64,000 nt of DNA from an uncultured Williamsia sp. GTDB lineage: Bacteria > Actinomycetota > Actinomycetes > Mycobacteriales > Mycobacteriaceae. Positions 1 through 64,000 of this stretch are shown piece by piece. The notes beneath the pieces were generated by a model. The model was not told the DNA's origin. It saw nothing but the letters and a program-made list of their open reading frames with translations, and did not search any database. Numbering within the stretch: position 1 is the first letter of the stretch; every line of letters begins with the position of its first letter. The position numbers and the translations under genes were made by a program. The stretch is from assembly GCF_947494875.1 (NCBI RefSeq), contig NZ_CANLWM010000001.1, positions 806,001 through 870,000 of the forward strand, in the 5' to 3' direction.

Positions 1-482
1 ATCACCGCGGGGTTCTGCGCGGCCTTCTGCACGTCGCGGGAGTCGATGTCCTCGACGGTGCTGCGGATCTGCGAGACCGTCTGCTTGGCCTCCTCCTTGG
101 CGCCCTCGGCGACCTCCTTGGCCTGCTCCTTGGCGTCGGAAACGGCCCCCTTGGTGGTGTCGGCGACCTCCTTGGCCTGGTCGGCGACGGAGTTCGCGGC
201 CTCCTTGGCCTTGTCGGCCACGTCTTCGGCGGCGTCGGCGGCCTTGTCGGCAGCCTGCTTCGTCTCGGCCTTGGCCTTGTCGGCCGAACCCTCCGCCTTC
301 AGCTGCGAGTCGCCGGTGGCGTCGCCAGCGGCCTTCTTGGCGGATCCGCCAGCCTCCTGCGCCTTGTCCTTGGCGGTGTCGGCCGCGTCCTGTGCCTTGT
401 CCTTGGCGGAGTCCGCCGCGTCCGAGACGGCATCCTTCGCCTTGTCGACCAGGTTCTCTGCCTTGTCGGCTGCGTCTGCCAT
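1..482 (-). CDS. CsbD/LEA-like Ala-Lys-Asp-rich stress protein (3' end outside window)
   Basis: About 160 codons are visible before the left edge cuts the gene. The protein is nearly all Ala, Asp, Lys and Glu, built from degenerate 11-residue-like blocks (SAKDKAQDAAD, TAKDKAQEAG, DKAKEAANSV), the low-complexity amphipathic helix pattern of LEA-type desiccation proteins. Residues about 54-73 (ATGDSQLKAEGSADKAKA) resemble the CsbD general-stress family. No signal peptide or membrane segment is seen. The ATG at 482 has a clear GAGAGGAG Shine-Dalgarno 6 bases upstream. A soluble osmotic or general-stress protein is likely from composition only; no biochemical role can be read from the sequence. 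Confidence 0.75.
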   Translation of the reverse strand, partial: MADAADKAENLVDKAKDAVSDAADSAKDKAQDAADTAKDKAQEAGGSAKKAAGDATGDSQLKAEGSADKAKAETKQAADKAADAAEDVADKAKEAANSVADQAKEVADTTKGAVSDAKEQAKEVAEGAKEEAKQTVSQIRSTVEDIDSRDVQKAAQNPAV

Positions 483-655
483 GGCGTTCTCCTCTCGCCT
501 CGAGGCGAGCCGATCTCGCCTCTTCATCACGTGTGTAGTCGAGACGAACGGGCTGATTGCACGGTTCCGCGACAGTGACTCGGGTCACTCTCTTCAGGAC
601 GACTCCGGCCGCCCTGCTCGTGTGAGCGGGGCGGCCGGTGGTCGGTCCTGTCGGG

Positions 656-1534
656 TCAGGCGCCGCGGAGCGTCCCCGTCAGGTGCGGGTAGCCCTTGGT
701 GCGGTTGAGCACCGAGACGTCCCAGCCACCGTCGACGGTGTCCACGTAGGCGTTGACCGTGGCGGGCAGCAGGATCGGCTTCCCGAACTTCGCGACATAG
801 GTGACGTCGTCGGGCAGGTGCGGCTCGACGTTCGCCAGCGCGGCCGCCGCGGTCCACATGCCGTGGGCGATCGCCCGCGGGAAACCGAAGGCCTTCGCGG
901 TCAGGTTCGCCATGTGGATCGGGTTGCGGTCGCCACTGGCCGCCGCGTACGACCGGATGCGACCGAGGTCCACGCGCAATGCGGCGTCGGGGGCGGGCGG
1001 TCGGTGATCACGCGGCGGGGTCGACTTCGGTCCACCCGAGAGGCTCGTCTTCTGCTGCTTGAGCAGTGTCGCCGTCTGCTCGGTGACCAGCTCGCCGCCG
1101 ACGCGGATCTCGCTGACGATGTCGACCAGCATCCCCTTGCGGTGCTCGCGGAGGTTCTCCGCGTGCGTCGCCACCGACAGTGGCTCACCCAGCTCGATCG
1201 GCCGGATGCGGTGGATCCGGTTCTCCAGGTGCACCGAACCGACTGCGCCGAACGGGAACGCCCGCGCGACCATCGTCTGCATCATCAACGGGAACTGCGC
1301 CACGAACGGGAAGGTCAGCGGCAGGTACCGGCCGAACTGCATCCCGGTCGCCAGGCAGTACTGACGGAGCTGGTCGCCGTCGATGCGCAGGTCCGACACC
1401 GTGTAGGTGGTGTCGGGCAGTTGCGCGTCGGCCGAGACCGACCCCGCCTTGCCGACGCCGGGGAGCATCCCGATGACGGCACTGCGGTAGACGTCGGTGG
1501 TGGCGGGCAGCGACTTCAGTGCGACGGTCGCCAC
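656..1534 (-). CDS. htdX: MaoC-type hot-dog (3R)-hydroxyacyl-thioester dehydratase, HtdX-like
   Basis: 292 residues, close to M. tuberculosis HtdX. The C-terminal half carries the hydratase-2 signature ASGDRNPIHMANLTAKAFGF (about residues 196-215) with the catalytic Asp and His. The N-terminal half looks like a second, inactive hot-dog fold, as in the double-hot-dog dehydratases. The expected reaction is reversible dehydration of (3R)-hydroxyacyl-CoA or -ACP in fatty or mycolic acid metabolism. The GTG at 1534 follows the stop of the reductase gene by one base, so the two are co-transcribed and translationally coupled. The longer upstream reading lies inside the reductase gene and is not credible. 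Family is confident; exact substrate is not. Confidence 0.9.
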   Translation of the reverse strand: MATVALKSLPATTDVYRSAVIGMLPGVGKAGSVSADAQLPDTTYTVSDLRIDGDQLRQYCLATGMQFGRYLPLTFPFVAQFPLMMQTMVARAFPFGAVGSVHLENRIHRIRPIELGEPLSVATHAENLREHRKGMLVDIVSEIRVGGELVTEQTATLLKQQKTSLSGGPKSTPPRDHRPPAPDAALRVDLGRIRSYAAASGDRNPIHMANLTAKAFGFPRAIAHGMWTAAAALANVEPHLPDDVTYVAKFGKPILLPATVNAYVDTVDGGWDVSVLNRTKGYPHLTGTLRGA

Positions 1535-1535
1535 G

Positions 1536-2894
1536 TCACGCCCCCAGCATGGCCTGGCCGCAGACACGCACGACGTTGCCGGTGACCGCGGAGGACGCGG
1601 GGTTGGCGAAGTACGCGACGGTCTCGGCGACATCGACGGTCTGACCGCCCTGCTGCAGGGTGCTCAGCAGGCGGCCGCCCTCGCGGGTGGCCAGCGGGAT
1701 GGCCGCCGTCATCTGGGTCTCGATGAAGCCGGGCGCCACCGCGTTGATGGTGATGCCCTTCTCGCCCAGGATCGGCGCGTAGGTGTCGACGAGACCGATG
1801 ACGCCGGCCTTCGAGGCGCCGTAGTTGGTCTGACCACGGTTGCCGGCGATACCGGCGATGGACGACACGTCGATCACCGCGCCGCCCTTGTTCAGCGCAT
1901 CGGCCGCGACGAGGTCCTCGACCAGCTTCTGCGGCGCCATCAGGTTCACCGCGATGACCGAGTTCCAGCGTCCGGCGTCCATGTTCGCGAGCAGCTTGTC
2001 GCGGGTGATGCCGGCGTTGTTGACGATGATGTCGAGGCCGCCGTGGCGCTCCTTGACGTGCTCGGCGAGCTTGATGCCCGCGTCCTCGGCGGTGACGTCG
2101 ATGGGGAACGCGGTGCCGTTGACCTTGTTGGCCGTCTTCGACAGCGCCTCACCGGCGGCCGGGATGTCGGCCACGATGACGTGCGCGCCGTCGCGGGCGA
2201 GCACCTCGGCGATGGTGGCGCCGATGCCGCGGGCGGCACCGGTGACGACGGCGACCTTGCCCTCGAGCGGCTTGTCCCAGTTCGCGGGCGCGGTGGCGTC
2301 TCCGGTGCCGACGCGGATGACCTGCGCGTCGACGAACGCGGACTTGGCCGACAGCACGAAGCGGACCGTCGACTCCAGACCCTTCAGCCCCGTGGGGGCG
2401 TCGGGTGCCACGTAGACCAGCTGCGCTGTGGCACCGCGCTGCGCCTCCTTGGCCAGCGACCGGGTGAAGCCCTCGAGTGCGCGCTGCGCGACGTGCTCCG
2501 ACGGATCCTTCACCAGCTCGGGCGTGGTGCCGATCACCAGGAAGCGGGCGCAGGGCGCGACCGACCGCATGATCGGGTTGAAGAACTCGAACAGCTGCTC
2601 CAGCTCGGCCGGGGTGGTGATCCCGGTGGCGTCGAAGACGATGCCGCCCAGCTTGTCCGCACCGCGACCGGTGGTGTTGTTCGAGATCAGCTCGTAGTCG
2701 TCGGTCGAGAGGATCTCGCGCAGCGGCTCCACCAGTCGGCCCTTGCCACCGAGCAGCACGGGACCGGGCAGCGGCGGCTCGGACGGCTTGTAGCGGCGGA
2801 GGGTGGGCGGCACGGGCAGGCCGGCCTGCTTGGCGATGAACGATCCGGGCAGCGAGTGGACGAACTGCGAGTACAGGCCTGCGTTGGCTGACAC
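1536..2894 (-). CDS. fabG4: FabG4-type high-molecular-weight 3-oxoacyl reductase
   Basis: 452 residues, twice the size of an ordinary FabG, as expected for the HMW FabG4 class. An N-terminal flavodoxin-like domain (about 1-210) precedes an SDR domain with the nucleotide motif [10 protein letters not shown] (about residue 222) and the catalytic Ser/Tyr/Lys set (SSIAGIAG, then NYGASKAG). It should reduce 3-oxoacyl-CoA/ACP to the 3-hydroxy form, feeding the dehydratase just downstream. The start is a GTG at 2894 with AAAGGAG 8 bases upstream; the N-terminus ([18 protein letters not shown]) fits the family. It is divergent from the thiolase gene, and the shared region holds a 16-base palindrome. 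Confidence 0.92.
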
Positions 2895-2981
2895 GGGAGT
2901 TGCTCCTTTACCGGGTGTGACCCGCACCGGTGTGATCGCGTCACGGCACCGCGTGCGAGGCGTTCGAGGTTCGACAAGTAA

Positions 2982-2997
2982 CTTACTCGCGAGTAAG
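2982..2997. promoter_or_regulatory. 16-base perfect palindrome between fabG4 and thiolase genes, likely TetR-family operator
   Basis: CTTACTCGCGAGTAAG is fully self-complementary and lies in the 143-base divergent intergenic region, 88 bases from the reductase start and 41 from the thiolase start. Its size and symmetry suit a TetR-type repressor that controls both directions. No regulator gene is adjacent, so its identity is not shown here. Confidence 0.6.
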
Positions 2998-3037
2998 AAT
3001 ACTCCAAAGGTCCGAACGACTCCCGGGGAGATCCGCT

Positions 3038-4402
3038 GTGGCAACCACATCCAACGCCCGCTCCACGACAAGCGCGTCGAAGTCGCGCTCCAGCTCGTCG
3101 AAGTCCTCCGCGAACGGAGGAGGCGCGAAGTCGCTGCGCCCGGTCGCCATCGTCGGTGGCAACCGGATCCCGTTCGCGCGTCAGGACAAGTCCTACGCGA
3201 CGGCCGGCAACCAGGACATGTTCACCGCCGCGCTCGACGGACTCGTCAGTCGGTTCAGCCTGCAGGACGAGCGCCTCGGTCTCGTCGCCGGCGGCGCGGT
3301 CCTGAAGCACTCGCGGGACTTCAACCTCATCCGTGAGTCGGTGCTCGGGTCGGCGCTGTCGCCGTACACCCCGGCCATCGACATCCAGCACGCCTGTGGC
3401 ACGGGCCTGTCGGCCGTGTCGCTGGTCGCCGACGGCATCGCCACCGGCAAGTTCGAGGCCGGCATCGGCGGCGGTGTCGACACCACCTCCGACGCCCCGA
3501 TCGGTGTCTCCGAGCCGCTGCGCCGGGCACTGCTCGAGGTGAACCGCGCGAAGAGCACCACCGATCGCATCCGTGGTGTCCTCGCGCTGCTGCCGAAGCT
3601 CGGCATCGACATCCCCAAGAACGGGGAGCCCCGCACCGGCATGTCGATGGGTGAGCACGCCGCGATCACCGCCAAGGAGTTCGGGATCGCCCGCGCCGAC
3701 CAGGACGCATTGGCCGCCGCGAGCCACCAGAACATGGCGAAGGCCTACGACGAGGGCTTCTTCGACGACCTGATGACGCCGTTCCTCGGCCTCACCCGTG
3801 ACGAGAACCTCCGCCCGGACAGCTCCGTCGAGAAGCTCGCCAAGCTCAAGCCGGTCTTCGGTGTCGGCCTCGGCGACGCGACCATGACCGCGGGCAACTC
3901 GACCCCGCTCACCGACGGTGCCTCGACGGTGCTGCTCGCCAGCGACGAGTGGGCCGCCCAGAAGAAGCTCCCGGTGCTCGCGCACCTCGTCGACGTCGAG
4001 ACCGCCGCGGTCGACTACGTCAACGGCCCCGACGGCCTGCTGATGGCCCCGACCTACGCCATCCCGCGTCTGCTCGAGCGCAACGGCCTCACGCTGCAGG
4101 ACTTCGACTTCTACGAGATCCACGAGGCGTTCGCGTCGGTCGTGCTCTGCACCCTCGCCGCGTTCGAGTCCGAGGACTACTGCAAGGGTCGCCTCGGCCT
4201 CGACGGTGCGCTCGGCGCGATCGACCGCAGCAAGCTGAACGTCAAGGGCTCGTCGCTCGCCGCCGGCCACCCCTTCGCCGCGACGGGCGGTCGCATCGTC
4301 GCCCAGACCGCGAAGCTCCTCCACGAGAACGGTGGCGGCCGGGCGCTGGTGTCGATCTGCGCCGCCGGCGGCCAGGGTGTCACCGCCATCATCGAGGGCT
4401 GA
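3038..4402 (+). CDS. fadA2: Acetyl-CoA C-acyltransferase (thiolase), FadA2-like
   Basis: 454 residues. An Ala/Ser/Lys-rich leader of about 35 residues precedes the thiolase fold. The acyl-enzyme Cys is in [12 protein letters not shown] (about residue 119). The C-terminal half has HEAFA (about 365), [10 protein letters not shown] (about 411) and the second catalytic Cys in CAAGGQG (about 445). It should carry out thiolytic cleavage of 3-oxoacyl-CoA, or the reverse condensation. Together with the divergent reductase and dehydratase it forms three consecutive steps of a fatty-acid cycle, the same trio as Rv0241c-Rv0243. The start is a GTG; the leader could be trimmed if a later start is used. 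Confidence 0.92.
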
Positions 4403-4498
4403 CCCTCGGCCGACCCCGTCAGTGCAGGTCACAGCATCGGGAAAAAGATTCTCTCTGCTGTGTAACGTCCCGACGGGGGTCGGCGATATCCCAGATGG

Positions 4499-4551
4499 CT
4501 CCGGCCGAACTGCCAGACCCCCGACCCGGCAGTTCGGCCGGAGTTCTTTCG
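4499..4551 (+). terminator. Strong hairpin terminator after the thiolase gene
   Basis: A perfect 16-base inverted repeat (4499-4514 with 4528-4543, arm CTCCGGCCGAACTGCC) with a 13-base loop is followed by TTCTTTCGTC. It isolates the fatty-acid genes from the iron-regulated operon that begins at 4605. Confidence 0.85.
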
Positions 4552-4584
4552 TCTCCGGGCCACGGTGCTGATGCAGCGCCCAAC

Positions 4585-4603
4585 TTAGGGTAGCCTTCGT
4601 TCA
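4585..4603 (+). promoter_or_regulatory. IdeR/DtxR-type iron box next to the SIP start codon
   Basis: TTAGGGTAGCCTTCGTTCA matches the left half and centre of the mycobacterial IdeR consensus TTAGGTTAGSCTAACCTAA. It ends one base before the ATG at 4605. A -10-like TAGCCT (4591-4596) sits inside it, 8 bases from the ATG, suggesting a leaderless transcript repressed by iron-loaded IdeR. Confidence 0.7.
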
Positions 4604-4604
4604 C

Positions 4605-5483
4605 ATGGGAACCGTGTTCGGCGCCGTGGTCGCCGTGACCGATCTGTCCCCGCGCCTGCGTCGTCTCGTCTTCGACGTACCGAAGATCGACGAGCTGCGC
4701 CTGCCCGACGCAGGGGACGACGCCGTCGGCATCTATCTCCCCGACGAGCCGCACACGGCACCCCGGGCGATGGAGTATCGCGACGGGGCCTGGGCCTATC
4801 ACGACGTCGACACCACCCCGATCGGCCGCAACTACACGGTCCGCCGTCGCGGACCGGGGCCGCGACAGATCACCGTCGACTTCGTCCTGCACGACCACGG
4901 CCCGGCCACGACATTCGCCCGCGACGTGCGCATCGGCGACCAGGTGGTGCTGGCGCACGCCCGCAGTTGGTATCGACCGGGCCCCGGGACCGACTGGTCC
5001 CTGCTCGTGGCCGACCTGGCCGGACTGCCCGCGCTGGCCCGCATCGTCGAGGAGCTGCCCGTGGGTGCCCGGGCGACAGCCATCGTGGAGGTCCTGCACC
5101 CGTCCGACCTCGACTGCCTGCCCGCCCGCGACGACGTGAACGTCGTCCCCGTCGTGGGTTCGGGCAACGGCCGATGCGCGAGCGAGCTGCCGCGGCGGGT
5201 CCGTGAGTTCGTGCACCCTGCGGGACGGGGCTACTGCTGGTACGCGGGCGAGTGCGGCGCGACGCGCGAGGTCCGCAAACACCTCCGCACCGACCACGGG
5301 TTCACCGCGGACCAGTTCGACATCGTCGGGTACTGGCGCGTCGACTCCGAGACCTGGGACCGCCGCTTCGCCGAGATCGGTGAGGAGCTGGTCGCCGTCT
5401 ACACACAGGCACTGGCCGACGGCAAGGGCGACAAGATCGCCTCGGAGGAGTTCGACCTCGCGCTGGAACGCGCAGGACTGTAG
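4605..5483 (+). CDS. Siderophore-interacting protein (ViuB-type flavin ferric-siderophore reductase)
   Basis: 292 residues in the SIP/ViuB family. RNYTVRR (about residue 75) is the flavin-binding RxYTxR motif of the ferredoxin-reductase-like FAD domain. The C-terminal half is the nicotinamide-nucleotide domain with GYCWYAGECGATREVR and the long terminal helix (EEFDLALERAGL). It should release iron from the imported ferric siderophore by reduction to Fe(II) in the cytoplasm. It is first in an uptake operon: the permease start is 8 bases downstream. An iron box touches its start codon. No Shine-Dalgarno is visible, fitting a leaderless mRNA. Confidence 0.93.
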   Translation: MGTVFGAVVAVTDLSPRLRRLVFDVPKIDELRLPDAGDDAVGIYLPDEPHTAPRAMEYRDGAWAYHDVDTTPIGRNYTVRRRGPGPRQITVDFVLHDHGPATTFARDVRIGDQVVLAHARSWYRPGPGTDWSLLVADLAGLPALARIVEELPVGARATAIVEVLHPSDLDCLPARDDVNVVPVVGSGNGRCASELPRRVREFVHPAGRGYCWYAGECGATREVRKHLRTDHGFTADQFDIVGYWRVDSETWDRRFAEIGEELVAVYTQALADGKGDKIASEEFDLALERAGL

Positions 5484-5491
5484 CCGCCGAC

Positions 5492-6559
5492 GTGGCCGTG
5501 TCCGCACCCCAGCCGCAGCTGTCGACGCCCGACGTCGATCTCCGGCCCACCGACGTCGGAACACGTTCTCGCCGTCGACGCGCACTCGGTGCCGTCGTCC
5601 TGGCGGTCGCACTCGTCGCGGTGGTGATCGCGAGTCTCGCGATCGGGACGCAGCACACGGATCTCGCGACCGTGTGGCGCGCTGTGATGGGCGACGCCCG
5701 CGGTGACGGCTGGGTCGTCCGCGATCTGCGGATCCCGCGCACGCTGCTGGGCCTCGTCGTGGGCGTGGCGCTCGGACTGTGCGGCGCGGTGATCCAGGGG
5801 CTGACCCGAAACCCGTTGGCGGACAAGCAGATCCTTGGCGTGAACTCCGGGGCGGGACTGTTCGTCGTGTCGGCGGTCGCGTTCGGTGGCGTGCGGTCGG
5901 TGACCGGGTACATCTGGTTCGCGTTCGCCGGCGCCCTGGTCGCGATGGTGGTGGTGCACCTCGTCGGGATGTCGGGGAGGTCGGCGGCCACACCGGTGCG
6001 ACTGCTCCTCGCGGGTGTCGCCATCGGTGCCGTCCTGGACGGAATCGGCTACGTCGTCCGGCTGCGCAATCCGCGAGCCTTCGACTCGATGCGGTTCTGG
6101 GACGCGGGAGCCCTCGACGGACGTGGTCTCGAGGTCGTCGCGACCGTCACCCCGTTCGTGGTGGTCGGTGCCGCGCTGTGTGTGTGGGTCGGGCGCTCGC
6201 TGAACGCCGTCGCGCTCGGCGACGACCTGGCCGCCGCGATGGGGCAGAACGTCGCCCGCACCCGCCTCGTCGGTCTCGTCGCCGTGACACTCCTCGCGGG
6301 AGCGGCCGTCGCCGCGGCCGGGCCGATCGGGTTCGTCGGTCTGATGGTCCCGCACGCGGTGCGATGGTTCACCGGACCGGACTGGCGGTGGATCTGCGGG
6401 TACAGCGCGCTCGCGGCGCCGGTGCTTCTCCTCGCCGCCGACGTCGTCGGCCGTGTCGTCATCGCCCCCGCCGAGCTCCCCGCCGGGATCGTCACCGCGT
6501 TCCTCGGTGCGCCCGTGTTGATCTGGCTGATCCGTCGTGTTGGGACGGATCGGCGATGA
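5492..6559 (+). CDS. Ferric-siderophore ABC permease, FecCD family (first subunit)
   Basis: 355 residues. After a cytoplasmic tail of about 30 residues there are about nine or ten hydrophobic segments. FecCD hallmarks are visible: RIPRTLLGLVVGVALGLCGA and the conserved loop QGLTRNPLADKQILGVNSGAG (about residues 105-125), and the late GPIGFVGLMVPHAVR coupling region (about 275-289). It pairs with the next gene as the heterodimeric membrane channel for a ferric hydroxamate siderophore. It corresponds to the Fxu permeases of the M. smegmatis exochelin locus by context. The GTG start is 8 bases after the SIP stop; the next gene overlaps by 4 bases. Confidence 0.93.
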   Translation: MAVSAPQPQLSTPDVDLRPTDVGTRSRRRRALGAVVLAVALVAVVIASLAIGTQHTDLATVWRAVMGDARGDGWVVRDLRIPRTLLGLVVGVALGLCGAVIQGLTRNPLADKQILGVNSGAGLFVVSAVAFGGVRSVTGYIWFAFAGALVAMVVVHLVGMSGRSAATPVRLLLAGVAIGAVLDGIGYVVRLRNPRAFDSMRFWDAGALDGRGLEVVATVTPFVVVGAALCVWVGRSLNAVALGDDLAAAMGQNVARTRLVGLVAVTLLAGAAVAAAGPIGFVGLMVPHAVRWFTGPDWRWICGYSALAAPVLLLAADVVGRVVIAPAELPAGIVTAFLGAPVLIWLIRRVGTDRR

Positions 6560-7653
6560 CCGTGGCGGACCGCGCACGGGCGCTGCGCCCGGTGCCACAC
6601 GCGGCGGAGGTGACGGGTCCGCGCACGCTCCTCATCCGGCGCGGCGGCTGGTTGTCGATGCGTGTGCGCGCCCGCACGGTGGTCGTGGTCGCCGTCCTCG
6701 TCGTGGTCGCCGTCGTCGCCGCGGTCCTCGCGCTCGGAGTCGGCGAGTACCGGGTGGACCCGGCGACCGTGCTCGCCGTCCTCACCGGCCAGAACACGGG
6801 ATTCGACTCGGTGGTGGTCCTCGAGTGGCGGATGCCGCGCATCCTGCTCGCGCTGGTGCTCGGTGCGGTGCTGGGGATGTCGGGCGCGATCTTCCAGGCG
6901 CTGACCCGCAACCCGCTGGGCAGCCCCGACATCATCGGGTTCGGGATCGGTGCCTACACGGGCGCTCTCGTCGCGCTCGCAGCGTTCGGCGGCGGGTACT
7001 ACGTGATGGCCGGCGGGGCGATCGTCGGCGGGATGATCGCGGCCGTCGCGGTCTACGCGCTCGCCTACCGGTCCGGGGTCGCCGGGTTCCGACTCATCGT
7101 CGTGGGCATCGCGGTGAGCGCGGTGCTGAACTCGGTCAACCAGTGGATCGTCATCAAGATCGACCTGAAACAGGCGATCACCGCGTCGGTGTGGTCGCAG
7201 GGCACCCTCTCCGGTGTCGAGTGGACCCAGCTCGTCCCGGTGGCCGTCTGCAGCGCGGTCGCGATCGTGGCGGTGGGCGCGCTCGGGTCGCAGCTGGCCG
7301 TCCTGCAGATGGGCGACGACGCGGCGGGCGCACTCGGTGTGCGAGTGGAACGGGTCCGACTGGCCTATCTGGTCGTCGGGGTCGTGCTGGTCGCGGTCGC
7401 GACCGCCGCCGCGGGCCCCATCTCGTTCGTGGCACTCGCAGCCCCCCAACTCGCACGCCGGTTGTCGGGGTCGGCCGGGGTCGGCCTGGTCGGCTCGGCG
7501 GCGATGGGTGCGGTGCTGCTGCTGGTCAGTGATCTGGTGGCGCAGACGGTCCTCGCTCCGACGCAGCTGCCGGTGGGTGCCGTGACCGTGTGTGTCGGCG
7601 GGCTGTATCTCGTGTACCTGCTGATCACGCAGGTCCGGAAGGGACGCGGATGA
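6556..7653 (+). CDS. Ferric-siderophore ABC permease, FecCD family (second subunit)
   Basis: 365 residues. It has the same topology as the preceding permease, with a 35-residue cytoplasmic leader and then a strong hydrophobic helix (VVVVAVLVVVAVVAAVLAL). FecCD motifs: MPRILLALVLGAVLGMSGAIFQ, LTRNPLGSPDIIGFGIGAYTG and the late AAGPISFVALAAPQLARR. The ATG at 6556 overlaps the upstream stop (ATGA), so translation is coupled and 1:1 stoichiometry with the first permease is expected. The FecE ATPase gene likewise overlaps its 3' end. Confidence 0.93.
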   Translation: MTVADRARALRPVPHAAEVTGPRTLLIRRGGWLSMRVRARTVVVVAVLVVVAVVAAVLALGVGEYRVDPATVLAVLTGQNTGFDSVVVLEWRMPRILLALVLGAVLGMSGAIFQALTRNPLGSPDIIGFGIGAYTGALVALAAFGGGYYVMAGGAIVGGMIAAVAVYALAYRSGVAGFRLIVVGIAVSAVLNSVNQWIVIKIDLKQAITASVWSQGTLSGVEWTQLVPVAVCSAVAIVAVGALGSQLAVLQMGDDAAGALGVRVERVRLAYLVVGVVLVAVATAAAGPISFVALAAPQLARRLSGSAGVGLVGSAAMGAVLLLVSDLVAQTVLAPTQLPVGAVTVCVGGLYLVYLLITQVRKGRG

Positions 7654-8444
7654 ACGAGGATGTCGCCGCGCTCGGCGCGCGTGACCTCGCGCTGGGTTAC
7701 GGCGGCCGCACGATCGTCGACGGACTGTCGGTCGACATCGCGGCCGGCGCGATCACCGCGATCGTCGGACCGAACGCGTGCGGCAAGTCGACGCTGCTGC
7801 GCGGCCTCTCGAGGCTGCTGTCGCCGACCCGGGGACAGGTCGTCCTCGACGGCCGTGACATCTCCGCGTTGAAGACGAAGGACGTCGCGCGCCGACTGGG
7901 ACTGCTGCCGCAGACGTCCATCGCCCCCGAGGGCATCACCGTCGCCGACCTGGTGGCGCGCGGGCGCTTCCCGCACCAGCGGGTGCTGCGGCAGTTCTCC
8001 CGCGACGACGAGCGCGCGGTGACCGACGCCATGGCCGCCACCGGCGTCGACGCGCTGGCGGGCCGACCGGTCGACGAGTTGTCGGGCGGTCAGCGACAAC
8101 GGGTCTGGGTCGCGATGGTGCTGGCGCAGCAGACGCCCGTCATCCTGCTCGACGAACCGACGACGTTCCTCGACATCGCCCACCAGATCGAGCTCCTCGA
8201 CCTGTTCGGTCGGCTGAACCGTTCGCAGGGGTCGACGATCGTCGCGGTGCTGCACGACCTGAACCACGCCTGCCGCTTCGCCGACGTCGTGATCGCGATG
8301 AAGGACGGTGCGATCGTCGCGCAGGGTGCCCCCGCCGACGTCATCACCGCGGACCTCGTCGAGGACGTCTACGGGTTGCCGTGCCGCATCATCGACGACC
8401 CGGAGAGCCACACCCCGTTGGTGATCCCCCGCATCACGCGCTGA
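7650..8444 (+). CDS. Ferric-siderophore ABC ATPase, FecE/FepC family
   Basis: 264 residues. All ATPase motifs are present: Walker A GPNACGKST (about 38-46), Q-loop LLPQTS, signature ELSGGQRQR (about 142), Walker B VILLDEPTTFLD (about 162-173) and the switch His in AVLHDLNHA. The phrase DEPTTFLDIAHQ is typical of iron-siderophore importers. It should power the two preceding permeases, with the lipoprotein encoded at 43940-44956 as the likely binding protein. Start ATG at 7650 overlaps the permease stop. This gene ends the uptake operon; the next siderophore gene lies 8 kb away, past unrelated genes. Confidence 0.95.
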   Translation: MNEDVAALGARDLALGYGGRTIVDGLSVDIAAGAITAIVGPNACGKSTLLRGLSRLLSPTRGQVVLDGRDISALKTKDVARRLGLLPQTSIAPEGITVADLVARGRFPHQRVLRQFSRDDERAVTDAMAATGVDALAGRPVDELSGGQRQRVWVAMVLAQQTPVILLDEPTTFLDIAHQIELLDLFGRLNRSQGSTIVAVLHDLNHACRFADVVIAMKDGAIVAQGAPADVITADLVEDVYGLPCRIIDDPESHTPLVIPRITR

Positions 8445-8683
8445 TCGACGCCGTGGCTCGGTGCGCAGCGACGTGGGTGATTCATCGGCCGGTGGAACTG
8501 CGGCGACAACTGTCGAACTCCGGTGCTGAGGAACGAGCTTGCCTTCGGCGACAGCATGAGAAGCTACTGGGCCGGTGCCGAACTCGGAGCCAGCGCGCTA
8601 TGCTTCTGGTGTCGTGGTGAAGAGCCACGGAAGTGAGGCCGGGAGCCCGCACGTTTTGCGTGGTCGCCCGGCCTTCGCGCTGT
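8445..8683. other. Intergenic region between ATPase and DUF3800-like genes
   Basis: 239 bases with no convincing ORF. The distal part contains the hairpin at 8636-8674. The rest shows no recognisable tRNA, repeat or iron box. A short stable RNA cannot be excluded. Confidence 0.4.
8636..8674 (-). terminator. Hairpin terminator of the DUF3800-like operon
   Basis: AGGCCGGG (8636-8643) pairs with CCCGGCCT (8667-8674), and an inner CGCAC/GCGTG stem is closed by a T-rich loop. It lies 10 bases past the reverse-strand stop at 8684, so it probably ends that operon; it might also stop read-through from the uptake operon on the other strand. Confidence 0.6.
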
Positions 8684-9223
8684 CTAGAGCACCGTGTGCA
8701 CCGTGACCAGTGGTTGGACATGAGCACGTGAGGTGCCACCCGCCCCGTACGCCCACGCGATGAGGTCCGCCGCCCACAGCAGCTCGTGGGATGTGGGACG
8801 GTCAATGTCTGCGCGGACGCGGCCGAGCGCGCCCACGTCGGCCAGTGCACCGGTGAGGGCGGTGTGGTCCTGCTTGTCCTGGGAGCAGGACTCCACCAGT
8901 ATTCGGGTCGCCCCCATCTCGGCTGCGTGTTGGGCGAGTGCCTGCAGACACCGCGTTCGCACCTCTCGTTCGCTGAGACCCGTGCCGGCCAGCGCTCCGA
9001 CATAGATGTGGGCAGCGGTGATCGGACGCTGCCGCATGAAGTCTCGGATGATCTGGTCGCGGTTGCGTGACTCGTCCTTCATGTGGAGTCGGTCGCGGTT
9101 TCGGGGCTTGAGGTCACGCATAGTCTTTCGTGCCGCGGCAATGTCGCCACTCGCGACTACCGCCGCACACATCAAGTAGTCACGTCGACGGGACTCGTCG
9201 ACGAACACCTCGACCGTGCTCAC
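8684..9223 (-). CDS. DUF3800-like protein (RNase H-like fold suspected)
   Basis: About 179 residues. It opens with STVEVFVDESRRRDYLMCAAVV, the N-terminal beta-hairpin with a conserved Asp-Glu-Ser that marks DUF3800 proteins. Later come LVESCSQDKQDH (about residues 105-116) and DIDRPTSHELLWAADLIAWAY, where an acidic residue precedes a terminal helix as in this family. DUF3800 proteins are thought to have an RNase H-like fold and are often linked to mobile elements or defence, but no activity can be claimed. A GTG at 9223 overlaps the upstream stop (GTGA); an ATG at 9235 is an alternative start. It is the second gene of a two-gene unit. Confidence 0.65.
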   Translation of the reverse strand: MSTVEVFVDESRRRDYLMCAAVVASGDIAAARKTMRDLKPRNRDRLHMKDESRNRDQIIRDFMRQRPITAAHIYVGALAGTGLSEREVRTRCLQALAQHAAEMGATRILVESCSQDKQDHTALTGALADVGALGRVRADIDRPTSHELLWAADLIAWAYGAGGTSRAHVQPLVTVHTVL

Positions 9224-10233
9224 GCGGGCGGCCATGTCACCGGTACGTAGCCGGTGCCGTCGTCCCAGGTCTCGATGAGCGCCTGTGCCCATCTCGTTGG
9301 GGTCAGCGAGCCCGGCGCAGTCGGACCGAACGTCTGGAAACTCAACGACTCGCCTGGTTGATTGAGGTACGGCGGCGGACTGGTAACCGTGGACGTGATG
9401 CCCTCGCCGGCTCGAGCCAGATCGCGGTTGAACCACACCAACCACTCGGTGATCGCCCACCCGTCACGATGCGGTCCGGTCTCGAACACCGTCGTGTGAG
9501 GCATCGCGGGAAGGATCTGCCAACTCAGCATCCACTCACCCGCCGGATCGGCTGCGCGCGTTGCGGCCATGGCTGTGATGCCGGGTAGCGCATTCAGGAC
9601 CCGCACCGGCCAGTCATAGAACGGATCCACCGGCGGACGGCTGTCGAGGCCGTCCGACACCCCCGTGCCGGTGTCGGACAGTGTGGCCGGCCGATAGTCC
9701 GGAATCCCCGGATCGACGGCCGCGACCGAGAGGATCTTGCGCGCCCGCCGCTCTCCCTCATCGAGGAACCGCCACGTCTCCTCGGGCATGTCCCACGCGC
9801 TCCATCCGTCGTGGGCCCGGACGATCAGACGCGCCAGTTGAATAACGTCACGGCCTTTCAGCGCGACACCGATCTTGCGCTTCACGGAGTCCTCTACCGG
9901 GTACTGGAGATACTCCTGCACAACGGATTTGAGGTAGGTCAGCTCCTGTCGGCGGTAGGTGACCGTGGCCTGAGAGACGGCCTTCGGGGTAACCCCCAAC
10001 TCGGCAGCAACCGACTCCCCGTTCGCGCCGGGACGCAGCGTCGCCTCGTAGACGGCGTGACGCCGAATTGCCGCCACGTGCTTCTGCAGGCCACGAAACC
10101 GCTCTACGGCAGCGGCGCATTGACGAACACGTTGCACCGGGTCCGGGACCGACCGCAGGTAACTGAGGAGCAGTTCGATCTGTAGTCCGGACGGATCGTT
10201 GTCCGCTTCTGGCGCAGATTGGCTATCGCTCAC
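9220..10233 (-). CDS. Unknown HTH-containing protein, partner of the DUF3800-like gene
   Basis: About 337 residues with no recognised family. Residues about 65-95 hold a helix-turn-helix-like segment (ESVAAELGVTPKAVSQATVT), resembling sigma-70 region 4 or transposase HTHs. The middle is rich in charged residues and the C-terminal third in Trp, Pro and Gly (EWLVWFNRDLARAG, TRWAQALIETWDDGTGYVP). No signal peptide or membrane segment. It is co-transcribed with and overlaps the DUF3800-like gene. Start is a GTG at 10233 (a TTG lies just before). The pair sits between unrelated core genes and may be an acquired accessory or defence module. Confidence 0.55.
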   Translation of the reverse strand: MSDSQSAPEADNDPSGLQIELLLSYLRSVPDPVQRVRQCAAAVERFRGLQKHVAAIRRHAVYEATLRPGANGESVAAELGVTPKAVSQATVTYRRQELTYLKSVVQEYLQYPVEDSVKRKIGVALKGRDVIQLARLIVRAHDGWSAWDMPEETWRFLDEGERRARKILSVAAVDPGIPDYRPATLSDTGTGVSDGLDSRPPVDPFYDWPVRVLNALPGITAMAATRAADPAGEWMLSWQILPAMPHTTVFETGPHRDGWAITEWLVWFNRDLARAGEGITSTVTSPPPYLNQPGESLSFQTFGPTAPGSLTPTRWAQALIETWDDGTGYVPVTWPPA

Positions 10234-10500
10234 CAAGTAATCGTAATCTACCCCGGGGGAAATTTATCGTTGCAACCTGACGGCGCGTCACTGCTCACAG
10301 TTGAGTGCAGTTGCTTGGCCGGTCGGGCGGGGTGATTGCGGGCCGCGTTGCTGCCCGTTGGTGGACCACCCCGCAGTAGCGACTCCCACAGGGTCTTGAG
10401 TCGGCCGATTACGCGCGGCGACCCGGTCAGTCGGGCGAGGCTGCTCTTCTCGGAGATGACGGTGGCGCCCGGTGTCAGGGTGTCGCAGTACGGTGCGCCG

Positions 10501-10847
10501 ATGGATCCCGACATCGTCCGTGGGCTGCTCGGCGCCGAGCGTGCCGAGGCGACGGCGCTCCTCGTGTCCATGCGCGCCCGGTTGAGCGCCGTCGTCGACG
10601 CCGCGGTGGACGAACACGCCGACGACGAACACGACCCGAGGGCTCCACCCTCGCGTTCGAACGGGGGCAGCTCGTGTCCCAGATCGAGCGATCGTCCCGA
10701 CGTCTGACCGAGATCGACGCGGCCGTCGCCCGACTCGACGACGGGACCTACGGCCGGTGCCTGCGCTGTGGGAGCGAGATCTCCGAGGTGAGGCTCGAGG
10801 CGATCCCCGCCACCGAGCTCTGTATCACCTGCGCCGGCCGCCGCTGA
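10501..10847 (+). pseudogene. DksA/TraR-type zinc-finger protein, frameshifted
   Basis: The reading frame from ATG 10501 encodes the N-terminal coiled-coil part of a DksA/TraR-family protein (MDPDIVRGLLGAERAEATALL...) up to DDEHDP near 10638. From there the family continues in another frame: EGSTLAFERGQLVSQ, then AAVARLDDGTYGRCLRCG and a second Cys pair CITC, ending at TGA 10847. Restoring one G around 10638-10640 (CCGAGGG to CCGGAGGG) joins both halves into a normal protein of about 115 residues with a C4 zinc finger. Either the gene is broken, or the base is missing from the assembly. The intact family binds RNA polymerase or modulates transcription. Confidence 0.75.
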
Positions 10848-10875
10848 TGTCACACTTCCGGTGACCTGTCTCGTC
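10848..10875 (+). promoter_or_regulatory. Predicted ECF41 sigma-factor promoter
   Basis: TGTCACA (10848-10854), a 17-base spacer and CGTC (10872-10875) match the ECF41 consensus as I know it (TGTCACA, about 16-17 bases, CGTC). It lies 42 bases before the ATG of the oxidoreductase gene, which is the usual single target of ECF41 factors, and starts right after the DksA-type stop codon. Confidence 0.7.
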
Positions 10876-10917
10876 CTTCCTGTGTAGGTGGACGCTCACG
10901 ACGAGATGAGGATCGGA

Positions 10918-11658
10918 ATGCGTATCGCGGTGGCCGGTGGGACCGGGTTGATCGGGCGGATGGTGTGCGACGCGGTGAGCGCCGGCGGCGACGAGGCGGT
11001 GGTCCTCGCGCGCTCGGTCGGCGTCGACGTGGTGAGCGGCGACGGGCTCGACGCAGCGCTCGTCGGCGTCGACGCGGTGATCGACGTGACCAACGTGACG
11101 ACGGTGAAGCGATCGGAGTCGATCGCGTTCTTCGAGACCGCGACGAGGAATCTGCTCGCCGCGGAGGAACGTGCAGGGGTGGTGCACCACGTGCTGCTGT
11201 CGATCGTCGGCGTCGATCGCGTGGACTGGGGCTACTACGCCGGCAAGGTGCGACAAGAGGAGTTGTGTGCGGCGTCTGCGGTCCCGACGACCGTCCTGCG
11301 CGCGACGCAGTTCCACGAGTTCGCGGACCAGATGCTGGCGCGCGGAGGGCCTGTCGCACTGGTGCCGAAGATGCTGAGCCGACCTGTCGCGGCACGGGAG
11401 GTCGCGACCGAGCTGGTCCGGCTGGCGCGCGGGCAGGCGCAGGGACTGGTGCCGGAGATGGCCGGCCCGGAGGATCTCGAGATGCCGGACATGGTGCGGA
11501 AGCTGCTCCGATCCCGCGGTCGACACACACCGGTACTCGGGATCCGGCTGCCCGGCGCGGCCGGTCGGGGCATGGCCCACGGCGCCCTGCTCCCGGAGCA
11601 CGACGGTCCGCGCGGTCGGGAGACGTTCGCGCAGTGGTTGACCGCGGCGCAGCCATGA
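10918..11658 (+). CDS. NmrA-like NAD(P)-dependent oxidoreductase/epimerase, ECF41 partner
   Basis: 246 residues. The N-terminus MRIAVAGGTGLIGR is an atypical-SDR Rossmann loop (GxxGxxG). No Tyr-x3-Lys pair is evident in the standard place (WGYYAGKVRQEE, about residue 105, is the nearest). It belongs to the oxidoreductase/epimerase class (COE proteins) habitually encoded beside ECF41 sigma factors and transcribed by them. The start at 10918 has GAGGATCGG directly upstream; GTG 10888 and ATG 10906 are alternatives. The sigma gene overlaps its stop (ATGA). Substrate unknown. Confidence 0.8.
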   Translation: MRIAVAGGTGLIGRMVCDAVSAGGDEAVVLARSVGVDVVSGDGLDAALVGVDAVIDVTNVTTVKRSESIAFFETATRNLLAAEERAGVVHHVLLSIVGVDRVDWGYYAGKVRQEELCAASAVPTTVLRATQFHEFADQMLARGGPVALVPKMLSRPVAAREVATELVRLARGQAQGLVPEMAGPEDLEMPDMVRKLLRSRGRHTPVLGIRLPGAAGRGMAHGALLPEHDGPRGRETFAQWLTAAQP

Positions 11659-12539
11659 CCGACCGTCAGGACCAGCTCGCTGCCGTGTACGACGCCGTAC
11701 GGCCCCGGCTGGTCCGGATCGCCTACGCCATCCTCGGGAGCCACGCCGAGGCCGAGGACGTGGTCGCGGACTGCTGGATGCGGCTCGTCGAGGCCGACCG
11801 GCGCGAGGCCGTCGTCGATGTCGAGGCGTGGTCGACGGTCGTCGTGTCCCGCGCCGCCTTGGACACGCTCCGGTCGGCACGCAGGCGTCGGGAGGAGTAC
11901 GTCGGTCCGTGGTTGCCGGAGCCTGTCGTCGAGCGCGTGGACGTCGCGGCGATCGATCCCGCCGACCGGGTCACCCTCGACGAGCAGGTCAGCTTTGCGC
12001 TGCTCGTCGTGCTCGAGTCGCTGAGCCCTGCCGAGCGCACGGTGTGGGTGCTGCACGACCTGTTCGGCATGCCGTTCCCCGAGGTGGCGGCGACGGTCGG
12101 ACGGACACCGACGGCCGTCCGGCAGCTCGCATCGCGAGCGCGGGCGCACGTTGCTGCCGGTGCGCCGCGCGTGACCGTCACGCCCGCGCAGCACGATTCC
12201 GCTGTCCGGGGATTTCTGTCGGCCGCGCTCGACGGGGACATGGCCGCATGTCTCGCCGCCTTGGACCCCGACGTCGTGCTCACCAGCGACGGCGGCGGCA
12301 AGGTCAGCGCAGCCCGACGGCCGATCGTCGGTGCGGACAAGGTCGTGCGATTCCTCTTCGGCATCCTCGCGACGCGGGTCGCCGCGGACGAGCTGACCCT
12401 GATCACCGTGAACGGCCGGCTCGCCGTCGCCGCGGTCCGCGACGGCAGGGTCGACAGCGTGATCAGCCTCACCCTGGACGGCGACCGCGTCACGCGCGTC
12501 GACATCGTCCGCGCGCCGGACAAACTGCCCGCCCCGTGA
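11655..12539 (+). CDS. ECF41-type RNA polymerase sigma factor with SnoaL-like C-terminal extension (SigJ-like)
   Basis: 294 residues. Sigma region 2 (YDAVRPRLVRIAYAILGSHAEAEDVVADCWMR..., first 90 residues) and region 4 (LSPAERTVWVLHDLFGMPFPEVAATVGRT) are followed by a SnoaL-like domain of about 120 residues. The three ECF41 hallmarks are visible: WLPEP in the linker (about 83), DGGGK (about 212) and a C-terminal APDKL (NPDKL in the family). The extension controls activity in cis instead of an anti-sigma factor. It is coupled to the oxidoreductase gene upstream and reads into a convergent MFS gene 7 bases away. The signal it senses is unknown. Confidence 0.92.
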   Translation: MTDRQDQLAAVYDAVRPRLVRIAYAILGSHAEAEDVVADCWMRLVEADRREAVVDVEAWSTVVVSRAALDTLRSARRRREEYVGPWLPEPVVERVDVAAIDPADRVTLDEQVSFALLVVLESLSPAERTVWVLHDLFGMPFPEVAATVGRTPTAVRQLASRARAHVAAGAPRVTVTPAQHDSAVRGFLSAALDGDMAACLAALDPDVVLTSDGGGKVSAARRPIVGADKVVRFLFGILATRVAADELTLITVNGRLAVAAVRDGRVDSVISLTLDGDRVTRVDIVRAPDKLPAP

Positions 12540-12546
12540 CCCGCGG

Positions 12547-14019
12547 TCACTCCGTCAGCGCGGGCTCCGCGACCGGGGCCGCGGGGGCGCCGACCTTGTT
12601 CACACGGATGAGTGCCAACGATGCGACGAGAGCCAGTGCGACCACCACGATCGCCGCCTGGAACGCGTGTTGCTGTCCGGCGACGAAGATCTCGGCCTGC
12701 CCGGCCGCTGTCCGAGCGGCGGGGCCCAGGTCGGCGCCGCGCGATGCCGCGGCGTGGGCGAAGACGGTCCCGAAGACGGCGAGACCGATTGCGCCACCGA
12801 CCTGTTGGCCGGTGTTGAGCAACGCCGAGGCGAGGCCGGTCTCATGCGGTGCGACGCCGTTGACCGCGGTCATGGTCAGCGGCACGAAGCTGCACCCCAT
12901 GCCCAGGCCGAGCAGCAGGAGGCAGCCGAGGAACGGCCAGTAGCTGCTGTCGACGCCGAGCTGGGTGAACGAGACCATCGCGACGAGGGCCAGGATCGGA
13001 CCGACCGTCAGGAACGGGCGGACACCGATGCGCGGGATCAGCCGCCGGACCACCACGATCGACATGACCATGATCGTCGTGGGCATGGGCAGGAAGCCGA
13101 GCCCGGTCTCGAACGGGGTCCACCCGTGCACGTTCTGCAGGTACTGCGCCATGAAGTAGAACGTCGTGAACAGCGCCCCGGCGAGGAACAGCATGATCAG
13201 ATACGACCCCGTGCGGTTGCGGTCGGCGAAGATGTGGAACGGCATCAGCGGGTGACTCGCGCGGTGCTCGACGAGCACGAAGGTCACGAGCAGCGTCGCG
13301 GCGATCACCAGGGTGACGATGGTGGTCGTCGACCCCCAGCCGTCGTCGGCGGCCTTGGTCAGGCCGTAGACGAGGATCGACATCCCGGCGGTGACCGAGA
13401 TGGCCCCGGGCAGATCGAGTTTCGTCCCCGAGCCCTGCGACTCGGCGAGCACTCGCGGTGCCAGGACGAGGACGAGGACGCCGATCGGCGCGTTGATGAA
13501 CAGTGCCCACCGCCAGCTGGCGTAGTCGGTCAGCACCCCGCCGAGCAGCAGACCGAGGGCGCCACCGGATGCGGCCATGGCCGCGAACACCCCGAACGCG
13601 CGTGCGCGGGCCTTCGGTTCGGTGAAGGTGGTGGCGAGCAGGGCGAGCGCGGTGGGTGCCGCGATCGCGCCGCCGGCGCCCTGGGCCGCGCGGGCGATGA
13701 TCAGCATCGCCTCACCGGTGGCGAAACCGCCCACGAGCGAGGCGGCGGCGAAGAGCCCGACGCCGATCATGAACATCTTCCGGCGCCCGTACAGGTCGCC
13801 GACACGGCCGCCGAAGAGGAGCAGTCCGCCGAACACGAGTGAGTAGGCGGTGACGACCCACGTGAGGTTCGCCGCCGAGAAGTCGAGGTCGTCGCGAATC
13901 TTCGGCAACGCGACGTTGACCACCGTGGCGTCGAGCACCACCATCAGCTGCGCGACGCAGATGACGGCGAGGGCGATCCCGCCGTTGCGGGTCGGGGAGT
14001 CTGGTGTCTGGTCAGTCAT
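12547..14019 (-). CDS. MFS drug exporter, DHA2 (EmrB/QacA) family, 14 TM
   Basis: 490 residues. The first helix carries the DHA2 motif LDATVVNVALPKI, and motif A is GGRVGDLYGRRKMFM (about 71-85). Motif C-like Gly-rich helix 5 (ASGGALGLLLGGVLTDY) marks it as an antiporter-type exporter. Hydrophobicity suggests 14 helices, normal for the family. It overlaps the TetR gene upstream by 8 bases, so it is probably the repressed target and exports a toxic compound or drug. A role in siderophore export is possible by location but unsupported, since no iron box is near. Confidence 0.92.
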   Translation of the reverse strand: MTDQTPDSPTRNGGIALAVICVAQLMVVLDATVVNVALPKIRDDLDFSAANLTWVVTAYSLVFGGLLLFGGRVGDLYGRRKMFMIGVGLFAAASLVGGFATGEAMLIIARAAQGAGGAIAAPTALALLATTFTEPKARARAFGVFAAMAASGGALGLLLGGVLTDYASWRWALFINAPIGVLVLVLAPRVLAESQGSGTKLDLPGAISVTAGMSILVYGLTKAADDGWGSTTTIVTLVIAATLLVTFVLVEHRASHPLMPFHIFADRNRTGSYLIMLFLAGALFTTFYFMAQYLQNVHGWTPFETGLGFLPMPTTIMVMSIVVVRRLIPRIGVRPFLTVGPILALVAMVSFTQLGVDSSYWPFLGCLLLLGLGMGCSFVPLTMTAVNGVAPHETGLASALLNTGQQVGGAIGLAVFGTVFAHAAASRGADLGPAARTAAGQAEIFVAGQQHAFQAAIVVVALALVASLALIRVNKVGAPAAPVAEPALTE

Positions 14020-14653
14020 CGGTGTCTTTCGGGAGTGGGGTCGAGGGGCGCACGGGAAGCCCGAGCACCGGTCGCAGGACGGTGGTGACGATCTGTTCGG
14101 CGTAGGCGCGGCCGGCGGGTCGTCCGGTCGTGAGTGCGCGGTGGAGCATCAGGGACGGCAGCAGGCTCGCCGCGATGGCCACGTCGACTCCGGCGTCGAG
14201 TTCGCCGCGGCGCCGGGCCCGTTCGAGGATCTCGGTCAGGCGCTCGATGCGGGGCTCGGTGAACCGTGTCCGGAACGCCTCGAGCAGATCGGGCTCCCGG
14301 GACAGCGCGGAGCACACGCTCGCCATCACCTGGATCAGCCGCTGCGACTGTGGGCTGCAGGACGCAGCGGCCAGCTGCTCGATGTCGCCGTCGAGGCTCC
14401 CGGTGTCGATGCCGTCGACGGCGGGCTTGAGTGTCGCCATCGCGTCGATGACGAGGTCGGCCTTGCCGGCCCACCGGCGATAGACCGTTGCCTTGCCGAC
14501 GCCCGCCTCGGCGGCGACACCGTCGATGGTCAGACGGTCGTAGCCGGTGCGGACGAGGAGCTCGATCGCCGCATCCGTGATCGCGTCATCGCGGCTCGGA
14601 TCCCGGGGGCGGCCTCGTGGCGGATCTGTCGTGGCGGGGGAGGTGGACGGCAC
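14012..14653 (-). CDS. TetR-family repressor of the adjacent MFS pump
   Basis: 213 residues. The N-terminal HTH is clear: AITDAAIELLVRTGYDRLTIDGVAAEAGVGKATVYRRWAGKADLV (written here only in part as a family match), with the recognition helix GVGKATVYRRW at about 51-61. The C-terminal ligand domain resembles the TetR_C_16-like regulators. It is the first gene of a two-gene efflux unit, overlapping the MFS gene. A near-perfect operator lies 16 bases upstream of its start, so it should repress itself and the pump. Confidence 0.9.
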   Translation of the reverse strand: MPSTSPATTDPPRGRPRDPSRDDAITDAAIELLVRTGYDRLTIDGVAAEAGVGKATVYRRWAGKADLVIDAMATLKPAVDGIDTGSLDGDIEQLAAASCSPQSQRLIQVMASVCSALSREPDLLEAFRTRFTEPRIERLTEILERARRRGELDAGVDVAIAASLLPSLMLHRALTTGRPAGRAYAEQIVTTVLRPVLGLPVRPSTPLPKDTDD

Positions 14654-14668
14654 GGGAGGACACTACCT

Positions 14669-14689
14669 GAAACGAGACGGACTCGTTTC
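14669..14689. promoter_or_regulatory. TetR operator: inverted repeat GAAACGAG-N5-CTCGTTTC
   Basis: Perfect 8-base arms (14669-14676 and 14682-14689) around ACGGA lie immediately upstream of the TetR/MFS unit and before the divergent PLDc_N gene at 14742. The arm sequence is typical of TetR-type operators. Confidence 0.75.
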
Positions 14690-14741
14690 GTATGTTTCCG
14701 GCGTGCTGTTCCCGCGTGACAGCACGGTTAGCGTGGATGGC

Positions 14742-15083
14742 GTGCCGTATCTGGGTCTGATCACCGTCCTCGTCATGATCGCCGCGCTCGTGGACATCGT
14801 CGGCAGTGACGAGGCCGCCATCCGTGGGCTGCCGCGATCGGCATGGATCCTCCTCGTGGTCGCGGTGCCGCTCGTCGGGTCGGTGGTGTGGGTCGTCGCG
14901 GGCAGGCCTCGAGCTGCGTTCTCGGGTCGAGTCGTCGGCGAGGACTCAGCCGCCGTCCCCGACGAACCGAAGGACCGCGTCGGTGACCTCGACGCAGAGG
15001 CCGAGTTCCGCCGGCAGGTGCGCGAACGCGCCGAGGAACAGCGCCGCCGCGCCGAGTCCGAACGGCGCGACCAGGACTCGTGA
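14742..15083 (+). CDS. PLDc_N-type small membrane protein, copy 1
   Basis: 113 residues. Two hydrophobic helices (YLGLITVLVMIAALVDIVGS and SAWILLVVAVPLVGSVVWVVAG) form the PLDc_N module (phospholipase D/cardiolipin-synthase N-terminal membrane domain) without any nuclease/PLD catalytic part. A charged cytoplasmic tail (FRRQVRERAEEQRRRAESERR) is probably helical. GTG at 14742 was chosen because copy 2 starts at the same position of the alignment; a GTG at 14703 is possible. It is clearly a paralogue of the gene at 15672. Function unknown; a shield or envelope role is only a guess. Confidence 0.75.
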   Translation: MPYLGLITVLVMIAALVDIVGSDEAAIRGLPRSAWILLVVAVPLVGSVVWVVAGRPRAAFSGRVVGEDSAAVPDEPKDRVGDLDAEAEFRRQVRERAEEQRRRAESERRDQDS

Positions 15084-15671
15084 GGCGCAGCACGGCCCTT
15101 GACCGTCGACTCTCGCCGCGGTTGGCTGATCGCAGGTGACTCGCGCCCGGCCGCCTCGTCGTCCGGTCCCCCAGTGCGCGAGTGATGAGATGGAGATCCA
15201 CAACCCGAGAGGGTGAATCCGCACCGGACGTGTCGCCGTCGTGACGACGGTGCCGCACTCAGACATCTCGCCCGGTGGCGCGCTCACGTCGAACGGACCG
15301 AACGTCGTGTGCGTCGGGGCGATCCCGGACTCCCATGCGCACCGCTGCGACTCCGGGACGGCCCGACCGACTGCCCCGCGTGTGACGGCCAGCTGCTCGA
15401 CGACTCGCGGCTCCGGCTCGAACGTCTCATCCGGAACGGCGGACGACGGAGACACCGGCTCGCTGTCGAGGTACAGCGACTCGACGAGCGGTACCGCGAC
15501 GTCACGACGGAGATCAACGCCCTGCCCACGCAGCCGTGGTGGAACCGTCGTATGCCGTGGCGGTGAGCGTTCGGTGTCGCCGGTTCCGCGACAACGCCAC
15601 CCATTTCCGTACGCATGAACAACGACCGGGTTACGGTGTCCGTCGCATTCGTCCGACTGGAGGAGAACCCC
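15084..15671. other. 588-base gap between the two PLDc_N genes
   Basis: The gap holds no intact recognised gene. Third-position GC indicates a broken coding stretch at about 15241-15566 (entered separately). The remainder shows no RNA gene or iron box by eye. Confidence 0.5.
15241..15566 (+). pseudogene. Probable frameshifted hypothetical gene
   Basis: From GTG 15241 one frame has strong G/C third positions and reads TTVPHSDISPGGALTSNGPN and onward to about 15370. The coding bias then switches to the frame that ends at TGA 15566 (CPACDGQLLDDSRLRLERLI ... PTQPWWNRRMPWR). The joined protein would be about 108 residues, with a CxxC and a basic, helical C-terminus. No family was recognised. A single-base indel near 15360-15375, real or in the assembly, explains the pattern. 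Alternatively only the frame from GTG 15213 is translated. Confidence 0.4.
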
Positions 15672-16043
15672 GTGCCGTATCTCGGTCTCGTCGTCCTGGT
15701 GGTGATGATCGCCGCCCTGATCGACATCGTGAGCAGTGACGACGCCCTGGTGCGCGGACTGCCGCGCTGGGGCTGGCTGCTCCTGGTGATCGTCCTGCCG
15801 CTGGTCGGCTCGGTGGTGTGGTTCGTCGCGGGTCGACCCGTCGCCGGGTTCTCGGGCCGGGTCGGACGTGATCGCCCCGGCCAGGCGTCGGCCATGGGCT
15901 TCCCCGAGTACGACCACCCCGGTCGCTTCGTCCCGCAGGACCCCGAGGCCGACGCCGCGTTCCTCGCACAGGTGCGCGAACGCGCCGAGACGCAGCGGAA
16001 GCAGGGTGAGATCGAGCGGCGCAAGCGGGAAGAAGGCCGGTGA
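15672..16043 (+). CDS. PLDc_N-type small membrane protein, copy 2
   Basis: 123 residues. It is very similar to the protein at 14742-15083: same start (PYLGL), same two helices (VVLVVMIAALIDIVSSDDAL and WGWLLLVIVLPLVGSVVWFVAG), and a similar RERAETQRKQ tail with an added Gly/Pro-rich insert (GFPEYDHPGRFVPQDPE). The GTG at 15672 is fixed by GGAGGAG six bases upstream, so the longer upstream reading is not used. The next gene overlaps by four bases. The two copies look like a local duplication. Function unknown. Confidence 0.8.
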   Translation: MPYLGLVVLVVMIAALIDIVSSDDALVRGLPRWGWLLLVIVLPLVGSVVWFVAGRPVAGFSGRVGRDRPGQASAMGFPEYDHPGRFVPQDPEADAAFLAQVRERAETQRKQGEIERRKREEGR

Positions 16044-16441
16044 TCGTCCGAATCGCCTGGTCCGTTGTCGCGATCGCCGCGGTGGCGATCGTGATCGGGG
16101 CGTCAACCGACTCCGTCGGTTCGACGGACCTCGGCTGCTCGAAGACCGGGTCGACCGGAACCGACGAGTACTCGTGCTCGGCCCCGATCGTCGATGTCGT
16201 GGGTGTGTGGCCCTTCGTCGCGATGGGCGCTGCGATGGCGGGCCCGCCGCTCCTCGCGCTCGTCGCACTGCGCGCCTGGGTGTCGTGGGTCGTGGTCCTT
16301 GTTCTTATTGCCGTCGGCGCCTGGGGACTCGCCCACTGGACGTCAGTCTGGTTGACGCTCGTGTTCGCGATTCTGCTCGCGCTGGTGGGACTCGTGCTCG
16401 CAGCCGTGCAGTCCGCCCTCTCGCTCAGGGCGTCGCGGTGA
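16040..16441 (+). CDS. Small membrane protein of unknown function
   Basis: 133 residues with an N-terminal helix (residues 3-24) that could be a signal anchor, an extracytoplasmic Ser/Thr/Gly segment with two Cys (LGCSKTGSTGTDEYSCSAP), then three hydrophobic helices (about 52-75, 79-98, 103-125). The two Cys could form a disulfide. It starts with GTG overlapping the PLDc_N gene (GTGA) and so is co-translated with it. Its 3' end overlaps the convergent formyltransferase gene by 17 bases. No family recognised. Confidence 0.65.
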   Translation: MIVRIAWSVVAIAAVAIVIGASTDSVGSTDLGCSKTGSTGTDEYSCSAPIVDVVGVWPFVAMGAAMAGPPLLALVALRAWVSWVVVLVLIAVGAWGLAHWTSVWLTLVFAILLALVGLVLAAVQSALSLRASR

Positions 16442-17369
16442 GGTACCCGCCGCCGTGGCCGAACCATTCGAGAGCCTTGTGTTCCACGCCGTCGTCGGTG
16501 CGGATGACGTCGAGGACCAGACCGGGCGAGCCGCCGCGGTAGGCGTCGGCGCCGGCGACGATCACCATGCCGCCGTCCTCGGCGATGAAGACCCGACCCG
16601 GGGTGCCGCCGTAGACGCTGCGCGAGACGTGCGACTCGACGATCCGCAGCCGTTCACCGCGGAAGAAGGTGTAGGCGTTGGGATACGGGTCCTGCAACGC
16701 TCGCACCGACCGCTCGATCTCCTGTGCGGGCAGACGCCAGTCGACGAGGCTGTCCTGCTCGGAGCGCTTGTGGAAGAAGGTGCGCTCGGCCAGGTTCTGC
16801 GGTGTCGGTGACGCCGTGCCCGACTCGAGCCGGTCCAGCGCGTCGAGCAGGACCTCCGGGATCAGGTCGATGGTCGCGCGGACCAGCTCGGGTCCGGTCG
16901 ACGTGTCGGTGATCGGGACGGCCCGCTGCGAGATGATCCCGCCGGTGTCGAGGTCGTCGTCCATCATGTGCGCCGTCAGCCCGGTCTCCGACGCCCCGCT
17001 GATCAGCGACCAGATCACCGGCGAGAACCCCGTGAACCGGGGGAGCAGCGAGTCGTGCAGGTTGAGGGTGCCGTGGGTGGGAAGTGTGAACAACTCCGGC
17101 GGCAGCCAGGTGCGCCAGTTGTTCGCGACCATCACGTCGGGCGCGAGCTCGGCGACCCGCGCCGTCAACGCCTCGTCGGGACGCTTCGCCAGGTGGACGT
17201 CCACCCCGGCCCCACGGGCGAGATCCTCGACGGAGTCCGCCCAGATCGATTCGTACGCATGGTCACTCGGCGGGTGGGTCACCACCAGGATGACCTCGTG
17301 TCGTGACGCGAGCAGCGCCTCGAGGGTCTTGTGGCCCCAGGTCTGGTAGCCGAGCATGACGACGCGCAT
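16425..17369 (-). CDS. fxbA: N5-hydroxyornithine formyltransferase (methionyl-tRNA formyltransferase-like), FxbA-type
   Basis: 314 residues with the Fmt fold. N10-formyl-THF site and catalytic residues are visible: Asn and His in [16 protein letters not shown] (about 106-121) and Asp in [12 protein letters not shown] (about 141-152). The C-terminal domain is shorter and different from tRNA formyltransferases. It should formylate the N5-hydroxyl-amine of ornithine, making the substrate of NRPS module 1, as FxbA (exochelin) and CchA (coelichelin) are believed to do. ATG 17369 has GGAGGG 5 bases upstream. It diverges from mbtH across an iron box. Confidence 0.9.
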
Positions 17370-17405
17370 CGTGTCCCTCCGAGCCCGGGGCCCGCGACCC
17401 GGTGT

Positions 17406-17424
17406 ATTGGTTAGGCTTACCTTT
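17406..17424. promoter_or_regulatory. IdeR iron box between formyltransferase and mbtH
   Basis: ATTGGTTAGGCTTACCTTT agrees with the 19-base IdeR consensus in the core (GGTTAGGCT-ACCT). It lies 36 bases before the formyltransferase start on one strand and 75 before mbtH on the other, so one box probably controls both divergent transcripts. Both genes have normal Shine-Dalgarno sites here, unlike the other boxes in the window. Confidence 0.75.
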
Positions 17425-17499
17425 GATACCATCGCCTCGGTTCGAGGTACAACCGCGCCCCTCCCCGGGGTGCGGTCCGCGACACGAGAGGCAAAACCC

Positions 17500-17721
17500 A
17501 TGTCGGGCAACCCCTTCGACGACGCCCACGGCACCTTTGTCGTCCTGGTCAACGACGAGGGGCAGCACTCGCTGTGGCCCACCTTCGCGGCCGTGCCGGC
17601 CGGATGGACCACCGTGTTCGGGGGCTCCGACGGCTCGTCGCGCGACGCCTGCCTCGAATACGTGAGCACCGCGTGGACCGACCTGCGACCGCGGTCGCTG
17701 GTCGAGCAGATGGCCGAGTGA
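17500..17721 (+). CDS. mbtH: MbtH-like protein, NRPS adenylation-domain chaperone
   Basis: 73 residues. It carries the full MbtH signature [19 protein letters not shown] (about residues 18-36), with the invariant Trp residues, and the later [11 protein letters not shown]. MbtH proteins bind adenylation domains and are needed for folding or activity; the partner here is the giant NRPS four genes on. ATG at 17500 follows GAGAGG by 8 bases. Its stop overlaps the GTG of the first ABC half-exporter, so chaperone, exporter and probably NRPS form one iron-regulated unit. Confidence 0.95.
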
Positions 17722-19469
17722 CCTCGGGCACTCCCGCGGCGTCGCCGATCACGGGCGGGTGGGTGCTGCGCCGGACGATCCGCCGCACCGCGCGGTGGCT
17801 GGTCCCCGGGTCGACGTTGATCGCCGCGCACCAGATGTGCGAGGTCGCCGTCCCCATCCTCATCGGCATCATCGTCGACCGGGCGGTGACGTCGGGCTCG
17901 TACGCGTCGATCGTCACGTGGATCGCCGTCCTCGCCGGCGTGTTCGTCGTGCTCACCACCGTCTACCGCCTCGGTGCGCGGCTGCTGATGACCGGCATCG
18001 CGCAGGAATCGCACTGGCTCCGTGACGAGTTGAGTGCACGCGCACTGCATCCCGACGGTCTGCCGTCCGCGTCGACGACGGGTGCCCCGTACAGCGCAGG
18101 CGAGCTGCTCTCGATCTCGACGACCGACGCCGACAACACCTCCTACGTCATCGATTACGTCCCCCGCGTCACCGGCGCGGTGGTCGCCACCGTCGCGTGC
18201 GGTGTCGTGCTGCTCACCATCGACATCCCGCTCGGCGTGATGGTGCTCGTCGGAATCCCGCTGGTGGTCGCGGGGCTGCAGCTGACCGCCCCGATGATCG
18301 CGCGTCGCGTCGAGGTCCAGCAGGAGACGGTCGGTGCCACATCGGGATTGGCGACGGACCTCGTCAGTGGACTGCGGCCCCTCCAGGGCCTCGGTGCGAC
18401 CGGTGCGGCGTCGGCACGTTACCGCCGCTCGTCGAGGGTCGCGCTCGCCGCGGCTCTGCGCGCGGCCCGGATCCAGAGCGTGCACATGGGGTTGTCGACC
18501 GCGGCCGGTGCCCTGGCCGCGATGGCGGTCGCGGTCGTCGCGGTGTTCGTCGCGATCGACGGGGACGCGACCATCGGTGAACTCATCACGGTCATCGGCC
18601 TCGCGCAGTTCCTCATCGAGCCGTTCTCCCTTCTCGCGATCGTCCCGAGCTGGGTCGCAGAGGCCCGGGCCAGTGCGAATCGCGTCGCCCAGGTGCTGGC
18701 GGTCGACCCGCCCGGGAAGGAGACCGTCGCGGTGTCGGCGACCGGACCGGGACGGCGCACCGGGTTGACCCTGCGCGTCGACGACCCGGACCGCGGGATC
18801 GACCTCACCGTCGACGCGTCGCCCGGCGAACTGCTCGGGGTGCTCGCACCGTCCGCGCGGGACGCTGTCGCGATGGTCGACGCACTGTCGGGTGCGACCG
18901 ACGGCCCCGGATGCACGGTCGCGGTCGGTGGCGTGCCGACGACGTCGATGTCGGTGGGGGAGCGGAGCCGTCGGCTCGTCGTCGCGCCGCACGACGCGCA
19001 CGTGTTCACCGGCACCCTCGGCTCGAACATCGACTGGTCCGGCGGGGCGCAGCAGCACGCGGACGCACCCGCGCTCGACGAGGTGCTCGCCGCCTCCGCG
19101 ACCGACGACGTCGTCGCCGTGCACCCCGGCGGTCTCGCCCATCCGGTGGCCGAACGTGGGGCGAGCCTGTCCGGCGGTCAGCGGCAACGACTCGCGCTGG
19201 CGCGCGCTCTGCTCGCCGCACCCGACGTGCTCGTGCTGCACGACCCGACGACGGCGGTCGACGCGGTCACCGAACACGCCATCGCGCAGGGGATCCGATC
19301 GATCCGGTCGGGTGGTCGGACGACCACCGTCGTCATCGCCAACTCACCGGCGCTCCTCGCAGCGGCCGACCGCGTCGTCCTGGTGGTCGACGGCGCCGTC
19401 GTCGCGTCCTCGACCCACACCGAGCTCGCCACCACCGACGCCCGCTACCGCGAGGCGGTGGCGCGGTGA
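17718..19469 (+). CDS. ABC half-exporter with degenerate nucleotide-binding site (siderophore export)
   Basis: 583 residues: an exporter-type transmembrane domain with about six helices (to about residue 330), then an NBD. The signature [15 protein letters not shown] is intact (about 484-498). Walker A is lost: the P-loop position reads [12 protein letters not shown] (about 375-386), with Asp at the Lys site. Walker B is [12 protein letters not shown], with Pro for the catalytic Glu, and the switch His is Asn (VIANSP). It therefore cannot hydrolyse ATP by itself. Its partner gene overlaps by 4 bases and has the opposite defect. By position it matches the ExiT exporter of the exochelin locus. 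IrtA-like import is less likely, as no SIP domain is fused. Confidence 0.88.
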
Positions 19470-21241
19470 CCGTCCCGGACGTGACCCCTGTCCTGCCCGT
19501 GGCGCAGTGGCGCCGGACCCTGCGCTGGTTCATTGGCGACCTGCGCCGTCGCCCCGGACTCCTCGCGGCAACCGTGCTGACCGGGCTTGTCGCCGCGGGA
19601 CTCTCGGTCGTCCCGGTCTACGTGCTCGGTGTCCTCGTCGACCGCGTCCGCGACGGCGCCTCGGCCGGCGACGTGGTCGGACCGGCCGTACTCATCGCGG
19701 TGACCGCACTGTTCGGCGGGCTCGGGACGGGGGTCTCGGGCTACCTCGTCCAACGCCTCGGCGAACAGACCCTCGCCGACCTCCGTGAGACCGTGCTCGA
19801 CCGGACGCTGCGACTGCCGATCGGTGTCGTCGACGCGGCCGGTCGCGGTGACCTCCTGTCGCGCGTCGGCGCAGACGTCGGCGCGGTCACCCGTGCCGTC
19901 TCACAGGTGCTGCCGACGATGATCAACGCGTTCTTCCTCGGCGTGCTGACGCTGGTCTCGATGGCCGGGATCGACTGGCGCCTCGGGCTCGCCGGCGCGC
20001 TGAGTGTCCCGGCCTACGTCATGGCGCTCCGGTGGTACCTACCCCGGTCGGCACCGATGTACCGGGACGAACGCATGGCCATCGCGGCCCGTGCGCAGTC
20101 GATGGTCGAGTCGCTGCAGGGTCTGCCGACCATCGCCGCGTACGAGCGGCACGACCACCACCGCGACCTGATCCACACGTCCTCCGCACGTGCGCGCGAC
20201 ATCTCGATCGGTGTGTTCCGACAGTTCACCCGGTTCGTCGGTCGTGTGAACCGCGCCGAGTTCATCGGACTGGCGGCGATCCTGATCGTCGGGTTCGCGC
20301 TCGTCCGTGACGACGCGGTGACGGTCGGAGCGGTCACGGCGGCCGCGCTGCTCTTCCACCGACTGTTCAACCCCATCGGCGCCCTGATGTTCGACTTCGA
20401 CGAGATCCAGGCGGCCGCGGCCAGCCTCTCGCGCCTCGTCGGCGTGTGTGACATCCCGGACCCGTCGCCGTCCCGGGTGGGCGAACCGAGCGACGCCCGA
20501 GTCGTCGTCGACGCGGTCGGTCACTCGTACGTCTCGGGCCGCCCTGTGCTGCACGACATCTCGTTGACGCTGGAGCCAGGCACCCGGACGGCGCTGGTGG
20601 GGTCGACCGGGGCGGGCAAGACCACACTCGCCGCCATCGTCGCCGGGACACTGCGCCCCGGGTCGGGATCGGTGCTGATCGGCGGTGTGGCGCCGGCCGA
20701 CCTGCCGCCGGACACGGTAGCACGCCATGTGGTGACGGTGACGCAGGAGGTCCACGTGTTCGCGGGTCCGCTCGTCGACGATGTGCTGCTCGCCGCCCCG
20801 GGCGCCGACCGCGACGCGGTCTGGCGAGCACTCGACGTGGTCGGCGCCCGGGAGTGGGTCACCGCCCTGCCCGAAGGACTCGACACCCGTGTCGGCGAGG
20901 GCGGACTGGCGCTCACCGCCGCGCAGAGTCAACACATCGCGCTCGCCCGCGTCGTGGTGGCCGACCCGTCCGTCGTGATCCTCGACGAGGCGACGGCGGA
21001 GGCCGGCAGTGCCAGCGCCCGCGACCTCGAGGACGCGGCGCTCGCTGCCACCGAGGGCCGGACCACCCTCGTGGTCGCGCACCGCCTGACGCAGGCGGCC
21101 CGCGCGGACGCGATCGCGGTGATGGAGCACGGCCGCATCGTCGAGTACGGGACGCACGCCGAACTCGCGCGCCGCGAGGGCGGTCGCTACGCACGCCTCT
21201 GGGCGGCGTGGACGGACCACGGGGTGGCGGCAGGTCAGTAA
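19466..21241 (+). CDS. ABC half-exporter with intact ATPase but degenerate signature (siderophore export)
   Basis: 591 residues: exporter transmembrane domain (about 25-320) followed by an NBD. Walker A GSTGAGKTT (about 380-388), Walker B VVILDEATAE with the catalytic Glu (about 504-513) and switch His (VVAHRL) are all present. The signature is LTAAQSQHIALARV (about 483) instead of LSGGQ. In a heterodimer with the upstream protein, its Walker motifs face that protein's good LSGGQ, giving one active and one dead ATP site. Start GTG overlaps the upstream stop. Its own stop codon TAA is part of the iron box preceding the NRPS. Confidence 0.88.
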   Translation: MTVPDVTPVLPVAQWRRTLRWFIGDLRRRPGLLAATVLTGLVAAGLSVVPVYVLGVLVDRVRDGASAGDVVGPAVLIAVTALFGGLGTGVSGYLVQRLGEQTLADLRETVLDRTLRLPIGVVDAAGRGDLLSRVGADVGAVTRAVSQVLPTMINAFFLGVLTLVSMAGIDWRLGLAGALSVPAYVMALRWYLPRSAPMYRDERMAIAARAQSMVESLQGLPTIAAYERHDHHRDLIHTSSARARDISIGVFRQFTRFVGRVNRAEFIGLAAILIVGFALVRDDAVTVGAVTAAALLFHRLFNPIGALMFDFDEIQAAAASLSRLVGVCDIPDPSPSRVGEPSDARVVVDAVGHSYVSGRPVLHDISLTLEPGTRTALVGSTGAGKTTLAAIVAGTLRPGSGSVLIGGVAPADLPPDTVARHVVTVTQEVHVFAGPLVDDVLLAAPGADRDAVWRALDVVGAREWVTALPEGLDTRVGEGGLALTAAQSQHIALARVVVADPSVVILDEATAEAGSASARDLEDAALAATEGRTTLVVAHRLTQAARADAIAVMEHGRIVEYGTHAELARREGGRYARLWAAWTDHGVAAGQ

Positions 21242-21257
21242 GGCTAGGCTAGCCTTA
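21239..21257 (+). promoter_or_regulatory. IdeR iron box touching the NRPS start codon
   Basis: TAAGGCTAGGCTAGCCTTA is a near-perfect 19-base palindrome matching the IdeR consensus. It begins in the TAA stop of the upstream exporter gene and ends 4 bases before the NRPS ATG at 21262. A -10-like TAGCCT (21250-21255) lies 6 bases before the ATG and no Shine-Dalgarno is visible, so a leaderless transcript is likely in addition to read-through. Confidence 0.8.
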
Positions 21258-21261
21258 CCCA

Positions 21262-24200
21262 ATGCAGATCGCGGATGTGCTCGCCCGTCTCGACGAGTGG
21301 AACGACCGGTCGCAGCCGACGGCGCGGTCGACGGTCCCGGACCTGCTCCGTCACCAGATCGCGGCCTCCCCCGACGCGGTCGCGGTGGTCGACGACACCC
21401 ACATCCTGACCTACGCGGAACTGGGTGTGCGGGTGGAGGATCTCGCGGCAGACCTGCGTGCGGCGGGCGTCGGCGCCGAGGACGTCGTCGCGATCGGCAT
21501 GCGCCGCAGCGCCGAGATGGTGGTCGCCGTGCTCGCCACCATGCTGTCCGGCGGTGCGTTCGTCCCCATCGATCCGAGCTGGCCACAGCAGCGTCGGGAA
21601 CGCACCGCGACCGACGCCCGCATCGTCCACGCTCTGGTCGGTCGGGACGACACCGGCAGCTGGCAGGTGCCGACGACGACGCTCGACCTCGCGCACTGGA
21701 CGATCCGCGAGCGGTCCGTGGAGGAGCCCGCGACCCTCGACGGCGCCCGCCTCGCCTACATCGTGTTCACGTCGGGATCCACCGGCACCCCGAAGGGGTC
21801 GATGATCCGGCACGAGGCGATCTGCGAACGGCTCCGGTGGCAGCGGGACGAGATCCTGCACTTCGGGTCCGACGACGCGTCGTTGTTCAAGGCTCCCTTG
21901 GCCTTCGACATCGCGATCAACGAGATCCTGCTGCCGCTCGTGTCCGGTGGGCGGGTCGTGGTGGCGCGTCCGGAGGGGGAGCGCGACCCCGAGTACCTGC
22001 TCGACACGATCGCGCGCCACGGCGTCACGTTCGTGTACCTGGTGTCGTCGATGCTCGACGCGCTGCTCGAACTCGACGGGCCCGCCGGTGGGTCGTCGTC
22101 GCTTCGGGATCTGCGCCATGTCTGGTGCGGCGGTGAGGTGCTCACCCCCGACCTGTTCCGTCGCTTCCGCGCCCATCTCGACACGACGCTCTTCCACGGC
22201 TACGGGCCGGCGGAGGCGACGATCGGTGTGTCCCATGTGATCTACCGCGACGTCGCCGAGCGGATCGCGACGTCCATCGGTTCGCCCAACCCCCACACGC
22301 AGCTCTACGTCCTCGACGAGGATCTCCGTCCGGTCGGTCCCGGTGTGGGTGGCGAGCTGTACGCCGCAGGATTCCTGCTCGGGCGGGGATACGTGGGCGC
22401 CCCGGGACTCACCGCGTCCCGGTTCGTCGCGAACCCGTTCGACAGCAACGGGTCCCGCATGTACCGCACGGGTGACCTCGCGCGCTGGACCGAGGACGGT
22501 GCCCTCGAGTTCCTCGGACGGGCCGACAACCAGGTCAAGATCCGCGGCCGCCGGATCGAACTGGAGGAGATCGAGTCGGTCGTCGCCGACCACCCGCGGG
22601 TGCGCTCCGCGGCGGTGATCGTGCGGGACTCCACCCTCGTCGCCTTCGTGACGACGACCGGCCTCGGCCTCGTGGACGGCGCCGAAGACATCTCCGCGTG
22701 GGCAGTCGACCGCCTCCTGGACTACATGGTGCCCGGCGAGATCCACCTGCTCGACGCGATGCCGACCACCACGAACGGCAAGGTCGACCGCGCGGCGTTG
22801 ACCGCACGCGCCCTCGAATCGGCCGCACGGCGGACCACGCCGGTCGTCGCACCGACGACGGCGCGGGAGGCGGTCCTGTGCCGCGTGTTCGCCGACGTGC
22901 TGAACCGGTCCGAGATCGGTGTCGACGACGACTTCTTCGCCGCCGGTGGTGACAGCATCGTCGCGATCCGTGTGGTCGGCCGGCTGCGTGCGCAGGGTCA
23001 CGCGCTGCGCCCCCGCGAGATGTTCGCCCACCGCACACCCCGGGCGCTGGCCCCGATGCTGGTCGAGCTCGACGTGACCTCCGATCGGGAGGTCGTGCCG
23101 CAGGAGGGGCCCGTGGGGCCCACCCCCATCACCGCCTGGCTCGACGAGATCGCAGGCGACGCCGACGTCCTGTCGGGCTTCGCCCAGGGGATCGTGCTCA
23201 CCACCCCGGAGGGGTTGACCGAGTCCGACCTCCGCGGCGTCGTGACGGCGGTCGTCGAGCGGCACGGGATGCTGCGTGCGTCGACGGATGGGCACGCCGC
23301 GGCGACGGTGGTGCCGGAGTCCGGCGGTGTGGGTCCGATGGTGGTCGTGGGTGCGACGTCCGGCGACCGCGACGCCGACGTGCGTGCGGCGTGGGAGCTC
23401 GCGCGGACGCAGCTCGATCCGGCCACCGGACACATGCTCGTCGTCGTCTGGCTGCGGGACCACGGGCTGCTCGTCGTCGTCGGGCACCACGTCGTCGTCG
23501 ACGGCATCGCGCTGCGGGTGATCGCGGAGGATCTCGCCGCCGCGCACGCATCGCTCCTCGCGCACGGCTCGGCCGTCGTGGGGGAGGTCCCTGTCTCCTT
23601 CCGTGACTGGGCCGCCCGTCTGCGGACCGCCGCCGACGACGGGGTGTTCGCGTCGGAGACGGCGCACTGGGAAGCGGTCGTCCGAGGGGTGGAGGAACCA
23701 CTCGGCGACCGTCCACTCGACCCGGCGGTCGACACCGTCGCCACCGAACGACGACTCGTCGTCGAGCTGGACACGACCGACACCGAACGGCTCCTCTCGG
23801 TCGTCCCGGAGGCGATCCACGGACGCGCCGACGACGCGATGATCGCCGCGCTGGCGCTGGCGGTGCTCCGCTGGCGTACCGAGCGCGGGATCGCCGGGGA
23901 CGACGAGCTCTTGCTCGAACTCGAGGGGCACGGCCGGGAGGCCGACGCCGTCGACCCCGACGGGCTGTCGGGACCGACCGACCTCTCGCGGACCGTCGGA
24001 TGGTTCACCACGCTGTTCCCCGCGCGGATCACCGTGGACCCGACCGCCGGGATGGGCGCCGTGGTCCGCGCGGTGAAAGAGCAACTGCGCCGGACGCCCT
24101 CGCACGGTGTGGGATACGGCGTGCTGCGACACCTCGCCGGCGCCGACATCGCCTGCTCCCCGCAGGTACTGTTCAACTACCTCGGTCGATTCTCGCTCGA

Positions 24201-27200
24201 CGCACCCGACCGAGCGCCGTGGTCTTTCGTGTCCGTCGACGCCTCCGCGGTGTGGGAGGACCGGGCCGCGACCATGCCGCTGCCCCGGCTGATCGAGGTC
24301 AACGCCGAGGCGATCGACCGTGCCGACGGATCCCGACTGCGCGCCGTGATCAGTTGGCCCGCAGGCGCGATCGACGCGGCCGCGGTCGAGCGGCTCGCCG
24401 AGCTGTGGATGCAGGCTCTCCGGTCGATCGCCGCCGACCCCACGGTCACCGGCCACACGCCGTCGGACTTCCCGCTGGTCTCTCTCACCGACGACGACAT
24501 CCGTGACATCGAGACGCGCTTCCCGGCGGTGCAGACGGTTCTGCCGTTGACCCCGGTGCAGCAGGGGATCTGGTTCCAGTCGACGTACGAGGCCGATCAC
24601 GACCCGTACGTGGTGCAGCAGATCGTCGACGTCCACGGCGATCTCGACCGGCACCGGTTCGCCACCGCTGTCGACGGCGTCGTACGTCGACACCAGGCGT
24701 TGTCGACGGCCGTCGTCGCGACCTCGGACGGCACGCCGGTCGCCGTGATCGCGCCCGTCGCGCCGACCGACGTCCTCTGGATCGACGGCGACGCCGACAC
24801 GGATGTCGACGTCGTGGCCGCCGCGGAGAGGAACCGCGGCTTCGCCCTCGACGAGGCGCCACTCATGCGGTTCGCGATGATCTCGCACGCCCCCGATCGA
24901 CACACGATGGTGCAGACGGTCCACCACATCGTGGCCGACGGGTGGTCCGTGCCGATCGTCCTCGACGACATCGTCTCCGCCTACCGGGACGGGGCCACGG
25001 GTGTGTCCCCGGCGCGCATCGACCGCCATCTGGAATGGCTGGGCCGTCGGGACGCCCCCGCCGACCGCGCGGCGTGGGCGCAGTACCTCGACGGTCTGGA
25101 GGCGCCCACGCGCATCGCCGCTGTCGATGGGCACGGCGGCGAGCCGAACCCGGACGGCGAGCGTCACGGCCGTCGCACGGCGCGGTTCGACGGGGACGTC
25201 GCCGCGACGGCGCGGTCGGTCGGTGTCACGCCGAGTGCGATCGTCACGGCCGCCTGGGCGATCGTCCTCGGACGCCTCACCGGCACCGCCGACGTCACGT
25301 TCGCGTCGGCGGTGTCCGGTCGTGGCGGCGACCTCGCCGGCGTCGACGACATCGTCGGCATGCTGGTGAGCACGGTGATCACCCGTGTCCGGGTCGATCC
25401 CGGGACGTCCGTCGCGGACACTGCGCGTGATCACGCCGCCGCCGAGCTCACCGTGATCGACCACCAGCACATCCCTCTCGCCGACTTGGCCGAGGTCATC
25501 GGTGCACGGGGCGATCTCGTCGACTCCCTGCTGGTGATCGAGAACCTCTCCGGTCATCGGTACGAGGAGACCGACTGCGGGGCAACGGCCTCGGAGGGCA
25601 TCGGCTTCGGTGAGGTGCGGGTCGTCGAGGCCCCGCACTACCCGCTCACCGTGATGGTGTCGGTGCACTCCGACATCCGGGTCACCGTCACCAACGACCG
25701 CACCGTCGTGTCCGACGGTCTGGCGGACCACGTCGCGTCCGCCGTGGTGGCGGCGTTGGCGGCCACCGTCGTCGACCCGGGCACCACCGTGGCCGGGATC
25801 CGGGCCCTCCCCGCCGGCGCAACCGCGCCCGTCGACGCCGTCGACGCGCCCCTGTTGCCGTCGGCACTCGCCGATGCGGCGGTCGCGCATCCCGACACGG
25901 TCGCCCTCACCCAGGGTGACCTGCGATGGACCCACACCGATCTCGCCCTGCGCGTCGGCGCGATCGCGGCGGCGCTGCGGGCCGCGGGTGCCGGTCGCGG
26001 GTCGGTCGTCGCGGTGATGCTCCCGCGCACGCCGGACGCGGTCGCCGCTGTGTGCGCCGTGACCGCCGTCGGCGCCGCGATCATGCCGGTCGACATCACC
26101 TACCCGGCCGACCGCATCCGTCTCATGGTGGACACCGTCGAGCCGCGGGTGATCCTGACGGACACCGCTGTCTCGGTGCCGGAATCGGCCGCGACCGTTG
26201 TCGATGTCGCCTCCGTGGACCGCGAGGCGGCGACCGTGCCGCCGCCGGTCGCGCTGTCGCGCGAGGACGCGGCACTCGTCGTCTTCACGTCCGGATCGAC
26301 CGGGACGCCGCGGGCCGTGGTGCTGCCCCACGGCGCCCTCGCCGACCGGCTGGACTGGGGTCGTCGCCGCTGGGCGGCCTCGACGTGGCTGGCGAAGAGC
26401 TCGTGGGCGTTCATCGACGGCGCCACCGAACTGCTGACCCCGCTCACCTCCGGCGCGACCGTGGTCCTCGCGGACGACCACGCGCGTCGCGACGGAGCCG
26501 ATCTCGCCCACCTGGTCGAGGAGAGCGCGGCGGAGCAACTCGTCGCCGTCGGGTCGTTGGCACGTGTGATGGCAGCGGAATTCGGTGACCGCCTCGCCTC
26601 TCTCCGGCGGTGGGTCCTGAGCGGTGAGGCACTGGAGCCGTCCATCGTCGAGGCGGTTCGCGCGGGCACACCGTCCGCGGTGATCATCAACTCGTACGGT
26701 TCGTCCGAGGTGGCCGGCGACGTGCTGGTGACCGAGGTCGTCGACGCCGACGACATCACGCTGGGCACCCCGGTGCCGGGCAGCGACGTGGTCGTACTCG
26801 ACCATCTCCTGTCCGAGGCACCTCGTGGGGTCATCGGCGACATCGTCGTCGGCGGTGGGCAACTCGCCCGTGGCTATCACGGGGACCCGGCCGCGACGGC
26901 GACCCGCTTCGTGGCCGACCCGCGACCGGGCGCGGTCCCCGGCGCGCGGCTGTACCGCACCGGCGACCGCGGGTGGGTCGACGAGGGCGGACGCGTGGTC
27001 TTCACCGGCCGCGACGACGACCAGATCTCGATCCGGGGGTTCCGCGTCGAACCCCGTGAGGTGGAGGCGGCGCTGTGCCGCATCCACGGTGTGCGTGACG
27101 CGGTCGTCCTCGCGACACCGATGCTCGAGGCGGTGGTCGTCGGCGACCCGCACCTCGATCCGTCAGATGTCCGCGCGGCTGTCGCGCAGACACTCCCGAC

Positions 27201-30200
27201 CCACGCCGTGCCGTCGGCTGTGGCGGTGACCGACTCGATCCCCCTGCTGCCGAACGGCAAACGAGATCGCGCCGCGCTGCTGTCGCTGCTCGCCGCGGCC
27301 CGTGACGCCCGCACGAGCGAGACGTTCGTCGCCCCCTCGACCGATGCCGAGCGCGACGTCGCCGAGGCGGTCGCCGACGTCCTCGGCGTTCCGCCCGTCT
27401 CGGCCACTGCGGAGTTCCTCGACCTCGGCGGCGACAGCATCGTGGCGGTACGGGTGATCGGCCACCTCACGCGACGGGGGTGGGCGGCGACCGGAGAAGA
27501 CGTCTTCCGGGGGCGGACCGTCGCCGGGATCGCTGCCCGCCTCACCCGGGCGGAGTGGACGTCGGACGGGGACGTCGCACCGTTCTCGACCGTCACCCTG
27601 TCCGATGCCGACCGCCAACGGTCGACGGCCGCTGTGCCGTTCGCCGTCGACGACATGTGGGCGCTGACGCCGCTACAGCGCGGTGTCTACACCGAGTGTG
27701 TGGCGGCCGGGCCGGATGACACGACGTACCTGACGCAGAACGTCTTCACCCTCGACCGCCGGGTCGATGTCGACGCCCTGCGGTCGGCGTTGTCCGACAT
27801 GGTCGCGGCACTCCCGCAGCTCCGCGTCTCGTTTTATCCCACCCGATCCGACGATCCCGCCGCGACCCCTGTCGTCTCCGTCGTCGCGAGGTCTGTCCAG
27901 GTCGATGTCGACGAGCATGACCTCACGGGCCACGACTCCACCGGTGCCGCCGCCGAACTCCGTGCCGTCGTGGAGGCCGACCGCGTCCGTCCGTTCGCGC
28001 TCGACGTCCCCCCGCTGATCCGCGCCGCGGTCGTGGCCCTACCCGACGGCACGGACCGCCTGCTGTTGACCTACCACTTCCTTCTCTTCGACGGGTGGTC
28101 GCGGGAACTGGTCCTGCGGGACCTGTTCTCCCGATACGAGTTCCACCAAGGGGGCACACCCGCCCCCACCTCGGACGCGCTCGCGCCCTTCCCGCGGTAT
28201 CTGCGGTGGCTGCAGCAGAGGGACGACGACAGCGCTCGCACCGCCTGGCGCGGACTGCTCGGATCGATGGAGGAGCCGACCCTCGCCGCGCACGACCCCG
28301 GTCCGGACGGCGACCCCCGCCAGCTCTTCGCGACGCTCGACGGCGACCTGTCCGGTGCGGTCGCCGCCACGGCGCGCGACCTCGGTGTGACCGAGAACGC
28401 CGTCATGACCGCCGCACTGGCCGTCGTGACCGGGCTGCACGCCGGGACGTCCGACGTGGTCATCGGCGTGACGGTCGCGGGACGCCCGGGTGACGTCGCC
28501 GACGTCGAGAACACGGTCGGACCGTTCCTCACCACGGTTCCCGCGCGACTCGACGTGCGTCCGGGCCGCGCCGTCGCGGACGTGATCGTCGACGCCGCCG
28601 AGCAGCGCATCGCGATGATGGCCCACGACCACATCGGACTCGCCGAGATCACCCGGGCGGCCGCGGGTGATGCCGGAGCGACGCTGTTCGACTCGCTCTT
28701 CGTGCTGCAGAACTTCCTCGACGACGACACCTTCACCGATCTCGAGTCGCGGCACGGCATCGTCGACGTCGACTACCGCGACACCACCGCTTTCCCGATC
28801 ACGTGGGTCCTCACCCCCGGGGCGCGGATCGCCGTGAAGCTCGAGTACCGGCCGGGGTCGGTCGCCGACGCCACGGCATCGCTCATGGTGCGCGGGTTGG
28901 AGCTCGCGCTGACACAGATGACCGCCGACAGCGGGCAGGCGGTCGGAACGGTGCGACTGCTGGACGACGAGGCCTCACCGGCGCCTCGCGACATCGAGTC
29001 GGTCACGATCGCCGAGATGCTGAGCGACCGTGCGGCGCTCGTCCCCGACGTCACCGCGCTGGTCGCCGGTGACGAGCGGCTCGACTACCGCGAACTGGAC
29101 GCCCGCGTCACGCGGATGGCGCGGATGCTGCTCGCGCACGGTGCCGGGCCCGAGGTGGTCGTCGCCCTCGACCTACCGCGCACCACGGACATGGTCATCG
29201 CGTTGTTCGCGGTCCTGCGGACCGGCGCAGCCTATCTCCCGATCGAGCGCGACCACCCTGTCGCGCGTCTGCTCACGATCGTCGACGACGCGGCGCCGCG
29301 CATCATCGTCACCGACTCCGCGCAGCGCCCGATCGTCGTCGCGGCCGGTGAGTCCGGCTGTCACGTCGTCGATCTCGGCGATGACGCCGTGGTGCGGTCG
29401 TTGGCACAGCTCGACGACTCCCCGATCCGGGACTCCGAACTCGGGACGTTCGCCGCCGGGCGGGACCGTCTCGACCATCCCGCCTACCTGATCTACACGT
29501 CCGGATCCACAGGGACACCGAAGGGCGTGGTGACGCCGTACATCGGCCTCACCAACATGTACGCCAACCACGACGAGGCCATCTTCACGCCGACCATCGC
29601 CCGCTCGGACCGCGATGTCCTCGCGGTCGCGCACACGGTGTCGTTCTCGTTCGACATGTCGTGGGAGGAGCTGTTCTGGCTGGTCGCGGGGCACACCGTG
29701 CACGTCTGCGACGAGGAGCTGCGCCGCGACGCCCCCGCGTTGGTGCGCTACTGCACGGACAACCTGGTCGACGTGATCAACGTGACCCCCACCTACGCCC
29801 ACCACCTCATCGAGGAGGGGTTGCTGGACGGGGACCACGTACCCGCACTGGTGCTCCTCGGTGGTGAAGCGGTCACGGACGTGGTCTGGGATGCGCTGCG
29901 CAACACCGACGGTGTGGTCGGGTACAACCTGTACGGCCCGACCGAGTACACGATCAACACCCTGGGCGCGGGAACGGACGAGAGTGACACCCCGACCGTG
30001 GGGCGTCCCATCCACAACACCGCGGCCCGCGTTCTCGACACCGCGTTGCGCGCTGTCCCCGACGGTGTCTTCGGCGAGCTGTACATCGCCGGCGCCGGTC
30101 TGGCACGCGGGTACCACGGTCGGCCCGACCTCACCGCGGCGGCGATGGTGGCGGATCCCCTCGGATCCGGCGGCCGGATGTACCGAACCGGTGACCTCGT

Positions 30201-33200
30201 CCGACGTCGGCCGGACGGCATCATCGACTACCTCGGCCGCGCCGACGACCAGATCAAGATCCGCGGGTACCGGGTCGAACTCGGAGAGATCGAGTCGGTG
30301 ATCGCGGCACTCGACGGGGTCCGTCGCTGCGCCGTCGTCGCCCGCGCCGACGCGGACGTCCCCGGCCGGAAGACGGTGGTCGCCTACGTCGTCCCCACGT
30401 CGTCGCCCGCGCCGGGCGGGCGCGCCGACGTCATCACGGGGATCCGGGACGCGGTGGCGGCGACGCTGCCGTCGTACATGGTGCCGGCGCGGTACGGGAT
30501 CGTCGACGACCTACCGCTCACCGTGAACGGCAAACTCGACGTCGCCGCGCTGCCGGAGCCCGTCGCCCCTGTCCGGGGTGATCTCCGCGCGCCGCGCAGC
30601 GAGGCCGAACGCGTCATCGCCGAGGTCGTCGCGCAGGTGCTCGGCACCGGCGCGGTGGGCCTCGACGACGACTTCTTCGCCCTCGGGGGCGACAGCATCT
30701 CGTCCATCACGCTGGCCAGTCGGGCCGCGGCTCGGGGTGTGCGCGTCACGCCCCGGGACGTCTTCCGTCGCCGCACCGTGCTGGCCATCGCTGCCGCGTC
30801 GGTGTCCGTCGACGCTGTGGAGCCGGTGGACGACCCGGGCACCGGAACCATCCCGGCGACACCGATGCTCGCCGAGACCGTCCGCGCTCGAACGGTTCTC
30901 GACTCCTTCTATCAGTCGATGGTGCTGCGGACACCGATCGGGATGGGCCATGACGACCTCGTCGCGGTGCTCGGTGCGCTGCGAGATCGTCACCCGCTGC
31001 TGCGCGCGCGCGTCGTCGGTGACGACGACTGGACCCTCGTCGTCGACGAGGTCTCGGAGCCGTCCGGACCCGTCGACATACGAACGGTGGACGAGGACTT
31101 CGGCGGCGGGCGACTCGACGTCACGGTCGCCGAGCGCGCAGCCTCGCTCGACTGTCGCGGTGGGCGCATGCTGACCGCGGCGTGGTACCCGTCGACCGAC
31201 ACCGAAGCAGGACAACTGCTGCTCGTCGTCCATCACGTCGTGGTCGACGGCGTCTCGTGGCGCATCATCATCGAACACCTCGCCCGTGCCTGGGAAGCGC
31301 TGCGCCGCAGGGGTGGCGCGGAGCTGGAGGCGATTGGTACCTCCTTTCGCCGCTGGGCGGAACTCCTGACCGACGCCCTGCGGCCGGAGGTCGTGGCCGA
31401 TCACGTGGAGGCGTGGCAGCGGGTGCTCGCCCCGGTCGCCCCGTTCGGCGACAGGCCGGTGGACCCGGCGCGGGACACGATCGCGACGACGCGGACGGTC
31501 CGGGTCACCCTGGACAGCGCTGACACGGCCGACCTCGTCGGACGTGTGCCCGCCGCCGTCAACGGCACTGTCGACGACCTCCTGCTGGCTGGTCTGTCCC
31601 TGGCGGTGCGGGCGTGGCGCACGCAGCGAACCGGTGACACCGACGGCCGCCTCCTGGTCAACCTCGAGGGGCACGGGCGACGCCCGGAGGTGCTGGGTGA
31701 CGCCGGCGCGGGTGTCGATCTCGCCGAGACGATCGGCTGGTTCACCGCGATCCACCCCGTCGCGGTGGATGCGGGTGACGTCGACTGGCCGGCAGTGGTC
31801 GACGCCGACCCGGTACTCGACCGTGCCGTGAAGTCGGTGAAGGAGCAGATCCGCTCGACCCCGGGCACCGACAGGGTCGCCGGCGGTCTGGGCTACGGCA
31901 TGCTTCGGCATGTCCACCGGCACCCGGCTCTGCAGGGCCGGGCCCCGGAGGTCCTCATGAACTACCTCGGACGGCTCGACGGTGCGACCGGTGGCGACTG
32001 GGCGCCGGTCGAGGGGATCGGCGCTCTGCGTGAGGGTGTCGACCCATTCAATCCTGCTGCGGCGCTCGAGATCACGGCCCAGATCGGGACGGACGGACGG
32101 CTCGTCGTCGACCTCATGTGGCCCGCTGGGATCCTGGATGACGGCGAGACGGCCATGGCCGATCTCGGCGAGCGGTGGATGACCGCGCTGCGGGCGTTCG
32201 TCCGTGCCCCCGTCGGGGGAGCGACGCCCTCGGACTTCCCGCTGGTGTCGCTCACGGACGGCGACCTCGCCGCCCTCACCAGCGACCTCGGCGCACCGGT
32301 GGCCGTGCTCCCGATGCTCCCGCTGCAGGCGGGCATGTACGCGCACTCGATGCTGCTGGCCGACGGGGACACGGTCACCGCACCGGGCGACCCTTACGTC
32401 GTGCAACAGACCGCGAACCTCGTCGGTGCAGTGGACGTCGCCCGTCTCCGTCGTGCTCTCACCGCGGTGGTTGCGCGCCACGACGCGTTGCGTACCCGGT
32501 TCGTCGCGACGGAGCAGGGTGCCGTCGTGCAGGTGGTCGACCCGGCGGGCACCGTCGACCTCGACCATCACGACCTGCGCGGGACCGTCGACCACGCCCC
32601 CGATGTCGCGGACAGGATCGCGGCGGAGGAGCTCCGTCGGCCGCTGGACCTCGCCGGACGGCCGCCCGTGCGGTTCACCCTGGTGTCCCTGAGCGACACC
32701 GAACACCGACTCGTGCAGACGATGCACCACGCGCTCGCGGACGGGTGGTCGTACCCGCTCGTCTTCGCCGACCTCGTCGAGGCCCACCGCCTCGACACGT
32801 CGTTGCCGCGGCCCGCCGTCGGCTGGTCCGATCACGTCGAGACCGTCGCGGCCGGCGATCCGGACAGCGCCCGCGACACATGGCGCACGGTCCTCACCGA
32901 CGTCCTCGGCTCACAGCCCGCGCCGACCCTGCTGGCACCCGTTCTGCCCCGCGCGGCCGACGGGGAGACCGGCTTCCGGACCGTCTCCACGACGGCGCCG
33001 TCGGCCGCGTTGACCGCTGCGGCGCGTAGTCGTGGCGTCACCCTCGGCGCGGTGGTCCATGCGGCGTGGGCCGTCGTGCTCGGACGGCTCACCGGGCAGG
33101 ACGCCGTCGTGTTCGGGTCGACCGTGTCCGGACGTGCGGGGACGACGATCGACGTCACCGGTGTCGTCGGTCTGCTGATCAACACCAACCCGCTGCCCGT

Positions 33201-36200
33201 GGCGGTGCGAGCGGCGACGCGGCTCGGCGACGTGGTCCGCGCGGTCGCCGGCACCCAGACCGAGGTCATGGATGTCCAGCAGATCGGTCTGGCCGACATC
33301 GGCCGGATCGTCGGCCAGGCCACACTGTTCGACTCCATGGTGGTCGTCGAGAACTTCCCGGACGTGGACCCTGCGGGAGTCGGCGACAGTCCGGACACGC
33401 TGTCGATCACGGGCTTCACCGGTGTCGACACCCCGCACTACCCGGTGTCGTTGGTCGTGTTCCCCGGCGAGTCGACGACGTACGAGATCAAGTACGACGC
33501 CGCCCTGGTGTCGGAGACCACGGCGCGGTCGCTCGCCGACGCGGTCACCGTGGTCGTCGACGACTGGATCACGGTGCCGGACAGGCGACTCGCCGACGTA
33601 TCGCTCACCCGGGACGAGCACTCGGTGGTCGGCGGCCGCGCATCGCGCGCCCCGTCGACGGTGGTCGACGCGTTCCTGTCGGCGGTGGGCGCCGTCCCCG
33701 ACGCCGTCGCCCTCACCGACGGCACGCAGTCACTGACCTACCGCGACCTCGACCGTCGCAGTGCGACCTTCGCGTCCGCGTTGCGATCGGCAGGGGCACG
33801 TCCGGGCGGCCGCGTCGCCGTCGCCCTGCCACGCGGTGTCGACCTCGTGGTCGCCGTGCTGGCCGTCGCCCGCAGCGGCGCGACCGCCGTCCCCCTCGAC
33901 ATCGAGGCGCCCGCGGACCGCCTGCGGTACATCGTCACCGATGCCGCACCCGACGTCCTGGTTGTCACCGAGGCCACCCGGTCGAGGGTCCCGGTTCCCG
34001 GGGGTGTGGCGGTGCATGTCGCGGGGACAGGGGAGTCCTCAGGCACGTCGGATACCGACGGCCTGCCGGAACCGGTGCGCCCACTGCCGGCCTCTCCCGC
34101 GTACCTCATCTACACCTCGGGGTCGACCGGCAGACCGAAGGCGGTCGAGATGGCGCACGCATCGGTGACGGCGATGTTCGCGTCCGCGGCTGAGCACGTC
34201 GACCTCGACGATCAGGTGTGGACCCTGTTCCACAGCATCGCGTTCGACTTCTCCGTGTGGGAGGTCTGGGGTGCGCTCGCGCACCGCGGGCGGCTCGTCG
34301 TGGTGGACGGCGACGACCGCCGTGACCCGGAGCGACTGGCTGCACTGATCCGCGAGCAGGGCGTCACGTTGCTGAGCCAGACGCCATCCGCGTTCCACGC
34401 CCTGGCCGGGACCGTCGATGTGGCAACGCTTCCCGTCCGGACCGTCGTCTTCGGCGGCGAGGCACTCGACGCACGTCGACTGCCGGATCTCCCCGGGGTC
34501 CGACTGGTCAACATGTACGGCATCACCGAGACGTGTGTGCACGTCACGGCGCATCGCATCACCGACGACCAGACGGGCCCGGCGGCCACCGGCGGCGTCG
34601 GTGTGATCGGCCGACCGCTCGCGGGTCTGGGCGTCGCTCTTCTCGACCGTTTCCTGCGACCCGTCCCCGCCGGTGTGATCGGTGAGATGTACGTCGCGGG
34701 AGATCAACTGGCGATCGGATACTCGGGCCGACCCGACCTGACCGCCATGCGCTTCGTCGCGGCCCAGTCGGGGGAGCGGATGTACCGCAGCGGCGACCTC
34801 GCGTACCGCGATGCCGGCGACCTCGTGTACGTGGGCCGGTCCGATCAGCAGGTCTCGGTGCGTGGACACCGGGTCGAACTCGGCGAGGTCGACCACGCGG
34901 TGTGTTCGGTCGACGGTGTCGTCGATGCCGCGGCGGCCGTGGGCCCGGACACGACAGGTCGCGACGTGCTCGTCGCCGCTGTCGTCACGGACGGCGCGAT
35001 GACCGACGACGAGATCCGCGATGCAGCAGGGCGTCTCGTCCCCGGGTACATGGTCCCGGCCCGGTACGCGCGGGTGGAGTCGATCCCGCTCACGGGCAAC
35101 GGGAAGGTCGACCGCGCGGCAGTGCTGGCGTCGGTCTTCGACACCACCGCCGAGCCGTCGACCCCGGACAGTCCGCCGGCCGGGGCCGACCCGGTGTCCC
35201 GGCTGGTCTCCGTCGTGTCCGAACTGCTGGGACGCAGCGACGTCGGTCCCGACGACGACTTCTTCTCGCTCGGCGGGGACAGCATCGTCGCCATCTCCCT
35301 GGTCAACCGGGCGAAGACGTTCGGGCTGACCATCACTCCGAAGGACGTCTTCCGTCTGCGCACCGCCCGTGCGCTCGCGGCGACGCAGGATGCGGGGGTT
35401 GTCGGGGCCCCCGCGGATCGCGTGGTCGACGTGACAGGGGAGTCGGATCCGGGGGAGGTCCTCCTCACCCCGATCGTCCATCGGCTGTCCGAGCTCGGTG
35501 GCGACATCCGTCGGTTCTGTCAGGCGGTGGTGGTGCAGACCCCGGCCGGGGCGGACGCCGAGCGGGTGCGGGCGTGCGTCGCCGGCCTGGTCCGCCGTCA
35601 CGACGCGTTGCGTCAGCGGCTCCACCGGCCGAACGCCTTCCTGTGGTCACTCGAGGTGGTGCGACCGGACGGCGTCGACGAGACGGTCGCGACGCTGCCG
35701 TGGACGGTCGAATCGATCCGGGGCGCAACCGATGCCGAGCGAGAGGCGGCGGTGGCGCAGGTGTCGGACACGGCTGCCGACGGGCTGGACCCCGACGCCG
35801 GTGTCATGGTGTCCGCGGCGTTCCTCGACGCCGGGGACCGGCCGGGACGTCTCGTGCTCGCCGTCCACCACCTCGCGGTCGACGCCGTGACGTGGCGGAT
35901 CCTGCTCGACGACCTCGTCGACGCCTGGACGGGTGTGACACCACCGCCCGCGACGACGTCGCTGCGTCGGTACGCGTCGACGCTCACCGAACAGTCGGCG
36001 AGTCCCGCGCGTCTCGCCGAGTTCGACCATTGGTCGGCGCAGGTCGCGCCCGGTGCGGAACTCGTCCCGGGCGCCGCGACGGTGGCGCTGACGCTCGGCG
36101 ACACCGTCGAGCACGAGATCGTCCTCGACGCCTCCACGACAGAGCATTTCCTGACCACGGCCACGGCCGCCTCCGATGTCGATGTCACCGAGTTGCTGGT

Positions 36201-39200
36201 CGCCTCTGTCGCCCTCGCCGCCTCGCGGGTCCGCGGCTCCGGCGACCTGTCGATCGACGTCGAGCGCCACGGACGGGACCTCGACGGCGCCGATCTCAGC
36301 AGGACCGCGGGATGGTGCACGTCCATCGCCCCGGTGCGTCTGCCGGGTGCAGCGCTCGCGGCCGGCGACACCTCCTCGGTTCGCGACATCGCCCACGCCC
36401 TGCGAGCGGTGCCCGGCGACGGCCTCGGCTATGGGTTGCTGCGCTATTGCAACCCGCGCACCGCGGGGGTACTCGCGCGCGGATCGGCCCCGCAGGTGGT
36501 GGTGAACTACCTCGGACGCGGGCACGCGGACATCGATCGTGACTGGGCGCCGACCGACGAGACCGTGCGCGCCGAGCCGGATCCCGGACTCGGCACGCCC
36601 TACCTGCTCGAGGTCAACGCCTGGTGCCGATCGCATGCGGAGGGCACCCGGCTCCACATCGCGATCCGCGTCCCGCGTCCGGGCATCGTCCGGGGCGGCG
36701 ACGTCGACGACCTGGTCGGGGGCTTCGACGACGCCTTGGTGGCGGTGATCGACGACATCGGCCTCGCGGCGACACGCACACGGCGGACGCAGGCGGAGCT
36801 GTCGGGGTCCGATCTCGAGGCGCTCGTGGCGACCCACGGCGACGACCTCGTCGACGTGTGGGACCTGTCGCCCCTGCAACAGGGACTGTGGTTCCAGGCG
36901 ACGGCGAACAGCGCCGACGTCTACGTCGCCGCGAACGCGTTCGATCTCGACCGGCGGCTCGACGCCTCGGCGCTGGGCGCCGCGATGGGCGACGTGATGG
37001 ACGTGCACCCGGCGATGCGTGTCGGGGTGATGACGGTGCCGTCCGCCGACCGCCAGGTCGCGGTGGTCGTCGACCGGGCCGTGCCGGTGACCGAGATCGA
37101 CCTGACGGACGTCGGGGCGGACGCACCCGAGGCGCGTCTGCGGGCACTCGGCGACGCCGACCGCACGACGCCCTTCGATCTCGGCCGCCCGCCCCTCATC
37201 CGGCTCACCTTGGTCCACCTCCCCGGCGGACGCGACCGGTTGCTGTTCACCTACCACCTGCTGCTGTGGGACGGGTGGTCGCGAGAACTGGTGCTGACGG
37301 CCCTGTTCGACGCCTACACCCGCCGAACCGGTGGCGCTGCACCCGAGATCGCCCGGCCCACGGCGACCGTGCCCGACCACCTGCGGTGGCTTGCCGCCCA
37401 GGACACCGCCGCGTCGGAGTCGGTGTGGCACGGGCTGTTCGTGGATCTCGAGGAACCGTCGCTGCTGTTCCCCGAGGCGGCCGGGACCGACCCGGCCCTC
37501 GCGCGACGCGTCGACGTCGAACTCACCGAGGACGAGACCACCGCGCTGACCCGGTGTGCGCGTGCGGTCGGCGTCACGCTGCACGCCCTGGTCAGCACGG
37601 CGCTGGCCGTGGTGCTGGGACGTCGCCTCGGTCGCGACGACGTCGTCCTCGGGACCACCGTCGCAGGACGCCCGACCGACATCGACGGCATCGACGAGGT
37701 CGTCGGGGTCTTCCTCAACACCGTGCCGCTGCGGGTGCGGCTGGCCCCCGGGTCCACCGCCGCCGAGGTCATGCGGGCCGTCGCCGACGACCGCGTCACC
37801 ACCATGGACCACGAGTACCTCGGACTCGGTGACATCCAACGAGCTGTCGGGCGGGGCCCGCTGTTCGACAGCCTCTACGTCCTGCAGAACTTCCTCGACG
37901 ACGACACCTTCGCCGATCTCGAGGCGCACCAGGGGATCACGGCGGTCGACGCCGTCGACGCGACCCACTACCCCCTCACCTGGGTCGTCATGCCGGGGCG
38001 CCGTCTGTGGTGCAAGCTCGAATACCGGCCCGACGTCGTCGACGCCGAGGCCGCGCGTGCCCTGCTCGCCGATCTGCACGCCACCCTGCTGGCGATCGCG
38101 GCCGCACCCCGACGTCCGTTGGCCGCGTCCGCGGGTGCGGCGGTGGTCCCGTCGAGCATCGCCGGCGACCGACTCGACGTCGGTGACGACACGATCGCGG
38201 ACCTGCTGTTCGCGCAGGCTCGCCGTACACCGGACCGCCCTGCGCTCACCTGTGGTGGGGACACCATCACCTATGCGGAGCTGTCGCAACGGATCTCAGC
38301 TGCCGCCGCCCAACTCGTCGCGGCCGGGGCCGGCCCCGAACGCATCGTCGGCCTGGCGGTGCCACGGTCGACCGAGATGGTCGTGGCGCTGTTCGCGGTG
38401 CTGGCGACCGGAGCGGCGTACCTCCCGTTGGACCTGGCCGTGCCCGACGACCGCATCGCCGACATCGTCGCCGACGCCGAGCCGACGCTGGTCGTCGTCG
38501 ACGACACCTCTCGGGACCGGATCGCGCCCATGGGCGTGCCTCTCGTGACCCTCGGGTCCGACGTACGCGATGTGTCCGTCCGACCGACGCGGTCGCTCGA
38601 CCATCCGGCGTACGTCATCTACACGTCCGGCTCGACCGGTCGGCCCAAGGGCGTGGTGACGCCGTACCGCGGCCTGACGAACATGCAGATCAACCACCGC
38701 CGCGCCATCTTCGACCCGGTGGTGGCCCGCCTGCGTGCGCAGCATGGCCCGGACGCGACGCTGACCGTGGCGCACACGGTGTCGTTCGCATTCGACATGA
38801 GCTGGGAGGAACTCCTCTGGCTCGTCGAGGGACATCACGTCCACGTCTGCGACGAGGACCTGCGCCGCGACGCAGCCGAACTCGTCCGCTACTGCTCCGA
38901 CCACGCGGTCGACGTGATCAACGTGACGCCCACGTACGCGACGCACCTCGTCGATGAGGGGTTGCTGCGCGGATCGCACGTCCCGCGGTTGGTGCTGCTC
39001 GGCGGCGAGGCGGTGACGGATCGTCTCTGGGAGGAGTTCCGCGCGACGCCGGATCTGCTGGCCTACAACCTGTACGGCCCCACCGAGTACACGATCAACA
39101 CCCTCGGTGTCGGGACGGACGACACCGACCGCGCAGCGGTCGGACTGCCGATCACCAACACCGAATGTCTCGTCCTCGACGCCTGGTTGCGTCCGGTGCC

Positions 39201-42200
39201 GCAGGGGATCGCGGGCGAGTTGTACATCCGGGGAGTCGGACTCGCCCGGGGTTACCACCGTCGGGCGGACCTCACGGCGTCGTCGTTCGTCGCCGACGTC
39301 GACGGCTCCGGTGGTCGCCTCTACCGCACCGGTGACCTGGTGCGTCAGCGACCCGACGGTGTCCTCGACTACCTCGGTCGCACCGATGACCAGGTCAAGA
39401 TCCGTGGGCATCGCGTCGAGCCGGCCGAGGTCACCGCCGCACTGCTCGACGTGCCCGGTGTCCGTGGGGGCGCGGTGGTCGCCATCGACGGTGAGACGGC
39501 GGACCAGGGCAAGAGACTGGCGGCGTTCGTGATCCCGACGGATGACCCGAGCAGCGGATTCCTCGCGGGGATCCGATCCTCACTCGTCGACCGCCTGCCG
39601 GGCTACCTCGTGCCGTCCGTCTACGCCGTCGTCGACATGCTGCCGCTGACCGTCAACGGCAAGCTCGACGTCCGCGCCCTCCCGGAACCGCGGCCTGTGT
39701 CGGGATCCTGGCGGGCGGCGGCGTCGGAGACCGAGCGCTGGATGTGCGAGGTGTTCGCGACCGCACTGGGTTCCGACGATCCGGTCGGCCCCGAGGACGA
39801 CTTCTTCGCGCTGGGTGGTCACTCACTTCTCGCGACGCGTCTGCTGGGACTCGTCGCGGAACGATGCGGCGCGCGGTTGCGGCTGCGCGAGCTCTTCGAC
39901 GCACCGACACCGGAGCGGTTGTCGCGCAAAGTGTCCGCGCTCGGTGTCGACTCGGGCAGCGTCGACGTCGAGGCGGGTTCGACCGCACTCGCCCATCGGC
40001 CGGACGTGGAGGAGCACCTGCTCTCCCCGGCGCAGCGTCAGCTGTGGCTGAGTTGGCAACTCGACCCGTCGGACACCGCCTACCTGTATCCGATCGCGGT
40101 GCGGGTGGAGCGCCGACTCGACCCCGACGCACTGCGTCGGGCCGTTGTCGCGGTGTTGACCCGCCATGCGCCGCTGCGCAGTGTCGTCACCGACCGCGAC
40201 GGGACGCCTGTGGTCGTCCCACTCGACCCGGTCGATGCCGCGGCACGCGTCGAGGTAAGGACGGTCGAGTCGGAGGACGTGACGCCAGTCGTCGACGCAG
40301 AACTCTCGCGACCGTTCGACCTCACCCGCGACCTCCCGCTGCGGGTGACCCAGATCGACTGCGGCGCTGGGTCCGTCCTGCTGCTCACGATGCACCACAT
40401 CGTGGTCGACGAGTGGTCGGACGCGGTACTGCTCGGTGACCTCGACCGTGCCTACCGCGGGGAGGAACTCGGGTCACTGCCACTCACCTACGGAGACTGG
40501 GCGGACTGGGCTACCCGGGACCTCGCGACGTCCGTGGGCGACGGCACCCGTGCCGACGCGCAGATCGCCTGGTGGCGCGACCATTTCGCAGGCGTTCCCG
40601 ACGAGGTCACCATTCCTCCCGATCTGGTCCGACCCGTCGGTGACACCCGACCCGCGGCGACGGTCTCCACCCGTCTCGACGCACCCGCGGCCGATGCGCT
40701 GCGCGCACTGGCGACCGAGCGGTCGGCGACCACCGGGATGGTCCTGCACGCTGCGCTCGCCGTGGTGCTGCGCGGGTTCGGCGCCGGCGACGACATCGTC
40801 GTCGGCACACCGCGTTCGGGCCGCACCGACGATCGACTGAAAGACGTCGTGGGGTATTTCGCCTCCACCCTGGTGACCCGGGTCGATCTCGCGGACCGGC
40901 CGGCGATCGGGGTGCTCGTCGACCGCGTGCGTGACATCGACCTCGCCGCACACGACCACGCCGAGATCCCGTTCGCGGAGGTCGTGGCCGCTGTCAACCC
41001 CGGTCGTGTCGTCGGCCGGACACCGCTCTTCTCGCTGATGCTCGGGTACTTCCGGTCCGATCGGGGCGGCGACCCGGGGGACACATTGTTCGGTGCCGCG
41101 GTGTCGGACGTCGACGCCGGGCCGCGTGAGGCCAAGGTCGACGTGAACGTCACCTGCGTCGACCACGGTCCCGCAGAGCCCGTCGATGTGGTCGTCGAGT
41201 ACGACGCCGGCCGCTACTCGCCATCGCTGATGGAATCGCTGGCGTCGGCGATCGCACGGGTCGCCACGGCGATGCCGGCTGCCCCGGACGCGTCGATCGC
41301 GGCACTGCACATCGCGGCGCCGCCCGTGGTGCAGACCCCTCGTGTGGTGGTGTCGTGTCGGTGGGTGGACGAGATGGAGGCCGTCGCCGCCGAGCATCCC
41401 GACACCGTCGCGGTGACCGTCGGCGACGACGCCGTCACCTATGGCGACCTTGCCGTGCGGGTCCGCGAACTGACCGCCCGGCTCACAGGTCTGGGCGTCG
41501 CGCCGGGTGACGTCGTCGCCGTCGCGGCCCGGCGCGGTGTCGAACTGGTCGTCGCCCTGGCGGCCGTGAACCGTGTGGGCGCGGCCTATCTGCCGCTCGA
41601 CACCGCGGTCCCCGCAGAGCGACTGGCCTACATCGTCGACGACGCGCAGCCGGCCGTGGTGCTCGCCGACGCGGAGGTGGACTGGTCGTCGGCGCCGGTC
41701 CGGCTTCTCGGGGAACAGGAGTGGTCGCCGCTGGTGCGCCCGGACGACCGGGCGCGTCAGGATGTCGGCCCGGCGGCCTATCTGATCTACACCTCGGGAT
41801 CGACCGGCAGGCCCAAGGGCGTGGTGGTCTCCCATCGGGCACTCGACGCGTTCCGTATTGGCGTCGCCCGTCGGTTCCCGATCCGTGCCGACGACCGTGT
41901 GCTCGCGACCACGACGGTGTCGTTCGACATCGCCGTCCTGGAGATCCTGGTCCCGCTGTCCGTCGGCGCGACGGTCGTGATGGCCCGCCGCGACGAGGTC
42001 GTCGATCCCGAACTGCTCGCCGGGGTCATCGGCCGGGGACGGGTCACCGTCGCGCAGGCGACGCCGTCGCTGTGGTCGACGGTCACCCGTTTCCGCGACC
42101 GGGACGGCCGCGGCGTCGACCTCAGCCGGATCCGGGTGGCGGTGGGTGGCGAGGCGCTGCCCACCGACCTGGCCGGCGAGCTCGCGGGGCGTGCGGCGCA

Positions 42201-43875
42201 GGTGGTGAACATGTACGGGCCCACCGAGGCGACCGTGTGGGCGACATCCGCGGAGATCGGCACCGGTACAGGGGAACCGACGATCGGTGCCGCGTGGGAC
42301 ACCGTCACCGCGGTCGTGCTCGACGACGACCTCCGGCCCGTTCCCGACGGTGTCGTCGGCGAGCTCTACCTTGGCGGTCCGCACCTCGCCGACGGATATC
42401 ACCGCCGCCCGGACCTGACAGCCGCGCGGTTCGTCGCCCATCCGCTCGCCGGCCCCGGCGGGCGGCTGTACCGGACGGGTGACGTGGTGCGTCGGCGGGC
42501 AGGCGGGTCCCTCGACTACCGCGGTCGCTCCGATCACCAGGTGAAGATCCGCGGGCACCGCGTCGAGCCCGACGAGGTCGCGGCCGCGGTGCGGCGACTC
42601 GACGGCGTCGACGATGCGGTCGTGGTCTCGCGCATGGTGGACGGTTCGGTTCGCCTCGACGCCTACGTGGTCGGCGCGGACGTCGACACCACCGCCGCGC
42701 GCCGGGATCTCGGTGGGGTTCTCCCCTCCTACATGGTCCCGTCCGCGGTCACCGTCCTCGATGCGCTCCCGCTCACCCCCAACGGCAAGACCGACCGCGC
42801 CGCGCTGCCCGAACCCCAGAGTGCCGGCGACACCGCCACCCCGAGCACGCTGACGGGGACGCGACGCGAGGTCGCAGAGGCGATCGCCCGCGTCCTGGGG
42901 GTCGAACCCACCTCGCCGACCGACGATTTCTTCGCGCTCGGCGGCCACTCGCTGCTGCTGGTGCGGCTGCACGAGCAACTGAGGGACGTCCTCGGCGCCG
43001 ACGTCGGGGTCCGTGTCCTGCTCGCGGCACCGGCGGTCGGGGACATCGCGGACGCCGTCGACGCGGCCCGACAGGGTCTGTCCGTCGCGACGGCGGACGC
43101 CCTCTCGCCGGTGGTGCGGTGGAACACCGCGGGGACGGCGACGCCCGTCGTGTGTTTGCCGCCGGCGAGCGGGATGTGCTGGGAGTACGCGGGGTTGGCG
43201 CGGTTGCTGGGGTCCGGGACGCCGGTCGTCGGACTGCAGTCGAGGAGTCTCACCGACCCGGCCGCGCTGGGTGCGGACTTCGTCGACGTGGTGTCGGAGA
43301 CGGTCGACCGCCTCGACGAGTCCGTGGGGGACGGTCCGGTCGTCGTCGTGGGGTGGTCTTTCGGCGGCGTCCTCGCCCCGGCGGTGGTCGCCGAATGCCT
43401 GCGGCGTGGACGCGTCGTGGACCGGGTCGTCATGCTCGACGCGCACGCGCCGGGGGCCCCGGTTCCGACGACGGTCGCCGCCGATCCTCTGTCCGTGCTT
43501 CTCCGTGAGCTCGGAGTGTCACTGCCCGAGCATGATCGGGCTGTGACGGACACCGCGCTGACGATGGACGAGGCGGTGCGGTTGCTCGCCGACCACGACG
43601 ACGTGCTCCGGTCGCTGGGTTCGGACGCGGTCGTCGCGGTGATCCGTACCTACCTCGACAGCGACCGGCTGATCGCACAGGCGAACCTGCCGGTGGTCGA
43701 GGACGTTCCGGTCGACTTCCTCGAGGCCGGGTCGGTGGAGCCGGGGTTCGACGGGAACAGCGCGCGGGGATGGCGCGGGGTCCTGCCCCGGATGCGGGTC
43801 ACGGTCGTGCCGGAGGGGCATTCGCAGATGCTGACCGGCGCCGCACTCGACCGCTTGGCGGATCTGGTGCGGTGA
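21262..43875 (+). CDS. Six-module siderophore NRPS, exochelin type (FxbB and FxbC functions in one 7,537-residue chain)
   Basis: Domain order: A1-T1-E1-C2-A2-T2-C3-A3-T3-E3-C4-A4-T4-E4-C5-A5-T5-C6-A6-T6-TE. T-domain serines: 565, 2059, 3145, 4674, 6188, 7230; TE nucleophile in GWSFGG at about 7366. Hand-read 10-residue codes: A1 DINYWGGIGK (formyl-hydroxyOrn, as in coelichelin CchH), A2 IDTVVSSGDK (beta-Ala-like, Ile1718 for Asp235), A3 and A5 DMENLGLINK (hydroxyOrn), A4 DFWSVGMVHK (Thr-like), A6 DILQAGMVWK (Gly-like). C2, C4 and C6 have HHxxxD at 1221, 3822 and 6378; C3 (HFLLFDG, 2272) and C5 (HLLLWDG, 5332) lack the second His. E domains follow modules 1, 3 and 4. Predicted chain: D-fhOrn, beta-Ala, D-hOrn, D-Thr, L-hOrn, Gly. 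No loading C domain. Confidence 0.95.
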
Positions 43876-43885
43876 CGGACACGAG

Positions 43886-43917
43886 AAGGGCGGCCGATCC
43901 GGGGATCGGCCGCCCTT
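43886..43917. terminator. Bidirectional hairpin terminator between NRPS and lipoprotein gene
   Basis: AAGGGCGGCCGATCC (43886-43900) pairs perfectly with GGATCGGCCGCCCTT (43903-43917), flanked by AGAA and TTGT. It lies between the convergent NRPS stop (43875) and the lipoprotein stop (43940) and can serve both. Confidence 0.85.
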
Positions 43918-43939
43918 GTGGGGTGGGTGACGAGGTGGC

Positions 43940-44956
43940 TCAGGCCATCGCGAGATCGGCCACGGGCCGGCCCGACAGCGCGTTGGACAGCTGCGGGACG
44001 AGGACGTCGAGGGCGTACATCAGGGCGTTCGGTCCGCTGTAGGCCAGTGCGCCCGACAGGGGTGAGTCGAACGTGGTGTAGAGCGTCCGGTCGTCGCGCA
44101 CCACGGTGAGGCGGCTGAACGCGGGCGAGGCCAGCATCTGCTGCTTGGTCGCGCCGTTAACGAAGAGGATGTCCCGGTCGAGCAGGGCGAGCTTCTCCTC
44201 GGAGAGGTCACCGACAGTGTCCTGTGCACGGAAACCCAACGCGTCGAACAGCGTTCGACGGGGGTCGTTGGCTCCGATGAGGTAGTGGCCGCCGTTCTCG
44301 GGACCGAAGTCCTCCACGAGGGTCTTGCCGGCGAACTCCGGGTGCGCCGCCTTCGCGGCGTCGATCTTTCCGCGGACCTGCGTCACCAACGACTGAGCCT
44401 GGTCACGCTTGCCCAGTGCCTGTCCGGTCAGCAGGAGCTGTGCGTCCCAGGGGGTCTCCTCGTCCTTGTACCGGCCGGGCTGGACCACGGTCGGAGCGAT
44501 CTGCGAGAGACGGTCGTAGGTCTTGCGGTCGACCGTGTCGTAGATGTCGAGGATGAGGTCGGGCTTCGCGGCCGCGATTGCTTCGAAGTCGGCGCTGTCG
44601 CCCTGCATGGACGCCACGCCCTTGCCGTCGGTGGCCTCCTTGACCCACGGCATGGTGTTGTAGGAGTCGTACCAGGCGCGGGTGGTCACCGGGACCACGC
44701 CGAGCGCCAGGACGAAGTCCTGATCGTTGTAGCCGACGGTCACAACCCTTTTCGGGTCGGCGGGGACCTTCGTGCTGCCGAACTTGTGGTCGACGGTGAC
44801 GGTCGGTCCCGACGACGAGCTGCCGGAGTCCGACCCGCAGGCGGCCACGAGACCGATCCCGAGGGCGGCGACCGCGGCGACGACCGCGAGGCGCAGCAGG
44901 CGGGTCGAACGGGGGCGGCGCGTCGCCGCCCGAGGTGAGGACGATGGGTGTGACAT
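43940..44956 (-). CDS. Ferric-siderophore-binding lipoprotein (FecB/FepB-type; FxuD-like by context)
   Basis: 338 residues. A Tat/Sec-like start with Arg-rich n-region (ATRRPRSTRLLR), hydrophobic core and lipobox LVAACGS put the acylated Cys at about residue 40. The mature part is a class III (helical-backbone) binding protein: FGSTKVPADPKRVVTVGYNDQDFVLALGVVPV at its start, IAAAKPDLILDIYDTVD, and a late LFVNGA/TLYTTFDSPLSGAL. It should capture the ferric exochelin-type siderophore and deliver it to the FecCD/FecE transporter encoded at 5.5-8.4 kb. An iron box ends 6 bases before its ATG and no Shine-Dalgarno is visible. Confidence 0.92.
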   Translation of the reverse strand: MSHPSSSPRAATRRPRSTRLLRLAVVAAVAALGIGLVAACGSDSGSSSSGPTVTVDHKFGSTKVPADPKRVVTVGYNDQDFVLALGVVPVTTRAWYDSYNTMPWVKEATDGKGVASMQGDSADFEAIAAAKPDLILDIYDTVDRKTYDRLSQIAPTVVQPGRYKDEETPWDAQLLLTGQALGKRDQAQSLVTQVRGKIDAAKAAHPEFAGKTLVEDFGPENGGHYLIGANDPRRTLFDALGFRAQDTVGDLSEEKLALLDRDILFVNGATKQQMLASPAFSRLTVVRDDRTLYTTFDSPLSGALAYSGPNALMYALDVLVPQLSNALSGRPVADLAMA

Positions 44957-44961
44957 GCGGG

Positions 44962-44980
44962 TTAGGGTACCATTACCTAA
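44962..44980 (-). promoter_or_regulatory. IdeR iron box at the lipoprotein start codon
   Basis: TTAGGGTACCATTACCTAA fits the IdeR consensus in both half-sites. On the reverse strand a -10-like TACCCT within it lies 7 bases before the ATG at 44956, again implying a leaderless, IdeR-occluded promoter. Confidence 0.75.
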
Positions 44981-44990
44981 TTCTTTGAAT

Positions 44991-45009
44991 ATAGGTTAGC
45001 CTGTGCTCA
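44991..45009 (+). promoter_or_regulatory. Second, half-conserved iron box upstream of panD
   Basis: ATAGGTTAGCCTGTGCTCA keeps the left half and centre of the IdeR consensus (TAGGTTAGCCT). It is 10 bases from the lipoprotein box and 51 bases before the panD ATG, so it may serve the panD-monooxygenase transcript. Confidence 0.55.
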
Positions 45010-45060
45010 GTTCTGGACGTCCGCGTCCGCGGCGTCACGCGAATACGGAATGAGGGCTTC

Positions 45061-45507
45061 ATGCGCCGAACCATGTTGGGCGGCAAGATACATCGGGCAA
45101 CGGTGACACAGGCCGACCTGCACTACGTCGGGTCGATCACCGTAGACACGGACCTGATGGTGGCCGCCGACATCGTCGACGGCGAGCAGGTGCAGGTCGT
45201 CGACATCACCAACGGCGCCCGCCTCACCACCTACGTGATCCCCGGCCCCGCAGGGTCCGGTGTCATCGGGATCAACGGTGCCGCAGCTCATCTCGTCGAG
45301 CCCGGTGACCTGGTCATCATCATGTCCTTCCGGACTGTCGACGACTCCGAGCTCTCCGATCACGAAGCCCACGTCGTGCACGTCGATGCGCACAACGCGA
45401 TCGTGGCGCTCGGCAACGACCCGGCCGAACCCGTCCCCGGCGCGGATGATCAGTGGCGGTCCGACGTGGACGAGGTGCAGGTGGCCGGACGGGTCGGCGT
45501 CCGATGA
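45061..45507 (+). CDS. panD: Aspartate 1-decarboxylase (beta-alanine supply for NRPS module 2)
   Basis: 148 residues, close to mycobacterial PanD throughout ([20 protein letters not shown]). The self-processing site is Gly24-Ser25 in [10 protein letters not shown], where cleavage makes the pyruvoyl cofactor. Lys9, His11, Tyr22 and the conserved [21 protein letters not shown] are in place, so an active enzyme converting L-aspartate to beta-alanine is expected. It is not next to panB or panC but overlaps the hydroxyornithine monooxygenase gene (ATGA) in an iron-regulated unit, and NRPS module 2 has a beta-Ala-like code. A dedicated siderophore role is therefore likely. GAGGG precedes the ATG by 6 bases. 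Confidence 0.93.
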
Positions 45508-46832
45508 CCCTCACCGACGACGAGATCACCACGCGCGCAATCGGTGACGACGAGGCGGTGCTCGATGTCGTCGGCGTCGGGTTCGGTCCGTCCAACCTGG
45601 GCCTGGCGATCGCCATCGAGGAGTACAACGCAGACCGCGACCCGTCCGGGCACATCGATGCGGCATTCGTCGAGTCGCAGGACCGGTTCGGGTGGCACAC
45701 GGGCATGCTCATCCCGGGGACGACGATGCAGATCTCGTTCCTCAAGGACCTCGCGACCCAGCGGAACGTGCGCAGCCGCTTCAGCTTCCTCAACTACCTG
45801 ACGGCGCGCGGACGTCTCACCGAGTTCATCAACCACCAGACGTTCTTCCCGACGCGGCTCGAGTTCCACGACTACCTCGAGTGGGCCGCGTCGACGGTGC
45901 AGGCACGTGTCGACTACGGAACCCGCGCGGTGGGTGTCCGCGAGGAGGGCGACCACCTCGTCGTCGAGACCGAACAGCGTGGGCGCCGGTCGCAGCTGCG
46001 AGCACGCTCCGTGGTCCTCGCCGGCGGGCTCCATGCCCAGCTGCCGGCCGGGGTCGTCGAGTCGCCGCGTCAGTTCCACAACCACCGTCTGCTCGACCGG
46101 CTGACGCAGCTGCCCGCACCGACCCACCAGCGGTTCGTCGTGGTGGGTGCCGGGCAGAGTGCGGCCGAGGTGGCCGACCACCTGCACAGCACCTACCCCG
46201 CGGCCGAGGTCCACGGGGTGTTCGCGAAGTACGGGTACAGCCCCGCCGACGACAGTCCCTACGCGAACCGGGTGTTCGACCCCACGGCCGTCGACGACTT
46301 CTATGTCGCCGAGCCGACCGTCCGCCGTCAGCTGCTCGACTACCACCGCGGTACCAACTACTCCTGCGTCGACCTGCCCCTCATCGAGGAGCTCTACACG
46401 CGCGAGTACGCCGAGCGGGTCGCCGGACATCGTCGACTCTTCTTCCGTGGGGCGTCGAGCGTGCGTGACGCCGTCGAGTTCGGTGACGACCGCACCGGGG
46501 GTGTCCGGGTCTCGGTGGAACACCACCCCACGCGCACCGTCGAAGAGCTGACATGCGACGCGGTCGTCTACGCCACCGGGTTCACGCCGATGCCGCTCGA
46601 CATCCTCGGCGATCTGTCCGACGAGGTGCTGCGCGAGACGCCTGGGTCGGACCAGCCGTCGGTGTCGCGCGACTATCGGCTGCGGACCCGGCGCCCGCTG
46701 AGCGGCCCGGTGTTCCTGCAGGGCGGCACCGAGCACACCCACGGGCTGACCTCGTCGCTTCTCAGCAACATCGCCGTCCGCAGCGGGGAGATCGTGGAGT
46801 CGATCGTGAGAGAGGTCGGCGTCCGGTCCTGA
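45504..46832 (+). CDS. L-ornithine N5-monooxygenase
   Basis: 442 residues, the normal size of the class B N-hydroxylating flavoprotein monooxygenases. FAD motif [17 protein letters not shown] (about 24-40), the substrate/flavin segment [11 protein letters not shown] (about 81), NADPH motif [13 protein letters not shown] (about 216-228) and the C-terminal ATGF (about 357) are all present. It should make N5-hydroxyornithine for modules 1, 3 and 5. The conserved [15 protein letters not shown] stretch resembles SidA/PvdA-type ornithine enzymes. Start ATG overlaps the panD stop, so both precursors are made together. Confidence 0.94.
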
Positions 46833-46848
46833 ACGGCTCGTCGGGGGT

Positions 46849-47493
46849 TCACCGGGGCGCGGTGCTGTCTCGTTCACCCGTGGTGAAGCCCTCGACCGGT
46901 CGGCCCGCCCGGCGGGACTTCCGGCCGCGCGTCTGCAGGTTCGACACCGCCTCATAGGCGTTGCGCACCTGGTCCGGGGCGGCCGCATAGGTCAGCGACC
47001 GGTCGGCGGAGAAGCCCATGCTGGTGCCCACGTCGACGGCATCCATGTTGGCGCCGAGGAAGACGAACGTCCACGCGTACTGCTCCTCCTGCTGCCGGAT
47101 GAGTGCGCGGACCGCGTCGACCGTCCACTCGCGGCTGGAGTTCTCCATCCCGTCGGTCATCACCAGCACCGTCACCGCACCGGGACGGTCCTCCTCGGGC
47201 CGCGACGCGAGATCGGACCCGACCTGGGTGACGAACCGCCCGATCGCGTCCAGCAGTGCGGTGCCGCCCCGAGGCTCGAGCGACAGCGGGGGGACGTCGG
47301 CGATCGGACGGTGGCTGTAGACCTGCTCGTACTCGGTGTCGAACTGCGCCAGCGAGACCACCGTCTCGACGTCGGCGGCGCGCTCGGTCGCGATGAACGA
47401 GTCGAAGCCGCCGCACGTGTCGTCGACGATCGTGTACATGGAGCCCGAACGGTCGAGCAGTGCGGCGACCAGGGAGAGGTTCGGATCGGTCAT
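46849..47493 (-). CDS. von Willebrand factor A domain protein
   Basis: 214 residues. A complete MIDAS metal site is visible: DRSGSM (residues 14-19), the Thr in RGGTALLDA (about 75-83) and Asp in VLVMTDGMENSS (about 109-120). The C-terminus is basic and Arg-rich (TRGRKSRRAGRP). There is no signal peptide, so it is cytoplasmic. vWA proteins of this small type are often near tellurite/stress or cosmid-type conserved genes, and the next reverse-strand gene might be a partner, but there is no overlap. AAGGAG precedes the ATG. Biological role unknown. Confidence 0.85.
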   Translation of the reverse strand: MTDPNLSLVAALLDRSGSMYTIVDDTCGGFDSFIATERAADVETVVSLAQFDTEYEQVYSHRPIADVPPLSLEPRGGTALLDAIGRFVTQVGSDLASRPEEDRPGAVTVLVMTDGMENSSREWTVDAVRALIRQQEEQYAWTFVFLGANMDAVDVGTSMGFSADRSLTYAAAPDQVRNAYEAVSNLQTRGRKSRRAGRPVEGFTTGERDSTAPR

Positions 47494-47576
47494 GGTGGGC
47501 TCCTTCGAAGCGTCGGACGGGGAGGCCCGACCGTACAGCCGTCCACCGACAACCGCCCTCCGGATTCCTCGGACCC

Positions 47577-48200
47577 TCAGCGCGACCGGTAGAAGACCAC
47601 CGGCGGGAGGGGGCGTAGCCCGCCGCCCGAGTTGCGCGCGGAGAACGTCACGGGGCCGTCGTCCTGCGTGCCGACCGCGATGGTCCCGATCCGCCGGAAC
47701 GGCGCGACGGGACCGCAGGCGAGGAGGTCGAGGGTGTCACCCGGACGGACGGTGTGCGCACCGTCGGAGCCGGGACGCGGGGTGTGTCGGACGCCGAAGA
47801 GGATCGGTCGCACGCCGGCCAGGTACAGCCACAGCGTCGAGTACAGACCGCCCCCGGCCAGTGACGCGGGGAGTGCGAGATGATGGGCAGGGGCGCCGTC
47901 GGCCGACGCGGCCATCAGCAGATCCTGGTGCTTCCCGGGCCCGTGGGCATCGACGAATCGCAGGCACAGCGTCTGGCGGACCCGACCCTCGGCGGGCGCG
48001 CTCACCTGGATGAGCGCCTCGTGCGCGGTGGCCGGGCGAAGCAGGCTCACCTGCGAGGGCGTGTCGGCGTCGTCATCGATGGTGACGGTCGCGGCGTGGA
48101 CGGGTCCAGCCGACGAAAACGGACCCCCGCCCATCCCCGCGGCCGCCGACAGGGTGTCGCGGGCGGTCACGGCCAGTGTCGCGATGAGGTTCTCGGCCAT
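47577..48200 (-). CDS. Conserved protein of unknown function
   Basis: 207 residues, no recognised family. The sequence is beta-rich with Gly/Pro turns. LRFVDAHGPGKHQDLLMAAS in the middle and GGGLRPLPPVVFYRSR at the end look like conserved patches. There is no signal peptide or membrane helix. It is transcribed in the same direction as the vWA gene, upstream of it by 83 bases, with the GlfT2-like gene 42 bases upstream of it in turn, so a three-gene unit is possible. No function is proposed. Confidence 0.6.
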   Translation of the reverse strand: MAENLIATLAVTARDTLSAAAGMGGGPFSSAGPVHAATVTIDDDADTPSQVSLLRPATAHEALIQVSAPAEGRVRQTLCLRFVDAHGPGKHQDLLMAASADGAPAHHLALPASLAGGGLYSTLWLYLAGVRPILFGVRHTPRPGSDGAHTVRPGDTLDLLACGPVAPFRRIGTIAVGTQDDGPVTFSARNSGGGLRPLPPVVFYRSR

Positions 48201-48242
48201 GCTGCACAGTAACGCCGGCCGTCGGCGACGCGCGGTGCCGAC

Positions 48243-50117
48243 TCAGTCGGCCGGCGCGTCGATCCCGTAGAGCCGCGCCCAGTTGTCGACGCTGGTCAAC
48301 GTGGGCATCGCGCCGCGATAGGCGTCGGCCAGCCCGGGTGCCTCACGGCGGAAGCGCATCGTGATCCGGACGAGCCGTTCGGTGAGACGACGGGCGGTGT
48401 CACGGTCGTATCGGCGCTCACGGCAGCCGTGTTGCGATGCGTCGGTGACGAAGACGTGGTCGAACTGTCCCACGTGCCACCACTGCGCGTCCTCGTACGA
48501 GATGGCGACGGGCCCCCGGATGAGACGACCGCGCGCGTGGGCGAGGGATCGCTTCGCCAGGACCGCGTCCTCCCAGCCGGGCTTGGGCGGCGGGGCCGCG
48601 CGTCGGATCGGCACCGACGGCCCGATGGCCGACACCGGGACCACCTGGGTGTCGGCGTAGGCGCGACGTTCGGCGTTGATCTCGCGCAGGGCGGCCTCGC
48701 CGCCGTCGTCGAGAACCGACGGTCCGATGAGGAAGTCCTCGATGGCCCGCAGCTGGGTGTGTGCGAGTCCGTATTGCATGCTCACCACCGACCGGGCGAT
48801 CGCCCGGCCCATCTCCTTCGCCACCGCGTCGGGTGCGAACCCCGGTTCCAGTGCGGCGGTGATCAATCCGTTGCGCGTGGCGAAGTAGTGCCCGAAGCCG
48901 TCGACGTCCTTCCAATAGAAGTCGGCGTGCCACACCCCGGCACCGGGCAGCGTGACGGTCGGGATGCCCGCCCGGGCCGCGCGGAGGCCGTATTCGACGT
49001 CGTCCCACTGGAAGAACACCGGCAGCGGCATGCCGATCCGCGCGATCACCTCGGCGGGGATGAGGCACGTCCACCAGCCGTTGTACTGCGCCTCCGCCCT
49101 GCGGTCGGAGATCTTCTTCAGGACGTTCTTGTTCTGGTGGACGTACCTGTCGTCGGTGACGCCTCGTCGCAGACTCACGAGGTCGACCTTCTCGGCGGTG
49201 GCCAACAGGTGAGTCGGGTTGTGCAGGAACAGCATCTGGGCACCGACGATGGACGGCCCGCTGGTCATCGCGGCGAAGGCGGCCAACCGTACGACGGTCT
49301 CCGGCTCGCACAGGATGTCGTCGTCCATGAGGATCACGTCACCGTGCGGGGTCCGCTGCGACGCCTCGAACATGCCGCGGCTGAACCCGCCCGCGCCACC
49401 GAGATTTGCCTGGCGGATGTAGTGCAGCGTGTCGCCGAGGTCGGCGCGGACGCGGTCGAACAACGGGTGGTCCTCCACCGGGGTGTCGCCCTGGTCGACC
49501 ACCCAGATGGCGTCGACAACGGACAGTGCGCCAGGATCCGACGCGAGGGCGGCGACCGTCTCGGCGCAGTGCCGGACGCGGTTGTGGGTGCAGATCGCGA
49601 TCGACACGGGGCGTGGGACCTCGTCGGTCTCCACCGACCACTCGACGTCGGAGATCCGCGCGGTGCCGCCGATGGCCTGGAAGGACAACCAGAGCGCGCC
49701 ACCGTCGGCGAAGGCCGTCAGCGGAGCGGTCATCGACACCGAGTCGTCGCTGACCACCTCGGTCGCGTCGACGATGCGCCGGTGGCTGCCGATGTCCGAC
49801 GCCCACAGCACGAGACGCAGGTGGGAGGACGTCGCGACGGTGACGGTGACCGTCACCGACGTCGCCGAGGTCCAGCGCTGCCAGTAGCTCGCGGGGAAGC
49901 GTCCGAAGAAGGTGTTCATGTCCGCGTGGGCGCCGCGGTCGAGGTGCAGCTCGGTCCGGGTGCGGCTGGCGCTGCCCTTCTCCATGACGGCGTACAGCGC
50001 CTCGTTCGCGACGGGGGAGGTCCCGGTGAACAGTCCGCGGGCGACGACGCGCCGGCCGTCCGGCGATCGGTCGCCCCGGTCCGTGTCCGTGGTCGTGGCC
50101 GTGTCAGCGGAAGTCAC
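48243..50117 (-). CDS. GlfT2-like galactofuranosyltransferase (GT2, four-domain type)
   Basis: About 624 residues from GTG 50117 (GTG 50168 would add 17), close to GlfT2 of M. tuberculosis in size. The N-terminal beta-sandwich (about 30-180) precedes a GT-A domain: AICTHNR, the loop NLGGAGGFSRGM, metal site ILMDDDI (about 300), acceptor/catalytic FFQWDDVEYGLRAARAG (about 375) and the downstream WHADFYWKD His. The C-terminal helical domain is complete. GlfT2 builds the galactan of arabinogalactan, but the usual neighbours (glf, ubiA, aftB) are absent, so this may be a paralogue with another acceptor. The start is uncertain because no Shine-Dalgarno is seen. Confidence 0.85.
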   Translation of the reverse strand: MTSADTATTTDTDRGDRSPDGRRVVARGLFTGTSPVANEALYAVMEKGSASRTRTELHLDRGAHADMNTFFGRFPASYWQRWTSATSVTVTVTVATSSHLRLVLWASDIGSHRRIVDATEVVSDDSVSMTAPLTAFADGGALWLSFQAIGGTARISDVEWSVETDEVPRPVSIAICTHNRVRHCAETVAALASDPGALSVVDAIWVVDQGDTPVEDHPLFDRVRADLGDTLHYIRQANLGGAGGFSRGMFEASQRTPHGDVILMDDDILCEPETVVRLAAFAAMTSGPSIVGAQMLFLHNPTHLLATAEKVDLVSLRRGVTDDRYVHQNKNVLKKISDRRAEAQYNGWWTCLIPAEVIARIGMPLPVFFQWDDVEYGLRAARAGIPTVTLPGAGVWHADFYWKDVDGFGHYFATRNGLITAALEPGFAPDAVAKEMGRAIARSVVSMQYGLAHTQLRAIEDFLIGPSVLDDGGEAALREINAERRAYADTQVVPVSAIGPSVPIRRAAPPPKPGWEDAVLAKRSLAHARGRLIRGPVAISYEDAQWWHVGQFDHVFVTDASQHGCRERRYDRDTARRLTERLVRITMRFRREAPGLADAYRGAMPTLTSVDNWARLYGIDAPAD

Positions 50118-50184
50118 GGTGGGAAGGGTATCGCGCAGAGGTGGGGCGATCGGTGACGCGTGAGCCACCGCGCATCATGGGGTC

Positions 50185-51069
50185 ATGGCCCTTCCCTCCC
50201 ACGGCAGGTTCGAGCACTCCGCTATCACCGAGCGCCCCGATTTCGAGTGGCCCGGCGGTGCCCGTCTGGCCGTCTACGTCGCTGTGAACTGCGAACACTT
50301 CGCCTACGACGACGGTTCGACGGACCTCGGCTTCACGCCCGGGATGAGCCAACCGGACTCCTACAACTTCGGGTGGCGCGAGTACGGCAACCGGGTCGGG
50401 GCGTTTCGCGTCGCCGAGACACTCGAGCGGGTCGGGATCCGCCCGACCGCGCTGGTCAACTCGGAGATCTACGAGCACGCACCGGCGGTACCCGCGGCCT
50501 TCCGCGCGCTCGGGGCGGAGTTCGTGGCGCACGGTCGGACCAACTCGGCCACGCCCAACTCGCTGACCGGTGACGCCGAACGGGAGACGATCGATCTGGT
50601 CCACCGGGCCATCACCGATGCGGAGGGCTCGCCCCCGCGCGGCTGGATGAGCCCGGGCGCCGCGCCCAGTCGGATCACCGAGGACCTGCTGGCCGAGCGG
50701 GGGTTCACCTACACCCTCGACTGGCCGATCGACGACCAACCGGTCTGGCTCACCACGCGCGGCGGACCCCTGCTCGCGGTGCCCTACCCGCACGAGGTCA
50801 ACGACCTGCCGGTGTTCGTGCACCACCACCACACTGCGGAGACGTTCGCGCGGATGATCACCGACTCGTTCGACGAACTGCGCGAGAACGCCGACCGTCA
50901 ACCGCTGGTGCTGTCCATCTCGCTGCACACGTTCCTCGCCGGCCAGCCGTATCGGCTCCGGCAGGTCCGGGGCGCGCTCGAACACCTGCGCGCTCACGCC
51001 GACGGCGTGTGGTTCACGACCCCCGGTGAGATCGCCGATCACTACGCATCGGTGGTGCCGGCGCCCTGA
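50185..51069 (+). CDS. Polysaccharide deacetylase-family protein (PuuE/allantoinase-like branch)
   Basis: 294 residues of the NodB-homology fold. The family traits visible are RLAVYVAVNCEHFAYDDG (about 27-44), GWREYGNRVGAFRVAETLERVG, FVAHGRTNS (about 113) and the C-terminal VLSISLHTFLAGQPYR (about 240-255). The first NodB motif TFDDG is replaced, as in the PuuE-like subgroup acting on cyclic ureides or other non-glycan substrates, so chitin-type deacetylation should not be assumed. No signal peptide, so it is cytoplasmic. It starts 16 to 67 bases from the divergent GlfT2-like gene, depending on that start. Confidence 0.8.
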   Translation: MALPSHGRFEHSAITERPDFEWPGGARLAVYVAVNCEHFAYDDGSTDLGFTPGMSQPDSYNFGWREYGNRVGAFRVAETLERVGIRPTALVNSEIYEHAPAVPAAFRALGAEFVAHGRTNSATPNSLTGDAERETIDLVHRAITDAEGSPPRGWMSPGAAPSRITEDLLAERGFTYTLDWPIDDQPVWLTTRGGPLLAVPYPHEVNDLPVFVHHHHTAETFARMITDSFDELRENADRQPLVLSISLHTFLAGQPYRLRQVRGALEHLRAHADGVWFTTPGEIADHYASVVPAP

Positions 51070-51077
51070 CACCCCGG

Positions 51078-51293
51078 TCAGGGGATCCCGATGTCCTCGA
51101 TCCGCTCCGCGGCGGCCCGCTCGTCGGCGGTCAGCGTGCTCGGGTCGACGGGACGTGCCCGCTCCCAGCGCTTGTGCACGGGGCAGCGCTGGAACCGGGA
51201 GGTGCCGAGGCGCGCGGCCTTGAACGAGACCATCGGGATCCAGATGGACGAGTACAGAGCGCCGGACTGGCACCGGACGATCGTGCGGTTCAC
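51078..51293 (-). CDS. Small conserved actinobacterial protein
   Basis: 71 residues from a GTG start. Two Cys (RCQSGALYSS and RFQRCPVHKRW) and the segment SSIWIPMVSFKAARLGTSRFQ are reminiscent of a small conserved actinobacterial family of unknown function ending in ...ERIEDIGIP. The Cys/His pattern could bind zinc. It is convergent with the deacetylase-like gene, 8 bases apart. No function known. Confidence 0.6.
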   Translation of the reverse strand: MNRTIVRCQSGALYSSIWIPMVSFKAARLGTSRFQRCPVHKRWERARPVDPSTLTADERAAAERIEDIGIP

Positions 51294-51379
51294 ACATCGA
51301 TCATTCGCCGAACGAAGGGCTTGCGCAATGGACCAGCCACTCCGACCGTCGAGAGTGCGGTCGTCGCCTTCGCGGTGAA

Positions 51380-51766
51380 CTATCCCCGGCCGACCACTGC
51401 TCGCCTCGCCGCCTCGACCAAGTGCTCGGCGGCGCGCATGATCCGTTTCAGCTCCGCGGGCGTCAGGTCCTGATGCGTGTATGCGGCCTTGTTCTTCACG
51501 TTCAATAGCGTGGTCAGGTGTCGCTCGGACCCGCTGTCCGCCTTCTTCAGCAGTGCGACGGCCTCGCTGTGGTTGCCGGTGTTGGAGTGCACCCCGAGGC
51601 GTACGCAGCAGAGCACGTCCGACGCGGCGATACCCGCGTCGATGTACAGGTCTCCCGCGGCGTTATGCATCTCGTCTTCGAGAAGCTGCGCACCTTCGAA
51701 GAACTCGACCGCCTTCGACAGTCGCCCCGCCGTGATCGCTGCGTCGCAGCTCCGCTGACCTGCCAT
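51380..51766 (-). CDS. HEPN-like protein, putative toxin partner of the nucleotidyltransferase
   Basis: 128 residues, all-helical by pattern: CDAAITAGRLSKAVEFFEGAQ, SDVLCCVRLGVHSNTGNHSEAVALLKKA, then LLNVKNKAAYTHQDLTPAELKR. KNKAAYTH (about 97-104) sits where HEPN RNases have RNxxxH, but with Lys for Arg. SAV_6107-type HEPN proteins show a comparable KxxAAY pattern. The ATG shares a base with the stop of the nucleotidyltransferase gene (TGATG), the standard arrangement of MNT-HEPN toxin-antitoxin pairs. Whether it is an active RNase is open because of the altered motif. Confidence 0.65.
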   Translation of the reverse strand: MAGQRSCDAAITAGRLSKAVEFFEGAQLLEDEMHNAAGDLYIDAGIAASDVLCCVRLGVHSNTGNHSEAVALLKKADSGSERHLTTLLNVKNKAAYTHQDLTPAELKRIMRAAEHLVEAARRAVVGRG

Positions 51767-52395
51767 CAGGATCTCCTCGCCGCACGCAACTGCGTGGTGA
51801 ACCAGGCCCGTGTGCCCGCGACGGTCTGGCCCTGTTTCGAGACCTCCGCAAGCAGCGGCTCGGCGGCGAGCGCCGCGGCGTGAAACTCGAGTTCGGTGTA
51901 CTCGACGATCCGGCCGTCGTTCCCGGTCCACGCAGTGACCAACCGACCGAGTTCGGCCACCCGTTGCCCCCACACGTCGTCATCGGAGTCGGTCCTGCGC
52001 ACGAGGACCACGTCGATGTCGCTGTCGAGCCGCATGCGCCCAGTCGCTGCCGACCCGAACACAGCGGCGTAGCGCAGCGAGGCGCCCCACCCACCCAAAT
52101 GCCGTTCAAGTCGCTCGAGGAAAGCGGAATGCAGCCGCGCCAACGCCATGATGGGCTCGGCAGCAAGGTGCTCGGTGTTGAGTCGATAGGTGTGCGTTCG
52201 CCCCACCTCGTCGTGGAGGACCACACCCTGGGCGGTCAGTCGGTTGAGTACCTTGCGGATGCCTTCCCCCGACGCAGTCGCGAGGATGCGCTGAACCTGC
52301 TTGATCGTAAAAGTGGCGTCCGCGCTCGCCAGGACGACGAGGACGTCGCCGTCCAGGGTCGGCGTGACAGTGGCGAACGGCTTGTTCAACTGCAC
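51766..52395 (-). CDS. Winged-HTH/minimal nucleotidyltransferase fusion (MNT antitoxin-like)
   Basis: 209 residues. Residues about 15-75 form a winged HTH (FTIKQVQRILATASGEGIRKVLNRLTAQG...). Residues about 105-130 are the MNT core YAAVFGSAATGRMRLDSDIDVVLV, with the GS and DxD residues of pol-beta nucleotidyltransferases. MNT antitoxins AMPylate or bind HEPN toxins. The fused DNA-binding domain suggests that this protein also represses its own operon; a gapped inverted repeat lies just upstream. GTG at 52395 has AGGAG 8 bases before it. Confidence 0.82.
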   Translation of the reverse strand: MQLNKPFATVTPTLDGDVLVVLASADATFTIKQVQRILATASGEGIRKVLNRLTAQGVVLHDEVGRTHTYRLNTEHLAAEPIMALARLHSAFLERLERHLGGWGASLRYAAVFGSAATGRMRLDSDIDVVLVRRTDSDDDVWGQRVAELGRLVTAWTGNDGRIVEYTELEFHAAALAAEPLLAEVSKQGQTVAGTRAWFTTQLRAARRS

Positions 52396-52411
52396 GGCCC
52401 AACTCCTGTCG

Positions 52412-52445
52412 CCAACGCAAGTTAGAGTAACGCAACTTTAGTTGG
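52412..52445 (-). promoter_or_regulatory. Bipartite inverted repeat upstream of the MNT-HEPN pair
   Basis: CCAAC-N2-AAGTT, a 10-base centre and AACTT-N2-GTTGG form a gapped perfect inverted repeat 17 bases upstream of the MNT start. It is AT-richer than its surroundings and is a good candidate operator for the winged-HTH domain. Confidence 0.6.
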
Positions 52446-52558
52446 AGTGGAAAGGGCGAATTCCCGCCACCTCGGTAGCTGCGTCCGACGTGGATTCCCC
52501 GCATCTCGCTGGACTGCACCCAGGTGGCCTGTGCCGGCGAACCCCTAGTGTTGGCCGG

Positions 52559-53392
52559 GTGAGCAGCGCACCTCTGGACGACGCCCCGACGATCGGTGTC
52601 ATCGGCGGCACCGGCTTCTACTCCTTCTTCGACGACGAGGCGCGTGACGTCGTCGTCGACACCCCGTTCGGGGCGCCGAGTGCGCCGATCTCGGTCGGCA
52701 CGGTCGACGGCGTCCGCGTCGCGTTCGTGCCGCGACACGGACTCCACCACGAGTACCCGCCGCATCGCGTGCCCTATCGGGCGACGATGTGGGCGTTGCG
52801 ATCTCTCGGTGTCCGACGGGTGCTGGCGCCCTGTGCCGTCGGCAGCCTCACGCCCGACATCGGGCCGGGTGCCGTCGTCATCCCGGACCAACTCGTCGAC
52901 CGGACATCGGGTCGGGAGCACACCGTGTTCGACACCAGCGCCGTCCACGTGAGCTTCGCCGACCCGTACTGCCCCGTGCTCCGTGGCCACGCTTCGGAGG
53001 CGGCACGGTCGGCTCCGGCGAAGCCGCCCGTCGTCGACGGCGGGACGATGGTCGTCGTCGAGGGGCCGCGCTTCTCCACGCGGGCCGAGAGCAGGTGGTA
53101 CGCGGCGCAGGGGTGGACGCTGGTGAACATGACCGGTCATCCCGAGGCTGTTCTCGCCCGGGAGCTCCAGATGTGTTACGCCGCAGTCGCCCTGGTGACC
53201 GACCTTGACGCCGGGGTCGCCGAGGGCGAGGGAGTGTCGGAGGCGGATGTGTACGCCGTGTTCGAGCGCAGCCTGCAGATGCTCAAGGGGGTGCTGTCGC
53301 ACACAGTGGCTCTGGTCGACACCGATCCCGCCGCGGCGGACTGCGACTGCGCCGCCGGCGGCCACGATCTCGACGCAGTGATGGCCCACTGA
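52559..53392 (+). CDS. 5'-methylthioadenosine phosphorylase (Rv0535-like)
   Basis: 277 residues of the PNP/MTAP type II phosphorylase family. Phosphate and substrate motifs: GVIGGTGFY (about 13-21), VPRHGLHHEYPPHRVPYR (about 58-75), EGPRFSTRAESRWY (about 167-180) and NMTGHPEAVLARE (about 190-202). It cleaves methylthioadenosine with phosphate for methionine salvage; purine nucleosides cannot be excluded. A GTG at 52559 places the N-terminus correctly; the longer reading to 52442 overlaps the operator of the divergent MNT gene. The epimerase gene shares one base with its stop (TGATG), as in the mycobacterial Rv0535-Rv0536 order. Confidence 0.88.
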   Translation: MSSAPLDDAPTIGVIGGTGFYSFFDDEARDVVVDTPFGAPSAPISVGTVDGVRVAFVPRHGLHHEYPPHRVPYRATMWALRSLGVRRVLAPCAVGSLTPDIGPGAVVIPDQLVDRTSGREHTVFDTSAVHVSFADPYCPVLRGHASEAARSAPAKPPVVDGGTMVVVEGPRFSTRAESRWYAAQGWTLVNMTGHPEAVLARELQMCYAAVALVTDLDAGVAEGEGVSEADVYAVFERSLQMLKGVLSHTVALVDTDPAAADCDCAAGGHDLDAVMAH

Positions 53393-54417
53393 TGCGCGTC
53401 CTGCTCACCGGCGCAGCCGGTTTCATCGGCACCGCGATCCGCCGACAGCTCACCGACCGCGACCACGAGGTCGTGAGCGTCGACGGGATGATCCCCGCCG
53501 CGCACGGCCCCGGCGCGGTCGCGCCCGACGGGGTCCTCGTGGAACAGTTGCGCGACAGCGACATCGACGCCCTCCTCGACGGTGTGGACGTCGTGTGCCA
53601 CCAGGCAGCGCGCGTCGGTGCCGGCGTCGACGCCAACGACGCCCCCGACTACGCCGCCGACAACGATCTCGTCACCGCACGCTTGCTCGCCGCGATGTAT
53701 CGCCAGGGCGTGACCCGCCTCGTGTTCGCGTCGTCGATGGTGGTCTACGGGGACGGGACGTACGTCGACGTGACCGGCACGGTGGTCGATCCGCCCGAAC
53801 GGACCCGGGAGGCGTTGGAGAACGGGCGATTCGAGCGGTATCTGTCCGACGGAGCCGCCGCTCGGTGGGCGCTCACCCCGGAAGAGGCGGCCCTCGCGCC
53901 CCGGAGTTACTACGCCGCCAGCAAGGCCGCGCAGGAGGGTTTCGCCAAGGCGTGGACGTTGGAGACGGGCGGGTCGGTGACCGCGCTGCGCTACCACAAC
54001 GTCTACGGCCCACACATGCCCAAGGACACGCCGTACGCCGGTGTCGCCGCGATCTTCCGGTCGCAACTCGAGGCGGGCAAGGCCCCGACGGTCTTCGAGG
54101 ACGGCGGCCAGATGCGGGACTTCGTCCACGTGGACGACATCGCCCGCGCGAACGTCGCCGCCCTGGAGAACACCCCCGAGGGGTTCGTGCCGCTCAATGT
54201 CTGCTCGGGACAGCCCATCTCGATCCTCGAGGTGGCGGCTGCGCTCAGCCGGACCGTGGGCGGTGACGAGCCTGTGGTGACCGGCCGCTTCCGGCCCGGC
54301 GACGTCCGGCACATCGTCGCCGACCCGGCCCGTGCTCGCGAGGTTCTCGGCTTCGAGGCGCAGATCATGCCGTCCGACGGGCTCGCCGAATTCGCGACAG
54401 CGCCGCTGCGCGACTGA
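53392..54417 (+). CDS. NAD-dependent sugar epimerase/dehydratase, GalE3-like (Rv0536 type)
   Basis: 341 residues, extended SDR. Rossmann motif TGAAGFIG (about 6-13), the catalytic SSMVVYGDG region (about 118), YYAASK with the Tyr and Lys (about 177-182), and RYHNVYGPHMP (about 200), followed by FEDGGQMRDFVHVDDIARA. It should act on a nucleotide sugar (UDP- or GDP-linked). Coupled to the phosphorylase gene by a one-base overlap, although no metabolic link is evident. An rho-independent-type hairpin follows. Confidence 0.88.
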   Translation: MRVLLTGAAGFIGTAIRRQLTDRDHEVVSVDGMIPAAHGPGAVAPDGVLVEQLRDSDIDALLDGVDVVCHQAARVGAGVDANDAPDYAADNDLVTARLLAAMYRQGVTRLVFASSMVVYGDGTYVDVTGTVVDPPERTREALENGRFERYLSDGAAARWALTPEEAALAPRSYYAASKAAQEGFAKAWTLETGGSVTALRYHNVYGPHMPKDTPYAGVAAIFRSQLEAGKAPTVFEDGGQMRDFVHVDDIARANVAALENTPEGFVPLNVCSGQPISILEVAAALSRTVGGDEPVVTGRFRPGDVRHIVADPARAREVLGFEAQIMPSDGLAEFATAPLRD

Positions 54418-54437
54418 TCCGTCCAGAACCCGCACGT

Positions 54438-54478
54438 ATAGCCCCTGCCGCGTGCATAAAGCACGCGCAGACGGCTAT
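54438..54478. terminator. Bidirectional hairpin between convergent epimerase and membrane-protein genes
   Basis: ATAGCC pairs with GGCTAT and CGCGTGC with GCACGCG, separated by a symmetric 5 x 5 internal loop and closed by ATAAA. It lies between the two convergent stops (54417 and 54520). Confidence 0.7.
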
Positions 54479-54519
54479 CGGTGTCGGTTGTGGACGACGA
54501 GCGCGATATCCCGCATCTC

Positions 54520-55923
54520 CTACCAGTGCGTCCGCACGATGCTGTTGATGAGCAGCGCGGTGAGGACCTGGGCGGCCAGCCAGAAGCGCGCGTGCTTCGG
54601 CGGGAGCAGCGCCGTCGTGGTGAGGATCCACGCGCCGAACGGCAGCCAGATGCGTTCGGTCTCGGCCTTGCTCAGCCCGGACAAATCGGCGAGAGCCATG
54701 GCGGCGAGGCCCGCGAGCCCGAGGATGACGACGGCCTCGCGGCGACGGATCGCGCCCCACCGCAGCGTGCGCCCGAGTCCGACGACCGCAGCCGGCCCGA
54801 CCGCGCACATCGACGCCGCGAAATTCGCCCACACCCAGTACGAGTAGGGCCGTTTGCTCGCGATCCCCTGGTAGTAGCGCTCGTAGACCATGTGATACCC
54901 GTCGAGCCACCAGAACCCGGCCGCGGCGAAGACGGCCACCACGACGATCGCGGCAGGGATCGCCCACAGCAGCGGCTTCCAGCGTCGTGCCACGACGAGG
55001 GTCGCGACGGCCACGACGCCCATGAGGGTGAGCCCGTAGTTGCAGAAGATCCCCCAGGCGAGCAGTGCGCCGGCACCGATGCCCGCGACCGCGCGCACCC
55101 GGGCTGCGTCGGTGGTCGCCGAGACGGCCAGCAGCGCGATGCCCCAGGCGACGACACCGAGGAAATAGCCGTCGGCCGACACCCCGATCCACACCGCGGC
55201 CGGGGTCACCGCCGCGAACGGGGCGATGCGTCGTGCGGTGTCCTGCCCGGCCAGCCGGGCGATCGCGACCAGGATCGCGATCGCGGCGCTGGTCCCGACG
55301 ACGATGCAGAACACGCCGGCACGCGTGCCGGTGCCGAGACCGACCCGGTCCAGCAGGACGAAGCTGAGCAGCGCACCCGCGGGGTGGCCGGACACGTGCG
55401 TCGGCCACGAGTTCGGCTGGAAGTCGAGGATGCGCGAGTCGAACGTCTGCAGCATCCGGCCGATGTCGGAGACACCGCGCGCCGTCGGCAGGTACTCGTC
55501 GGGACGGTCGAGCTGGACCGAGATGCCGCGGGTCCACCCGTCGATGAGCGCCAGGCTCAGCGTCCACGCCATGGCGACGACCCACGTCACCAGCATCAAC
55601 GGACCCCACCGCAGCGTCCGGGCCGCCCACGGGCCGAGAACGATCACCAACAGACCGATCGCGACGGCGACGGCGGTGCTGTAGTTCCCGTGCGGCTCCA
55701 CGTTCCCGAACAGCGGCGGCGCGAGGACGAAGATGTTCAGCTTCAGCTCGGGCGAGCCGTAGAACGGCACCAGGATCGCGGTCAGCAGCAGCGCGGACGC
55801 CACCAGTATGGCCGCGGTGTCGCGGAACCATCGCGCGTCGCCCGGTGCGGATGCCGCGACCGGCTCGTCCGAGATGTCCGACTGCTGGTCCGGCGCCGTC
55901 TGCGTCTCCGTCACGGGCACCAC
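54520..55923 (-). CDS. Polytopic membrane protein, Rv0537c-like (possible GT-C glycosyltransferase)
   Basis: About 467 residues with around ten hydrophobic helices, the first at about residues 30-50 (AAILVASALLLTAILVPF). The first periplasmic loop carries conserved-looking acidic and aromatic residues (WTRGISVQLDRPDEYLP, later DFQPNSWPTHVSGHPAGALL), similar in layout to GT-C mannosyltransferase-like proteins, although no clear catalytic motif is seen. It is divergent from a polyprenyl-phosphate-sugar-synthase-type GT2, so use of a lipid-linked sugar is a reasonable inference. The start is uncertain: GTGs at 55920, 55923 and 55932, none with a Shine-Dalgarno. Confidence 0.75.
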   Translation of the reverse strand: MVPVTETQTAPDQQSDISDEPVAASAPGDARWFRDTAAILVASALLLTAILVPFYGSPELKLNIFVLAPPLFGNVEPHGNYSTAVAVAIGLLVIVLGPWAARTLRWGPLMLVTWVVAMAWTLSLALIDGWTRGISVQLDRPDEYLPTARGVSDIGRMLQTFDSRILDFQPNSWPTHVSGHPAGALLSFVLLDRVGLGTGTRAGVFCIVVGTSAAIAILVAIARLAGQDTARRIAPFAAVTPAAVWIGVSADGYFLGVVAWGIALLAVSATTDAARVRAVAGIGAGALLAWGIFCNYGLTLMGVVAVATLVVARRWKPLLWAIPAAIVVVAVFAAAGFWWLDGYHMVYERYYQGIASKRPYSYWVWANFAASMCAVGPAAVVGLGRTLRWGAIRRREAVVILGLAGLAAMALADLSGLSKAETERIWLPFGAWILTTTALLPPKHARFWLAAQVLTALLINSIVRTHW

Positions 55924-56047
55924 GGTAAGCACTGGACCGGGGTGCAGGTTGTCGACCCGCTCCGGCGTTGCGCACCCCGCGATCCGGCTAGGGTTTCGCT
56001 CATGATGATCACGCCATGCTCGTGCGGGAGAGCACTCGGCGCCGCCC

Positions 56048-56716
56048 GTGGCTGAGGACACCCCCCTGGCCGGGGTCACCGTCGTGATCCCGTGCCGCGA
56101 CGAGGCGCAGGCCCTCCCCGGCGTGCTCACCCGCATCCCGGACGGATACGAGGCGCTCGTCGTCGACAACGGCAGCACCGACGGCACCGGCGACGTCGCC
56201 CGTGCTCACGGTGCGACCGTCGTGGTGGAGACCGTGCCCGGATACGGCAGTGCCGTCGACGCGGGAGTGCGTGCGGCGACAGGCGAGATCGTCTGCACCA
56301 TCGACGGGGACGGCTCCATGAACCCTGCGGACCTGGTCACGCTCGTCGACGAGGTACGCCGCGGTGCCGATCTGGCGGTCGGCCGTCGGCGGCCGTCGCA
56401 CCGCGGGGTGTGGCCGCTGCACGCGCGGATCGGCAGTGAACTGATCGCCCGGCGTATACGACGACTCCACGGGATCGACGTGCACGACATCGGACCGATG
56501 CGCGCCGCACGGCGTGGCCGCCTGCTGGAGCTGTCCGTGCAGGACATGCGCTTCGGGTACCCCGTCGAACTCCTCGTCCGTGCCGGTCAGGCCGGGTGGC
56601 GCGTCGTCGAACACGACGTCGTCTACAACCCGCGTGCGGCGGGCGAGTCGAAGGTGTCGGGATCGATGATGGGGTCGGTCCGTGCGACCCGTGACTTCCT
56701 GGTGGCGCTGCGATGA
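56048..56716 (+). CDS. Family 2 glycosyltransferase, dolichyl-phosphate-mannose-synthase-like (Rv0539 type)
   Basis: 222 residues. VTVVIPCRDEAQALP at the start, DNGSTDGTGDVARAHGA (about 38-54), the metal-binding CTIDGDGSMNP (about 82-92) and YNPRAAGESKVSGS near the end identify a polyprenol-phosphate sugar synthase-like GT-A enzyme without membrane helices. GTG start at 56048. It overlaps the DUF2064 gene (ATGA) and lies in the same order as Rv0539-Rv0540. Donor sugar not determinable. Confidence 0.88.
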   Translation: MAEDTPLAGVTVVIPCRDEAQALPGVLTRIPDGYEALVVDNGSTDGTGDVARAHGATVVVETVPGYGSAVDAGVRAATGEIVCTIDGDGSMNPADLVTLVDEVRRGADLAVGRRRPSHRGVWPLHARIGSELIARRIRRLHGIDVHDIGPMRAARRGRLLELSVQDMRFGYPVELLVRAGQAGWRVVEHDVVYNPRAAGESKVSGSMMGSVRATRDFLVALR

Positions 56717-57393
56717 GCGCGGCCGGAGTGCTCGTGGTGGCCAAGGCGCCGGTACCGGGGCTGGTCAAGACCCGTCTGATGACCCGGTTCTCCGCCGAGG
56801 ACGCCGCCGCGTTGGCGTCTGCTGCGCTGCTCGACACCCTCGACACGGCGCTGTCGGTGCCGGGGGCATCGGTGGTCGTGTCGCTCGCGGGTGTGATCGA
56901 CGACGCGGTCGGTGCCGACGATCTGCGCGACCGTCTGTCGCGAACCACCGTGGTGGAGCAGCACGGAGACAGTCTCGGTGATCGGCTCGACCGTGCCCAT
57001 CGGGACGCGGTCGCGGCCGTCGGCGACGATGCCGTGGTGATGCAGGTCGGTATGGACACCCCGCATGTGACGGTGGAATTGCTGCAGGCCGGGATCGACG
57101 CGGTCGCCGAACACGGCGGCGCGGCGCTGGGGCCGGCGACCGACGGCGGATGGTGGGGCCTCGCCCTGCGTGGTGCGACCGGCTCGGACACCCTGCCCGC
57201 CGTCCCCATGTCCCGTGACGACACCGGCGCACGCACCGAACAGGCCCTGCGCGATGCGGGCCTGGCGATCCACCGGTTGCCCGACCTCGCCGACGTCGAC
57301 CACCCGGAGGACGTCCACGCCGCAGCGGCGCTGTGCGCGCCGTCGAGCGCGTTCGCGCGCCTCGCGGCCCGACTCGTCCCGGCGGCCTCATGA
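56713..57393 (+). CDS. DUF2064/TIGR04282-type nucleotidyltransferase-like protein (Rv0540 type)
   Basis: 226 residues. VLVVAKAPVPGLVKTRLMTRFS (first 28 residues) is the signature of the arsenosugar-biosynthesis-associated/CofC-like GT-A fold. VGMDTPHVTVELLQ (about 115) stands where GxDSPxL is usual, and TDGGWWGLALRG (about 142) follows. The family may activate a sugar or phospho-compound with a nucleotide. Translationally coupled to the glycosyltransferase before it and the methyltransferase after it, so all three probably modify one glycolipid or glycan. Confidence 0.85.
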   Translation: MSAAGVLVVAKAPVPGLVKTRLMTRFSAEDAAALASAALLDTLDTALSVPGASVVVSLAGVIDDAVGADDLRDRLSRTTVVEQHGDSLGDRLDRAHRDAVAAVGDDAVVMQVGMDTPHVTVELLQAGIDAVAEHGGAALGPATDGGWWGLALRGATGSDTLPAVPMSRDDTGARTEQALRDAGLAIHRLPDLADVDHPEDVHAAAALCAPSSAFARLAARLVPAAS

Positions 57394-58079
57394 GCGCCCC
57401 CGAGGGCGTCGGGACCGACACCGATCTGGACGACGAGTACCCCCACTTCGACGAGGCGTTCCTCGACGCGTTGCGCGGCCAGAACAGCTGGTTGCGGCTC
57501 GCGGACGGCACCCGCACCCGACTGCCGGTCACCCGGTGGATGGGCACCAGCGGTGAGACCGACGACGCCGCCTTCGACCGCCACGTCGCGACGCTGTGCA
57601 GCGGTCCCACGGTCGACCTCGGCTGCGGCCCCGGGCGATTGGTGAGCGAACTCGTCGATCACGGGGTCTGCGCGATCGGGGTCGACCGCAGTGCCCACGC
57701 CGTCGACATGACCCGTCGACGCGGCGGTGTCGCGTTGCGCCGCAGCATCTTCGACGAGTTGCCCGCCGAAGGACAGTGGGATCACGCACTACTCATCGAC
57801 GGCAACGTCGGGATCGGCGGCGACCCCTTCGCGACGGTGGAACGCGCGGCGCGACTGGTCGCATCGGGCGGGACCGTCGTCGTCGAACTCGAGGCCGGGG
57901 TGCACGGCCTCTGGTCGGGGTCGGTGCGTGTCGAGTCCCGGGCCGTCATCGGCCCGTGGTTCCCCTGGGCCCGCGTCGGTGTCGGAGCGGCGCGTGACCT
58001 CGCCGAGCGCACCGGATTACGCCTCGGCACCGCCCACGTCATCTCCGGGCGGCACCTGCTCGAGCTGCACCGACCCTGA
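57390..58079 (+). CDS. SAM-dependent methyltransferase
   Basis: 229 residues. Class I SAM motif VDLGCGPGRLVSELVDHG (about 75-92) with GVDRSAHAVDM as motif II and LIDGNVGIGGDPF as motif III-like. The N-terminal 70 residues are specific (PHFDEAFLDALRGQNSWLRLADG). ATG at 57390 overlaps the upstream stop. In the operon with a GT2 and DUF2064 protein it probably methylates the same sugar or lipid product. Target unknown. Confidence 0.85.
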   Translation: MSAPEGVGTDTDLDDEYPHFDEAFLDALRGQNSWLRLADGTRTRLPVTRWMGTSGETDDAAFDRHVATLCSGPTVDLGCGPGRLVSELVDHGVCAIGVDRSAHAVDMTRRRGGVALRRSIFDELPAEGQWDHALLIDGNVGIGGDPFATVERAARLVASGGTVVVELEAGVHGLWSGSVRVESRAVIGPWFPWARVGVGAARDLAERTGLRLGTAHVISGRHLLELHRP

Positions 58080-58084
58080 GGCGA

Positions 58085-58114
58085 CAACCCACCGAACGAG
58101 CACTCGGTGGGTTG
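58085..58114 (+). terminator. Hairpin terminator after the methyltransferase gene
   Basis: CAACCCACCGA (58085-58095) and TCGGTGGGTTG (58104-58114) form an 11-base perfect stem with an 8-base loop, followed by TTAGGCTGCGTTT. Confidence 0.7.
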
Positions 58115-58128
58115 TTAGGCTGCGTTTC

Positions 58129-58905
58129 GTGGACATCACCGGAGCAAGTGCAATCGTCACGGGGGCCGCGTCGGGTATCGGCGCCGCCGTCGCCCGCCAG
58201 CTGGCCGCGAAGGGGGCCAAGGTCGTCGTCGCGGACCTGCAGGAGGACAAGGGGACCGAGCTCGCGACCGAGATCGGCGGCGCGTTCGTCAAGGTCGACG
58301 TCACCGACACCGCGCAGATCACCGCCGCGGTCGACAAGGCGCTCGAGCTGGGCCCGCTGCGGGTGCTGGTGAACTCGGCCGGAATCGGCTCGGCGCAGCG
58401 CACCATCGGGCGCGACGGCTCGTACGACTCGGCGTTCGATCTGGACGTCTACAAGAAGGTCATCGCCATCAACCTGATCGGCACCTTCGACGCGATCCGT
58501 CTGGCCGCCACCGCGATGAGCCGCGGCGAGGAGACCGACACCGGCGAGAAGGGCGCGATCGTCAACATGGCGAGCGTCGCGGCGTTCGACGGTCAGATCG
58601 GTCAGGTCGCCTACTCGTCGTCGAAGGGCGGCGTGGTCGGCATGACCCTGCCCGTCGCACGTGACCTCGCCGCGGCGAAGATCCGCGTCAACACCGTCGC
58701 CCCGGGTCTCATCGACACCCCGATCTACGGCGAGGGTGAGGAGTCCGAGAAGTTCAAGGCCCACCTCGGGCAGTCCGTGCTGTTCCCGAACCGCCTCGGA
58801 CAGCCCGACGAGCTGGCCTCGATGGTCATCGAACTCGTCACCAACTCCTACATGAACGCCGAGGTCGTCCGCGTCGACGGTGGCATCCGGATGCCACCGA
58901 AGTAG
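58129..58905 (+). CDS. Short-chain dehydrogenase/reductase (3-hydroxyacyl-CoA dehydrogenase-like)
   Basis: 258 residues. TGAASGIGAAVARQLA (about 10-25), NSAGIGSAQR, the catalytic Ser in MASVAAFDGQ (about 147), Tyr-Ser-Ser-Ser-Lys (about 160-164) and PGLIDTPIYG match the type II 3-hydroxyacyl-CoA dehydrogenase-like SDRs. The insert SRGEETDTGEKGAIVN (about 130-145) is typical of these. A GTG at 58129 lies 7 bases after a -10-like TAGGCT (58116-58121) with no Shine-Dalgarno, suggesting leaderless expression. A 20-base-stem terminator follows. Substrate inferred from similarity only. Confidence 0.85.
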   Translation: MDITGASAIVTGAASGIGAAVARQLAAKGAKVVVADLQEDKGTELATEIGGAFVKVDVTDTAQITAAVDKALELGPLRVLVNSAGIGSAQRTIGRDGSYDSAFDLDVYKKVIAINLIGTFDAIRLAATAMSRGEETDTGEKGAIVNMASVAAFDGQIGQVAYSSSKGGVVGMTLPVARDLAAAKIRVNTVAPGLIDTPIYGEGEESEKFKAHLGQSVLFPNRLGQPDELASMVIELVTNSYMNAEVVRVDGGIRMPPK

Positions 58906-58927
58906 TCACCCGCACCTCCCGCTACCC

Positions 58928-58971
58928 GAACCGCCTCCCGCGACCGTCCCGACGGTCGCGGGAGGCGGTTC
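58928..58971 (+). terminator. Very strong hairpin terminator after the SDR gene
   Basis: A perfect 20-base inverted repeat (58928-58947 with 58952-58971) with a 4-base loop separates the SDR gene from the Fe(III) transporter operon. Confidence 0.9.
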
Positions 58972-58996
58972 TGGTCGCGGGGATCTCTTCAGGTAC

Positions 58997-59015
58997 CGAG
59001 GGCAGGCTTACCTCG
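58997..59015 (+). promoter_or_regulatory. Weak IdeR-like box upstream of the Fe(III) ABC operon
   Basis: CGAGGGCAGGCTTACCTCG keeps AGG, AGGCT and ACCT at the IdeR-consensus positions and has self-complementary ends. It is 53 bases before the binding-protein start. Weaker than the other boxes. Confidence 0.5.
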
Positions 59016-59022
59016 CCGGTCG

Positions 59023-59040
59023 AGTAAAGTTCTCTTTACT
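59023..59040. promoter_or_regulatory. Inverted repeat AGTAAAG-TTCT-CTTTACT before the Fe(III) transporter
   Basis: Perfect 7-base arms separated by 4 bases, AT-rich against the surrounding DNA, 28 bases upstream of the binding-protein GTG. It could be an operator or an mRNA hairpin in the leader. Confidence 0.5.
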
Positions 59041-59068
59041 GTCTGATTCGCCCGAAATCGAGGTCCGA

Positions 59069-60124
59069 GTGTCGCTCACCCGCAAACTGTCCGTCGCCGC
59101 CGCCGCCGCGGTCCTCCTGGGTGGGGTGGCCGCGTGCGGCTCGTCGTCCTCCTCCGACGGGGAGAGGGCCTCGGCCACGTCCGTCTCGTCCTCCGGATCC
59201 GAGCTCGTCGTCTACTCCGGCCGCGACGAGGACCTCGTCGACCCGCTCATCGACCGCATCGGTGCGGGCGTCGGCGTGCCGGTCGAGGTCGACTACTCGG
59301 GCAACACCAACGCCCAGGCCGCGAAGATCCTCGAGGAGGGCGACCGCAGCCCGGCCGACGTGTTCCTCGGCCAGGACGCCGGGGCGCTCGGTGCCCTCGA
59401 CGACGCAGGTGTCCTCGCGCCGCTGCCGCAGGACATCCTCGACCGCGTGCCGGAGCAGTACCGCGGCGCCGACGGCACCTGGGTCGCGACGTCGGCGCGG
59501 GCGCGCGTGCTGGCGTACAACACCGACGACGTCCAGGCCGCAGAACTGCCCACCGGGATCGACGGCATCCTCGATCCGCGCTGGAAGGGCCGCATCGGCT
59601 ACGCGCCGACCAACGCCTCGTTCCAGGCGTTCGTCACCGGACTGCGCGTCACGCGTGGTGAGGACGGGGCCGAGCAGTGGCTGCGGGCGTTCTCGGCGAA
59701 CGAGCCGGTGGCGTTCGAGGGGAACGGACCGCTGATCAGCGCGGTCGACGACGGACAGGTCGCGGCGGGACTCACGAACCACTATTACTTCTATCCCTAT
59801 GTCGCGGAGAAGGGTCCGGCCGCATCGCTGGCACTGCACTCGTTCGACGCGAACGACCCGGGCTCGTTGGTGAACGTCGCCGGTGTCGGCGTCCTGACGT
59901 CGGCAGACAACCAGGAGCAGGCCTTCGCGCTCGTGCGGGAGATGCTGTCGACCCAGTCGCAGCAGTACTTCGCCGACGAGACCGCCGAGTACCCGGTGGT
60001 CGGCGGGATCACCTCGAAGTACGACCTCCCGCCCCTGCCGCAGGGTGCCTCCGACCTCGACCTGGGACAGCTCGCGTCCCTCGAGCAGACCCAGGCCCTG
60101 CTCACCGAGGTCGGGATGATCTGA
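59069..60124 (+). CDS. Fe(III) ABC transporter substrate-binding lipoprotein (FbpA/FutA-type)
   Basis: 351 residues. GTG 59069 gives a proper lipoprotein signal (SLTRKLSVAAAAAVLLGG, lipobox VAACG, Cys at about 23), so the longer reading to 58880 is rejected. The mature protein is a class II (D-type) binding protein: ELVVYSGRDEDLVDPLIDRI (about 47-66), PADVFLGQDAGALGAL, GTWVATSARARVLAYN and NHYYFYPYV (about 235-243), whose tandem Tyr residues fit Fe(III) coordination as in FbpA/FutA. It takes up unchelated or citrate-bound ferric iron rather than the siderophore. The permease follows 4 bases later. Confidence 0.9.
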   Translation: MSLTRKLSVAAAAAVLLGGVAACGSSSSSDGERASATSVSSSGSELVVYSGRDEDLVDPLIDRIGAGVGVPVEVDYSGNTNAQAAKILEEGDRSPADVFLGQDAGALGALDDAGVLAPLPQDILDRVPEQYRGADGTWVATSARARVLAYNTDDVQAAELPTGIDGILDPRWKGRIGYAPTNASFQAFVTGLRVTRGEDGAEQWLRAFSANEPVAFEGNGPLISAVDDGQVAAGLTNHYYFYPYVAEKGPAASLALHSFDANDPGSLVNVAGVGVLTSADNQEQAFALVREMLSTQSQQYFADETAEYPVVGGITSKYDLPPLPQGASDLDLGQLASLEQTQALLTEVGMI

Positions 60125-60128
60125 GGCG

Positions 60129-61655
60129 ATGCCACGACGAGCGCTCGGCGCCACCGCGCTCGTGGTGGCCGCGGGGAGCCTGATCCCACTGGTGTACCTG
60201 GTGATCCGCGCGCTCGAGCGCGGGCCCGACACCGCGGTCGCGCTCATCGCGCGCCCACGTACGGCGGAGCTGGCGCTGGCCACGGTCGTCCTGGTCATGA
60301 TCGTGACCGCGCTGTCGCTGGTGGTCGGTGTCGGTCTGGCGTGGCTGACGACACGTACCGATCTGCCCGGCCGGCGGGGATGGGCGATCGCCCTCGCGGC
60401 GCCGCTGGCGATCCCGTCGTACGTGTCCGGCTACGTGTGGATCGCCGACGTCCCGGCGCTCGCCGGGCTGGCCGGCGCTGTCCTCGTGCTGACCACCGCG
60501 TGCTTCCCACTGGTCATGCTCCCGGTGGCCGCGGCGCTGTCGACCGGCGACACCGGGACCGTCGACGCGGCACGGACGTTGGGGCGCAGCGCTCTTCGGA
60601 CGACGCTGACGGTGGAGATGCGACGGGTGTGGCCCGCGGCGGCGGCCGGTGGGCTGCTCGCCGCGCTCTACACGATGAGCGACTTCGGGGCCGTGGCGCT
60701 CATGCGGTACGAGGCGTTCACGGTCGGGATCTACAGCGCCTATCGGGGCGGGTTCGACCGCACCGCGGCCGCCGTTCTGGGGGTGGTCCTCGTGGTCCTG
60801 GCTGTGGCGGTGACCCTGATCGAGCGCCGGGTGCGGCGGGGGGCGACGGCGCGTGTCGGGTCCGGAATCGATCGGGTGCCCGCCCCGATCGAGCTGCGTC
60901 GCGGTCGGGTCCCGGCGCTGGTTGTTGTCGTGGGCGTCCTCGCGGTGGGTGTCGGTTACCCGGTGATCGGGCTGATCGGGTGGGTGGTGCGGTCTCTGAG
61001 GCGGTCGCTCGACCTGGCCGACGTCCTCGCGACGACCGCCGCGACGGTCCAGATGTCGGCGATCGCGGCCGTCGTCGTCGCGGTGCTGGCGTTCCCGGTC
61101 GCCCTGTTCGCGGCACGATCCGCCTCCCCGGCAGCGCGATTCGCGGAGTCGGCGACCTACGTGGCCCACGGTCTGCCGGGCATCACGATCGCGCTGGCGA
61201 TGGTGTTCGTCGGAATCCGTCTGGTGCCGGGGATCTATCAGACCGAGGGCCTGCTCGTCGTCGCCTACGCCGTCCTCTTCCTCCCACTGGCGGTCGGCAG
61301 CACGCGGGCGGCGATCGTGGCGTCGCCGGTGGCCCTCGAGGACGTGTCCCGAACTCTCGGGCGCGGGGGACTGTCGACGACGCTGCGGGTCACCCTGCCC
61401 ATCGCGGCGCCCGGGATCACGGCCGGGGCGGCGCTCGTGTTCCTCACCGTGGCGAAGGAACTGCCCGCGACCCTCATGCTGCGGCCCCGAGGTGTGGACA
61501 CCCTGGCGACCGAACTCTGGTCGACCACGCAGGTGCTCCGCTACGGGGAGGCCGCGCCCTACGCGCTCGCGCTGATCGTCGTCTCGGCCGTCCCGACCTT
61601 CCTCCTCACCCGGGTCATCGCACCCCGGCCGAGCCATGCGGTGGCGCCGGGATGA
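60129..61655 (+). CDS. Fe(III) ABC transporter permease (FbpB-type, two fused permease halves)
   Basis: 508 residues with about twelve hydrophobic helices, i.e. a tandem of two six-helix halves. Each half has an EAA-type coupling loop: AARTLGRSALRTTLTVEMRR (about 151-170) and VSRTLGRGGLSTTLRVTLPI (about 404-423). This is the normal architecture of FbpB/CysTW-like ferric permeases. It starts 4 bases after the binding-protein stop and overlaps the ATPase gene by 4 bases. Confidence 0.92.
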   Translation: MPRRALGATALVVAAGSLIPLVYLVIRALERGPDTAVALIARPRTAELALATVVLVMIVTALSLVVGVGLAWLTTRTDLPGRRGWAIALAAPLAIPSYVSGYVWIADVPALAGLAGAVLVLTTACFPLVMLPVAAALSTGDTGTVDAARTLGRSALRTTLTVEMRRVWPAAAAGGLLAALYTMSDFGAVALMRYEAFTVGIYSAYRGGFDRTAAAVLGVVLVVLAVAVTLIERRVRRGATARVGSGIDRVPAPIELRRGRVPALVVVVGVLAVGVGYPVIGLIGWVVRSLRRSLDLADVLATTAATVQMSAIAAVVVAVLAFPVALFAARSASPAARFAESATYVAHGLPGITIALAMVFVGIRLVPGIYQTEGLLVVAYAVLFLPLAVGSTRAAIVASPVALEDVSRTLGRGGLSTTLRVTLPIAAPGITAGAALVFLTVAKELPATLMLRPRGVDTLATELWSTTQVLRYGEAAPYALALIVVSAVPTFLLTRVIAPRPSHAVAPG

Positions 61656-62698
61656 CCCCTGACGCGGTGCACCTCGACGAGGTGTCGGTGTCCCACGGTC
61701 GGCGCACCGTCGTGCACGCGGTGTCGCTGGCGGTGAAGCCGGGAGCGATCACCGCGGTGCTCGGCCCGTCCGGATGCGGCAAGACGACGCTGCTGCGGGC
61801 GATCGCAGGGCTGCACCCCATCGACGCCGGACGCATCACCCTCGACGGCCAGGTGGTCTCCGACGGTCGGCGCCGGTCGGTGCCCGTGGAGCGGCGCACG
61901 GTGGGATTGATGCCCCAGGAGGGCGCGTTGTTCCCGCATCTCGACGTCGCGGCGAACATCGCGTTCGGCCTGCCGCGCAGGATCGGTCGAGATGCGCGGG
62001 CAGCACGCGTCCGCGAGGTCGCCGACATGTCCGGGGTCGGGGATCTGCTCGGTGCGCGGCCCCAGCATCTGTCGGGTGGCCAGCAGCAGCGGGTCGCTCT
62101 GGCGCGCGCCCTGGCACCTCGACCACGGCTGGTGCTGCTCGACGAGCCGTTCGCGGCACTCGACGCCGGTCTGCGGGCGTCGCTCCGGGACGACGTCACG
62201 TCCGCTCTGCGCGAGCAGGGAACCGCTGCCATCGTCGTGACCCACGACCAGGCCGAGGCCCTCTCCATCGCCGATGACGTGGTGGTGATGCTCGACGGCG
62301 CCGTCGCGCAGGCCGGGGTAGCACAGGAGATCTACACGAGACCACGGTCCCGGCGGGTCGCCGAGTTCGTCGGTGACTCCGTGATCCTCGACGCCGACCG
62401 CGTCGGGGCCACGGCGACCTGCGTGCTCGGCGAGATCGCGGTCCACGGTGGCGGATCAGGTCGTGGGGTCGTCGTCGTACGTCCCGAACAGGTTGTCGCC
62501 GAATCGGATCCGAACGGTGCGTTCGAGGTGGACCGAGTGACGTTCACCGGACCGGACACGGTGACGACGATGCGTCACCGGGACTCCGGCGTATCCGTCC
62601 GGATGCGCGCCACAGGACCGCACCCGCCTGCGAGTGGACCACACCGGGTCCGCGTCACGGGGTCGACGATGTTCCTGCCGGCCCCGACTGCGAGGTGA
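61652..62698 (+). CDS. Fe(III) ABC transporter ATPase (FbpC-type)
   Basis: 348 residues. Walker A GPSGCGKTT (about 35-43), Q-loop LMPQEGALFPHLDVAANIAF typical of FbpC, signature LSGGQQQRVALARAL (about 138-152), Walker B VLLDEPFAALD (about 160) and switch His in VVTHDQAEAL. Residues beyond about 240 form a TOBE-type regulatory domain (RPEQVVAE, FTGPDTVTTM). The ATG at 61652 overlaps the permease stop. Together these three genes are a complete siderophore-independent iron importer. Confidence 0.93.
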   Translation: MTPDAVHLDEVSVSHGRRTVVHAVSLAVKPGAITAVLGPSGCGKTTLLRAIAGLHPIDAGRITLDGQVVSDGRRRSVPVERRTVGLMPQEGALFPHLDVAANIAFGLPRRIGRDARAARVREVADMSGVGDLLGARPQHLSGGQQQRVALARALAPRPRLVLLDEPFAALDAGLRASLRDDVTSALREQGTAAIVVTHDQAEALSIADDVVVMLDGAVAQAGVAQEIYTRPRSRRVAEFVGDSVILDADRVGATATCVLGEIAVHGGGSGRGVVVVRPEQVVAESDPNGAFEVDRVTFTGPDTVTTMRHRDSGVSVRMRATGPHPPASGPHRVRVTGSTMFLPAPTAR

Positions 62699-62713
62699 AG
62701 CGGCCCGTGGAGA

Positions 62714-63505
62714 TCAGCCGGTGCGGCCCAGGATGAGATCCACGGTCTGCGCCGGCTGATCCCACATCGGGAAGTGGCCGCACTTGTCGAACCAGTGCAG
62801 CTGCGACCCGGGGAACGCGGCGTGCGCCCGTGCGGCCTGCTTGGGCAGAGTGACGCGGTCCTGTCGGCCCCAACCGATCGTCACCCGGCCGGGCGTCGTC
62901 CCCTCGGGCGCGCCCTCCTGCAGCGGACCGTCGACCAGCGCGTCGAGAGCCTCGCGCAGCGACGTCGCCTTCTTGAAGCTGCGCATCTCGTGCAGAGCGA
63001 CCGACGAGGGCAGTTTCCACGGGGCCGCCGAGAACTGCGCGAGCAGCGCCGTGCGTCCGACGGGGTTGCCGGTGAGCGCCGGCATCACCGGCTGCAACCC
63101 GAGGACCAGCGGCAGCGACGCCTTGAGGGCTGTGCTGAAGAAGCGGAGTTCACCGGGACTCCAGAAGCCGCCGGGATCCAACGCGACGGTGTCGCCGCCG
63201 ACGCCACGCCGCGCCAGCTCGAGAACCATGCGCGCGCCCATCGAGCTGCCGACCGTGTCGATGCCCGTCAGGTCGTGGGTGTCGATGAAATCCGAGACCG
63301 CATCGGTGAGCGACGCGATCGTCACCTCGCCCGGCAGGGGCGCACTGTCGCCGAATCCGGGGAGATCGATGCTGATCACGTCGCGGTGCTGCGCGAGCTG
63401 ATCGAGGATCGGCGACCACGACGCCCAGCTCGCGCCCAGGCCGTGGACCAGGAGCAGTGGGGTGCCGCTACCGCGGCGATCGAAATTGAGTGACACGCCT
63501 GACAT
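62714..63505 (-). CDS. Alpha/beta-hydrolase
   Basis: 263 residues. The oxyanion segment LLLVHGLGASWASW (about 17-30) and nucleophile elbow TVGSSMGARM (Ser at about 90) are clear. The acidic residue is probably in VTIGWGRQDRVTLPK and the His in WFDKCGHFPMWDQP (about 245). No signal peptide. It is convergent with the Fe(III) ATPase gene (15 bases apart). A ferric-siderophore esterase role is not indicated, since the predicted siderophore has no ester bond. Substrate unknown. Confidence 0.85.
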   Translation of the reverse strand: MSGVSLNFDRRGSGTPLLLVHGLGASWASWSPILDQLAQHRDVISIDLPGFGDSAPLPGEVTIASLTDAVSDFIDTHDLTGIDTVGSSMGARMVLELARRGVGGDTVALDPGGFWSPGELRFFSTALKASLPLVLGLQPVMPALTGNPVGRTALLAQFSAAPWKLPSSVALHEMRSFKKATSLREALDALVDGPLQEGAPEGTTPGRVTIGWGRQDRVTLPKQAARAHAAFPGSQLHWFDKCGHFPMWDQPAQTVDLILGRTG

Positions 63506-63714
63506 GGCGCACGACCCTTCTGGTGGGAGATCCCGGTGCGACGACGTGCTGCATCACCAAAGGGCTGTGTCCTCGACGCTACCGGCTGCGCACGGCTGCT
63601 TCCCACCCACCATGCGTGAACCTCATGGCGGGTATGCCGCACTGTCGCTTTTCGCATGCCGTCGGCGTCGTTAGCGTTCTGGGGGAGACAGGGTTTCAGG
63701 AGAGGAGGACCGCC

Positions 63715-64000
63715 ATGTTGGCCGCGGTACTGGATGATTTCGGCACACCGTTGGATGTCCGTGAGGTGCCCGATCCGGGTGTGCGTGGCGGCGAGGTGGT
63801 CGTCGACGTGCTGGCCACGTGCGTCCTGCCGTACGCGTCCGAGGTGTTCGGGGGAGCGCGCAGGTACCCGCTGGAGCCCCCGGTCGTCCCCGGCCTCGGC
63901 GGGATCGCGCGTGTGGTGACGACGGGACCCGACGCGACGCGTCTGACCCCGGGAGACCTCGTGTGGTGTGACGCGACGGTCCGTTCGCGGGACGACGCGA
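63715..64000 (+). CDS. Zinc-type alcohol dehydrogenase/quinone oxidoreductase-like (MDR), cut by right edge
   Basis: 95 codons are visible. MLAAVLDDFGTPLDVREVPDPG and the GroES-like fold segment VVDVLATCVLPYASEVFGG, then PPVVPGLGGIARVVTTG, are the N-terminal catalytic domain of medium-chain dehydrogenases. The usual zinc Cys/His at the first site is altered (CVLPYASEV), and PGLGG replaces PGHE, which suggests a zinc-independent or atypical member. AGGAGAGGAGG precedes the ATG. The cofactor domain lies outside the window. Confidence 0.8.
   Translation, partial: MLAAVLDDFGTPLDVREVPDPGVRGGEVVVDVLATCVLPYASEVFGGARRYPLEPPVVPGLGGIARVVTTGPDATRLTPGDLVWCDATVRSRDDA

Follow-up and report, generated by a model that had tools for sequence, protein, structure and literature searches.

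Why should a nonribosomal peptide synthetase (NRPS) lack the second histidine of the HHxxxDG motif in precisely those condensation (C) domains that precede its hydroxyornithine (hOrn) modules? The question is raised by the window, a stretch of 64,000 nucleotides from an uncultured Williamsia sp., which encodes an exochelin-like, six-module NRPS of 7537 aa (21262..43875, +) with the layout A1-T-E / C2-A2-T / C3-A3-T-E / C4-A4-T-E / C5-A5-T / C6-A6-T-TE; the thioesterase domain is marked by a Pfam match at 43144..43512 (+). The adenylation codes are DINYWGGIG for A1 (read as fhOrn), IDTVVSSGD for A2 (beta-Ala-like), DFWSVGMVH for A4 (Thr) and DILQAGMVW for A6 (Gly-like). A3 (approximately 29062..30600, +) and A5 (approximately 38180..39650, +) are the sole A domains of this NRPS to read DMENLGLIN, the hOrn code. 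The substrates named here (fhOrn, beta-Ala, hOrn, Thr and Gly) are those that we take these codes to specify. Position 3 of the code was mostly returned by MAFFT as W and not E, and hOrn was therefore called from positions 1, 2, 4 and 6-8. Directly upstream of the NRPS lies an ABC exporter (ABC_membrane and ABC_tran; 18911..21241, +), and a periplasmic binding protein of the iron-siderophore type is found at 43940..44956 (-; Peripla_BP_2, with every NCBIfam match under its cut-off). A Lysine/ornithine N-monooxygenase family protein (45453..46832, +; PF13434 match at 45558-46586) probably supplies the hOrn, and a formyltransferase (16542..17369, -; Formyl_trans_N/C matches within the frame 16425-19277) probably formylates it for module 1.

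C3 (27649..28983, +) carries the active-site motif HFLLFDG (28075..28095, +), with Phe for the second His, and C5 (36850..38148, +) carries HLLLWDG (37255..37275, +), with Leu in its place. The canonical controls are C2 (HHIVADG; 24922..24942, +), before the beta-Ala-like A2, and C4 (HHALADG; 32725..32745, +), before the Thr-like A4; in C6, before the Gly-like A6, the motif is HHIVVDE (40393..40413, +), with the second His present. An earlier note had described these differences, with their positions and the placement of C3 and C5 as the C domains of the window that precede hOrn modules, and on all of these counts we found it correct. By alignment, the motif register of C3 and C5 matches that of canonical C domains. 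First, phmmer sets the HFLLFDGWS of C3 against HHIILDGWS in microcystin synthetase B and HHILLDGWS in bacitracin synthase 3, which along with PvdL have the C domains that are its best solved sequence relatives. Second, in an alignment of the C domains of the window with 28 from fetched loci, C3 and C5 match C2 and C4 in their spacing up to the motif, with indels in the preceding hairpin in C6 and a few other rows. Both domains belong to PF00668 (176 bits for C3 and 195 bits for C5 against a cut-off of 30.6, most of the domain being covered) and share with the LCL/DCL domains of that family the place in the module and the Asp-Gly-Trp-Ser of the motif, but not the second His of the canonical HHxxxDG. 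Cy domains also lack HHxxxDG; however, they have DxxxxD in its stead (e.g. DFDALILD; compare loci L308 and L312), which is absent from C3 and C5, and unlike the latter they do not precede hOrn. What C3 and C5 do combine is the missing second His with an hOrn A domain directly behind, the two features of a His-less hOrn-acceptor subtype as we define it here. A pseudogene or a frame error behind the loss is ruled out by the open frame of 7537 aa and the retention of the motif in relatives.

The same combination recurs well beyond the window. Among 522 non-identical C domains whose downstream A code could be read, a set that includes loci found through the motif, the second His is absent from 194 of the 207 before hOrn (DMxNxGLIN) as against 3 of the 315 before other codes; of these three, two are Cy domains and the other has an odd VTHRITGD, and the class motif occurs in none of them. 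In the A-anchored subset, comprising loci fetched through the A domain, the figures are 75/81 and 0/118 (Fisher p=3e-48, a value that overstates the association because the rows are related), and chance is ruled out by both comparisons. The residue in place of the second His is Leu, Phe or Val, and the first His is also gone in some members (QVLLWDG, RFLLWDG, ELILLDG and WFGCFDG), and no acceptor code other than hOrn was found for the class. No His-less member was seen before a non-hOrn code among 245 C domains. The named scan, in which the motif was one of two search patterns and the best 80 of 585 relatives (nearly all coelichelin-type Streptomyces) were taken, yielded loci that for both reasons are not independent; they are counted among the 245 and the 522 domains and left out of the A-anchored comparison. 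When 296 class genomes were scanned reciprocally for the motif, the pattern matched at 42 sites, of which 32 lie in C domains and 7 outside them (3 not examined); the A code behind the 32 is hOrn in 30, with one cut off and one judged by its 67% identity to A3. The DNA pattern used requires a first-position His or Gln and so misses the RFLLWDG, ELILLDG and WFGCFDG types. Fetching was selective, favouring mainly matches that share at least about 54% identity with A3, and no DMxNxGLIN module was present in 18 regions around weaker A3 matches (44-51% identity), in two genus-g4 regions or in three proteobacterial plasmid matches (Rhizobium, Erwinia, Azospirillum).

Several of these loci resemble those of known siderophores, a likeness drawn here from domain order alone, that is, from genes and not from products. 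The third C domain of CchH, from the coelichelin system, has the same motif family (HLLLWDG), acceptor code and clade as C3 and C5, but stands third of three modules after D-Thr, as opposed to the six modules and two such domains of the window. In the coelichelin-type loci (fhOrn-E, C-Thr-E, C-hOrn; in part motif-found) the C domain of the hOrn module is His-less in 80/80 and that of the Thr module retains HH in 79/79; their module order agrees with that of CchH in the available part of its published account. The window NRPS follows the exochelin order, fhOrn(E)-betaAla-hOrn(E)-Thr(E)-hOrn, but departs from the five-residue type in that a Gly-like sixth module and a TE come after it. Loci of this type in genus g2 (inferred to be Mycobacterium, and FxbB/FxbC-like by layout) show the same order of fhOrn, beta-Ala-like, hOrn, Thr and hOrn modules with E domains in the same places, and in many of them the C3 motif, TYHFLLFDG, is identical to that of the window. 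They differ in their C5 motif (mostly HFLLLDG, against HLLLWDG) and in a last module with the code DTWDTGLVD where read, against the Gly-like one.

HH is kept before DMxNxGLIN in the remaining 13 C domains. Eight are heterobactin-like (HHLLTDA and similar, before DMxNMGLIN; in seven of the eight loci the identity rests on the C motif and the A code alone), three are fuscachelin-like (HHIVMDG; three genomes, loci L054-L056, also recorded as L068, L078 and L079) and two belong to second hOrn modules, one each in loci L162 and L166. In heterobactin the hOrn is linked through N-alpha, whereas the depsipeptide ring of fuscachelin has 10 members, which implies linkage through N5. Given this ring and the intact HH of the fuscachelin-like domains, hydroxamate formation probably does not require loss of the His. 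The earlier proposal is partly supported: there is a distinct His-less class tied to hOrn acceptors across Actinomycetes, but acceptance of hOrn does not of itself entail the loss. HH is likewise kept in 26/26 C domains before D...GAVN codes, read as pre-acylated hOrn, and in 14/14 before DAWEGGxVD codes, read as a terminal hOrn lactam. Locus L308 shares its layout with the kasichelin NRPS, the product of which has a terminal hOrn lactam according to the accessible part of its description.

The earlier note had called for a tree of the C domains ahead of hOrn A domains and a comparison of their motifs, and this places most of the His-less domains, C3 and C5 included, in one main clade (SH-aLRT 99 in two trees; in a third, 80 for the His-less core and 98 once the heterobactin-like and WFGCFDG rows join). 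The HH-bearing heterobactin- and fuscachelin-like domains adjoin this clade in one tree, with the fuscachelin-like ones falling elsewhere in another. A further His-less lineage, typified by ELILLDG/QVALLDG, seems to sit apart from the main clade. When the relatives of this second lineage are included, a single common clade is rejected by the AU test (p-AU 0.0085, on a tree whose rows were picked after the first test), whereas with the thinner sampling of that first test a single origin is not rejected (p-AU 0.109); on these sequences, two separate losses of the second His are favoured. P390 and R401 (C3 numbering) are invariant in 32/32 rows of the clade, but they are common also to the fuscachelin- and heterobactin-like domains and thus do not explain the loss. 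The D and G of the motif and the following WS are invariant in the same 32 rows, though not in the WFGCFDGGSS members.

We think it likely that C3 and C5 are C domains of a specialised subtype, which acylates the N5-hydroxylamine nitrogen of T-bound hOrn without the usual base. Here, the upstream acyl thioester would be passed to the N5-OH nitrogen, such that the inter-residue bond itself would become the iron-binding hydroxamate. We infer N5 as the bond site, the activity without His and the reason for its loss, the regiochemistry and the pKa argument drawing on product structures and on general chemistry. A hydroxylamine has a pKa near 6 and is an alpha-effect nucleophile. It would thus already be uncharged and a strong nucleophile, and the N-hydroxy zwitterionic intermediate might readily lose its proton to water or to its own oxygen; all that the domain would then have to do is bring the long side chain up to the thioester. 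A hydrophobic residue in the place of the His could, in addition, stop the alpha-amine from being held as the nucleophile. What the second His does in NRPS condensation remains a matter of debate, and in computations N-C bond formation comes before deprotonation by the His, for which water may substitute (both from the part of PMC8097023 available to us).

The likelihoods that we attach to this and to the rival readings overlap and do not sum to one. The rival that survives best, though an improbable one, is that the domain is catalytically dead and only unites the carrier proteins, with hOrn attacking the thioester unaided or another domain making the bond. Hydroxylamines are good nucleophiles, and in the QVLLWDG, ELILLDG and WFGCFDG members both His are gone. 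Moreover, in the accessible part of PMC1894796, the lost residue 'seems to be essential'. Nevertheless, the remainder of the domain is conserved, including the residues invariant across the 32 rows of the clade, and among the 21 window ORFs tested there is, the formyltransferase aside, no acyltransferase. Somewhat less probable still is that the motif is merely a marker of descent, the His having drifted away on one or two occasions in C domains that move together with DMENLGLIN A domains as a C-A unit, with no bearing on regiochemistry. Adjoining C and A domains could indeed be co-inherited, most members are of one lineage, and the thinner sampling is compatible with a single origin; against this stand the rejection of one clade with the fuller sampling, the want of any HH row inside the His-less core in the three trees, the different bond of the neighbouring HH-bearing heterobactin-like rows, and the absence of the class before the other A codes read. 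A one-residue bulge, by which xHLLLWDG would be read as HH-x4-DG and the remaining His would come to the catalytic place, is suggested by members with SHHLILWDG or THHLVLWDG, in which two adjacent His are shifted one position upstream; we give it very little credence, as the spacing up to the motif equals that of HH domains, and members without any His in the stretch (NRQVLLWDG, SRRFLLWDG, TSELILLDG and TYWFGCFDG) speak against it. Least credible of all is that the donor (beta-Ala, D-Thr, Ser) or its D-configuration, and not the acceptor, explains the motif: the donor code upstream of the 194 His-less domains that precede hOrn is Thr, with E, in 103 cases and beta-Ala-like in 21 (in 65 it was not read), but this reading is disfavoured by the mixture of donors (Thr with E, beta-Ala-like without, Ser with and without) and by the HH kept, in the same lines, where a C domain stands between an fhOrn, Ser, Thr or Gly-like module and a non-hOrn A domain.

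Acylation of the hydroxylamine by a specialised subtype thus remains our preferred reading. We found no report of His-less, hydroxamate-forming C domains in the open-licence PMC literature. A bolder form of this reading, on which we are evenly divided, is that these domains are a functional class that arose at least twice, that the general-base His (in several lines both His) was dropped because the nucleophile is a hydroxylamine, and that His versus Leu, Phe or Val is a readable switch between N-alpha and N5. A natural class without the second His, acting mostly at hydroxylamine nucleophiles, would offer a ready experiment on the function of this residue. The site of hOrn linkage determines the geometry with which the siderophore binds iron, and the motif could give genome miners a rule for whether hOrn is joined via its side chain or its alpha-amine. 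If this is true, the connectivity of such siderophores would be predictable from sequence and perhaps reprogrammable.

The six-module NRPS of the window is a single open frame of 7537 aa on the forward strand (21262-43875), with the module order A1-T-E, C2-A2-T, C3-A3-T-E, C4-A4-T-E, C5-A5-T and C6-A6-T-TE. The adenylation codes are DINYWGGIG in A1, DFWSVGMVH in A4 and DMENLGLIN in both A3 and A5, with A2 being beta-Ala-like and A6 Gly-like; the substrates named here for A1-A6, including hydroxyornithine (hOrn) for DMENLGLIN, are ones that we presume from their codes. A protein with the Lys/Orn N-monooxygenase domain PF13434 (45453-46832, forward strand), a formyltransferase, an ABC exporter and a periplasmic binding protein are also encoded in the window. 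This set is consistent with an exochelin-type hydroxamate siderophore that contains formyl-hOrn and is longer by one residue. The last module of the exochelin-like lines of genus g2, presumably Mycobacterium, has the code DTWDTGLVD where read (L193, L194, L198, L200), and the terminal residue seems to vary between these lines and the window. Ahead of A6, C6 carries HHIVVDE (40393-40413); passages of PMC8097023 associate HHxxxDE with small acceptors such as Gly. The same genome, with 49 PF00668 matches in total, additionally encodes two giant NRPSs on contig 2 (about 454766-548301), whose frames measure 11371 and 12590 aa.

The motifs of the condensation domains, HHIVADG (C2), HFLLFDG (C3), HHALADG (C4), HLLLWDG (C5) and HHIVVDE (C6), were recovered just as the earlier note had read them. 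Their register held both in phmmer alignments to solved C domains and in an alignment with 28 C domains of the fetched loci; thus, the second His of HHxxxDG is replaced by Phe in C3 and by Leu in C5. These are indeed the sole C domains of the window ahead of hOrn modules, DMENLGLIN being confined to A3 and A5.

With C3 as the query, 150 genomes of the order yielded 30 loci, of which two are domains of the window itself. Among the 25 with a readable A code behind, the second His is missing in 17/17 with DMENLGLIN (including RFLLWDG in L006, QFLVWDG in L007 and RFLVWDG in L013) and kept in 8/8 with other codes. A survey anchored on the A domain covered 296 genomes of the class Actinomycetes and 297 of g2 (25 of the latter with the A domain): non-identical C domains of the fetched loci are His-less in 75/81 cases before hOrn as opposed to 0/118 before other codes, and in 8/49 lacking a readable A domain behind. 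Across all fetched C domains with a readable code (n=522, including loci found through the motif itself, after setting aside 78 identical domains, 94 whose code was unreadable and 19 whose motif did not align), 194/207 before DMxNxGLIN are His-less versus 3/315 before others, the three comprising a pair of Cy domains and a single domain with the odd motif VTHRITGD. Reciprocally, a DNA pattern encoding His or Gln followed by three hydrophobic residues, one of any kind and DGW matched 11 times in 10 of 346 phylum genomes, five times outside C domains and six times within them, with 6/6 of the latter preceding hOrn. The 296 class genomes gave 42 matches in 38 genomes, seven outside C domains, three remaining uninspected and 32 in C domains; 30 of these 32 are followed by a code read as hOrn, while G370:C368 has its A code cut off and that of G339 was judged hOrn from 67% identity to A3. 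Of the distinct class proposed in the earlier note, the strong tie of His loss to hOrn modules is thereby supported, but some hOrn acceptors keep both His residues (HH).

Were hOrn the sole cause, all its acceptor domains should be His-less; as several keep HH, hOrn acceptance per se is insufficient. Domain order is the sole basis on which loci were matched to coelichelin, erythrochelin, exochelin, heterobactin, kasichelin and fuscachelin; for the coelichelin synthetase CchH it agrees with passages of PMC9854754. Unlike the His-less class, the C domains of heterobactin type that precede DMxNMGLIN, eight in number, keep HH (HHLLTDA and similar), the heterobactin layout (Orn-like-E, Gly, hOrn) being read in L080 only. 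The cyclic hOrn of heterobactin is attached at its alpha nitrogen. Fuscachelin-like C domains before hOrn also keep HH, counter to the His-loss rule; the 10-membered Ser-hOrn ring of fuscachelin implies an N5 bond, and its assembly is non-linear, making it uncertain which bond its HH domain forms. L162 and L166 each have DMENLGLIN twice, once after a His-less C domain and once after an HH one. Upstream of DAWEGGxVD A domains, often last in the protein, the second His is kept in 14/14, and we infer that this code specifies hOrn. The layout of L308 (Cy-A, C-A-E, C-A-E) is that reported in passages of PMC12305651 for the NRPS of kasichelin, a compound with a terminal hydroxyornithine lactam. The second His is likewise kept in 26/26 before D...GAVN codes, which by analogy with erythrochelin-like layouts are read as acyl-hOrn; such retention would be expected if N5 is already blocked. 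Separately, the terminal C domain of several erythrochelin-like synthetases (L061, L062, L064, L067, L072, L074, L213, L221) has HYxxxDEWS, where Tyr replaces the second His, and that of the similarly organized L219 keeps HH; HYxxxDEWS is a distinct loss of that His, in a terminal domain that possibly has a releasing role.

In trees from alignments that omitted the motif columns, the main His-less clade, with both C3 and C5 inside, received SH-aLRT 99 twice (32 and 18 rows). C3 follows a module without an E domain and C5 one with it, yet both belong to this clade, which argues that it tracks the acceptor rather than the donor configuration. The fuscachelin-like HH domains adjoin it in two trees and not in a third, rendering their placement unsure; in the third tree the His-less core has support of 80, and a wider fork (98) adds heterobactin-like HH and WFGCFDG rows on long branches. 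WFGCFDG is a third motif, from eight loci of genus g4. A second His-less group, ELILLDG/QVALLDG, is present in Embleya (L166) and family f31. In 200 f31 genomes, all 11 matches at >=76% identity (including G369) are ELILLDG before hOrn; nine of 23 further matches at 42-50% were read, giving eight HH and one EHILMDG, with 0/9 before hOrn. Constraining the His-less hOrn domains to one clade gave p-AU 0.109 with two second-group members and 0.0085 with eight plus kin, the latter rows being picked after the first test; two separate losses of the second His are favoured, not proven. The first His is also missing in QVLLWDG, QFLVWDG, RFLLWDG, ELILLDG and WFGCFDG members. C domains with EHILLDG, EHILMDG or EHLVLDG, in which Glu replaces the first His and the second is kept, precede DAWDSGLIN/DAWDFGLIN A domains (L264, L297, L299-L302) and lie closest to the ELILLDG lineage in the third tree. 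L303-L305 combine a Cy-like C domain (DMDMIAGDAVS) with two proteins, C[WFGCFDG]-A(hOrn) and C-A-C-A; two of the three loci also have an A domain of DHB type (PLPAQGVLN). Their product may be a mixed siderophore with oxazoline and hydroxamate groups.

Hydroxylamines combine lower basicity with better nucleophilicity. As to the central His, passages of PMC1894796 present it as seemingly essential and those of PMC10587159 assign it a positioning role, while those of PMC8097023 call its function debated and report that computed N-C bond formation comes before deprotonation and that water can replace His as base. From these two considerations we propose that the subtype can dispense with the His, which would not be needed for base catalysis and might even be unwelcome, as it would hold the alpha-amine; the hydrophobic replacement, with W/F/L/M before DG, may let the longer hOrn side chain reach the thioester. 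P390 and R401 (C3 numbering) occur in 32/32 of the main clade versus 25% and 14% of 51 others. Both are also common to the HH fuscachelin- and heterobactin-like domains, so that a role in hOrn recognition appears the more likely.

We found no earlier report of His-less hydroxamate-forming C domains in the open-licence literature, and the variant is apparently undescribed so far. The association of His loss with hOrn modules is strong, a causal and regiochemical (N5) role for this loss is proposed, and the His-less C domain is a real, general condensation-domain variant that reaches beyond C3 and C5.
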